Source of the DNA: Candidatus Hydrogenedentota bacterium
GTDB lineage: Bacteria; Hydrogenedentota; Hydrogenedentia; Hydrogenedentales; SLHB01
NCBI GenBank assembly: GCA_016215105.1
Contig: JACRLJ010000008.1
Coordinates: 1-40,774, forward strand
Reading direction: 5' to 3'
DNA length: 40,774 bases
Part shown: positions 1-40,774 of the stretch, one piece after another
Numbering within the stretch: position 1 is the first letter of the stretch
How the letters are laid out: every line of letters begins with the position of its first letter
The notes under the pieces: generated by a model
The model's database searches: none
The model's input: the letters and a program-made list of their open reading frames with translations, nothing else
Told to the model about the DNA's origin: nothing
Made by a program: the position numbers and the translations under genes

Positions 1-277
1 CGGCGTCTCGCCGGCAGTGTCGCGGCGAAGTGATGCCGGCTGGAAGCCGGCGCTACGACGTTGCAACCAAAGTCGGTTAACCGCGGAGCGCACGGAATAC
101 ACGGAAAATGAAGAGAGTTCAGCGAGTTCGTTTCCTCGAGGCTCTATGCGTTCTTTGTGGTTAAGCGGTTTTAGTTGAAGGTGACAGTTTTCCATCGGTG
201 TAAATCTGTGTAATCTGTGGATCGATCTCTGTGGATCACACGTTGGCAATCGGGCGCGTGGGCAAAGGATTGGGCGT
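1..277. repeat. Intergenic mosaic of short repeats
   Basis: No gene is visible here. The stretch holds a GCCGGC-TGGAA-GCCGGC hairpin at 35-51. It also has a degenerate 9-base periodic segment around 78-107 (CACGGAATA, CACGGAAAA) and a second nonamer-like segment at 193-238 built from TCTGTGTAA / TCTGTGGAT units. Such pieces are common between genes of planctomycete-like and other environmental genomes, and their function is unknown. An AAGGA at 265-269 could serve a TTG start at 278 of the following gene. Confidence 0.55.
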
Positions 278-295
278 TTGGACAGGATCAGCAGG

Positions 296-3200
296 ATGAA
301 GGACCCGAAGCGCGGCGCGGCCTTGGTGATCGCCATCGCGATCATGACCGTTCTGCTCTTGATAGCGCTTTTGTTTTTTACCCTCAGCCGCGCCGAGTTG
401 CGCACCGCCACCAACGTCACCAACACCTACCGAACCGATCTAATCGCCAACGGCGCGCTCGCCATGGCCATGGCCACCCTCAACCACGACCTCGCCATCC
501 ACGCCACATACACCTCGACCGACCACGAGTGGAAAACGCGGTACAACAACGGGTGGGCCGCTGGCAAGCAGTGGGCGTGGAAGTCCTACGATCTCGCGAC
601 CGGAAAACCGTTGCCGGTTGCCCTCGGCGGGGTACCGATCCCGCTGATCGACTCGATTGGACCGGACACGAACCGCGGTGTCCCCGAAGTGGACCTGACT
701 GATCCGAACATGCCGGCCGCGTACGACGACCCCTCCAAGCCGCTCTTTCTGACCAGCGGCACGGCGGACATGATGTGGATTCCCCGGGCGCAGGCGAACG
801 CGGCAAACGCCGCCAATTTTACCGGCCCGTTCGTGACCACGACGGACTTGGGTGTGTCCTCGCTCGCGTCGCTCATGGGGATTACCGCTGGTCAACTCAC
901 CAAGGACTATAACGGGCGTCTGCTGGACTTCGCGGGACCCCTTCTGCCCAGTGAACAGCTCCATTTCATCAACGATGTGGATAACAATGACGACGGCCTT
1001 AGAGATTCGGCATGGATACCCATGGGCGCGGATAAGGATCTGGAATCCGACGGTGTCGATAACGATCTCGATGACAACTTTGACAACCTGGATGCGTTTG
1101 GTAAGACGCAGGTCGAGTTCGGTTACTTCGTCTATTTCGACAGTGATCTGAACCGGCTAATGCTGACCGCGCCGATTACCTATCCGCATCGGGCGCGGCC
1201 ACTCACGAACATAACCGTCCGGGTCTCCGGTCAGTTCTTGGCGGAGCATCCGGGTGTTTCTCCGAGCCTGGATCCGCGGCCGGGCTCGCCGGACGTGGAC
1301 GCCATTGACAATGATTTCAACCAAATCATCAACGACCGCGAAGAATATATGTACCGGTATCGTCCGGCGATCAACAGCAACGGTGTGCGCGCCGCGCAAA
1401 ATCCGCTCAATCCCACACCAGCCGAGATCGAGATGGTGTGGGTTGATAACCGCGCCGATGACAACATCACTGCCGACGCGTTCGACGCAGGTGTTATTCA
1501 GGACGTTCTTCGCCGTCGCGGTCATCCCATTGCGCAACTGTCCACGCAGAACGCGGACGGCACATGGACTGTGTTCACGTCCAGCGGTGAACCCGCGTGC
1601 GACCTGGTAGGCCGGGCGGCGATATTGATTACGGACGAATCGGGCAAGGTCAACCTGAACGCTACAGGTGGACGGACCTACCGCGACGCTTGGAACCGCA
1701 CCAACGCCAATACCGACCCCATCGTACAGCGCGCGCAGAATCAAGGCGCCACGACGTGGGAATTTGATACACGAGTCTTGCCGCAGATCGACTTGGCGCG
1801 CTCCGATCACTTGTGGTCTCTGTTGACCGGCGACTGGGAGGGCAAGGGCTTTGCCATCAACCCGGCAACTACTGCCGTTGGTTCGCAATTGATCCAGACC
1901 GGCGGGGCTTTGGAAGAGGACCGTGGGTTCCCCGGCTACGGGTTTGTGGACAACACCGGCAACGCGTTGTGGCTCGCGCTCAGCGGCATTGACTGGGACG
2001 GCAACGGCTTCTTCTACGACGGCATCTTCCGCTACAACTACAGCGGAGTCACGGGCGCCACCCCTATCGTGGGCCTGCTGGAAACCATCAACGGTCCCTC
2101 GCAGTTCCGTCAATTCCGCCCTTACCGAAACTTCGTCGCTGAAGGCATTGTTCCTGTAAATGCCGTGCTTGATGCCCTCGACAACAACAGCAACGGGGCG
2201 GTAAACGAGATCGGCGAAGGCGGTGACCGCGCGCTGAAGACCACCGAACAGATCAAGAACGCCGCCGCCATTGCCGATGGCACGTTCGATGATTTGCACA
2301 ACTTAATCACTGCCCATTCGACCGACAAGAACGAACGCCACCAAGCGATGGACGCGCTCGGGTTCCCGCTGTCCAATCCGCGCAACCACGTCGTCACCGG
2401 CCTGAAACTCGATTACAGCTATGCCCAACCGGACGAAATAGCGAAGAACTTGGTCGTCGACTGGGGTTATCCGGACATGGTCAACGAACTGGCCAGGGGT
2501 ACAGGCATCACAGACCCGCTCGAGCTCCAAGAGGCACAGAACTACCTCAACCAAATTGCAGGCGGGGCGCCGGTACCGGTGGTCGGACAGGTCGACCTTA
2601 CCAACTTCTTCCGCTATGCGCTGGGCTTGAAGCGCGAAGACATGAGTCTTCTTGCTCCCCAGGGACTATTTCGTTGGAACGCGGGCGCTAACGCCATCAC
2701 CGCTCTTCCCGCCGACGCAAATCTGCGCGCTGCGCAGTTGGCGGTGAATATCAAGGACAGCCGCGACGGGGATTTTGCCCGGTCCGAGCTGACATCCTCG
2801 GTTGCAGATGACCTGTGGTGGGATGACGTGCAGTTGACGTTGAGGAATAGTGGACTTTTCACGGGGACGCCAACAACCCGTCCGATTAGCTACACGCAGG
2901 CGGGTGTCGAAAGCATTCGTATCAACGAACTTATGATCCGTCCGGTTCGCCGCATCGAGGCGGAAATGAACACCGCTCCAAGCAACGTGCAACTGAACCC
3001 GAATCAGTACATAATGAAAGGCACAGGGAACGCAAACCTGGAGGATTTTATCAACTACGGAAACTATACGGACGCTGCGGGCAGGCCGCTTACTTTTCGA
3101 TCCTTCATAGGTGATACTCGGCACCCTGACGCCAACCATCAGCCGTCCGATTGGGTTCTCGATCCGGCCAGTACGCCCTATCTTGGCGATCGGGCGTATG

Positions 3201-6200
3201 TGACCACGGCAGCGTCAACTTTGCCCCTGACCGATGGCACTCCCTCCCTGGAAGAGAACGCGATCCAATTCCTTTTTGGTCCAAGCATCGGTCTTCCTCC
3301 GGGCCGATACTACCTCACCGTAAACACGGCGGCAGGTTTTGACGCAGGTGGTAATCCAAAGGCAACGGCCTTGACGTCAGGGGATTTGAGGTTTGCGATA
3401 AAATACGTGCGCTTCGCGGGCGCTACACAATTCGGACCGAACAACACTACGGTACCGAGACTGAAGTCGGTCGGCGCCACCGATATTCTCACGGATATTA
3501 TTGCTCAGTACGGGGCCGCTGGTCCGGCTGTTCCGTGGAAAAACACCGCGGTAATTGGCCTGCAGGATATGGCGGCCGGGAATCCAGGACTCGTTTCCGG
3601 CGTTACGCCAGGCAGCAATAATGCGACGGGCTGGGTATTCTTTCCATCGGACTTGACTGCAAACGCGGCCCCGGTAATGCCTGGTTACAATCAGGATGAT
3701 GGCTACACCGTAGAAATACCGCCAGCCGGAAGCAATATTTTCCTGTGCGTTGCGGTCCAGATGACAAAGACGCCAACAGCTACTGACCCAAATCCGGTCC
3801 TTTCCGTCAATTTCTTCGACTTTAGCCAAATCCTTGACCATCAGTATATAGAATTGGTAAACACCGACAAGAGTAACGATCCAAACAACGCCGTAGACCT
3901 CGCCGGTTGGCAGGTCCAAATCGGGGTACCGAATATGCGGCGCCTGGATGGGAACATTGCGTCCCCAACGCTCGTGACAATTCCCGAGGGCACTCTTATC
4001 GCACCCGGCGGTTCGATTCTTCTTGCGATGGACAAGTTCGACGGGTTTCAGGATCCGTCCTACTTCGATCCCGCTTTCCCGTTCCCGTATTCACCCCTGC
4101 CGACAGACGATCTGATGAAGATAAGCGGTATTGGGTTAGCGAGAGGTACGATCCCCACCGACCCGGTAGCCGCAGGACAGTTCTACCTGAACGTTACGGA
4201 GCCTCCAAATCCAAACCCGATTTTCACCGCCTCCTTGGGACTACAGCAGTCTGACGTGAGCGTTTTCGACCGCGGAAACACCTACTTGGATTTCGTTGAT
4301 CGGAATGGTGACGGCACGCTTGACGCCGGCAATAATGAAGATGCAATACGTTCGACCGTGGATTTGATCGGTCCGAATACGCTTACCAAAGCGTGGGACC
4401 GTATCGTTCAGGTTAATGTGCAGGGTGACTTGTTCCCGGCTGGCACGGTGGCTGAGGGAGTGGGTGGAGTTGCTAAGTTGGCTGCTGCAGTGCTGAGCGG
4501 CGGGATACTTCCAAACTACCCGGAACACGATGGTGTCGATAATGATGGCGATGACGAGATTCTCAACGCCGATGTGTTCGTAACCGGGTCTCCGTATCCG
4601 AACCACCGGGGTATCGACGAAGGGCATTGGACCGAGTTGGGCACTCCCAACAATCCAGTTCCTGGTTCATTTAGTAACGTGCCGTTCGGTTATTCACTAG
4701 ACTTTGGCGCGTTCGGTACGGGCTCGCCGGTACTCCTTCCGTCACCTGTGGATACTTCGACAGTTCCGCCCGACTGGAAAGAATTCATTGAACGCCGATC
4801 CTATCCCGGAGATTGCGTTACGATAACACTATATCAGGGATCTGCTGCCTTTGACCGTGTCGTGGACAGAGTCACCTACACGGAACGGGACGTCATCAAT
4901 CGAAGCATAGACGACGTCGTTGCCTGTCCATACACCTACACCGATGGGAGCGGAACTACTCAGTTTGCTACGCTTAATCCGAACTACCTCTCCTTCTGGC
5001 TCGACAATACGATGGCCCTTGACTTCTACAGAACGCTTGAGCGCAAGCATCCGCTCTGCAATGGCGACCGGTTTGGTACCGTAAACCGGTGGCAAGCGAC
5101 GGACGGCGCCTACGACGATTGGGCGCCGAGTACGAGCCGCTTTGAACGTCTGGTGGATGCCAACGGGAATGTCACCGCTGGGCTCCCCATTGACCGGGCC
5201 GATCCGGCGAATCCTACGCTCGCACTCCTGTTTGATCACTGCTTCGCAGGGTCGCCGCTACGGATGGGCCTCACGCAGCGCTATATCGAGAATCCGTTTG
5301 TGGACGGGACTGCGGTGCGCGAGTTCGTGAACGATGCGGCGGGCGTTGCGTACCAAGCGAACACGGCGTGGGCTTTCAGCAAAGCCCAAGTTCGGAATCG
5401 CAACTACGTGTCTTCGGGCGATCTGCTCACACTGCCGCACTATTCGGCTGTACACACCATGAAGGGGCCATCGCCGACAGGCGGTCCAGCTGCAAACTAT
5501 CTTTATGACGACACCCACATCAATGTGAACGTAAATGGCTTGATACGGGAGAACACAGACGTTCGGGAGGCGATCCTAGGCCAGGCGTTCACGAATGACA
5601 TTCGCGCGGTGACGAGTATGGAAGTGAACAACTCGTTGACGCTGGCGGCGGCGCAGGCGACGGTGCGCTTTGGCGTTAGCGCGTATCAAGACTGGGCCGC
5701 GACAGGCGTCGGCCTGCCAGAGGACTGGCGGCCGGTCTATCTGAAAGAGATCGAGCCAGCGAGCGACACCAATACCAGCCTCGTGACCGTCACCCCGCCT
5801 CCGAACGAGACGTTCAGGCTGGGAGACTCGCGGCATTACCTGCTTCAATATGACTACCAGAACGCCCTACCGCCTCCCGGTGTAGTCCCGATTGATCTCA
5901 TCGCGCGCTGGCCGATGAACACGCTTGTTAGATCGGATGTGCAAAACGGCATTCAACGGTACGAGGGAAGCTATCCCCGCGCCGTGATGTTCGTGTCTGG
6001 AAACTTCGCGAATTTCGCTCCGGAGTCACAACACTGGGCCTTCCCCTTCCCGCCGGACGGAAGCCGAGGCACGCTTGCCGTGCCAATCAGCCCCGCGGGC
6101 AATGGCGCCGAGGTGTCGTTCACGTGGACGGGCGACAGTGGTTTGGAAAACGGCGATTACGACGCGTACGTGGCCACACTGGACGACCTGAGTCTGTTGG

Positions 6201-7246
6201 GCGTGGCCGATGCGACGCTGCCCACAGACGCCAACAGCAGGAATTACCTCACGCCGTTTGGCCGCGACTTCGTGGCGTTGGCCAACTCGATTGTCACGAA
6301 GGACATGCATTTTGACCTCGAATTGATGACCGACAAGAACGGCGACCGTGTGGCCGGGATACCAATCGACGCGTCGGGCAATCTCGTGCCGGAACGCGAT
6401 GTCAATGGCGTTGCGATTCCTGGCCGGTACGTCGGTTCCGACGAATCATTTGGCATGGTAACCGGGGCGACACCGGATACGGACGGCCTGATCCACTACG
6501 GGCCGGTGCGCGTCGACAACAACACGCTGAAACTGAATCTGCGCAACTGGTCGAAGCGGGGCCAACTGGCGCGGTTCTCGCGCGTGATCCTGACGCCGCA
6601 CAACCGCACCCCGGGCCGGGTCAACATCAATACCGCGGAAACGCGGCAGGTCGCGGTGGGAACGAATGCAAACAACTTCTTCAACGCGCTGACAGGCGTT
6701 CCGGGCGCGCTCGTTGTAGTGAATCCGGTGACTGGCGTGAACCAGTGGGCCTGGGATGATCCCACGGCTCGTACCAGCGTGATAGCGGCGCCGCAGCCGT
6801 TGCTCAGCCGTGTGCAGAGCATTACGTACCAGGACCTCGGAGGCCAGAATCCCGCGGCGGCTCATAAGGGCCGTCCTGAATGGTTTGACGGCCGCTATTA
6901 CCGTGACCCGTCAGATCTGGTGGGCTGGGCAGAGCCGGGCATCGCCGCGTACCCCACGACGCTAGTAACGCTGGCGCCGGCGCCGCCGAGTCCGCTGCCC
7001 AACAATGTGCCCGTGCAAATCGCCGACCAGGGGGTGTGGAACGGGATGCGGTTTGACGAGATGCAACTCCGGTTCGGGCGCATGGCGAACCTGATTACGA
7101 CGCGGTCGGATGTGTTCGAGATCATCGTGACGGCGCAGTCGGGATTCTTGTCGAACACGGACACGAACGGCGATGGGCGAATTGATTACCGGAACGATTT
7201 CGTGGTGACGGCGGAGAAGAAAGTCCGGACGATCTACGAGAGATGA
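296..7246 (+). CDS. Giant GspK-like minor pseudopilin with lamin-tail domain
   Basis: The N-terminus (KRG followed by AALVIAIAIMTVLLLIALLFF, then SRAE) is a class III prepilin signal with a Gly/Ala cleavage point and no Glu5, as in GspK of type II secretion. Two GspK-like signatures support this: DESGKVNLNAT near residue 446 and GRVNINTAETRQ near 2108. At 2316 aa it is about seven times longer than ordinary GspK (about 300 aa). The extra length carries a lamin-tail-like domain (INELMIRP near 875; YIELVN near 1182, followed by DLAGWQV and PEGTLIAPGG). It also has repeated Asp/Asn motifs of TSP3/EF-hand type (DVDNNDDG, DGVDNDLDD, DALDNNSNG, DRNGDGTLD, DGVDNDGDD, DTNGDGRID). GspK normally caps the pseudopilus tip, so an exported, calcium-stabilised tip protein is inferred. 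The ATG at 296 was chosen; a TTG at 278 with AAGGA 8 nt upstream is the alternative. It is the first gene of a pilus/secretion locus. Confidence 0.75.
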   Translation: MKDPKRGAALVIAIAIMTVLLLIALLFFTLSRAELRTATNVTNTYRTDLIANGALAMAMATLNHDLAIHATYTSTDHEWKTRYNNGWAAGKQWAWKSYDLATGKPLPVALGGVPIPLIDSIGPDTNRGVPEVDLTDPNMPAAYDDPSKPLFLTSGTADMMWIPRAQANAANAANFTGPFVTTTDLGVSSLASLMGITAGQLTKDYNGRLLDFAGPLLPSEQLHFINDVDNNDDGLRDSAWIPMGADKDLESDGVDNDLDDNFDNLDAFGKTQVEFGYFVYFDSDLNRLMLTAPITYPHRARPLTNITVRVSGQFLAEHPGVSPSLDPRPGSPDVDAIDNDFNQIINDREEYMYRYRPAINSNGVRAAQNPLNPTPAEIEMVWVDNRADDNITADAFDAGVIQDVLRRRGHPIAQLSTQNADGTWTVFTSSGEPACDLVGRAAILITDESGKVNLNATGGRTYRDAWNRTNANTDPIVQRAQNQGATTWEFDTRVLPQIDLARSDHLWSLLTGDWEGKGFAINPATTAVGSQLIQTGGALEEDRGFPGYGFVDNTGNALWLALSGIDWDGNGFFYDGIFRYNYSGVTGATPIVGLLETINGPSQFRQFRPYRNFVAEGIVPVNAVLDALDNNSNGAVNEIGEGGDRALKTTEQIKNAAAIADGTFDDLHNLITAHSTDKNERHQAMDALGFPLSNPRNHVVTGLKLDYSYAQPDEIAKNLVVDWGYPDMVNELARGTGITDPLELQEAQNYLNQIAGGAPVPVVGQVDLTNFFRYALGLKREDMSLLAPQGLFRWNAGANAITALPADANLRAAQLAVNIKDSRDGDFARSELTSSVADDLWWDDVQLTLRNSGLFTGTPTTRPISYTQAGVESIRINELMIRPVRRIEAEMNTAPSNVQLNPNQYIMKGTGNANLEDFINYGNYTDAAGRPLTFRSFIGDTRHPDANHQPSDWVLDPASTPYLGDRAYVTTAASTLPLTDGTPSLEENAIQFLFGPSIGLPPGRYYLTVNTAAGFDAGGNPKATALTSGDLRFAIKYVRFAGATQFGPNNTTVPRLKSVGATDILTDIIAQYGAAGPAVPWKNTAVIGLQDMAAGNPGLVSGVTPGSNNATGWVFFPSDLTANAAPVMPGYNQDDGYTVEIPPAGSNIFLCVAVQMTKTPTATDPNPVLSVNFFDFSQILDHQYIELVNTDKSNDPNNAVDLAGWQVQIGVPNMRRLDGNIASPTLVTIPEGTLIAPGGSILLAMDKFDGFQDPSYFDPAFPFPYSPLPTDDLMKISGIGLARGTIPTDPVAAGQFYLNVTEPPNPNPIFTASLGLQQSDVSVFDRGNTYLDFVDRNGDGTLDAGNNEDAIRSTVDLIGPNTLTKAWDRIVQVNVQGDLFPAGTVAEGVGGVAKLAAAVLSGGILPNYPEHDGVDNDGDDEILNADVFVTGSPYPNHRGIDEGHWTELGTPNNPVPGSFSNVPFGYSLDFGAFGTGSPVLLPSPVDTSTVPPDWKEFIERRSYPGDCVTITLYQGSAAFDRVVDRVTYTERDVINRSIDDVVACPYTYTDGSGTTQFATLNPNYLSFWLDNTMALDFYRTLERKHPLCNGDRFGTVNRWQATDGAYDDWAPSTSRFERLVDANGNVTAGLPIDRADPANPTLALLFDHCFAGSPLRMGLTQRYIENPFVDGTAVREFVNDAAGVAYQANTAWAFSKAQVRNRNYVSSGDLLTLPHYSAVHTMKGPSPTGGPAANYLYDDTHINVNVNGLIRENTDVREAILGQAFTNDIRAVTSMEVNNSLTLAAAQATVRFGVSAYQDWAATGVGLPEDWRPVYLKEIEPASDTNTSLVTVTPPPNETFRLGDSRHYLLQYDYQNALPPPGVVPIDLIARWPMNTLVRSDVQNGIQRYEGSYPRAVMFVSGNFANFAPESQHWAFPFPPDGSRGTLAVPISPAGNGAEVSFTWTGDSGLENGDYDAYVATLDDLSLLGVADATLPTDANSRNYLTPFGRDFVALANSIVTKDMHFDLELMTDKNGDRVAGIPIDASGNLVPERDVNGVAIPGRYVGSDESFGMVTGATPDTDGLIHYGPVRVDNNTLKLNLRNWSKRGQLARFSRVILTPHNRTPGRVNINTAETRQVAVGTNANNFFNALTGVPGALVVVNPVTGVNQWAWDDPTARTSVIAAPQPLLSRVQSITYQDLGGQNPAAAHKGRPEWFDGRYYRDPSDLVGWAEPGIAAYPTTLVTLAPAPPSPLPNNVPVQIADQGVWNGMRFDEMQLRFGRMANLITTRSDVFEIIVTAQSGFLSNTDTNGDGRIDYRNDFVVTAEKKVRTIYER

Positions 7247-7560
7247 AAGTGATAATTAAGAATTAGGAATTACGAATTAAGAAGCGACACCACTTCTTTC
7301 TCGTTCCCAAGTTGTACTTGGGAACGGAGCTTGGTTTCGGAAGTTGAACTTCCCGTTTGGCCCGGTGCGCGCGAAAAGCGGGGACAGACATGCTTTTCAG
7401 ACTGCCGAAAAGCGAGTCCGTCCCCGGTTTTCGCTGGACTGAAATACAAAGCGCAGCTTTTAGGTGCGTTCCCAAGTACAACTTGGGAACGAGGACTCCC
7501 AAGTACAACTTGGAAACGAGGACGAATTCTGTGGATTTATCGGGGAGAAGGAGTAGTGTC
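7247..7560. repeat. Intergenic repeat mosaic with three related palindromes
   Basis: No gene is supported. From 7253 a degenerate heptamer run (GAATTAG, GAATTAC, GAATTAA) starts just after the upstream stop. Palindromes with the arms CGTTCCCAAGT and ACTTGGGAACG lie at 7302-7326 and 7467-7491, with a shorter variant (CCAAGT/ACTTGG) at 7499-7513. A fourth hairpin, GGAAGTT-G-AACTTCC, is at 7339-7353. A REP-like element is listed separately. A reading frame stays open across this stretch into the next gene, but its translation is only repeat sequence. Confidence 0.7.
7371..7434. repeat. REP-like imperfect palindrome
   Basis: Nested arms are visible: GCGAAAA (7371-7377) with TTTTCGC (7428-7434), GGGGAC (7380-7385) with GTCCCC (7420-7425), and CTTTTC (7393-7398) with GAAAAG (7407-7412). 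The layout, a long stem with small internal mismatches around a second hairpin, resembles REP sequences mobilised by Y1/RAYT transposases. No such transposase is in the window. Confidence 0.55.
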
Positions 7561-10500
7561 ATGAAAGCTGGACGCGTTCTGGGGATGGCCCTGGTGTGCT
7601 TCCTGGTCTCCCCGGTGGTGTTTGCCCAGGCGAACTTGGCGGTGGTGTGCAACGGCGCCGGGTGCGCGAATTACTCGGGCATCCCCGCGTCGCAGATTTT
7701 CGGCGATATCGCGAGCGCGATGGCCTACGCGAAGCCGTTGTCCGCGACGACGCACGTCACGGTGCTGATTACGCCGGGCACGTACACGCTGAGCCCGGAC
7801 ATTGTGATCGATTCCACGATGGACATCGAAATCGTGGGCACCGGCACCACATCGGCGGACGACCCGACCGCCGTAATTCTGCAGGGGTCCTCGGGGAACA
7901 ACGCTATCGAGTTGGACGGCGCCCAGAGCAGCGTAATTATCGAGGGGCTGACCATTACCGGCGCGAATAACGCCATTTGGGCCCACAACAGTTCGAAGGC
8001 AAAAATCACGCGCTGCTATCTCCATGGCAATTCGTCCAGCGGCATTCTTTGCGAGACCGGATCTACGCTCACCATCGCCAATTGCAGTCTCAAGCAAAAC
8101 ACGCTGGATGGGTTGCAAGTAGGCGCGGGCGCGACGGCCACCGTGGTGTTCAGCACCATCTTCAGCAACACCGCGCACGGCGTCTACGCCAACGCAGCCG
8201 GGGCCACCGCAAGTCTTACGGATGTCGTGGTATTCAGTAACGGCGCCACTCCGGGCCAAGGCGGCATCATCGCCGCGGCCGGCGCCACGATAACCGCGGA
8301 CCATACCGTCTCCGTCGGGAATACCGATACGGACGTCAGTGCGGCCATTACGCCCACGAATACCCCTCCCGGAATTACCACCGTGGCGCAGCTAAACGTC
8401 GACACGGCCACGTGGGGGATCATTGGCGCGGGTTCATTGTTGATTGACGTCGGAACGCCGGTGACCGGCACGAACGACGATTTTCTGCGTCATCAGCGTC
8501 CGGCCGGCGCCCAGATGGACATCGGCGCTCACGAATTTGGCGCTTCGCCGGGGGCGGGAACGCTGGTCAATTGCATCGTTACTCCGTCGCCCATTCCCAA
8601 GATGGTCGCGGGCACGCTCTCGGTTCAGCTTCGTTTCGATGGCAGCCCGGTGCTGGACCCGAACGACGTGATCATTGTCCCCCAAGGCACAACGCACATT
8701 AGCGAATGGTCCGTCTCCGCCGAAACACCTCACATTCCGCTCCGGGTTACCGCGCAAGCCGGGACGGGCATTTTCTTCTTGACCAACGTCAAGGACATTA
8801 CCACCATACTCGGAACCGACATCGCGCCGGCCGGACCGTCAACGACCGACGTGATTGCGGACGGCCACGGCGTCGTTTGGGTCCGGGTTAACCTAACGCC
8901 CGACACGCCGGTCGTGGTATCCGGTCAGGCGAGTGTGGGGCGCCATGTGCTGATCGACACGACCGCGCCGCAGATGTTCATTTCCGCGCCTAACGGCCTT
9001 GCCGCGCCGAGTTTCGTTCAGTATGTCACTCCGTTGCCCTCGGTGGGGCCGCCAGCGATTCCGGATGCGAACCATTTCGGCCTGCCTGGGCTGCCGGGTG
9101 GTTTGCGCATGTCGTTGCAGCCCTCGTACGACGACGGCCTGATCTTCCCCAACCCGACAACCGGCAACGGCGCGCAGGCGTTCTTCAATCCCGGATCAGT
9201 CTCGGACGGCTATTTCGCCGCGAACGGCAATCCGTCCCAGTTGAACAATTTGAACATCCAAGTGAAGATCGCGATTCAAGATGTGCCGCCCGCGGACGTT
9301 ACTACGGGAAACGAGATACTCGCACTTGACGAGACGTACTCACCCACTATCGCGGTACACCGGCAGGTGGCCGGGTTTGGCGATCCGCTTCCGGCCAGTA
9401 CGACGCAGCAAACGCAAGACCAAGCGCTCACCGGAACGCCCGGTCCCGGCGGTCGGCTGGTGGATTGGGTGTTTGATACCGGCGCCTTGCCGCCTGTGAC
9501 GACGGTGAACACCACGTATACCGCTTCGGGTGGCAGCAATCCCGGCTATGACCCGGTGACGGGCCTCCCGCGGGACTTTGACAACGCCCGGCTTTCCGTG
9601 GCGTGGACGTTCAACGATCCGGCCTATCCATTCGTGGCGGGTAGTTCTACGGGAATTCCGTACACCGGTTCAGACAACCATATGGCCGTGCGATTCCGCA
9701 TTCGTGACACGGCGAAGAACGTGACTCCGCAAGACAAGCTGCTCGATCCGCTGCATCTGTGGTGGATGCTCAGCACGCGTTCGCGCATTCAGCCGAACCG
9801 TGAAGGGACGCAAGTCGCATCGCCCGATTTCGTTTGGGCGCTGGATCGCGGGTTCAACACGAACGCGGCGGGCCAGCCTCAGCCGCTGTTTACGTACCGT
9901 TTGTGGGAGAACCTGACCAACGACTACAACGGTCCCTATGTGCCGGTCACGGGCTGGTTCGCGTGGTCAACGCAGAATCGCTTGTCACCGCAGCAATTCG
10001 ATGCGCTCGGGATTACTGCGAGCCATTCGGCGCGCTGGCTCTTGTTGACAGTGGTCGGTGCGGACGAGGCGGGCAACGTTGAGATGTGGCCATGGGCCGA
10101 TGCGAATCAGCTCCTGGCGAGCGCGTCCTCCGGCGCAAACTGGCAGCGTTTCTTCCTGAAAGGGCCGGGAGATGTCTTCGACACGACCATCGCGGCGCAG
10201 TTCTGGTGGAACAATTTGCCGCCCGACATCAACAGCACCGGCGCCGGTGAACAAATCGTGGGTTCCGGGCCTATCGTGCCCTCGCCCACGAATCTCGCGG
10301 CGCAGCGACTGGAAGCGCATTTCATTCTGAACGCCATTGGCCCGCTTCCGGCGGGAACAGACGTTCGGTGCGTCTATTGGGAACTGATCCGGGAGAATGA
10401 CTCGAACAAGATCTCGGGCGTGTTTCCGCCGAGACCGGTTGCGGCGCCGTATACCGCCGCCGACGCCTCGTTCCATCTGTACGTGCCGGGAGACTTCGGT

Positions 10501-10776
10501 CCGAACAATGTGCTTGGCGTCAACACCGATCTGTCACCGTATCGGTACTTGGGCGACGCGAGCACGAATCCTGAACAGCGCCGGCCGGTGAATTACGTAC
10601 TACGGGCCTGGACGTTCATGGACAAGAACGACAATCGTCAATGGGATAGGAACACGGAGCTGGGTGACCCGGCGCCGGCCTCTTTCCAATTTACCGTGGT
10701 CCCGAACGTTGCGGATTACATCCAGAACAAGAACAACACCGATTTTCAGCCAGTAAAGGTCCAGGAAGAGAAGTGA
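7561..10776 (+). CDS. Secreted parallel beta-helix protein
   Basis: The start at 7561 is set by GGAGAAGGAG about ten bases upstream and gives a clean Sec signal peptide (MKAGRVLGMALVCFLVSPVV, then FAQ). Residues about 110-235 contain irregular beta-helix rungs (IEGLTITGANNAIWAHNSS, KITRCYLHGNSSSGILCETG, IANCSLKQNT, NTAHGVYANAAG), the pattern of right-handed parallel beta-helix repeats found in pectate-lyase-fold proteins. The remaining 800 residues look like beta-rich extracellular modules that I cannot assign. No active site is recognisable. It sits between the giant pseudopilin and the PEGA/FGE lipoprotein in the same direction. It may therefore be a substrate or surface partner of the secretion machine, but this is inference. 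The total length is 1071 aa. Confidence 0.8.
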   Translation: MKAGRVLGMALVCFLVSPVVFAQANLAVVCNGAGCANYSGIPASQIFGDIASAMAYAKPLSATTHVTVLITPGTYTLSPDIVIDSTMDIEIVGTGTTSADDPTAVILQGSSGNNAIELDGAQSSVIIEGLTITGANNAIWAHNSSKAKITRCYLHGNSSSGILCETGSTLTIANCSLKQNTLDGLQVGAGATATVVFSTIFSNTAHGVYANAAGATASLTDVVVFSNGATPGQGGIIAAAGATITADHTVSVGNTDTDVSAAITPTNTPPGITTVAQLNVDTATWGIIGAGSLLIDVGTPVTGTNDDFLRHQRPAGAQMDIGAHEFGASPGAGTLVNCIVTPSPIPKMVAGTLSVQLRFDGSPVLDPNDVIIVPQGTTHISEWSVSAETPHIPLRVTAQAGTGIFFLTNVKDITTILGTDIAPAGPSTTDVIADGHGVVWVRVNLTPDTPVVVSGQASVGRHVLIDTTAPQMFISAPNGLAAPSFVQYVTPLPSVGPPAIPDANHFGLPGLPGGLRMSLQPSYDDGLIFPNPTTGNGAQAFFNPGSVSDGYFAANGNPSQLNNLNIQVKIAIQDVPPADVTTGNEILALDETYSPTIAVHRQVAGFGDPLPASTTQQTQDQALTGTPGPGGRLVDWVFDTGALPPVTTVNTTYTASGGSNPGYDPVTGLPRDFDNARLSVAWTFNDPAYPFVAGSSTGIPYTGSDNHMAVRFRIRDTAKNVTPQDKLLDPLHLWWMLSTRSRIQPNREGTQVASPDFVWALDRGFNTNAAGQPQPLFTYRLWENLTNDYNGPYVPVTGWFAWSTQNRLSPQQFDALGITASHSARWLLLTVVGADEAGNVEMWPWADANQLLASASSGANWQRFFLKGPGDVFDTTIAAQFWWNNLPPDINSTGAGEQIVGSGPIVPSPTNLAAQRLEAHFILNAIGPLPAGTDVRCVYWELIRENDSNKISGVFPPRPVAAPYTAADASFHLYVPGDFGPNNVLGVNTDLSPYRYLGDASTNPEQRRPVNYVLRAWTFMDKNDNRQWDRNTELGDPAPASFQFTVVPNVADYIQNKNNTDFQPVKVQEEK

Positions 10777-10791
10777 GCAAGGGACAGTTGA

Positions 10792-10858
10792 GAATTACGA
10801 ATTACGAATTACGAATTGAGAATTACGAATTGAGAAGTAGGAAGTAGGAAGTAGGAGT
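10792..10858. repeat. Degenerate heptamer tandem array
   Basis: Nine consecutive 7-base units can be read without gaps: GAATTAC three times, GAATTGA, GAATTAC, GAATTGA, then GAAGTAG three times and a partial GAGT. The unit drifts from GAATTAC to GAAGTAG along the array. A shorter relative lies at 7253-7287. Confidence 0.85.
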
Positions 10859-10918
10859 TGCGTTGTGTTTCTGGTGCTCTGGCGTCCCGCGCTCGTCGAG
10901 CGCGGGCGTACTGGGGTG

Positions 10919-10963
10919 GATCGGACTGATCGGACCGATCAGACGGATCGGACCGATCGGACA
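10919..10963. repeat. Nonamer tandem array (GATCGGACC)
   Basis: Five contiguous 9-base units are seen: GATCGGACT, GATCGGACC, GATCAGACG, GATCGGACC and GATCGGACA. Because 9 is a multiple of 3, all frames stay open through it, which explains spurious open frames here. Confidence 0.85.
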
Positions 10964-11215
10964 GGTGGTCACGTTGGCGGCGCTTTGAGGAATAGTGCCC
11001 TTTGATTCTGTGTTGGGCGCTACGAAGTTGAAGGTAAGAAGAGTATACTGCGAAAATAGCGAAACCGGGATTTTGGTGGTGCGCCGGGCCGGGCGACCTT
11101 GGAGTCGGTGTGGCTTGGGCATCTTGCCCAAGTCTTCCACGGGCGGGACGCCCGTGCCACGCTCCGGGCCTCGGCGGATGGGTTGGTTGATTTGGAGCAG
11201 GGAGAGTACGAGACG

Positions 11216-12607
11216 ATGAGGACAATCCGGGGCATGCGAGTGCTTTGGATTACAGTGGCTGGAGTTCTACTTTGTTTGGTGTGGGGGACTGGGTGCCGCG
11301 CCTCGGGACCTGCGCGGGCGACAGTGACCATTGACAGCGTTCCCGAGGGCGGGGCGACCGTGACGATTGGCGACGATTCATTTGGGGTAACTCCTGCGGT
11401 AATAACGACTTTGTCCGCGGGAACCTACTTCGTCAGCTTGGAAAAGGACGGTTACAAGCGCGCCGTCGAGCCGATTGACATTCCCGCGGCCGGTGAAGCG
11501 CGTTTCAGCATCAAAATGACGTTGCGCGTCGGCTACCTCTCGATTGAATCCGACCCGTCTCCGTCCACGGTGACACTCGACGGGTCGGCGGTGCTCGGGG
11601 AGACGCCGTTGGTGAGGAAGGCGATCCCGATCGGGAAACACACCTACACGGTGTCGGCCACACGCCGCATTCCGGAGAGCAAGACGCTGGAAATCGAAGA
11701 GGACTACCAGTACAAGTTCAAGCATATCCTAAAGCCCACACCGGCCAAGCTGACCGTGTACTCGACCCCCGCCAGCGGCCAGATTTCGCTGAATAACCAG
11801 GACCAGGCGACTATCACTCCGGCCACCTTTGAGCTGCAGCCGGGGCGCTACCTGGTGTCCGTTTACGCGCGGGGTTTCGTGGCGACGGATCAGACTATCA
11901 CGCTCGATCCGAGCGAAGAAGAGACCGTCGAGATCAAGTTGCTTCCGGGCGACGTTCCACCTGGGATGGCGCTCATTCCGGCGGGCGAGTTTCTCATGGG
12001 CTTGAATGGGCCCTCGCCGGACGAGCGGCCCCAGCGCAAAGTAATGCTGAACGCGTACTATATTGACAAGTGCGAGGTCACGAATGTGGAGTTCAGGGCG
12101 GTTTTTCCGTCGTTTTCGTTTCCCGAAGGCGAGGAACGGCTCCCCGTAACGGGAGTGACATTCTTTCAGGCAAGCGACTACGCGCTGGCGGTTGGCAAGC
12201 GCTTGCCAACCGAGGCGGAGTGGGAGAAAGCCGCGCGCGGAATCGATGGCCGGGAGTATCCGTGGGGCACGGAATTCGACCCGAACTTGTGCAATTCCAA
12301 GGCGTCGGGATTTGGCAAGCTTCGCGAGGTCGGGCAGTACTTCGGCGGCGCCTCTCCCTACGGCTGCATGGATATGGCAGGCAACGCATACGAGTGGACC
12401 TCGAGTTGGTATCAGGCGTACGAGGGCAACACGGATATTCACACCAGTTACGGCCAGGAGTTCCGCGTCGTTCGCGGCGGGTCGTATTTGACCGGGTTTT
12501 TCGAGCTTCGGTGCGCACGGCGGCACTTTGACCGTCCGGACGCCTCCAAGCCCGACTACAGTTTCCGGTGCGCGAGAGATGTGGATGCCAGAACAGTCAA
12601 GAAGTGA
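11216..12607 (+). CDS. PEGA x3 + FGE-fold lipoprotein
   Basis: The ATG at 11216 follows AGGGAG and gives a hydrophobic leader ending in WGTGC, an imperfect lipobox (Cys near residue 26). Three PEGA modules follow (about 32-97, 103-170 and 176-245; for example SVPEGGATVTIG, ESDPSPSTVTLDG, TPASGQISLN). Residues about 246-463 form an FGE/SUMF1-type domain (MALIPAGEFLMG, DERPQRKVMLNAYYIDKCEVT, GKRLPTEAEWEKAARG, CMDMAGNAYEWTSSW, VVRGGSY, FRCARD). The FGE cysteine pair expected after the RGGSY motif is not intact: SYLTGFFELRC has one Cys, not the Cys-x4-Cys seen in true formylglycine-generating enzymes. A binding or structural role is therefore more likely. It precedes the pilMN promoter and probably acts at the cell envelope. 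Confidence 0.85.
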   Translation: MRTIRGMRVLWITVAGVLLCLVWGTGCRASGPARATVTIDSVPEGGATVTIGDDSFGVTPAVITTLSAGTYFVSLEKDGYKRAVEPIDIPAAGEARFSIKMTLRVGYLSIESDPSPSTVTLDGSAVLGETPLVRKAIPIGKHTYTVSATRRIPESKTLEIEEDYQYKFKHILKPTPAKLTVYSTPASGQISLNNQDQATITPATFELQPGRYLVSVYARGFVATDQTITLDPSEEETVEIKLLPGDVPPGMALIPAGEFLMGLNGPSPDERPQRKVMLNAYYIDKCEVTNVEFRAVFPSFSFPEGEERLPVTGVTFFQASDYALAVGKRLPTEAEWEKAARGIDGREYPWGTEFDPNLCNSKASGFGKLREVGQYFGGASPYGCMDMAGNAYEWTSSWYQAYEGNTDIHTSYGQEFRVVRGGSYLTGFFELRCARRHFDRPDASKPDYSFRCARDVDARTVKK

Positions 12608-12672
12608 GGCCTGGGCGCCAAGGGGCGGACACCGCCCGATTGCCCGTCCAGGGCCGGACAAAAGGGAAACAG

Positions 12673-12699
12673 TTGTCAAACAGGATTTTGTCTTGACAA
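12673..12699. promoter_or_regulatory. Candidate operator overlapping -35 of pilMN promoter
   Basis: The inverted repeat TTGTCAA (12673-12679) / TTGACAA (12693-12699) has centres 20 bp apart. Its right arm contains the -35 hexamer. A dimeric regulator bound here would block RNA polymerase. No regulator gene is adjacent. Confidence 0.35.
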
Positions 12700-12721
12700 G
12701 AGTTTTGTTGTTTAGTACACT
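12693..12721 (+). promoter_or_regulatory. Sigma70-like promoter of the pilMN-O-P-Q operon
   Basis: TTGACA (12693-12698) is separated by 17 bp from TACACT (12716-12721). Transcription would start near 12729, leaving a leader of about 150 nt before the PilM start. A 20-bp imperfect direct repeat (12732-12751 and 12848-12867, 17 matches) brackets that leader. Confidence 0.65.
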
Positions 12722-12876
12722 ACGATCCAATGGGTTACGTGGGAACGGGTGTCTGCCCTCTCCGTCAGTATTAGCGATTGGAGAAGTTTGGGCGCCAGTT
12801 ACGGGCACGGGGGTCCGTGTCCATCGGGCAGCCAACGTGCTGCTATCGGGTTACTTGGAAACGCGTGAGGTGAAAC

Positions 12877-15108
12877 ATGGCCAGACCAAAGCATAGTCGG
12901 TCCAAGCGGCTCGTTCTAGACATTGGCTCCAGCGCGATTCGCCTCTGTGAACTCGCCCAGACCAAGACCGGATTCCAACTCACCAAATACTATCAACGCG
13001 AATTCCTTGCCGAACCTTCGATGAGCGAAGAGGAGAAGAAGACTCTCCAATGCGGCGTGCTCGCCCAACTGCTCAAAGACGCGAAGGTACGCACGCGCAA
13101 AACGATCTTCGGAGTTCCCGGCCAGTCGGTATTTGTACGTAATCGCGCGCTCCCGCCTGTTCCCGAGCACAAAGTTACGCAAATTGTGCGCTACGAAATT
13201 CAGCAGCAGATTCCGTTTGGTCTGGACCAAATCGCTCTCGACTATCAAGTGCTCAAGCAGACCGAAGTCGGCGGCTACGATGTGTTGATGGCGGCCATCA
13301 AAGTCGAAGTCGTCGACAAACGCATCGACATCATCCGGACGGCGAAGTGCCGCGTGGATGTAGTTGACGTGTGTCCGATGGCCGCGTACAACTGGATCAA
13401 GAATACGGGGGAGTTTGGCGCGCAGGGCGAATGCGTCGCGCTTCTGGACTTGGGCGCCAGCACCACGGACATCGTGATTGAACGCGAAGGCCAGTTCCGG
13501 TTTACGCGCAGTTTGAACCTCGGCGGCAACGACGTAACCACTGCGATCAGCAACGGTTTTTCGATGACCTATGCCGAAGCCGAGAAGCTGAAACGCGAAC
13601 GCGGTTTCGCGCCGACCGGCGACGCCAAAGCCGACGGACGCGGCGGAGAGGTCATTGGGCAAGTGCTCAACCGCCTCGTGACCGAAATAAACCGGTCGTT
13701 CGCGTATTTTCGCTCGCAGCCCGGCGGCGGCGCCGTTTCCCGGGTGATCGTCACCGGCGGCGGCGCGTGCTTGCGCAACATCGTTCCATTTCTGCAACGT
13801 CAGCTTGGCGTGGAAGTGCGGATTGCTCAGCCGCTCAGCGGTCTCGCCATTGCGCCGGCCGCGCAGGAGGCCAGTGAACACCCCGAGCAGGCCTGCGTCG
13901 CCTTGGGCTTGGCGTTGCGCTGCGTCGCGAGCGTTCCGATCGACATCAACCTGATTCCCCCGCGCATCCTCATATCCGCCCGACGCAAAGAGCAGGCGTT
14001 CTACTGGGCGCTGTCGCTGGTGACCTTGATGCTGATCCTCGCCACGATCATTCCGGACAACGCGCAAAAGAACGAACAAAAGGAAAAGCAAATCGAGAAG
14101 GTTACCCGAACCTTGCAGCTTTATGATCCCGAGCTGGTCTCCAAGGACACCTCGAGGTCCAAGAAAGAATTCGAGGCCAAGAAAAGCGAGATCGAGGGGT
14201 ACCGGAATGCGATTAGCGCGCTGGACTCTGCTCGCAACGGACGTGTAAAGCTCCTGGACTTGCTCAAGGCGATCAACGACGCGCGACCGGAAGGGCGTGG
14301 GTTGTGGTTCAGCGATGTCGAAACGCTCGTTATCGGCGCCGCAGCCATTCCGGGAGGGGCCATCCCCCAGGGCGGTCCCGCGCCGGGCGAATACGACGGA
14401 AGCCCCACGCCATACTCGAGCGGGTCTGGCTCCGGGGTTCCATCGACGGGATTTCCTGGACTCGCGCCCGCCTCGGTCACGGCGCTTGCGGGAACAGCGG
14501 CCAGCGGGGACGACCCCGCAGCGACGGGCGCTCCCGGCATGGGATTCGGGGGGATGAGTCAGACTCAGGACTCGCTACCTCCGCCAATACCGAACGGGAT
14601 TCGGATTCGAGGGTACGCGCAAGATCCCGAGACGGTGAATAGTTTTGTCGTGCGGCTCAAGGAGGGCACGCAATTCAAGGTGGAAGATCCGGCCGACAAA
14701 ACGAAGCAGACCGATGGGGTATACTTCGATGAATCGTCCGTGAACCGCTATCCGGCTTCCATTCTGGACAACGCTACGGATGGATTCAGCGGTTTTAGCG
14801 CCGCCGGTTTCTCCTCTGGTTCCCTTGGCATGGGAGGAGGGCGCGGCCGGCGCGATGCCGACGAGGAATCGGGTTCCCCGTTTGGCGGGCAAGGTATGCG
14901 CGCCGGTGGAGGCGGCGGAGGCGGGTCGAGCGCGATCGCGTCACCGAACGAGCCCAATGTCGTTTCCTTTTTGATCGAGTTGCAGTTCTCCGGAACGAAG
15001 GTTGATGTCAAGGCTCCCGCTGCTCTGGGGCCCGGACTGATACCGCAAGGATTGAAGGGCGGCATATTCTCTGGCCGCAAAGGCGGCGCCGACCGGCGTA
15101 AGCAATAG
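12877..15108 (+). CDS. pilM: PilM-PilN fusion, type IV pilus inner-membrane assembly protein
   Basis: Residues 1-350 are PilM, the actin-like cytoplasmic ATPase-fold protein of the pilus alignment complex (DIGSSAIRLCEL near 10; GVPGQSVFVR; PEHKVTQIVRYEIQQQIPF; LLDLGASTTDIVI; VTGGGACLRNIVPFL). IDINLIPPRI at about 356-365 is the N-terminal motif of PilN, which in PilM-PilN systems binds PilM. It is followed by one membrane helix (about 374-393), a charged coiled coil (about 395-440) and a PilN-like periplasmic part (RIRGYAQDPETVNSFV near 575; FLIELQFSG near 695). Gly/Pro/Ser-rich segments (about 485-561 and 645-688) interrupt the periplasmic domain. Ordinary PilM and PilN are separate proteins of about 350 and 200 aa. 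GAGGTGA precedes the ATG. It heads the operon with PilO, PilP and the secretin. Confidence 0.88.
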   Translation: MARPKHSRSKRLVLDIGSSAIRLCELAQTKTGFQLTKYYQREFLAEPSMSEEEKKTLQCGVLAQLLKDAKVRTRKTIFGVPGQSVFVRNRALPPVPEHKVTQIVRYEIQQQIPFGLDQIALDYQVLKQTEVGGYDVLMAAIKVEVVDKRIDIIRTAKCRVDVVDVCPMAAYNWIKNTGEFGAQGECVALLDLGASTTDIVIEREGQFRFTRSLNLGGNDVTTAISNGFSMTYAEAEKLKRERGFAPTGDAKADGRGGEVIGQVLNRLVTEINRSFAYFRSQPGGGAVSRVIVTGGGACLRNIVPFLQRQLGVEVRIAQPLSGLAIAPAAQEASEHPEQACVALGLALRCVASVPIDINLIPPRILISARRKEQAFYWALSLVTLMLILATIIPDNAQKNEQKEKQIEKVTRTLQLYDPELVSKDTSRSKKEFEAKKSEIEGYRNAISALDSARNGRVKLLDLLKAINDARPEGRGLWFSDVETLVIGAAAIPGGAIPQGGPAPGEYDGSPTPYSSGSGSGVPSTGFPGLAPASVTALAGTAASGDDPAATGAPGMGFGGMSQTQDSLPPPIPNGIRIRGYAQDPETVNSFVVRLKEGTQFKVEDPADKTKQTDGVYFDESSVNRYPASILDNATDGFSGFSAAGFSSGSLGMGGGRGRRDADEESGSPFGGQGMRAGGGGGGGSSAIASPNEPNVVSFLIELQFSGTKVDVKAPAALGPGLIPQGLKGGIFSGRKGGADRRKQ

Positions 15109-15171
15109 TGGGCGCTTGGCGCTTGACACGGTTTGAATTTGGTATGAGCGGACGAATGGACGCCAATAGTG

Positions 15172-16062
15172 ATGAATAAACAATACATACTGACCATTGT
15201 TGTGTTCATTGCCTTAGCCGGTGTGACAGCGGCCGTCTACCAGTTCTATTTCCGGGAGCGCCTGGACGCTTATGCGGAAAACGAAAAGAAATACGAGGCG
15301 CTCTCCAAGAGACTGGATACGATTTCCAAAGCGTTTAGCAACACCAAACCTGACGCGGTGGTTACCATGTGGTCAAACGCAGTCATTCCTTGGAGGGACG
15401 CGGTTGCCCAGCGCTCCGAGTATTTCAATCTTAAGGAAGTGTACGAGGCCGATCCGCCGCCCGAAGGCGTCATGCTCAAATTCTATTACGAGACGGAGTC
15501 CAATCGTCTCATCGGCCAGCTCTATCAGGCAGCCGCCATGCGCAATCCCCCCTGCAACCTTCCCATCGTGGCGTCCACGTACTTTGACGCGCCCTCGATG
15601 AGCCAGTTGGCGGGGGTGTCCGTGACCAAGGAAAACGTCACATCATGGCTGCAGCAGATTCGGCTCGGGTGCTACGTAACCAAGCAGTTGCTCGACTCGG
15701 GCGTCAGCCGCATATACGATCTCAACCTGTGGCCAAAGCGCGTCGAAAACGGGTCGCTGGAAATGCACACCGCGGGAGTGTCTGTGTCCATTACCGCGCA
15801 GAACCTTTTCACGTTCATGGATAAATTGCAGACCTCGACGCGATATATTTGCGTGAATGCGATAAAGATCAGCAATCGGTATCTGTATAGCGGCGGACGC
15901 GATCCGCAGCTGGAGGTTCAGATGCTCATCACCCAGGCGCGGCATGTCGAATCCGCGCCGGGCGCCGCTCCGGCGCCTCCGGTAGCCGGAACGCCGGCCG
16001 CGGCTCCCGGCGCTACTCCAAATCTCCAGATGCTAAAGCCGGGGGGCGGAGGGAACACATGA
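15172..16062 (+). CDS. pilO: PilO-like pilus alignment protein
   Basis: A bitopic protein of 296 aa. It has a short cytoplasmic tip, one membrane helix (about residues 5-25), a coiled coil (RLDAYAENEKKYEALSKRLD, residues about 29-48) and a periplasmic alpha/beta domain ending in a Pro/Ala-rich tail. This layout and its place between PilN and PilP match PilO, which pairs with PilN to link the inner membrane platform to the secretin. Sequence-level similarity to classical PilO is weak by eye, so the call rests on layout and gene order. The ATG at 15172 was chosen; an adjacent GTG at 15169 is possible, and neither has a strong ribosome binding site. Its 3' end contains a GGAGG that seems to serve the next small frame. 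Confidence 0.7.
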   Translation: MNKQYILTIVVFIALAGVTAAVYQFYFRERLDAYAENEKKYEALSKRLDTISKAFSNTKPDAVVTMWSNAVIPWRDAVAQRSEYFNLKEVYEADPPPEGVMLKFYYETESNRLIGQLYQAAAMRNPPCNLPIVASTYFDAPSMSQLAGVSVTKENVTSWLQQIRLGCYVTKQLLDSGVSRIYDLNLWPKRVENGSLEMHTAGVSVSITAQNLFTFMDKLQTSTRYICVNAIKISNRYLYSGGRDPQLEVQMLITQARHVESAPGAAPAPPVAGTPAAAPGATPNLQMLKPGGGGNT

Positions 16063-16133
16063 TGGCGCTCGAATCCACGGCCGCTTTACAACGCACTAAA
16101 CGCCCGGCGGGGGCGAACGGACAGAATCATTGA
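16059..16133 (+). CDS. 24-residue candidate coupling peptide between pilO and pilP
   Basis: ATGATG at 16059 overlaps the pilO stop in an ATGA junction and has GGAGG at 16048-16052, the best ribosome binding site nearby. The frame reads MMALESTAALQRTKRPAG and ends GANGQNH. Its TGA (16131-16133) overlaps the TTG start of the next gene (16130-16132) as TTGA. The peptide has no recognisable domain. The geometry suggests translational coupling: ribosomes load at GGAGG, finish the peptide and restart at the poor TTG of the PilP-like gene. An alternative is that the frame is the true N-terminus of the next protein, separated by a frameshift or sequencing indel. Confidence 0.4.
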   Translation: MMALESTAALQRTKRPAGANGQNH

Positions 16134-16648
16134 GCACGATACGGAAGATAGGTCAATGGTTGTGGCTCAACAAGGAGCGCATGTTTCTCCTTGTGATGCT
16201 GGGCATTCTTGTGTGGCGGGTTTACGTGGTTATACATCCGGAACCGCCGAAAGAAAGCATTGTAACGCCGCCGCGGCCCGAGATTGGGGAGAATTTCCCG
16301 CAGGACAAGAAGCCAGGAGAACCGGTGGCCGAACCCGAATTGCCGCCGCCTTCGGATTGGAGTTCGCTATGGACTCGGAATCCGTTCACGTACTTCTCGG
16401 AACTCTCGCAGCAGTCCGCGAAGGACGCCGAAGGCAAAGCGGTCAGTATTGAATTGCTGGATATTCAGAACCCCAAAGGCGCCCCCCGGGTCTTGCTGGG
16501 CTATGGCAGCACGAAGAAATGGCACAAAGAGGGCGACTCGTTTGTAAGCTACAAGCTTCAGAGCATTAACGTAGAAGAGAAAACCTGTGAAGTATACTCG
16601 GAAAAAGAGGGGAGGGATGTTGTTCTCCGCCTCAAAACTGGGAAATGA
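16130..16648 (+). CDS. PilP/GspC-like periplasmic linker protein
   Basis: The 172-aa protein has one N-terminal membrane helix (MFLLVMLGILVWRVYVV, about 17-33), a Pro-rich linker (about 37-70) and a compact beta domain (VLLGYGSTKKWHKEGDSF through KEGRDVVLRL, about 120-170). That domain resembles the homology region of GspC/PilP, which docks onto the N0 domain of the secretin. Position directly before the secretin supports this. The start is a TTG with no good ribosome binding site, overlapping the stop of the small frame upstream. Divergence from classical PilP means the family call is from architecture and context. Confidence 0.65.
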   Translation: MSTIRKIGQWLWLNKERMFLLVMLGILVWRVYVVIHPEPPKESIVTPPRPEIGENFPQDKKPGEPVAEPELPPPSDWSSLWTRNPFTYFSELSQQSAKDAEGKAVSIELLDIQNPKGAPRVLLGYGSTKKWHKEGDSFVSYKLQSINVEEKTCEVYSEKEGRDVVLRLKTGK

Positions 16649-16653
16649 TGGCC

Positions 16654-16682
16654 TTGCGTCTCTTGCCGAAAACCGGTATAGT
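16654..16682 (+). promoter_or_regulatory. Possible internal promoter before the secretin gene
   Basis: TTGCGT (16654-16659), a 17-bp spacer and TATAGT (16677-16682) lie in the gap between the PilP-like and secretin genes. The -35 is poor and the -10 good. A start near 16689 would leave GGGAGG (16696-16701) as the ribosome binding site for the ATG at 16713. Confidence 0.35.
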
Positions 16683-16712
16683 GACCCTGAAACGCGGGAG
16701 GAAACTTAAGTA

Positions 16713-19700
16713 ATGATTACTCGGTCACCCCGATCGGTTCTAACGCGCTGGTTCGCCTTAGAATTGCCCGTCGTGTTGTGCGCTACGGGCGCTCTCTTGC
16801 TAGCCGCTGCGTCCCAGAAAACCGAAACAGCACCAGAGGCGCCTGCCGTCACGGCCGCGCCGACCCCATCCACGCCACCAGGCGCTCCGAAAGCCGCGGC
16901 TACGGAAAGCCAATCGAGCGAGTTCTTGTCACCCGCCCAGGAGTGTTTCCGAAAAGGGGTGGAACTCTACTCGAAGGACCTCTATCGCGAGGCGCTAAGC
17001 GAATTCACCAGGGCGTTGTCTTTGGATTCGACGATGCAGGACGCGATTGATTACCGCGACAAGTGCGTCGGTAAACTTAACCTATCGGCGGCGGGACAAG
17101 ATCCCACGAAAGCGCCCAAGTTCGAGAGCGTCGATCCGAACGCCCTCTCGTCAGGCGCCGAGGCTCCTCAGCAATCTGCCGAAGAACTCAAGAGGCAGCG
17201 CGTCCGTGAATTGCTCGATCTGGGCCAACAATACCTCGAGAACAAGAAGTACTCCCGCGCGGCCGAATTCTATGACCAAGTGCTGATGATCGCCCCGGAC
17301 AACCGGCGCGCCAAAGATGGGCTCCACGAATCGCTAATCGGTGAATACGGACAAGACACAGTCCGCTCCGAAAAGAAGACCGATGAAGACCGTGCCCGAA
17401 TCATGAAGGATATTGAACACCGGAAACAACTTCCCACCGGTGCGGATCCGACAGGTATCAAACCGTACAAGATGCAAGTCGAGGTCAGCGAAGAGGTAGG
17501 GCCGGAAGAGACCGAATCCTCCGACATGGACAAGATGCTCGATACCAAAGTGACGGTCGAGATGAAAGATGTCCATTTGAGCGAGGTCGTTGATTTCCTT
17601 TCGACTCAGTTTGATGTAAACATTGTAATCGACTCCCGTGTTGTGCAGGGCAAGCAGACCGAAGTGCCCATGACTCCGGGAGCGCCTATGGTTCCCGGCG
17701 GGGTGGGTGGCGCCTATCCGGGCGCTCCGGCGATACCGGGCGCGGCGCCTTTCGCTGCTGCGCCGGGCGTACCGCAGATTGGGGCGGGCCTTCAGGCGCG
17801 GCCACGCCTTGGTGGCGCCGGCCGCCGCGATGAGGATGCCGAATACAGTGGATTTGCGGGGGGAGGGGCCTATGGGGGCGCTTATGGCGCCGGCGGCGGA
17901 ATTGGCCAAGCGGCTGCTCCCGCGGTGATCGTCTCCGACGGCAAAGTCCCCTACATCAATCTCAAAGAGGTGACCCTGCGCCAAGCGCTGCGCGCGCTCT
18001 TGCGTCCAATGGGTCTGGACTTTACGCTTCAGCCGGGATTCATCTGGATTAGTACTCCACAGAATATTCGGCTCGAATCGTTCGAAGAACTTGAAACACG
18101 CTACTACGAGCTCAAGAACGCCGGAGCGGAAACACTGCCGAAGATCGTGGTCCAGAATTCCGGCGGCTCCCGGGGCGGCGGCGGCGGGCTTGGTGGCCAG
18201 GGCGGCGGCTACGGCGGCGGCGGGATTGGCGGCGGCGGCGGTTACGGCGGATCTGGCGGCGGTTTTAGCGGTGGCGGATCTGGCGGTGGCTTTAGCGGCG
18301 GCGGATCTGGCGGCGGCTTTAGCGGCGGCGGTTATGGCGGCGGCGGTGGCAGCCAGTTCTCCAACATCTCCCAATTGTTCAGTTCCGGCAACGACACATT
18401 ATACGGCGAGCCCCCCGCGGTCATAGGCCTTAGCACTGCTGAGACCGGCTTCGCCGGTGGTGGCGGCGGTGGCGCGTACGGTGGCGGACGGGCTAGACAG
18501 GGCGGCGGCGGCGGCGGCGGACTGCTTAGCGGCGGCGGCGCTCAAGGCGGCACCGGAGACGGCGCTGGCGGCGGGGGCAGCCAGTATGGCGGCAGCTTAT
18601 CCACGCAGGTAGGGATCATCAGCATCCTCCGGAACATCATACCTGACGTGATCGATCCTACGACCAGGGAAGTCCTGTCGTACATGGATTACAACCCCAT
18701 TCTGAACCAGCTGATCGTTCACAACACACCGACCAATTTGAAGAAACTCGAAAAACAGATCACGCACCTCGATGTGACGCCGAAAGAAGTCTGTATCGAG
18801 GCGAAGTTCGTTACCATTCAGTTGGGCGACCAGAAGAAACTCGGCTTTACGTGGAGTTCGTCGAATTCCGACCAGAACAACCGGGGCCGCCAGATTCCGA
18901 GCCTGTCGTCGTCGACCTACAACTACGACATCAACGGCGATGGCACGTCTGAGTCCATACCGTTCTACACGAAGCCGGATGGAACAAGCGTGATCAACAA
19001 TACGGTCACCCAGGGAATCCTGAACGCCTTGGCGAATCCCGGTCCGGCGGGAGCGTTTTCGCTCACCGGCATCATCACCGACAATGGTGACGGGGACAAT
19101 CTCAAGGTGGTGTTTGACTACCTCAACAGTATGACCGAAACCGAGTTGTTGAGCGCTCCCCGGGTTACAACGATGAATCGGAAGCCGGCGGTAATAGCGG
19201 ACTTCCAGACTCAGACGTTCCAGACGAGCGCAACGCAGCAGCTACAGACGACGGGCGGCTCCGGGTTCGGTGTCAATCCGACGACCAATGTGACTCAGAA
19301 TTTCGCCTTTGAGACATTTATCTTCGGCATTACGTTGTCCGTAACTCCGCAGATCAGCGGCGTAGACCAGGTGCGTCTGTGGTTGAATCCGCAGGTCACC
19401 ACGATGGTCGGCGTGGATGAATTTCAATTACCCGGCGCCATCGTGAACGGCGAGCAACAGCCGTCCACGACTATTCGTGTGCCGCGCACGTCGGTACAAT
19501 CGGTTTGGACGAACGTCATTGTGCATGACGGCGACACGCTGGTTCTGGGCGGGCTGATCACAGACCGGACGACCAAGGCTCAGGATAAACTGCCGTACTT
19601 GGCGGACATACCGGTCCTCGGGTTCTTCTTCCGCGGGAAGTCGAAAGACGTAAGTCAGTCCAGCCTGCTGATTTTCGTGACGACCGACATTATTGATCCC

Positions 19701-19745
19701 ACCGGCGCCCGGGCATTTGCGCCGGCGTCCGCCAGTCGATCATAG
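16713..19745 (+). CDS. pilQ: Secretin (PilQ/GspD family) with TPRs and glycine-rich inserts
   Basis: This is the outer-membrane pore of the pilus/secretion machine. A Sec signal peptide (to about residue 30) is followed by two TPR-like stretches (about 73-120 and 160-203). Next come an N-domain (VEMKDVHLSEVVDFLS, about 284-299), a second N-domain (INLKEVTLRQALRALLRP, about 414-431) and an N3-like domain (DYNPILNQLIVHNTP near 660). The secretin core spans about 806-996 (LLSAPRVTTMNRKPAVI; LVLGGLITDR; LPYLADIPVLGFFFRGKS; FVTTDIIDPTG). Two large Gly-rich inserts (about 483-553 and 580-630) separate the N-domains. At 1010 aa it is longer than typical PilQ or GspD (about 650-750 aa), because of the TPRs and inserts. 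The start is an ATG with GGGAGG upstream. It is the last gene of the operon and is followed by a strong terminator. Confidence 0.93.
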   Translation: MITRSPRSVLTRWFALELPVVLCATGALLLAAASQKTETAPEAPAVTAAPTPSTPPGAPKAAATESQSSEFLSPAQECFRKGVELYSKDLYREALSEFTRALSLDSTMQDAIDYRDKCVGKLNLSAAGQDPTKAPKFESVDPNALSSGAEAPQQSAEELKRQRVRELLDLGQQYLENKKYSRAAEFYDQVLMIAPDNRRAKDGLHESLIGEYGQDTVRSEKKTDEDRARIMKDIEHRKQLPTGADPTGIKPYKMQVEVSEEVGPEETESSDMDKMLDTKVTVEMKDVHLSEVVDFLSTQFDVNIVIDSRVVQGKQTEVPMTPGAPMVPGGVGGAYPGAPAIPGAAPFAAAPGVPQIGAGLQARPRLGGAGRRDEDAEYSGFAGGGAYGGAYGAGGGIGQAAAPAVIVSDGKVPYINLKEVTLRQALRALLRPMGLDFTLQPGFIWISTPQNIRLESFEELETRYYELKNAGAETLPKIVVQNSGGSRGGGGGLGGQGGGYGGGGIGGGGGYGGSGGGFSGGGSGGGFSGGGSGGGFSGGGYGGGGGSQFSNISQLFSSGNDTLYGEPPAVIGLSTAETGFAGGGGGGAYGGGRARQGGGGGGGLLSGGGAQGGTGDGAGGGGSQYGGSLSTQVGIISILRNIIPDVIDPTTREVLSYMDYNPILNQLIVHNTPTNLKKLEKQITHLDVTPKEVCIEAKFVTIQLGDQKKLGFTWSSSNSDQNNRGRQIPSLSSSTYNYDINGDGTSESIPFYTKPDGTSVINNTVTQGILNALANPGPAGAFSLTGIITDNGDGDNLKVVFDYLNSMTETELLSAPRVTTMNRKPAVIADFQTQTFQTSATQQLQTTGGSGFGVNPTTNVTQNFAFETFIFGITLSVTPQISGVDQVRLWLNPQVTTMVGVDEFQLPGAIVNGEQQPSTTIRVPRTSVQSVWTNVIVHDGDTLVLGGLITDRTTKAQDKLPYLADIPVLGFFFRGKSKDVSQSSLLIFVTTDIIDPTGARAFAPASASRS
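18249..18340. repeat. 27-bp in-frame tandem repeat in secretin
   Basis: GGATCTGG recurs at 18249, 18276 and 18303, giving a 27-bp unit that encodes a nine-residue motif (GSGGGFSGG). The copies differ mostly by synonymous GGC/GGT changes. Copy number may vary by slippage without breaking the frame. Confidence 0.8.
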
Positions 19746-19784
19746 CGGTCAACCCCGCAAGGGTGACCGGAGAATCTGAATTCC

Positions 19785-19826
19785 GCGCGGCGGCTCACAT
19801 GGTGGAGCCGCCGCGCTCTTTTTGTT
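19785..19826 (+). terminator. Intrinsic terminator after the secretin operon
   Basis: A perfect 12-bp stem pairs GCGCGGCGGCTC (19785-19796) with GAGCCGCCGCGC (19805-19816) around an 8-nt loop. It is followed at once by TCTTTTTGTT. It lies 40 bp after the secretin stop and ends the pilMN-O-P-Q transcript. Confidence 0.9.
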
Positions 19827-20115
19827 AGTCTAGGAGTTCGGCCAGAAAGCCGGCTAATTGACGCGGCGCGGCCAGAAAGCATCTGTACGTTGTTTAACAG
19901 CAGTACTCGATCTTGTCGGGTCTTGGTAAAAGGAAGCTTTCTGGCCGCGCCTCTAACCAATCTCGGCGCCCCGTCGAAGACCGGCAATTGACGCAGCCCA
20001 GGAGCGCTCCGGTGTTCAATCAAGGCGTCGTCTACGCCGAATCGCAGATGCGGATCGAGCGGACGCGAGTTTACGTCCCATACAGTGAATTAGATTTCCA
20101 AACAGGAATGAGCGA
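19827..20115. repeat. Intergenic inverted repeat upstream of waaA
   Basis: A perfect 16-bp inverted repeat, GGCGCGGCCAGAAAGC (19865-19880) and its complement (19936-19951), encloses 55 bp. A related direct copy, GGCCAGAAAGCCGGCT followed by a TTGAC motif, starts at 19840 and reappears after waaA at 21408. The remaining bases show no convincing promoter or gene. A 68-codon frame across this stretch is judged spurious. Confidence 0.65.
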
Positions 20116-21402
20116 GTGACGTACGCTTTATACAACGTGGCCGCTACAGTCGCGGCGCCACTCGGCGCCGCTTGGCTAGCGTTAAACGCGCGCCATAGGC
20201 CCCTGCTGTCACGCTTCGCTCCGTCGGCGCCCGTTCTCGAAAAGCGTCCGCTATGGGTCCATGCGTGTAGCGTCGGCGAGATCAACACGGCCCGGCCCAT
20301 ACTCACCGCGATTCGCGACGCCTGGCCTGGGCTTCCCATCGTCCTCACCGTATCAACGGTTACCGGACGCCGTCACGCGGATTCGGCAGCAGGTCCTTAC
20401 AGTGTCGCGTGGTGTCCCTTCGATCACCCGTGGGTGGTTCGGCGATTTGTGACGCGGCTCAGGCCGCGCGCGCTCCTGTTGACGGAAACGGAGATCTGGC
20501 CGAATATGCTGAGGGAGTGCCGCCGCTACGGGGCCCCGGTCGCGCTGGTCAATGGGCGTTTCAGCGATACACACTATCCGAGATACGCGCGTTGGCGGGA
20601 GTGGCTCCTGCCGGTTATTCAGCAGTTGTCCATGGCGTGCGTACAGAACGAGGAGTACGCTGACCGTCTTGCGTTTCTCGGCATGGACGCCAGCGCGATT
20701 CATGTCACTGGAAACACGAAGTTTGACGCCGCAGTCCGCACGTTCGATCCGGCGGATCTGGAACGCCTGCGCCGGCAAGCAGGCATAGACGCGGGCGACC
20801 CCGTGCTGATATTCGGAAGCGTTCGGACGGGCGATGAGGACCTCGTGGCTCGGTGCTGGCGCGAATTGCGCGAAGAGTTTCCAAGTTTGCACGTAATCAT
20901 TGCGCCGCGCCACATCGACCGCTTGCAGGACGTCCTGGGCCGGTTTCACGAGCCGGTTCTCTTGCGATCCGAAACGGTGTCAGGCAAGACTGCGGACCGC
21001 GAACGTGTGCTTGTCGTCGATACCATGGGCGAACTCGTTTCATTCTACGCAATCGCCACAGTGGCCGTCATTGGCGGGAGCTTCTATCCTGGGGTGAATG
21101 GCCACAATCCGCTCGAATCCGCCGCCTTGGGCATTCCAACCGTGTTCGGCGCGTATATGAGGAACTTCATCGACCCCGCGCGCGAACTGGTCACGTGCGG
21201 CGGAGCGCGACAAGTCGAGTCGCCCGACGCGCTGCCCGAAGTGTTGTCAGAACTGTTGCGCGAGCCATCCGTGCGTAAGGCCATTGCAGATCGCGGTCAG
21301 GAGGCGGTCGCGAAGAATCGCGGGTCCATTCGCCGAACACTTCGATGCGTCGCTCCGCTACTGGGGATGTGTCCTCCGGAGTCCGCGCCCAATAGCAGCT
21401 AG
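20116..21402 (+). CDS. waaA: 3-deoxy-D-manno-octulosonic acid (Kdo) transferase
   Basis: WaaA/KdtA transfers Kdo from CMP-Kdo to the lipid A precursor at the inner membrane, the first core step of LPS synthesis. At 428 aa it has normal length. Motifs visible in order are an N-terminal membrane anchor, VHACSVGEINTARPIL (residues about 47-62), LTETEIWPNMLREC, ALVNGRFSD, VTGNTKFDA, IIAPRHIDRL, VVDTMGELVSFYAIATVAVIGGS and the GT-B end motif GVNGHNPLESAALGIPTVFG. The start is GTG at 20116 with AGGAA eight bases upstream; an out-of-frame ATG at 20109 ends at once. The gene stands alone between two copies of a dispersed repeat. Its presence argues for a diderm cell with Kdo-containing lipid A. Confidence 0.95.
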   Translation: MTYALYNVAATVAAPLGAAWLALNARHRPLLSRFAPSAPVLEKRPLWVHACSVGEINTARPILTAIRDAWPGLPIVLTVSTVTGRRHADSAAGPYSVAWCPFDHPWVVRRFVTRLRPRALLLTETEIWPNMLRECRRYGAPVALVNGRFSDTHYPRYARWREWLLPVIQQLSMACVQNEEYADRLAFLGMDASAIHVTGNTKFDAAVRTFDPADLERLRRQAGIDAGDPVLIFGSVRTGDEDLVARCWRELREEFPSLHVIIAPRHIDRLQDVLGRFHEPVLLRSETVSGKTADRERVLVVDTMGELVSFYAIATVAVIGGSFYPGVNGHNPLESAALGIPTVFGAYMRNFIDPARELVTCGGARQVESPDALPEVLSELLREPSVRKAIADRGQEAVAKNRGSIRRTLRCVAPLLGMCPPESAPNSS

Positions 21403-21406
21403 GAAT

Positions 21407-21437
21407 CCGGCCAGAATGTCGGCTTCTTGACCGCGCC
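21407..21437. repeat. Second copy of the repeat that flanks waaA
   Basis: GGCCAGAATGTCGGCT at 21409 followed by TTCTTGACCGCGCC matches the copy before waaA (GGCCAGAAAGCCGGCT at 19840, then AATTGAC and a GCGGCGC) in order and spacing. The two copies are in the same orientation about 1.57 kb apart. Confidence 0.6.
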
Positions 21438-21527
21438 TCCAGACATCGTAGCGCGTTGCGCATGCGATTGGGATATCGGTAGGCTCGTCCAAGAACAGTC
21501 TCATTTCTGCGCAGGAGTTTCAGCCCA

Positions 21528-21625
21528 GATAAAGCAGTCGGCCACTCTGATTCGATGTCAAGTCATTTGGCGCCAATACATTCGCACGGATCAAAGGACT
21601 CACCCGTTGGGTTGACTGCTTTATC
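21528..21625. repeat. 98-bp element with 12-bp inverted ends
   Basis: The ends GATAAAGCAGTC (21528-21539) and GACTGCTTTATC (21614-21625) are perfect inverted repeats. A 10-bp palindrome, TTGGCGCCAA (21567-21576), lies near the centre. The element sits in the convergent gap between waaA and the next minus-strand gene. It could be a MITE-like element or a bidirectional structured terminator. No clear target-site duplication is visible. Confidence 0.45.
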
Positions 21626-21658
21626 CAGCATCACCTTGGCGCGAAAAACGTTGGAATT

Positions 21659-22981
21659 TCAACTGCCTTTTCTAGGTTCAGCGGTCTCCAGCCGAAGCAG
21701 ACTTCCCGTGCCGCCCGGAATCGTGATGTAGAAGGACTTGGCCTCCAAAGGGATCTCTTTCGCATAGGCCGTGACGCGATCCACCTCGGTTACCCGGCTC
21801 ACCCGCGAGTCAACTACAACCCGTAAGGTGCTTTTGAGTCCCTGCGCGCTCTTTTGTTTCGCATGCCGGGCGTTTACAAGCACTGCCCATGCGTGTCCTT
21901 CCGCGTCAGCAAGCATGCCAACCAACGCCGCCTCGGCGGTGACGGATGCAATCAACTGGCCGCTCCCATCGAGCTTCGGCAGACCGGCAAAGCCGCCGCC
22001 GACGAAGTACAGACCTGTGGACTTGAGGGGAAGCAGCGCCGGCGCGAGCGTTAATACTTCCTTGTTGATGCCGCCAATGGCCTCCATCTCGTAGCCTATC
22101 CTGTACGCCAACTGCGCTTCGTCCGGAGTTTCCTCGCCCTCGTCCGGCGGCGCGGTGGCGAGGTCGCGCAAAGACGGCCACTGCGTCCCATAGCAGAGGC
22201 CCCTCGCCCCGGCCGCCAAATAGCCATAGGCTTGGAATCGCAGATCGCTCGACGACGCCCAGCGATACGGCCCGGATCGCACCACGTGAATCATGCCCCA
22301 CAGCGGCACGCCAACCTTCGCGGATATCCGCCGAACGGCCTCGATATCGGTGCAGAACCCACTGTTGTCGTCTGTGCCGTCGGCCCGCCAGTCCGAACGT
22401 TGAACCGCAATGGCGGGCAGACCGGCGCGCAGCAGTTCGCCCAGCGTCTTGCCCCAATTCCCCTCTGCGCTAGGTGGAAGCGTCGCCATCGGAATGCGCG
22501 ACGGGTCCGCCGCGCGCAATCCCGAGATCCATCCCGCCACCTGGGGCGTCTGTGCTTCGGTGACGGCGTCTCCCAGAGCCCAACCCGCCACGTTCTCAAA
22601 GGTCCGCGCGTACGTTGCCCAATCCGAAGGAGGCCCACCCGCTTCTTCCGGGCGCAGCAGCATGACTCGGAATCCGGACGCGCCCGCCCGCCGTATCGCA
22701 TCGGCATCCGCCGCGGGAACCTGCACGATGTTGAAGTGCGCTTCATGACGCGCCTTCAGGTCGGCGTCATTCAGCGGTGTCTGACCCCACGCCGCCAGCG
22801 GAAATTCGTTCAGGACAGGTTTTGGGGCGGACTCAGCGGCCGCCAGCGTCACCGGTCCCAGAAGCCACGCCACAATTAGCTTCTTTGTCCGCAACTTCCA
22901 CGTTGTTCGCGCAGATTTTGCGGTCAAAGAAGTCATACCAATAACTCTGCCGTTGCGGCCGGGCCGCCTTAGGACTCTCAT
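21659..22981 (-). CDS. Secreted TIM-barrel-like protein of unknown function
   Basis: After a short basic N-terminus there is a hydrophobic export signal (KLIVAWLLGPVTLAAAES). The mature part reads like a glycosidase-type TIM barrel: FNIVQVPAADADAIRRAG, GFRVMLLRPEE, VAGWALGDAVTEAQ, GVPLWGMIHVV, FQAYGYLAAGARGLCYGTQWPS. A small beta domain follows at the C-terminus (HAWAVLVNARHA, FYITIPGGTGSLLRLE). WALGDAVTE, where barrel glycosidases often have a catalytic acid, keeps Asp and Glu, but I cannot assign a family. The start at 22981 was chosen because GGAG lies six bases upstream. An ATG at 22936 would skip residues that are encoded by a dispersed palindromic repeat. The gene diverges from the sugar-transporter permease genes. 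Confidence 0.7.
   Translation of the reverse strand: MRVLRRPGRNGRVIGMTSLTAKSARTTWKLRTKKLIVAWLLGPVTLAAAESAPKPVLNEFPLAAWGQTPLNDADLKARHEAHFNIVQVPAADADAIRRAGASGFRVMLLRPEEAGGPPSDWATYARTFENVAGWALGDAVTEAQTPQVAGWISGLRAADPSRIPMATLPPSAEGNWGKTLGELLRAGLPAIAVQRSDWRADGTDDNSGFCTDIEAVRRISAKVGVPLWGMIHVVRSGPYRWASSSDLRFQAYGYLAAGARGLCYGTQWPSLRDLATAPPDEGEETPDEAQLAYRIGYEMEAIGGINKEVLTLAPALLPLKSTGLYFVGGGFAGLPKLDGSGQLIASVTAEAALVGMLADAEGHAWAVLVNARHAKQKSAQGLKSTLRVVVDSRVSRVTEVDRVTAYAKEIPLEAKSFYITIPGGTGSLLRLETAEPRKGS
22950..22973. repeat. Dispersed palindromic repeat, copy 1
   Basis: CCGTTGCGGCC-G-GGCCGCCTTAGG at 22950-22973 recurs with one change at 26727-26750, 3.8 kb away. Both copies contain a GCGGCC/GGCCGC hairpin and have AAGAAGT about 20 bp upstream. 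This copy lies inside the 5' end of the TIM-barrel-like gene and encodes LRRPGRNGR. Confidence 0.75.
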
Positions 22982-23196
22982 CAATCTCTCCATTCGTGTG
23001 AAAAACAACGGGGAGTATCCTGCCGGAACGGATGGGGTTCGCGCAAGGTAACCGCGGCGCTTCGGACCGAATTGAAGGTCTCTGCGAGCGTACCGTAGAA
23101 TCAGCGGGAGTCAGGCGCGGCGCATTCCCGGCAGAAGCCCTGCGCTGGCGGCGCCAAGGCACAATTCCCCTAACGTTCAATGCGGAGTATGTCCCG

Positions 23197-24249
23197 GTGG
23201 TTGCAGGAGTCCTCATCGCGATTGCGGTTGCCGCGCTGCTTCTCATTCTCCAGCCGCGCTTCCTCGGTCCCGTGGACACCGCGCTGGAATGGGTTGACCG
23301 AATCCTGGACCGGATCACGACACGCAGCGCCAGGGATTTGCCGGCCGCCGCGCTGTTGCTGGCGCCTGCAATTGCGATCTTGGCGGCCTTCGGCATATTC
23401 CCCATTCTTTACGCGCTCTTCATGAGCGCCTACGACTTGGGCGGCCGCGGGGACTACATCGGGTTGGCCAACTATTCGGAGGCCTTGAAGAGTTCCGCGT
23501 TCTGGGACTGCTTCTTCGTCACCGTCTACTTTGCTTTCGGCAGCATACCCATCACGCTTGCCGTGAGCTTTCTAATCGCCAACCTGCTGTTCCGCATCGT
23601 GCGCGCGCGCGGTTTTTTTCGAACCGTCTATTTCCTGCCCTACGTGACGTCGGCTGTGGCCGCGGCGATGATCTGGCGTTTCATCCTGCGGCCCGATGAC
23701 GTCGGCCTCGCAAACATGCTGTTGCGCGCGGTAGGGATCGACGCAAAAGGCTGGTTGCTCGAGCCGCGCAGCGTGCTGTTCTTCCTCACCGGCAACACGC
23801 ACTTGAACGCCGTCGGCCCTAGCCTTGCCCTGTGCTGCGTAATTCTGTTCGAGATCTGGCATTCCAGCGGGTTCATGATCGTCATCTTTCTGGCGGGATT
23901 GACCAGCATCCCCAAAGAGCTCGAGGAGGCCGCCCGTATCGACGGCGCCGGCTGGTTTCAAGTAACGCGCACGATCACGATTCCGCTCTTGTCGCCCACC
24001 ATCTTCTTCTTGACCATCGTGAGCGTCGTCAAAGCGTTTCAGGCCTTCAATAGTTTTTACGCCCTCACCGGGAACGGTCTCGGCCCGCTCGACACGACGC
24101 AGAACACCACCGTGTACATTTTCACCAGTTTCTACGTGAACAACCGTCTGGGATATGGCGCGGCCGTGGCCACGCTCCTCTGCCTCGCCATTGTATCTCT
24201 CACCATCGCTCAATGGCGGCTGCTGGGGCGCAGGGTTCACTACGAATGA
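23197..24249 (+). CDS. Sugar ABC transporter permease, MalF/UgpA type
   Basis: A binding-protein-dependent transport permease of the CUT1 (carbohydrate) class. It has an N-terminal membrane helix and a further set from LPAAALLLAPAIAILAAFGIF onward. The cytoplasmic EAA loop (KELEEAARIDGAGWFQVTRT) contacts the ATPase. The open frame extends to an ATG at 23032. However, those first 55 residues look like translated spacer, and that start has no ribosome binding site. The GTG at 23197 has GGAG nine bases upstream and starts just before the first helix. The stop overlaps the next permease start as ATGA. No ATPase gene is nearby, so a shared MsiK/UgpC-like ATPase encoded elsewhere is likely. The substrate is not evident; amino sugars from the wall-salvage locus are a possibility only. 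Confidence 0.88.
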   Translation: MVAGVLIAIAVAALLLILQPRFLGPVDTALEWVDRILDRITTRSARDLPAAALLLAPAIAILAAFGIFPILYALFMSAYDLGGRGDYIGLANYSEALKSSAFWDCFFVTVYFAFGSIPITLAVSFLIANLLFRIVRARGFFRTVYFLPYVTSAVAAAMIWRFILRPDDVGLANMLLRAVGIDAKGWLLEPRSVLFFLTGNTHLNAVGPSLALCCVILFEIWHSSGFMIVIFLAGLTSIPKELEEAARIDGAGWFQVTRTITIPLLSPTIFFLTIVSVVKAFQAFNSFYALTGNGLGPLDTTQNTTVYIFTSFYVNNRLGYGAAVATLLCLAIVSLTIAQWRLLGRRVHYE

Positions 24250-25058
24250 TAAAGAAAGCGCTTCTATACGCGGTCCTTGCCTGCGGCGCCGCGATCACGA
24301 CCTTCCCGTTCCTGTGGATGGTGACGGCGGCCTTCAAGACGATTGGCGAGGCCTCCGCCGCTTCGTTTTCGCTGCTGCCGCGGCAGTGGCAATGGCACAA
24401 CTTTGTCGAGGCGTTTCAGGCGGCGCCATTCGGCCGCTACTTCTTCAATTCGTTTCTGGTGGCCTTTTCCGTCACCGCGTGCGTGATTCTGACTTCGCTC
24501 ATGGCGGGCTACGCATTCGCGCGGCTCGACTTTCCCGGACGGAAATCTCTATTCGCCGTCGTGCTCGCGACCATGATGGTGCCCTTCGAGGTAACGCTCA
24601 TCCCCAATTTCCGGCTGATTCATCTCTTGAATTGGTACAACACCTATCCGGCGCTCATTGTGCCCTGGTGCGCGAACGCATTCTCCATCTTCCTCATGCG
24701 CCAGGCGTTTATGGGACTGCCAGGAGACTATTTCGACGCGGCGAAGGTCGACGGTTGCGGCCACTTGCGGTTCCTGGTCTGGATCGCCGCCCCGTTAGTG
24801 AAACCGATCATCGTCACGGTCGGCCTTTTTGCGTTTCTCGGAAGTTATAACTCGCTGGTCTGGCCTCTCATCGTGACCGGCGAAGAGTCCATGCGCGTCG
24901 TACAGGTAGGACTGACCGTGTTTTCACTCGCGGAAGGGGTCCGTGTTCACTTGCTTATGTGCGCGTCAACCATTGTCATACTGCCTACCGTGGCGCTATA
25001 CTTTGCCGCGCAGAAATACTTTCTCGAAGGGTCAATCAGCGCGGGAATCAAGGGATAA
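24246..25058 (+). CDS. Sugar ABC transporter permease, MalG/UgpE type
   Basis: The partner CUT1 permease has 270 aa and about six membrane helices. Family motifs are visible: PFLWMVTAAFKT near residue 19, YFFNSFLVAF, LTSLMAGYAFARLDFPGR, MMVPFEVTLIPNF, and the EAA-type loop LPGDYFDAAKVDGCGHLRFL. It ends with the usual AAQKYFLEGSISAGIKG. The ATG at 24246 overlaps the stop of the MalF-type gene by 4 bp, which fixes the start. An in-frame upstream start at 24213 would lie inside the previous gene. The binding-protein gene follows after 5 bp. Confidence 0.9.
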   Translation: MIKKALLYAVLACGAAITTFPFLWMVTAAFKTIGEASAASFSLLPRQWQWHNFVEAFQAAPFGRYFFNSFLVAFSVTACVILTSLMAGYAFARLDFPGRKSLFAVVLATMMVPFEVTLIPNFRLIHLLNWYNTYPALIVPWCANAFSIFLMRQAFMGLPGDYFDAAKVDGCGHLRFLVWIAAPLVKPIIVTVGLFAFLGSYNSLVWPLIVTGEESMRVVQVGLTVFSLAEGVRVHLLMCASTIVILPTVALYFAAQKYFLEGSISAGIKG

Positions 25059-25063
25059 CCACA

Positions 25064-26325
25064 ATGAATCGCTTTATGGTTCGAGCCGGAGTCGCGGGTC
25101 TGCTGGTCGCCGCGTTTGGTTGCGGGTCTCCTCAGGCGCCCCAGTCCGGCTCCACACCGGTGCCAGATGGGACTGCCCGGCAGCCCGCGGCGGGCGCCGC
25201 AGTGAAGTTTGAACCCATTGACGCCTCGGCGGCGGTCTTTTGGGATCGCCAGACCAACGAAACCGCCAAGCTTATTGAAGAAATAATTGGCGACTTCAAC
25301 AAACCGCGAACCGGACTCCAAATCAAACGGCGTATGAGAGCATGACCGCGGAGTACGTCAATGCGGGCGCGGTCGCCACACTCGATGCGTTTATCGCCGA
25401 CCCCAAGACCGGCCTGACGCCCGAGGAATTGGACGATTTCTTCCCGGCGGTTCTCGAGACGAACCGGCTCAACGGCAAGATGTATTCGTTTCCCTTCTGC
25501 AAGAGCGTCTTGATGATGTATTTCAACAAGAAGGTCCTGTCCGAAGCCGGTCTAGCCCAGCCGCCAAAGACCTGGGACGAGTTCCTGACGCAGGCCCGGC
25601 AGATCAAGGCCAACACAGGCAAGCGCGCCTGGGCCGTATCGGTGGATACGTCGACCATAGACGGCATGATATTCAGCATGGGCGGCGATGTGATAAAGGA
25701 CAAGTCTACGCTGTTTGACTCTCCCGAATCGGTCAAGGTATTCGAGCTTTTCGAAACGCTGGCCAAAGAGGATTTGGCCATCCAGATTCCCCCGAATACC
25801 TACGACGACGAGACCGCGCTGTCGCAAGATCAGGTGGCGTTCATCTTCCGGTCGAGCTCCGGAAAGTCCAGCATCAGCCTGCTCATGGCGAATCGGCAAG
25901 ACCAGTGGGGCATGTCGAACATACCGCAGGCCGACCCGGCGCATCCGCACACCGTGCTCTACGGCCCGAACATCGTTGTTTTCAACACGACACCCGACCA
26001 ACAGGCGGCGGCGTGGGACTTCGCGAAGTTCTTCACCTCGCGCGAGCAGTCCACGCGTTGGGCGCTGGGGACGGGCTATATGCCTATACGGAAATCCTCG
26101 GCGCAGGATCCCAAGATTCAGGCCATGTGGGGCGAGTGGGAGTATAACCGCGCCGCGTACGATTGCCTGGCGTTCGCGAGGCCCGAGCCAAACGCGCCGG
26201 GCTGGCAGGAAGTGCGGAACCTTGTCGACAAGTCGCTGACGTCCGTGCTGACAGGACTCAAGACAGGAAAGGACGCCGCGGTGGAATTGAAAAAGGCCGC
26301 CGATGCGGCGCTGAACAAGAAGTAG
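25064..26325 (+). pseudogene. Sugar-binding lipoprotein gene broken by a frameshift/deletion
   Basis: The first part (25064-25345) encodes a lipoprotein leader (MNRFMVRAGVAGLLVAAFGC) and the start of an ABC substrate-binding protein (AKLIEEIIGDFNKPRTGLQIK), then runs into TGA at 25343-25345. The second part is in another frame and starts at ATG 25342. It encodes the rest (MTAEYVNAGAVATLDAFI, NGKMYSFPFCKSVLMMYFNK, TWDEFLTQARQI, WDFAKFFTSREQSTRWALGTGYMPIRKSS). In this family roughly 30 residues normally lie between the DFNK-TGL strand and the YESM-TAEY segment. YES is still readable just upstream of ATG 25342 in the second frame, so those residues are missing and the frame is shifted. The 4-bp ATGA overlap could allow restart, but the second part would have no signal peptide. 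An assembly or sequencing error cannot be excluded. Confidence 0.7.
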
Positions 26326-26360
26326 AACTCAGACCGGCCACCGGCGCAACGTGCGTGATT

Positions 26361-26651
26361 CTAGAGGTGGCCGTCGTGTTCCGCGGCAAAATCCTGGAGG
26401 GCGTCTTCGATCATTTCCCGGTGGTCTCGCTTCAGGATAACGTCCGTCTTGCGGCGGGAAAGCAATCGGCGTTCTTCATGATGATGGTGTTGCGGGGTTT
26501 CCGTCAGGCGGCGGTCTGGATCCCTGCGGCGATCCTTGAGCCAGTTGCCGTGCTTATCCTGATAGTATCCCTCGCGTATCTCGTCTGACACTCTTCCGTC
26601 TCCCCAACATTGCGCCGAACTCGATTCCGATTCCGGCGGCCCGTCGTTCAT
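26361..26651 (-). CDS. Small His/Arg-rich hypothetical protein
   Basis: The 96-aa frame from ATG 26651 has a conserved-looking core: VSDEIREGYYQDKHGNWLKD, followed by RRRDPDRR. A four-His run (PQHHHHEERR) and an amphipathic charged C-terminus (ILKRDHREMIEDALQDFAAE) follow. There are no membrane segments or signal peptide. I do not recognise the family. The frame extends to a TTG at 26702, next to a palindromic repeat, and the ATG was preferred. It converges with the broken sugar-binding protein gene, and a GGCCACC/GGTGGCC hairpin (26336-26372) lies between the two stops. Confidence 0.5.
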   Translation of the reverse strand: MNDGPPESESSSAQCWGDGRVSDEIREGYYQDKHGNWLKDRRRDPDRRLTETPQHHHHEERRLLSRRKTDVILKRDHREMIEDALQDFAAEHDGHL

Positions 26652-26699
26652 TTGGTTTCCATCTTCAGCAATTTCAACGCTATCCACGCCGGCGTAGTC

Positions 26700-26750
26700 C
26701 AAGAAGTAGTCACGCTAATGACTACACCGTTGCGGCCTGGCCGCCTTAGG
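26700..26750. repeat. Dispersed palindromic repeat, copy 2
   Basis: CCGTTGCGGCC-T-GGCCGCCTTAGG at 26727-26750 matches the copy at 22950-22973. Here it is joined to a second hairpin, GTAGTCA-CGCTAA-TGACTAC (26707-26726). The 98 bases after it, up to the next gene, hold nothing recognisable. Confidence 0.7.
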
Positions 26751-26848
26751 TGGAATATCCGCGCCGCTCTCGCGCATGCCGAAGTATAAGGGGTTCCCAT
26801 CGGATACTTCAAACTTCGCACTTCCGGCGTTACGCGGTATGCGCCGTC

Positions 26849-27661
26849 CTACGGGGCTCGAGCGGGCGTCTTGCTGGACTTCAGAATGGGGATAAGCCAC
26901 TGAACGGCCTGCTCGACGGCGTTCGGCGAGGCCGCGAGGAGATCCGTTCCCCGTGCGGCGCCCGTATAGGTACGCAACTCACAGAACCCCGGCGCGCGCT
27001 GTTTCAGAGTGGCGCACGACGCGGTCGAGTAGGAGTCATCTTGCGCGGACATTAGAAGGACGGGCCGCTGGCCATAGGTGACAATATCATTCACCACACC
27101 AAAGCCATGTTCCTCAAGACCGGGCGATAGCAGCACAATCGCTGCGATGTCCGGATCGCTAGCGGCGTAGCGCGCGGCCAGACTGGCGCCAATCCCCGCG
27201 CCCACGACGCCGATGTTCGCCGCATCAACCCCTTGCTCGACGAGCGCGCGCTTCGCGGCGGCAATATCCTGCACGGCGGACTGCCATGCCGCGTCCGTGA
27301 ACTTCCGATAGTCGAGAGTTTCTGCTCCCTGGTGGATACTCGCCCCGTGCCCGCGCACATCGAAAGCGAGGCACTCGAAGCCCTCTCGCCACGCGCGTTC
27401 GGTCAGCGGCCGCCACGTTTGGCGGTCGTCGCCCATCGCATGCACGAAGATCAGGCCCGGCGCCTTTGGCGTTGCTACCGTGTACAGCGTGGCGGCGAGT
27501 TGAACACCGTCCGACGTGAGAAAAGTCAATTGATCGGCGGCGTTCTGGCCGGGGACCTCGCGTTTGTGGCAGGCGATTCCAATGACGAGGGCCAACGCGG
27601 CCAGGCCAGCGCGGCGCCAAGTAGCGCGGCGCCAAAGGGAAAAGAAGAATGGCACGGTCAC
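26849..27661 (-). CDS. Alpha/beta-hydrolase-fold lipoprotein lacking catalytic residues
   Basis: An alpha/beta-hydrolase of the serine-hydrolase type: GLIFVHAMGDDRQTW (oxyanion region), CLAFDVRGHGAS, NIGVVGAGIGASLAARYA, LLMSAQDDSYS and TGAARGTDLL. The nucleophile elbow usually reads G-x-S-x-G. Here the codon at 27194-27196 is GGG, so Ser is Gly (residue 156). The usual His before GTD is Arg (CGG at 26951-26953). Only the acid (QDD) remains, so hydrolase activity is unlikely. The GTG at 27661 follows GAGGG and gives a leader ending in VIGIAC, a plausible lipobox. The frame is open to GTG 27775, two bases after the upstream stop, which would allow coupled translation. It lies downstream of the SCP2-domain gene. 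Confidence 0.75.
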   Translation of the reverse strand: MTVPFFFSLWRRATWRRAGLAALALVIGIACHKREVPGQNAADQLTFLTSDGVQLAATLYTVATPKAPGLIFVHAMGDDRQTWRPLTERAWREGFECLAFDVRGHGASIHQGAETLDYRKFTDAAWQSAVQDIAAAKRALVEQGVDAANIGVVGAGIGASLAARYAASDPDIAAIVLLSPGLEEHGFGVVNDIVTYGQRPVLLMSAQDDSYSTASCATLKQRAPGFCELRTYTGAARGTDLLAASPNAVEQAVQWLIPILKSSKTPARAP

Positions 27662-27777
27662 CCGTGCCCTCGATTTGTTCGGTCGAAACGCTGGAAGTGT
27701 GTGAGTAATCTCCCTGGCGGCTACCTTTTTGCGTCCCGCGGTGAAGACGCCGGCGAAAAACAACAACATGGACACCG

Positions 27778-28101
27778 CTATTTTGCCAGGAACAGGCTGG
27801 GCAGCTTCATCGCAAGGCCCATGTCACCCTTTATTTTGAGCTTTCCGGTGAGAAATGCCGTTTGACCATTCAGCTTCCCGGAAATGATATCCTGCCAGTC
27901 TGCCGCCTCGCAGGTTAGCGTGATACTCGGGTTTTCCGCCGTTCCTGACGCTACCTCCATCTTGCCGTCGGCGATCTTGGCGTACCACTGCCCGCCGCCG
28001 TCGCCATTGATCACAAACTGATAGACGGCGTTCATTCCGGTCGTCTTGGCGGGGTCAACCTTTGCCACCAGTCCCCCAAAAAAATCGGCTATGCTCGACA
28101 T
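27778..28101 (-). CDS. SCP2 sterol-carrier-like domain protein
   Basis: A 107-aa single-domain protein with the SCP2 pattern: YQFVINGDGGGQWYAKIADGK, a beta strand SITLTCEAADWQDIISGKL, and NGQTAFLTGKLKIKGDMGLA with the family's K-(I/V)-KGD turn. Family members bind lipids or hydrophobic ligands in the cytosol. There is no signal peptide. The start ATG has GGGAGGAACGAGAG upstream. It is followed closely by the degenerate hydrolase gene and may form an operon with it. Confidence 0.9.
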   Translation of the reverse strand: MSSIADFFGGLVAKVDPAKTTGMNAVYQFVINGDGGGQWYAKIADGKMEVASGTAENPSITLTCEAADWQDIISGKLNGQTAFLTGKLKIKGDMGLAMKLPSLFLAK

Positions 28102-28575
28102 GATCTCTCGTTCCTCCCGTTGTATCTGAACTCAGTAACCGCGTTCACCTCTGTTTCCGCGGCCCATTATGTGCAAAACGAAACACATCGACACTCTAAC
28201 ATAGGCGGAAAAGACGATCAACGCGCAGCGCAAGCTGACGCGCCGATCGACACGAATCTGTCAGCCAGCTCGCGCGGTGTAACGGCGCGCGTTCGATTAT
28301 CCAGAGACATCTTCCCGGCTGTGGCTGGCGCGAATCCGGTTCAGTTTTGTGAAGCAACGCTACGTCATCCACCGCTTTACTCACCATGCGCGCCCTCCTG
28401 AAGCGATGGCGCCATGGAGATCAAATCGCGTCCGCGATCGCGATTGCGTCCGCCGCCGGCCTGTCACGCGCGGCGCGGGACAGCGCTCCGAAGGCGGCGG
28501 GAAAGAAATTTTCCGAAAAATTTTGCTTGCTATTTTCGCATTTGTTTGTTACACATTTTTTGCGGGAGAAAGGAT
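28102..28575. other. Non-coding stretch with an AT-rich block
   Basis: No supported gene is present. The first 400 bases are GC-rich with frequent GCGATC/GATCGC words (for example GCGATCGCG near 28434). From about 28500 to 28570 composition changes sharply to an AT-rich block (AAATTTTCCGAAAAATTTTG, then TTTGTTTGTTACACATTTTT). That block could hold a promoter (TTGCTA, 17 bp, TACACA is a weak candidate) for whatever is transcribed toward 29.2 kb. Confidence 0.4.
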
Positions 28576-29241
28576 ATGAACGGAGTGAGACTGATGATCG
28601 CAAAGAGAGAACACACGAGAGTGTGCTCGCAGCCCTATAAAATAGGGGCGATCGTGCATGTCTACACCGATCATACGTGTGGTTTGATCGAAGGCGCCGC
28701 GCTTCATTGCGTGCGCTTCGAAACGCGATCAAACGACACGCAATCGCGTTTTCTTGCCGCGTTGCGAAAAAATTTCGCGCGCCGCGTCCTTGCGAACCAT
28801 GCGGCGATCACAGTTGAATCCATCGTCGCGAAGCGTCAGGCCGGTCACGGTCACGTGTCGCTGAGCGCCGAATCGAAGTCGTTTTCCGCGGCGCGCCGCG
28901 GAAGAGTTTATTCGAAGCGCGAAGCGATCGTGTCGCGCTCGACCCGAAGCTATGCCAATCGGCCATGCACATTTCGCGGCGCGATGCGTTCCGCGCACGG
29001 AGACGTTTTGTCAAACGCCGCCGCGCGTGTGACCGGCGCCGATGAGCCGCGCCGCGCTGCTTGCGCCGGCGCGCAGTCGCCCTCGTTCGCTTCCCAGAAT
29101 TGCCGCGCCGGTGGCGTGGTGGAATGCTTGCGCCTAATCGGGCAGACGCCCGTTTCAGCGGTCCCCTGCGATAGGTACGCAGGGGGCGTGGTCCAGTGGG
29201 ACACGGCCAGTCGCCGTGAGCCTTCCCCTGGCGCCACGTAG
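28576..29241 (+). CDS. Doubtful 221-aa open frame over a structured region
   Basis: The ATG at 28576 has GGGAGAAAGGAT before it, a credible ribosome binding site, and the frame stays open to 29241. The predicted protein is Arg/Ser/Ala-rich without recognisable domain, hydrophobic core pattern or codon bias like its neighbours. The DNA is instead rich in inverted repeats: GTTTGATCG/CGATCAAAC at 28682-28734, GCCCTAT/ATAGGGGC near 28633, and GCGAAA/TTTCGC near 28764. Its last 100 bases are a chain of hairpins. A structured RNA or eroded sequence is at least as likely as a protein. Confidence 0.2.
   Translation: MNGVRLMIAKREHTRVCSQPYKIGAIVHVYTDHTCGLIEGAALHCVRFETRSNDTQSRFLAALRKNFARRVLANHAAITVESIVAKRQAGHGHVSLSAESKSFSAARRGRVYSKREAIVSRSTRSYANRPCTFRGAMRSAHGDVLSNAAARVTGADEPRRAACAGAQSPSFASQNCRAGGVVECLRLIGQTPVSAVPCDRYAGGVVQWDTASRREPSPGAT
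29128..29222. repeat. Chain of three hairpins before the histone-like gene
   Basis: Hairpins follow one another: CGGGC/GCCCG (near 29139-29152), a perfect CCCCTGCG-ATAGGTA-CGCAGGGG (29163-29185) and CACGG/CCGTG (about 29202-29218). The word TTGCGCCTAAT before them (29128-29138) recurs at 29638-29648 after the gene. They resemble the intergenic palindromes of the first 11 kb. Confidence 0.55.
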
Positions 29242-29273
29242 TGTGAGTAGAGTGGAAGAAAAGGAGGAAAATC

Positions 29274-29378
29274 ATGGCCGTTGCAAAGAAGAAAGCTGCT
29301 GCTAAGAAGCCCGCGAAGAAAGCCGCGGCGAAGAAGCCCGCAGCGAAGAAGAAAGCCGCAGCGAAGAAGAAGAAGTAG
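29274..29378 (+). CDS. 34-residue Lys/Ala histone-tail-like protein
   Basis: A complete frame begins MAVAKKKAAAKKPAKK and continues with more AAKKP/AAKKK units to four final lysines. Only five kinds of residue are used, and about half are lysine. The start is secured by AAGGAGG at 29261-29267. The composition matches the lysine-rich tails of bacterial histone H1-like proteins (chlamydial Hc1/Hc2, AlgP, H1-tailed HU), but no globular domain is attached. DNA or RNA binding by charge is inferred. It stands alone between two hairpin-rich spacers. It is shorter than the minimum many gene finders accept. Confidence 0.75.
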   Translation: MAVAKKKAAAKKPAKKAAAKKPAAKKKAAAKKKK

Positions 29379-29853
29379 TTACCCCGTTTGTGTGGAGGCC
29401 CCGCCCCCGGAAGATAGGCGCCGGGTGGCGCGAGGCCTCGTAATGGCTGCGGAGGTGACTCGTATCGTGCGTTTCCATCTCCGCAGACAGGGGGATTTTT
29501 CCCTCACACGGAATGTTCAAACCGGCGCCTCTTCTTCCAGGGCATGGATGTGCCTGGAGGAAGAGGCACGCGGTATTCCCGCCGGCAGGTTGAGTCTGCG
29601 AGAACCGCGAGGTCGGGGGTAGCCGAACAACAACTGTTTGCGCCTAATGCTCTCGTTGCCCCCTGATATGAATCCGAGAGCATCGTCGGCTCGTGCTGGT
29701 ATGTACTGGCCGGCTCATTTCGCTGTCAAGACAGCCTTGGTCCGCGATTCGTGATTTCGCGGGCCGTTCTTATCTTTCCACGGATTGCCCGCATACGTGT
29801 TCCGCATGTTGCATCCCACCGCGAGCCGCCGTATTCTTTTCCTCTAATTCACA
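29379..29853. other. Hairpin-rich spacer after the histone-like gene
   Basis: No gene is supported. Successive inverted repeats are GAGGCC/GGCCTC with inner pairs (29395-29439), CTGCGGAG/CTCCGCAG (29447-29486, with five Ts at 29496-29500) and a 15-bp stem with one G-T pair. That stem is GCCTCTTCTTCCAGG at 29527-29541 with its partner at 29553-29567. After these come ATGCTCTCG/CGAGAGCAT (29647-29683) and the 14-bp palindrome GCTGTCAAGACAGC (29722-29735). The first two may end the histone-like transcript. The last lies about 120 bp before the NamZ fusion gene and could be an operator. A structured small RNA is possible. Confidence 0.5.
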
Positions 29854-32061
29854 ATGGCGCAGAATGCGGTGGACTCCATGAGCATTGATTTTGATAACGC
29901 ATTGCGGGAGGCCGTGACCGAGGCCAAGTGCCCCGGGGCGGTGGCCTACATTGGTAATCGCGGCACGACGTATTACCACGGCGCGTACGGATTGCGGATG
30001 CGCACTCCGCAAGAGCGCCCCGCCGAAAGGGACACCATCTACGATCTCGCCTCCATCACAAAGATGATGGCGACCAATACGGCAGTGCAACTCTTGCGAG
30101 AAGATGGAAAGCTCGATCTCGATCGGCCGGTAGCGGACTACCTGCCTATCCCCGCGTTCAAAGGATTCACGCTGCGGCACGTCATCACGCACACCGCCGG
30201 ACTCCATCCAGGCCGGCCCTACTACAAAGAATGTTCCAGCGTGAATGAAATGCTTCAACGCTATGCGGAGACCGGTATCGAGCGCGCGCCCGGGCTCCGG
30301 CGCCGCTATTCCGATGTGGATTTCATGATACTCGGCAAAGTTGTCGAGATGGCCGCGCACGATTCTCTTGACGCTTTCTGCAAGAAGCGAATCTACGCGC
30401 CGCTGGGCATGGACCACACGGCGTTCAATCCGCCCAAGGAATGGGCGTCGAAATGCGCCGCCACGGAAAAATGCGCGTGGCGCAAGCGCGTCATCGTCGG
30501 TGAAGTACACGACGAAAACGCGTACGCCGTCGGCGGCGTGTCTGGTCACGCGGGGCTGTTCTCCACGGCGGAAGACATGGCGAAATACTGCCGCGCTTTG
30601 CTCGGTGGCAAACTTCTTTCCAAAAAGACGATCGCCGAGATGACGCAACTCGGTCAGGTGCCCTTCTATCCCTGGCAGGGGCTTGGCTGGGAGTTGGACC
30701 CATGGTCGAGCGGCGAGATGGGTTTTCTCTTTTCGCGCGGCGCCTTTGGCCATACCGGATGGACCGGCACGGCATTTTGGATGGACCGCGATACGGGCCT
30801 CTTCGCGATCCTTCTCGCAAATACCTGCCATCCCAGCCGCGACCATCGCGACACGGCGACACTTCGCCGCACGTTTTACAAGGCGGTGGTTCGCGAATTT
30901 TACCCCAAGGTGACGACGACACACACGGGTCTGGATCGTCTCGTGCGGGAGAGCTTCGAGCCGGTGCGCGGCAAGCGGCTGGCGTTGCTTACCAACGCGT
31001 CCGCGGTCGATCAACAGGGACGCCACATCCTCGAGGTGCTGAAATTCGAGAACGAGGCCACGCTGCACCTTCTTTACAGCCCGGAGCATGGCTTGAAAGG
31101 CCAGGCCGAAGCCGGCGCCAAAGTGAAGGAACAGAGCGCGTCCGTTCCGGTGATCAATCTCTACGGGGATCGCAAGCAGCCAACGGCGGCGGAACTGGCG
31201 CAAGTGGATCTTTTTGTCATTGATCTGCAAGACGTCGGCTCGCGCTACTACACGTATTTGGGAACCATGAAGGCCTGCCTGGAGGCCTGCGCCCAGTCAG
31301 GAACGCCGGTGCTTGTTCTCGATCGGCCCAATCCTGTCGGAGGCGCAACGCTCGAAGGGCCCGTCGCATCGCGCACGGACTCGCTGGTATGCGCGGCGCC
31401 CATTCCGGTACGGCATGGGATGACTTTCGGAGAAGCCGCGCTCTTTCTCGCAAAGCATGTGTTACATGAGAAGAAGTTGAACGTGACGGTCAGCGCCTTG
31501 GATAACTGGTTTCCGGAATTTCAGTTTGGCGCATGCTCGCTTCCCTGGACGCCGCCGTCACCCAACGTGCCTACGGCGGAAACGGCGCTGCTCTACGTGG
31601 GAATGTGTCTGTTTGAAGGAACCAACCTCAATGAAGGACGCGGCACCGAAACACCGTTCGGCCTGATTGGCGCGCCGTGGCTGAAGGCGGAAGCGGTCAT
31701 ACAGCGTCTTAGTTCGGACGAGCGCGAGGGCTGGGTTCTGGAGCCCGCCCGCTATACACCAAAATCGATTCCCGGCAAGTCCGAAAACCCGATGTATCGG
31801 GACCGCGAGTGCCACGGCATCCGGATCGCCGTACAGGACGCCGACGCGGCCCGCGCCATTACGCTTGCGCTTGCGCTGATTGTGGCCATTCGCGCATTGC
31901 ATCCCAAAGACTTCGAGTGGAAGAAGTCCTTCGATGTACTCGCCGGCTCTCCGGATTTGCGCGCGCGCATCGAACGGGGCGATACAGCGGCGGAAATTGT
32001 CGCCGGGTTCGAGGCGGACTTGGCCTCGTACCAGAAGATCCGTGTCACGCGTTATGCCTAG
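29854..32061 (+). CDS. namZ: Beta-lactamase-fold / NamZ exo-N-acetylmuramidase fusion
   Basis: Residues about 10-345 are a serine beta-lactamase/D-peptidase-like domain: S67-I-T-K70, Y152-S-D and H300-T-G correspond to the SxxK, YxN and KTG motifs. Residues about 353-735 are a DUF1343/NamZ domain: SPEHG (409-413), DVGSRYYTY (460-468), LDRPNPVGG (489-497), PPSPNVPT and EGTNLNEGRGTETPFGL. NamZ enzymes remove MurNAc from the non-reducing end of peptidoglycan glycans. The fused hydrolase could trim or sense stem peptides, so one protein could strip peptide and sugar; this is inference. No signal peptide is visible, so the site of action is unclear. The ATG at 29854 lacks a ribosome binding site. 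ATG 29878, with GGTGGA upstream, is an alternative. It lies about 1.3 kb upstream of the kinase/MurQ-SpoIID-AnmK operon. Confidence 0.9.
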   Translation: MAQNAVDSMSIDFDNALREAVTEAKCPGAVAYIGNRGTTYYHGAYGLRMRTPQERPAERDTIYDLASITKMMATNTAVQLLREDGKLDLDRPVADYLPIPAFKGFTLRHVITHTAGLHPGRPYYKECSSVNEMLQRYAETGIERAPGLRRRYSDVDFMILGKVVEMAAHDSLDAFCKKRIYAPLGMDHTAFNPPKEWASKCAATEKCAWRKRVIVGEVHDENAYAVGGVSGHAGLFSTAEDMAKYCRALLGGKLLSKKTIAEMTQLGQVPFYPWQGLGWELDPWSSGEMGFLFSRGAFGHTGWTGTAFWMDRDTGLFAILLANTCHPSRDHRDTATLRRTFYKAVVREFYPKVTTTHTGLDRLVRESFEPVRGKRLALLTNASAVDQQGRHILEVLKFENEATLHLLYSPEHGLKGQAEAGAKVKEQSASVPVINLYGDRKQPTAAELAQVDLFVIDLQDVGSRYYTYLGTMKACLEACAQSGTPVLVLDRPNPVGGATLEGPVASRTDSLVCAAPIPVRHGMTFGEAALFLAKHVLHEKKLNVTVSALDNWFPEFQFGACSLPWTPPSPNVPTAETALLYVGMCLFEGTNLNEGRGTETPFGLIGAPWLKAEAVIQRLSSDEREGWVLEPARYTPKSIPGKSENPMYRDRECHGIRIAVQDADAARAITLALALIVAIRALHPKDFEWKKSFDVLAGSPDLRARIERGDTAAEIVAGFEADLASYQKIRVTRYA

Positions 32062-32094
32062 CAACAAGTGACTGGCAGAGATCGAAATCGAGAA

Positions 32095-32292
32095 TTACCG
32101 AATCGGAGCTTCAGCTCGGTACAACACCGTATAGATCAGATCGCCGCCAGTCATTCCCTGGCTTTGATTGTGGGCAAGGGCGATCTTCACTCCTACCACG
32201 TCCACGTTATTGGCCTTGATCCAGTCGTTGGTTGCCTGATCAATCTGCGCGACCTTATCTTCGTAACCCTTGAACGTCTTGACAAAAACCAT
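32095..32292 (-). CDS. 65-aa conserved-looking small protein
   Basis: The ATG at 32292 is chosen because AGAGGAGCAGGAA precedes it; the longer open frame upstream is low-complexity. The protein reads MVFVKTFKGYEDKVAQIDQA, then a strand-rich part (VDVVGVKIALAHNQ) and a terminal GGDLIYTVLYRAE. The alpha-beta-beta pattern with a closing Y-x-V-LY strand recalls small Cse60-like proteins, but I cannot assign it. It follows the dprA-like gene after 62 bp on the same strand and converges with the NamZ fusion gene, 33 bp away. Confidence 0.7.
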   Translation of the reverse strand: MVFVKTFKGYEDKVAQIDQATNDWIKANNVDVVGVKIALAHNQSQGMTGGDLIYTVLYRAEAPIR

Positions 32293-32354
32293 TTCCTGCT
32301 CCTCTCTACTGCGGGCCGCCGTCCGTCTCGCTCGAGCGGCGCGGGCGCCTCGAT

Positions 32355-33296
32355 TCAAAACAAGCTTGCCTGCGACGCGGTGTCCATCGGCGGCTCCGCC
32401 CACAATTCCGCCAATCGCGTCGCGTCGAATTGACCATTGTCATCCAAGAGACTCCCAGCGCCTGCGCGGTGAAGCGCGTGAATGGGCGAATCCGCATCCC
32501 GGCTTCCATGTACCAGCACGCGCTTACCTTGATCCAGCGCGCACCGCGCGGTACGCACGCTTCCACCAGTCTTGCGCGGCTCAATGACACACACCAGCCG
32601 GGACAGGGCGCTGATGGTGGCGTTCCGCGTCACAGCGGCGTGGGTCTGCCAGCGGCAGTCCGGAGAAAACTCGCTCAAAATTGCCGCAGTCCCGAATTCC
32701 GCCGCGTCCATCAGCGTCGACGGACCCCGGTAAGTCAGTATACCCTGTGGCAACACCACTACGGTGCGGCCACCCGCTTCCAGCGCGGCGAAGTGCGCGG
32801 CGCTATCCACGCCCGGCGCGCCGCCGCTGACCACCGTCGCCCCGACGCCCGCGAACGCTTTGGCGCAATCCGCCGCGAGCAACTCGCCGCCCTCGGAAAC
32901 TTCCCTGGCCCCGACGACTGCGGCGCCTTCGGTATCGAGCAATTCGAGCGCCCCATACACGAAGAGAAGAGGCGGGGCCACTTCTCTCAAACTGTTCGGC
33001 AACGACGAAGGGTAGTCCGCATCCGTTATTCGCAGCGCCGATACGCCCGCCTGGCTCGTCGCCTCAAGTAGCCCCGCCGCCCGGCCCCAGCAGTGCTCGT
33101 CGCATTGGGCTACAACTCGCGCGAGGGACTCCTGGCCGGATGGAAGCGCTTCCGTCAATTCGTGCGGACTGCATTTCAGGATATCCGCAATGCCAACACC
33201 CATGCGCGCCGCGATGTCCATCAGCCTGCGAATAGTCACTACCCCGCCTCCGGGGGTCAGCATCAACGCGAGTATGGCCGTCGTATCCGAATTCAT
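32355..33296 (-). CDS. dprA: DprA/Smf-like DNA-processing protein
   Basis: DprA loads RecA on incoming single-stranded DNA during transformation. The 313-aa protein has a helical N-terminal part (LTPGGGVVTIRRLMDIAARM) and a DprA Rossmann domain. Motifs of that domain are visible: AAVVGAREVSEGG, TVVSGGAPGVDSAAHFAALE, GRTVVVLPQGI, AILSEFSPDCRWQTHAAVTRN, LSRLVCVIEPRKTGGSVRTA and ALDQGKRVLV. Several canonical residues differ (VGAREVS for the usual GSR-x-x-S; SGGAPG for SGLARG). The C-terminal winged helix seems absent, since the chain ends soon after the Rossmann fold. It is an atypical DprA-family member. It shares a 91-bp divergent intergenic region with the kinase/MurQ gene and may be transcribed with the 65-aa gene downstream. 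Confidence 0.82.
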   Translation of the reverse strand: MNSDTTAILALMLTPGGGVVTIRRLMDIAARMGVGIADILKCSPHELTEALPSGQESLARVVAQCDEHCWGRAAGLLEATSQAGVSALRITDADYPSSLPNSLREVAPPLLFVYGALELLDTEGAAVVGAREVSEGGELLAADCAKAFAGVGATVVSGGAPGVDSAAHFAALEAGGRTVVVLPQGILTYRGPSTLMDAAEFGTAAILSEFSPDCRWQTHAAVTRNATISALSRLVCVIEPRKTGGSVRTARCALDQGKRVLVHGSRDADSPIHALHRAGAGSLLDDNGQFDATRLAELWAEPPMDTASQASLF

Positions 33297-33387
33297 CTGC
33301 CGGTTTTTCCATATACTTTGCCCATGCTACCATGCGGTGACTTATTCGCGCTACTGATTACTCAACGCACATAGGTGGAACCGCGCA

Positions 33388-35223
33388 ATGGCTCTTTACC
33401 TCGCCCTTGAAGGCGGCGGCACGGCTACACGCGCCGCACTGTACGACGGCAACCGCGCTCTGCTTGCCGAAGCCGACGGCCCGGCATCCAATCCGGTGGA
33501 CGGTGGCGTTGCCGCCTGTGCGCAGATATTGGTGTCGCTGGGCCGCGAGTTGCTCGTGAACCGGGACGAGCCGCTCTCGACTGTCACTGCGGGCATTTCC
33601 GGCGCCGCCAACCCGATGTTTCGAGACGCTATTGCTCAACGTGTCAGCGACGCCCTCCGGGCGGAACGAACACTCGTCACCGATGACCTTCGTCCCCTGC
33701 TTATGGCGAACGCGCCCGCCGCGCCCGCAATACTTGCTATTGCAGGCACCGGCTCGAGCGTGCTGGCGAAATCGGAGACCGGCGAAACAATCATCATCGG
33801 CGGCCGCGGGCCCTTGTTTGGCGACGAGGGAAGTGCGTACCAGATCGCTGTGAGCGCGTTGCGCGCCGCTGCGCGATCCGTAGACGGAACGGGCCCTGCT
33901 ACGCGCCTGACCGATGCGCTCTCCGAAGCTCTAGGCGCCGCGTCGTTCGCCGAATTGGCCGTTCGGGCCAGGGCAGCGTCAAAACGTCAAATAGCGAACT
34001 TGGCGGTGGTCGTGTCCCGGCTGGCCGAAGCGGGCGACACGGTTGCCCGGGATTGCGTCGTGACCCAGGCCAATCGGCTTGCCGTGCAAGTGGCGGCTGC
34101 GCAAGCGCGATTGTCGTTGCCGGATGACACCGCAGTCTATCTCAATGGCGGGCTGTTCGAACACTGTCCGCTGTTTCGCTTGTCGTTCGCCGAGTCACTC
34201 GCGAAATCTGAAGCTGGTCTGCGTACTGCCTTTCCCGCGTTGCGCGGTCCCCGTGCCGTAGTCGAGCTCAGTTGGCTTCCGCTACCACTTCCCAACGTTT
34301 CGGTCGTGGATTACGGCGCCGCACGCGTGAATGCGTTGCCACCGACCGAGCAATCGGCATTGATGGAGTGTCCCCTGGACCGCTTATCGCCGCGTGAAAT
34401 CGTTGAACGCATGAACTCCGAGGACGCGCGGCTAGGGTTGGCAGTGGCTGCCGATGCGCACAACATCGCCACCGTCATTAGCCTCGCCGCCGAGGCGATT
34501 CGTTCCGGCGGGCGTATCATCTATGTCGGCGCGGGGACGAGCGGACGCCTTGGTGTTCTTGACGCTTCGGAATGCCCGCCGACGTTTGGCGTTGCCCCGA
34601 ATCAAGTAGTCGGAATCATTGCCGGAGGAGCCCGAGCGCTTCGTGAGAGCGTTGAAGGAGCCGAAGACGACACCGCCCAGGCCGCCGCCGATCTGGCCGC
34701 ACTCGCGCCCGAGGTCTCGTCCGCCGATGTGGTGATAGGCGTCGCCGCGTCCGGCGCAACACCCTACGTTCACGCGGCGCTGGAGACTGCACGCGCAGTT
34801 GGCGCGCACACGGCGTTGGTGTCCTGCAATCCCGTATCGTGCTCCGCCGCGGAATTCGTTATCGTGGCGGAAACGGGCCCGGAAGTATTGGCGGGTTCGA
34901 CGCGTCTCAAAGCTGGCACGGCCACCAAGATGATACTAAACATGATCTCGACCGGCGCCATGGCCTTGGCCGGTTATGTCTACGAAGGCCAAATGATTGG
35001 CATGCGGCCAATCAACGCCAAACTGCGCCGGCGCGCCGTCAGGATTATTGGCGGCTTGACCGGTGTGTCTGAACCGCGCGCGGCTGAGTTGTTGGACGCC
35101 ACAGGGGGGAGTATTCAGGAGGCGGTCATCATGGCGCGGCTGAGCCTGGACGCCGCGGCTGCGCGTGAGCGCATGCGATCCGCAGGAACGCTGCGCAGGG
35201 CGTTGGAAGGTACTGACGCGTGA
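33388..35223 (+). CDS. murQ: Amino-sugar kinase / MurNAc-6-P etherase (MurQ) fusion
   Basis: Residues 1-320 form a BadF/BadG/NagK-type sugar kinase (LEGGGTATRAALYD at 7-20, AIAGTGSSVLA near 116, GPLFGDEGSAYQIA near 142), like MurNAc/GlcNAc kinases. Residues about 328-611 are MurQ, an SIS-fold lyase that converts MurNAc-6-P to GlcNAc-6-P and D-lactate. Its motifs are VGAGTSGRLGVLDASECPP (from 380), SVEGAEDD, GVAASGATPYV, GPEVLAGSTRLKAGTATKMI and a closing UBA-like helical part. E395 and E426 match the spacing of the catalytic Glu83 and Glu114 of E. coli MurQ. The fusion would channel MurNAc through phosphorylation to etherase cleavage in the cytoplasm. AGGTGG precedes the ATG. The stop overlaps the next start as GTGA. 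Confidence 0.93.
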   Translation: MALYLALEGGGTATRAALYDGNRALLAEADGPASNPVDGGVAACAQILVSLGRELLVNRDEPLSTVTAGISGAANPMFRDAIAQRVSDALRAERTLVTDDLRPLLMANAPAAPAILAIAGTGSSVLAKSETGETIIIGGRGPLFGDEGSAYQIAVSALRAAARSVDGTGPATRLTDALSEALGAASFAELAVRARAASKRQIANLAVVVSRLAEAGDTVARDCVVTQANRLAVQVAAAQARLSLPDDTAVYLNGGLFEHCPLFRLSFAESLAKSEAGLRTAFPALRGPRAVVELSWLPLPLPNVSVVDYGAARVNALPPTEQSALMECPLDRLSPREIVERMNSEDARLGLAVAADAHNIATVISLAAEAIRSGGRIIYVGAGTSGRLGVLDASECPPTFGVAPNQVVGIIAGGARALRESVEGAEDDTAQAAADLAALAPEVSSADVVIGVAASGATPYVHAALETARAVGAHTALVSCNPVSCSAAEFVIVAETGPEVLAGSTRLKAGTATKMILNMISTGAMALAGYVYEGQMIGMRPINAKLRRRAVRIIGGLTGVSEPRAAELLDATGGSIQEAVIMARLSLDAAAARERMRSAGTLRRALEGTDA

Positions 35224-36911
35224 GTCTCCGCACCACGAACGATAGATATCGCAGCCGGCCCCCGTGGCGCGTAATTGTGCTTCTCGGCGCGCTTCTCACA
35301 ATCATGACAGGCGGATGTCTGTCGTGGTTCCAAGGCAAACCGTCGCGGCCGCTTCAAGTGAGGACCGCGCCTCGCGCGTCCACGCTGCCTACGGTTCAGC
35401 CAGCAACCCCATCGGAAGCTGTCACAGCCGTTGCCGAACAACCCATTCGCGTGCGTTTGATGCAGGGCCAATCACAGATTGGGATCACCGCCGCGCAACC
35501 TGCGACGGTGAAACACGGAGACGAGCAACTGACGTTGCGGCCAGGCGCTTGGAGTTTCCGGCCCGATAGCGTGGCGCCGGCGCGGCAACAGTTTCGCCTC
35601 TTTATAAAGACGTTCAAGCCCGGCGAGAACGACCAGGCGGCGGCGTTCGTGTCTCAGTGGAAAAGTCAGGGCTATCCTGCCGAGATTGTTCCCTTCGGCA
35701 GAAGATTTCGAACCGAATCGGGCAAGATCCTGGACAATCGACTTCTCTGGATTTCGGTGAATCGCTTCTCTACCTTAGCCGAAGCGGAATCCGCGAAGCA
35801 TACGCTGGAATCCCAGAAGGTGTGGGGATGGATACAGAACGAAGTCACCCAGCCGGGCAGTGGCGCCGTGGCTATCGTGAATGCCGCCGGGGCGGTCGCG
35901 CAGCGTCTCCGACTGCCCGTTGTGGTTCAGTCTCCGGCGGCCATTTCAATCGACAACGTTGAACACGGTTACGGTTCATCCCAACGAGATACGCGATCCT
36001 ACTTGGGCTTGCTCGAAATCAGTGCCGGTCCCGATGGCCTGCTGTCCCTTACCGAGATCGTGCCGCTCGAAGACTACATTGCCGGCGTGCTGCCCTCGGA
36101 GATGCCGGCCGGGTGGCCCGTTGAAGCGCTCAAGGCGCAAGCCATCGCGGCGCGTAGCGACACCGTCGCGAATCTGTCGCTCAAGCACACGCTCGAAGGC
36201 TACGATTTTTGCGCGACGGAGCACTGCAAAGCGTACGCGGGCACGGGCGCCCGCAAGCCCATGACAGACCAAGCGGTAGCCGCGACCAAGGGGGAGATTC
36301 TCACCGACGGCCAGCGCGTAGCGCCTACGGTCTTCTGCGCGAATTGCGGCGGCTGGACCGAAAACAATGAAACGGTCTGGTCGTCACCGCCAGATCCGAT
36401 CTTGCGCGGGGTGAGCGATCTCGAGCCGGGGCCGCGGTCCGCGGCGTCTGGGCCGGCGAACATCGCGAGATGGCTAGACCCGCCGCCCAAAGCGTATTGC
36501 AGCGGCGATGACAAGACATTTCGCTGGTCAAAGCGCCTCACGACGGGCGAGATTACGGCCCTCGTGAACAAGAAATACGCCGTGGGGACGGTCCGAAACA
36601 TCGAGCTTGGCGAACGGGGCGCCAGTGGCCGGCTAAAATGGGTACGAGTCGTGGGTTCCGCCAAGACCGAGACCATCCAAAAGGAACTGCCTATCCGACT
36701 TGCATTTGGGGGGCTTCCCAGTGCTATGTTTATGGTAGACCGAAAAGCAGGTACCGATGGCGCGCCGGTGTTTACGTTTACCGGCGGTGGCCGAGGTCAC
36801 GGCGTAGGGTTGTGCCAGCAAGGCGCTCGCGGAAGAGCGCTCGAGGGGCAGCGCTACGCGGATATTCTGAGGCGCTACTTTACTGGGGTCACGACCGAAA
36901 GGGTGCGTTAA
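35220..36911 (+). CDS. SpoIID-like lytic transglycosylase lipoprotein with SPOR-like domain
   Basis: The GTG start overlaps the previous stop (GTGA). The leader VIVLLGALLTIMTGGC ends in a lipobox, so the protein is probably an envelope lipoprotein. Residues about 125-205 resemble a SPOR domain (RLFIKTFKPGENDQAAAFVS, then KHTLESQKVWGWI), a module that binds peptide-free glycan strands. Residues about 250-560 are SpoIID/LytB: VPLEDYIAGVLPSEMPAGWP with the presumed catalytic E294, EALKAQAIAARS, TKGEILTDG, and GGGRGHGVGLCQQGARG. SpoIID cleaves denuded glycan by a lytic transglycosylase reaction and leaves 1,6-anhydro-MurNAc ends. Its downstream neighbour AnmK uses exactly that sugar, which strongly supports the role. 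Confidence 0.9.
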   Translation: MSLRTTNDRYRSRPPWRVIVLLGALLTIMTGGCLSWFQGKPSRPLQVRTAPRASTLPTVQPATPSEAVTAVAEQPIRVRLMQGQSQIGITAAQPATVKHGDEQLTLRPGAWSFRPDSVAPARQQFRLFIKTFKPGENDQAAAFVSQWKSQGYPAEIVPFGRRFRTESGKILDNRLLWISVNRFSTLAEAESAKHTLESQKVWGWIQNEVTQPGSGAVAIVNAAGAVAQRLRLPVVVQSPAAISIDNVEHGYGSSQRDTRSYLGLLEISAGPDGLLSLTEIVPLEDYIAGVLPSEMPAGWPVEALKAQAIAARSDTVANLSLKHTLEGYDFCATEHCKAYAGTGARKPMTDQAVAATKGEILTDGQRVAPTVFCANCGGWTENNETVWSSPPDPILRGVSDLEPGPRSAASGPANIARWLDPPPKAYCSGDDKTFRWSKRLTTGEITALVNKKYAVGTVRNIELGERGASGRLKWVRVVGSAKTETIQKELPIRLAFGGLPSAMFMVDRKAGTDGAPVFTFTGGGRGHGVGLCQQGARGRALEGQRYADILRRYFTGVTTERVR

Positions 36912-36912
36912 C

Positions 36913-38070
36913 ATGAATCTCGACGCCATCCGTAGAAAAACGACTCGGTTCGCCATCGGTCTCATGTCAGGCTCCTCGTGTGATGGCGTGGACGCCGCTC
37001 TCGTTCGTATCAAAGGAACCGGCAAGGGCTTACACATGAAGCTCATCCGATTCGAGACCTTTCCCTATTCCGCGAACTTCCAGGCAAGGCTTCTCGCCCC
37101 GAAGATGGATGCGCAAGAAGTCTGCACGCTGAATTTCGAACTCGGAGAACGATTCGCCGAGGCGTCCCAAGAGATGCTGAAAGTGGCCACCGAGGAACTG
37201 TGCGAAGTGGACTTCATCGCGTCACACGGGCACACCGTCGCGCATGTGCCACCCCGCGGAAACGATAAGATGGGCACGCTGCAGATCGGCGAACCGGCGA
37301 TTATTGCGGAACGCACGGGTCTGCCCGTGGTATCGGATTTTAGGCCTCGCGACATGGCCGCAGGCGGCCAGGGCGCTCCGCTCGTGCCCTATGCGGATTG
37401 GGTCCTTTTTGCGCGGGACGACCGGACTGTGGCGTGTCTGAATATCGGTGGTATCGCCAATATCACGGTGGTTACGCCGAGTTTCGACGAGATTCTTGCC
37501 TTTGACACGGGTCCCGGCAATATGGCGATTGATGGCGCGATGCGGCTGCTTACGCGGGGCGCTCAACAGATGGATAAGGACGGCAGCGCCGCCGCGCGAG
37601 GCGATGTCATCGACGAGTTTCTCGAGTTCTTGTTGGACCACCCCTATTTTGGACGCGTTCCTCCGAAGAGCACGGGCCGCGAGGAATTCGGCGCCGAAGT
37701 CTATCTCCGTGACGCGCTCGCCGCGCGCAAGGACCATACTCTTGACGATCATATCGCCACGGTGACCACCGCTGTGGCGTACAGCATCATCCGCGCGTTC
37801 AATCGCTTTGTGCAGCCCCAGTACGACGTGAGCCGTCTGATAGTGAGTGGCGGCGGGGCCATGAATCAGACGCTGATGCGTTACCTCAAGCAGGGTTTGC
37901 CGAACATCAAGGTGCGCAGCAGCGACGAGTACGGAATTCCGCATCATGCGCGCGAGGCGATCGCGTTTGCCATTCTTGGAAATGAGACCATTTGCGGCAC
38001 ACCCGCCAATGTGCCAAAGGCCACTGGAGCTCGCCACCCGGTAATCCTCGGGAAGATTACCCCGAACTGA
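36913..38070 (+). CDS. anmK: Anhydro-N-acetylmuramic acid kinase
   Basis: AnmK opens the 1,6-anhydro ring of anhydro-MurNAc with water and phosphorylates it to MurNAc-6-P, the MurQ substrate. The 385-aa protein has normal family length. Visible motifs are GLMSGSSCDGVDAALV (16-31), SHGHTVAH, LQIGEPAIIAERTGLPVVSD, FRPRDMAAGGQGAPLVP, LNIGGIANIT, AFDTGPGNMAIDG (D198 fits the catalytic Asp), and the C-terminal sugar/ATP motif VSGGGAMNQTLM. The ATG lies one base after the SpoIID stop, so the genes are translationally linked. The 205-bp gap that follows has no clear terminator. Confidence 0.97.
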   Translation: MNLDAIRRKTTRFAIGLMSGSSCDGVDAALVRIKGTGKGLHMKLIRFETFPYSANFQARLLAPKMDAQEVCTLNFELGERFAEASQEMLKVATEELCEVDFIASHGHTVAHVPPRGNDKMGTLQIGEPAIIAERTGLPVVSDFRPRDMAAGGQGAPLVPYADWVLFARDDRTVACLNIGGIANITVVTPSFDEILAFDTGPGNMAIDGAMRLLTRGAQQMDKDGSAAARGDVIDEFLEFLLDHPYFGRVPPKSTGREEFGAEVYLRDALAARKDHTLDDHIATVTTAVAYSIIRAFNRFVQPQYDVSRLIVSGGGAMNQTLMRYLKQGLPNIKVRSSDEYGIPHHAREAIAFAILGNETICGTPANVPKATGARHPVILGKITPN

Positions 38071-38275
38071 TCACGTCGTCTTCTCAGCGATTCTGAAACT
38101 GCCGGAGGCGCCGCCGAGTCCAATTTTGCTGCCTTGACCACGAGATCGCGGCTGTGTCACCGTACGATACAATATCGCAGTTGGGATGTCGTGTCGTCTG
38201 GTCCCATTCGGTCTTTGCTGTTGCCGGTCGGCGTTGGAGTACGCCGGCCACGTCACTCTCGGAAGGAGTCCTGAA

Positions 38276-40735
38276 ATGAAGTTCATGAGTTGTTGCCGGG
38301 TTTTGTGCTTAGGCTTAATCGCCTCGCTCTCGTGCGCCGCCGCTTTCGCTGCCGAGACCTCGTCCGCCAAGATCGGCGTTTACCCGCAGGAAATTCGGAC
38401 CACATACACGATTCAGAACGGTTTGCCTGATACTCAGGTGTCTTCCGTGGTCATTGGGGCCGACGGGGCGGTGTACGCGGGAACAGCCAAAGGCCTCGCG
38501 CGTTTTGCCGGGGGAACATGGAGCGCTGTGCAAGCAGTTCCTGCGCAGCCCATCGATGCGCTGACGGTGGACGGCGCGCGAATTCTGCTTATCGCCGCAC
38601 ATACGCTCCACGGTTGGGACGGCGCCAAACTGGAGCGTATCGCTCCGCTGCCGGGGGCCGCGAACACGGAGGACGCGCCCTACGCCCTCGCGGTACAAGA
38701 CGGCAAGATCTGGCTGGGAACTAGAGCCGGTCTGTACAGTTTGACAGGCGGCCGATTCCAGCCGGAAACGGCAGCGCTTCCGCTTCTCGCATCCGGTCCC
38801 GCGGTTCGTCAGATCGCGGTTGGGCCGAAGGGCGAACTCGTTGTCGCCGCGCAGGCGGGCCTGCTCCTTTGCAGGGCGCCGGGCAAGTGGGAGGCCCTGC
38901 ATCCCGCCACAGAGGCGCGTTTCGTTGAAGTGGGCAAGGACGCCATGTGGGACAAGGTGGTGAAACTGCCCGATAACACCGACCGCCGCTTTCCGATGAC
39001 CGAGCCCCGCAGTTGGGCGCCGAAGGATGTTCGCGGCGTTACGTTCGACAGTCTAGGCCGGCTCTGGTTTGCGAGCCCGCAGGGCGTCGGCTGCTACGAT
39101 GGGAAATCGTGGTCGCTCTACACCGGCAAAGAAGGATTGCCGTATAACGACTTTACGTGCTTGGCGCCGGGCGAGGGCGGCGCGGTCTGGTTCGGCACGC
39201 AGATTGGCGCCATCAAGTACGACGGGACGACATGGGAATACCGCCAAGGCGAGCGTTGGCTCGCCGATGACAGTGTCCGCGGACTTGCCGTTACGAAAGA
39301 GGGCAACGCGTGGTTCGCCACGGCGAAAGGCGCGAGCGTAATCGAGCGCAAACCAATGACACTTGCCGGCAAGGCGAAGTTCTTCGAAGACCAGATCGAC
39401 AAGTATCACCGGCGCACCGAGTATGGCTATATCACCGTGGCCAATCTCGACAAGCCCGGGGATCTGAGTGTCATCCACCAGCAGGACGACGATAACGATG
39501 GCCTGTGGACCGCGATGTACGGCGCCGGCGAGTGTTTCGCTTACGGCGCCACGAAGGACCCAAAGGCCAAGGAGCGTGCAAAGAAGGCGTTCGAGGCGCT
39601 GCGATTCCTGGGCACGGTAACGCAGGGTGGCAAACCCTCTCCGCCCAAGGGCTACGTGGCCCGCAGCGTTTTGCCCACGTCCGGTCCCGATCCGAACAAG
39701 GGGCGCATCGAGGGCGACATCCAACAGCGCGCCAATTCCGACACGCTGTGGAAGGTGTACGAGTGGCGCTGGCCGATCAGCAAGGACGGCAAATGGTACT
39801 GGAAGAGCGATACCAGTTCCGATGAACTCGATGGCCATTTCTTCTTCTACCCTCTGTACTATGATCTCGTCTGCGAGACGAACGAGGAGAAAGAAGCGCT
39901 GCGGACGTATTTCAAGACACTCGCCGATCACCTGGTGAACCACAACTTCGACTTGGTGGATCACGATGGTACTCCGACCCGGTGGGGGTACTACGATCCG
40001 GAGCACATGAATCACGACGTCAACTGGTTCGAGGATCGCGGACTCAAGTGCCTCAGCATCCTGTCCTATCTCACCGCCGCCGAACATGTGACCGGCGACG
40101 CCAAGTACACCAAGGCCATCAAAAAGCTCCGCGATAAGCACGGGTTCGACATCAACGCCATGTTCACCAAGGTCCAGCGCGGTATCGGATCGGGCAACCA
40201 GTCCGATGACGAGATGGCGTTCATGTGTTTCTACAACTTGATCAAGTACACAAAAGACCCGCAACTGCGCATGATGATCCAAAACTCACTGTTTACCCGC
40301 TGGGTGCTGGAAGCGCCGGAGATGAATCCGTTCTTCAATTTCATCTGCGCGGCGTCGTGTTCCGGTGCGCAATTCAAAGACGCGTGGGGTCTAAAGAACA
40401 TCAGTCCTTGGGACGGGTGGCTTGAAGATTCCATGGACACGCTGATGCGTTTTCCGGTGGACCGATTTAACTGGCGGCACACCAACAGCCATCGTCTCGA
40501 CATCGTACCGTTGCCGCGCCAGGCGGACGACCCGACGGAGTCACGTCACGATCCGAAAGGAGTCAGGACCAACGGAAAAGTGCTTCCCATCGACGAGTGT
40601 ATCTTCAACCATTGGAACCGCGACCCCTACGAAATGAATACGGGCGGCAACGGCGCCGAACTCGCCGATGGCACGGTCTTCACACTGCCGTACTACATGG
40701 GCCTCTATCACGGCTACATCGTAGAAAAGCAGTAG
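38276..40735 (+). CDS. Secreted beta-propeller + alpha/alpha-barrel-like protein
   Basis: The ATG at 38276 follows GGAAGGAG and gives a Sec signal peptide (CLGLIASLSCAAAFAAE). Residues about 40-360 contain Reg_prop-type propeller blades (GLPDTQVSSVVIGADGAVYA, IWLGTRAGLYSLTGG, RLWFASPQGVGCYDGKSW, VWFGTQIGAIKYDGTTW, NAWFATAKGASVIE). Residues about 365-819 are helical with aromatic and acidic motifs (RRTEYGYITVANLD, DDDNDGLWTAMYGAGECFAY, SDELDGHFFFYPLYYDLVC, RWGYYDPEHMNHDVNWFEDR). These are typical of (alpha/alpha)6 glycosidases or lyases. There is no kinase or receiver domain, so it is not a hybrid two-component sensor. It is probably an exported carbohydrate-active or carbohydrate-binding protein; the substrate is unknown. 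The 39 bases after the stop show no terminator. Confidence 0.8.
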   Translation: MKFMSCCRVLCLGLIASLSCAAAFAAETSSAKIGVYPQEIRTTYTIQNGLPDTQVSSVVIGADGAVYAGTAKGLARFAGGTWSAVQAVPAQPIDALTVDGARILLIAAHTLHGWDGAKLERIAPLPGAANTEDAPYALAVQDGKIWLGTRAGLYSLTGGRFQPETAALPLLASGPAVRQIAVGPKGELVVAAQAGLLLCRAPGKWEALHPATEARFVEVGKDAMWDKVVKLPDNTDRRFPMTEPRSWAPKDVRGVTFDSLGRLWFASPQGVGCYDGKSWSLYTGKEGLPYNDFTCLAPGEGGAVWFGTQIGAIKYDGTTWEYRQGERWLADDSVRGLAVTKEGNAWFATAKGASVIERKPMTLAGKAKFFEDQIDKYHRRTEYGYITVANLDKPGDLSVIHQQDDDNDGLWTAMYGAGECFAYGATKDPKAKERAKKAFEALRFLGTVTQGGKPSPPKGYVARSVLPTSGPDPNKGRIEGDIQQRANSDTLWKVYEWRWPISKDGKWYWKSDTSSDELDGHFFFYPLYYDLVCETNEEKEALRTYFKTLADHLVNHNFDLVDHDGTPTRWGYYDPEHMNHDVNWFEDRGLKCLSILSYLTAAEHVTGDAKYTKAIKKLRDKHGFDINAMFTKVQRGIGSGNQSDDEMAFMCFYNLIKYTKDPQLRMMIQNSLFTRWVLEAPEMNPFFNFICAASCSGAQFKDAWGLKNISPWDGWLEDSMDTLMRFPVDRFNWRHTNSHRLDIVPLPRQADDPTESRHDPKGVRTNGKVLPIDECIFNHWNRDPYEMNTGGNGAELADGTVFTLPYYMGLYHGYIVEKQ

Positions 40736-40774
40736 CCCACCACTGCGCCGTCCAGACTGTGGCGGCGCCGGAGA

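Follow-up and report, generated by a model that had tools for sequence, protein, structure and literature searches.

Wall recycling in E. coli uses the importer AmpG together with SLT and Mlt enzymes that are scattered over the genome. The route through AnmK and MurQ has been described (PMC5371407), as has the biochemistry of MurK (PMC10465942), and in B. subtilis the genes murQ-murR-murP-amiE-nagZ-ybbC(namZ) form a single cluster (PMC5061867). SpoIID is a lytic transglycosylase on peptidoglycan and a muramidase on denuded strands; it is widespread in non-sporulating bacteria, diderms included, and is active in Waddlia (PMC6635528). For these SpoIID domains, common in bacteria that never sporulate, septal remodelling is the main published idea of a role.

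Here we describe a locus in which a SpoIID-type enzyme is encoded with both AnmK and MurQ. It occupies positions 29854-38070 of a 40,774-nucleotide stretch of DNA (the window) from a genome of the uncultured phylum Candidatus Hydrogenedentota, and the operon proper spans 33388-38070. We consider it likely that this operon serves peptidoglycan turnover and salvage. That reading is based on gene content, gene order, tight coupling and conservation, on catalytic residues retained by SpoIID, by the kinase and by MurQ, and on the predicted fold of SpoIID; from these we infer the enzymatic activities, the SpoIID product, the kinase substrate and the importer.

Layout and conservation of the operon

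The locus has the following features.

29854-32061, plus strand: fusion of a beta-lactamase-fold domain (S12; AmiE/YfeW-like) with a NamZ exo-beta-N-acetylmuramidase; 735 aa, without signal peptide; PF00144, PF07075, PF20732
32355-33296, minus strand: dprA (DNA-processing protein), divergent, between NamZ and the operon and outside the pathway; 313 aa; PF02481, 146 bits
33388-34317, plus strand: N-terminal sugar-kinase half of a fusion (BadF/BadG type, MurK/NagK-like); PF01869
34324-35223, plus strand: C-terminal MurQ (MurNAc-6-phosphate etherase) half of the same fusion; TIGR00274 above cut-off
35220-36911, plus strand: SpoIID-type lytic enzyme, predicted to be secreted or a lipoprotein; 563 aa, GTG start; PF08486, TIGR02669
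35583-35852, plus strand: SPOR-like domain in the SpoIID protein (residues 122-211); predicted fold matching the CwlC SPOR structure 1x60
36913-38070, plus strand: AnmK, anhydro-MurNAc kinase; 385 aa; PF03702, 336 bits; PRK09585.3-2, 450 bits

An earlier note on this DNA had described four open reading frames (NamZ fusion, kinase/MurQ, SpoIID and AnmK). All four were found where it placed them, and their family assignments hold. The close joins that it reported are exact: the murQ stop and the spoIID GTG start overlap in GTGA at 35220-35223, and a single nucleotide (position 36912) separates the spoIID stop from anmK. Kinase and MurQ share one reading frame (33388-35223), and this fusion, like that of the beta-lactamase-fold domain with NamZ, is real and phylum-wide.

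The earlier note placed NamZ in one locus with these genes, 1.3 kb upstream. The gap is real, but the note passed over the minus-strand dprA inside it, so any transcript common to NamZ and the operon would have to run through a gene in antisense orientation. Moreover, the NamZ fusion is conserved, yet it lies on the operon's contig in just 2 of 60 genomes. This linkage, together with the intervening dprA, rules NamZ out as an operon member: it is a chance neighbour, and the real unit is kinase-MurQ / SpoIID / AnmK.

The fusion protein itself has Beta-lactamase (PF00144, 235 bits), NamZ_N (208) and NamZ_C (140) domains, an SxxK motif from residue 66 and PEHG at 410. Its NamZ part matches the NamZ structures 4jja and 4k05 (family GH171), and its best NCBIfam match is PBP4B/YfeW (PRK03642, 157 bits), under the cut-off of 385. 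An in-frame stop lies two codons before the ATG and the catalytic domain begins at once. The window's protein lacks an export signal, as do nearly all of the relatives that were inspected (one has a Tat-like signal), so the fusion is probably cytoplasmic. The idea that NamZ acts extracellularly to free MurNAc, as it does in Bacillus, thus loses its footing; the fusion is probably a separate, unlinked, cytoplasmic accessory of the same pathway.

At least 12 related loci have the same divergent dprA upstream. A gene with no wall function is therefore also a conserved neighbour, and adjacency alone is no proof of a shared pathway.

We surveyed the SpoIID-AnmK linkage in two phyla, Hydrogenedentota and Armatimonadota. 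The earlier note had suggested looking in related genomes for SpoIID-domain genes directly upstream of anmK, and this is where they are in 31 of the 36 SpoIID-bearing Hydrogenedentota genomes; in the remaining five SpoIID follows murQ. The junction falls within -4 to +2 nt in 25 of the 31. A junction that recurs in 31 genomes and 25 genera is very unlikely to be due to chance; SpoIID and AnmK belong together in a conserved operon, in which murQ precedes them. Outside the operon the phylum has only one further SpoIID copy, a weak one. About half of the phylum has no detected SpoIID, and AnmK and MurQ are mostly retained there.

In a tree, the operon AnmK forms one lineage, vertically inherited across the phylum and fast-evolving in part of one family (f1), with separate stand-alone AnmK paralogues beside it. 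Two score classes had hinted at a swap of AnmK types beside SpoIID in the window's family; the tree rejects this.

The SpoIID protein and its pairing with AnmK

The protein is of SpoIID type (PF08486, 88 bits; SpoIID_LytB TIGR02669, 178, above cut-off). By sequence it matches the structures 4rwr, 5i1t and 5txu, and its predicted model aligns with 5i1t and 4rwr at TM 0.79 and 0.71 of target (Foldseek; E 4e-18 for 5i1t). E294 aligns with the (S/G)EM glutamate of 4rwr and 5i1t and is invariant in 22 orthologues; we take this column to be that of the catalytic glutamate E88 of B. subtilis SpoIID.

Two details of the earlier description stand only in part. The N-terminus (LIMTGGC) fits a lipobox, as expected of the proposed lipoprotein, but the cysteine is not conserved among orthologues, many of which have an apparent ordinary signal peptide. 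No SPOR domain is found by Pfam in the window's protein, even at E<=10, and PF05036 matches weakly in 7 of 22 orthologues (best E 0.0084). In the predicted structure, however, residues 122-211 form a beta-alpha-beta-beta-alpha-beta domain that matches the CwlC SPOR structure 1x60 (Foldseek probability 1.00, E 0.019, TM 0.75 of target). In its predicted model, then, the SpoIID protein carries a SPOR-like fold.

SpoIID is not these bacteria's only lytic transglycosylase: SLT domains are present in 66 of 68 genomes of the phylum. Three SLT genes in the window's own genome could make anhydro ends without SpoIID. SpoIID might be an enzyme of division or remodelling, the role suggested in Chlamydiales and cyanobacteria; its place beside recycling genes would then be incidental, and AnmK would be fed mainly by SLT-type lytic transglycosylases. 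The near-universal SLT enzymes would fit, as would a SPOR-like domain, which is typical of septal proteins that bind denuded glycan, and dprA is a stable yet unrelated neighbour. Waddlia SpoIID is septal, and a role in division has been proposed for it (PMC6635528). By contrast, SpoIID is almost never found outside the operon in this phylum, its spacing from anmK is of the translation-coupling type, and the pair recurs in Armatimonadota in another setting. We regard a division enzyme that happens to share the operon as unlikely, and favour turnover coupled to salvage.

The Armatimonadota pair is present in 6 of the 57 genomes that have both genes, without murQ and in a different gene context. 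A single clade of AnmK-paired SpoIIDs is rejected (AU test, p 0.003; the groups were named after the tree had been seen), which argues against a common origin of all of them. The pairing therefore probably arose at least twice.

The earlier note called the pairing of a SpoIID-type enzyme with AnmK in a diderm unusual, but the diderm setting is no surprise, since diderm SpoIID had already been reported (PMC6635528). Only the AnmK pairing appears to be unreported: the literature searched held no relevant report of SpoIID together with AnmK and none of SpoIID together with MurQ.

Sugar kinases, MurQ and the proposed salvage route

The kinase half of the fusion is a BadF/BadG kinase (PF01869, 70.5 bits) with an invariant catalytic aspartate column, D100. 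Its structure matches are hexokinase 2e2n (2.8e-18), the MurNAc/GlcNAc kinase 8zo3 (5.5e-17) and human NAGK (6e-11). The MurQ half passes TIGR00274 (312.1 bits, cut-off 302), matches 4s12/4lzj at 1e-70 to 1e-65 and retains the DASEC and VEGAED motifs; E395, E423 and E426 are invariant in 22. A literature search on kinase-MurQ fusions returned nothing useful.

Could the kinase half be a GlcNAc kinase, so that the fusion joins two independent activities with GlcNAc-6-P as common product, not successive MurNAc steps? Its few relatives of known structure include human NAGK and a probable bacterial NagK, it matches NCBIfam NagK_SO3507 (78 bits), and GlcNAc would be released by NagZ-like enzymes. 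However, 8zo3 outscores NAGK, the NagK_SO3507 score is far below the cut-off of 370, and in Tannerella a MurNAc-specific kinase shows genetic linkage to murQ (PMC10465942, PMC5790795). We find this arrangement doubtful, and prefer a kinase acting in the MurNAc route.

AnmK scores 336 bits with PF03702 and passes the AnmK equivalog PRK09585.3-2 (450 bits, cut-off 387). Among solved structures, levoglucosan kinase 4zxz scores highest (248 bits), followed by AnmK 3cqy (212), 8bre and 3qbw. From that order alone the enzyme might act, like levoglucosan kinase, on a different 1,6-anhydro sugar, in an operon that has nothing to do with anhydro-MurNAc. The equivalog match, the operon shared with SpoIID and with MurQ (an enzyme that acts on MurNAc-6-P) and the vertical inheritance of this copy across the phylum make that highly improbable.

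The route that we propose would begin in the periplasm, where secreted SpoIID, with its SPOR-like glycan-binding domain, would cut glycan strands, probably peptide-denuded ones, to leave 1,6-anhydro-MurNAc ends or MurNAc ends from a side activity as muramidase. The sugars would enter by a putative non-AmpG route, and an amidase together with a NagZ-like enzyme would trim them. AnmK would convert anhydro-MurNAc to MurNAc-6-phosphate, the kinase half would phosphorylate free MurNAc (or GlcNAc), and the MurQ half would turn MurNAc-6-P into GlcNAc-6-P for NagA.

The same genome has a NagA-like gene (185.6 bits, below the cut-off of 225.65) and a NagZ-like GH3 gene (179.9 bits, below 207). AmpG (TIGR00901) has no match in this genome and none above cut-off in 68 genomes; one sub-threshold, near-full-length match is all that the phylum offers. 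The importer may be divergent from AmpG. The missing AmpG and the SLT enzymes as another anhydro source both weaken the anhydro route (SpoIID plus AnmK) of the earlier note.

Against the operon reading we count the sub-cut-off NagA and NagZ, the SLTs, the lack of AmpG, the half of the phylum without SpoIID, and an AnmK whose sequence resembles a levoglucosan kinase more than it does the bacterial AnmKs of known structure.

Of the earlier reading, the spoIID/anmK/murQ operon and the two fusions remain, and the catalytic residues prove to be invariant in SpoIID, in the kinase and in MurQ. NamZ in the locus and the diderm setting as the surprise are not supported, and neither is an extracellular NamZ.

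That two phyla share a conserved spoIID-anmK pair with translational coupling speaks for a role in turnover and salvage, not in septal remodelling, and leads to the prediction that the AnmK substrate should be the SpoIID product. The importer is still to be sought in a phylum that apparently salvages wall sugar without AmpG, by fused enzymes. We tentatively suggest, as an idea somewhat short of an even chance, that Hydrogenedentota and Armatimonadota each recruited SpoIIDs, co-translated with AnmK, to a dedicated role in wall turnover (at least two recruitments in all), and that in Hydrogenedentota they serve an AmpG-independent salvage in which the two products of SpoIID, anhydro-MurNAc and MurNAc, are matched by two kinases feeding one fused MurQ.

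Comparison with known systems

As in the catabolic recycling of E. coli (AnmK-MurQ-NagA), AnmK and then MurQ would lead to GlcNAc-6-P, and NagA- and NagZ-like genes are in the genome. Unlike E. coli, Hydrogenedentota have SpoIID in the operon and a sugar kinase joined to MurQ in one protein, and no AmpG was found.

With the B. subtilis cluster the genome shares MurQ, an AmiE-type S12 hydrolase and NamZ, the last two being the halves of the Hydrogenedentota fusion. In Bacillus, however, AmiE-type hydrolase and NamZ are separate, secreted and encoded beside murQ, with a PTS. In Hydrogenedentota the two form one protein that seems not to be exported and whose gene, in all but a few genomes, is not linked to murQ. 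AnmK had no match in the B. subtilis control genome.

The murT-murK-murQ operon of Tannerella forsythia likewise unites a sugar kinase with MurQ to take MurNAc to GlcNAc-6-P (PMC10465942, PMC5790795). Tannerella has separate genes and the transporter MurT, and no AnmK is predicted there (PMC7670621). In Hydrogenedentota, by contrast, a single polypeptide holds kinase and MurQ, and the operon also encodes AnmK and SpoIID.

Finally, like the SpoIIDs of Waddlia and Bacillus (PMC6635528), the Hydrogenedentota protein has a SpoIID fold in its predicted model, a conserved catalytic glutamate column and a predicted secreted location. It differs from them in having a predicted SPOR-like domain in front and in being encoded with AnmK and MurQ.

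A spoIID-anmK pair within a kinase-murQ operon

The window is the whole of contig C37 of its parent genome (G000, 6.7 Mb) and carries the following features.

278-7246, 2322-residue ORF with no Pfam match
12877-19745, plus strand, upstream: PilM-like protein and TPR-repeat secretin (of the type IV pilus/type II secretion kind)
20116-21402, KDO transferase gene
23032-26325, plus strand, ABC importer genes 3.5 kb upstream of the NamZ fusion: two ORFs for permeases, one for a solute-binding protein
29854-32061, plus strand, beta-lactamase-fold/NamZ fusion
32355-33296, minus strand, dprA
33388-35223, plus strand, kinase-MurQ fusion
35220-36911, plus strand, SpoIID
36913-38070, plus strand, AnmK

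The KDO transferase gene agrees with a diderm envelope. The ABC solute-binding-protein ORF lacks the first ~50 profile positions and is preceded by a 128-residue ORF with an ATGA overlap, possibly reflecting a frameshift or a wrong start.

An earlier note described one wall-sugar salvage locus of four genes, two of them fusions. All four genes and both fusions are present, and the GTGA overlap (35220-35223) and the single nucleotide (36912) separating the stop codon of spoIID from the start of anmK are exact. The 1.3-kb spacing after the NamZ fusion is also correct, but the note missed dprA, which occupies it. Because dprA stands divergent and upstream in at least 12 related loci too (at least 13 Hydrogenedentota loci in total), we place the operon start at the kinase-murQ gene. 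No functional reason for this conserved neighbour is apparent.

Conservation and recurrence of the pair

Across 68 Hydrogenedentota genomes we found AnmK in 67, NamZ in 61, MurQ in 49 (matches above 90 bits) and SpoIID in 36. The linkage on which the note's reading depended is conserved: anmK lies immediately downstream of SpoIID on the same strand in 31 of the 36 SpoIID genomes (25 genera), with a domain spacing of 626-681 nt and, in 25 of 31 measured, a junction within -4 to +2 nt. A further case sits at a contig edge (L014 in genome G010). The remaining five SpoIID genomes (genus g40 and G048, whose locus is interrupted by contig ends) have SpoIID directly downstream of murQ. Elsewhere in the phylum there is only one extra SpoIID copy, a weak one (G044, contig C918). 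Where SpoIID is absent, anmK is often still next after murQ. Nearly all complete loci carry the kinase-MurQ fusion (in G042 MurQ stands alone). The AnmK tree shows that, in Hydrogenedentota, the operon copy has been passed on mainly by vertical descent. SpoIID-AnmK is a real conserved unit.

The pair also recurs in a second phylum. Of 251 Armatimonadota genomes, both families occur in 57, six of which place SpoIID immediately upstream of anmK. With neighbours named from N-termini only, the order is murQ-spoIID-anmK in G068, a spoIID-anmK pair without murQ in G076, and a pair inside a run of other genes, again without murQ, in G097, G110, G156 and G182; G069 has murQ-spoIID together and anmK on a separate contig. 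In the SpoIID tree G068/G069/G076, G097/G110/G156/G182 and the Hydrogenedentota form three separate groups. For groups chosen after the tree had been seen, AU tests rejected a single clade of all paired SpoIIDs (p-AU 0.003) and a union of the Hydrogenedentota group with G068/G069/G076 (p 0.010). It is therefore likely that SpoIID and AnmK were brought together more than once, and this speaks for a functional link between them.

Each single enzyme, the AnmK-MurQ route and SpoIID in non-sporulating diderms are already known; the pairing with AnmK, however, is absent from the literature searched, which (most subscription journals lying outside its scope) linked SpoIID to neither AnmK nor MurQ. 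What appears new is the recurrence of the pair in two phyla, and a coupled operon, kinase-MurQ fusion included, that encodes a probable turnover enzyme together with the enzymes for salvage.

SpoIID and the proposed pathway

The SpoIID protein has a signal- or lipoprotein-type N-terminus and, aligned to solved SpoIIDs, keeps the catalytic Glu column (E294). Its proposed SPOR domain has no Pfam match here even at E 10, and a weak one in 7 of 22 orthologues, but the predicted structure (mean pLDDT 83.6) does contain a SPOR-like beta-alpha-beta-beta-alpha-beta domain (residues 122-211), and the model matches solved SPOR domain 1x60 and SpoIID structures 5i1t and 4rwr. According to work cited in PMC6635528, SPOR domains bind glycan that lacks stem peptides. 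Two Myxococcota SpoIIDs (L174, L175), the sister group of the Hydrogenedentota proteins in the tree, have the same extra N-terminal half; anmK is not adjacent to them.

The operon would provide one kinase for each possible end: AnmK for anhydro-MurNAc and the fused kinase, whose nearest characterised relatives are a hexokinase and a MurNAc/GlcNAc kinase, for free MurNAc, with both routes converging at MurQ. The two kinases may in this way match two SpoIID product types. Three SLT-type proteins in G000 may also supply AnmK. NagA-like and NagZ-like genes lie elsewhere in this genome, with scores under curated cut-offs. The importer AmpG was not found in G000 and is essentially undetected across Hydrogenedentota, though AnmK is near-universal there. 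By sequence, the Hydrogenedentota AnmK (36913-38070) stands closer to yeast levoglucosan kinase (4zxz) than to bacterial AnmKs of known structure, and several genomes of the family to which the window belongs have a second, stand-alone AnmK paralogue.

The NamZ fusion and Bacillus

NamZ does not belong to the salvage locus as had been proposed: it shares a contig with the operon only in G000 and G050, and at the window locus it is a passenger. In Hydrogenedentota it is nearly always fused to a beta-lactamase fold, and the two halves correspond to amiE and ybbC/namZ of a B. subtilis cluster in which AmiE and NagZ are described as extracellular in action (PMC5061867). In the window the ATG of the fusion is preceded, two codons upstream, by an in-frame stop, and the catalytic domain starts immediately; most of 19 relatives likewise leave no room for an export signal, and only G046 shows a Tat-like one. 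A cytoplasmic NamZ would require import of MurNAc-bearing fragments. Whereas Bacillus AmiE, which has the S12 fold, and likewise Bacillus NamZ are secreted, the fusion here and in nearly all relatives inspected lacks an export signal.
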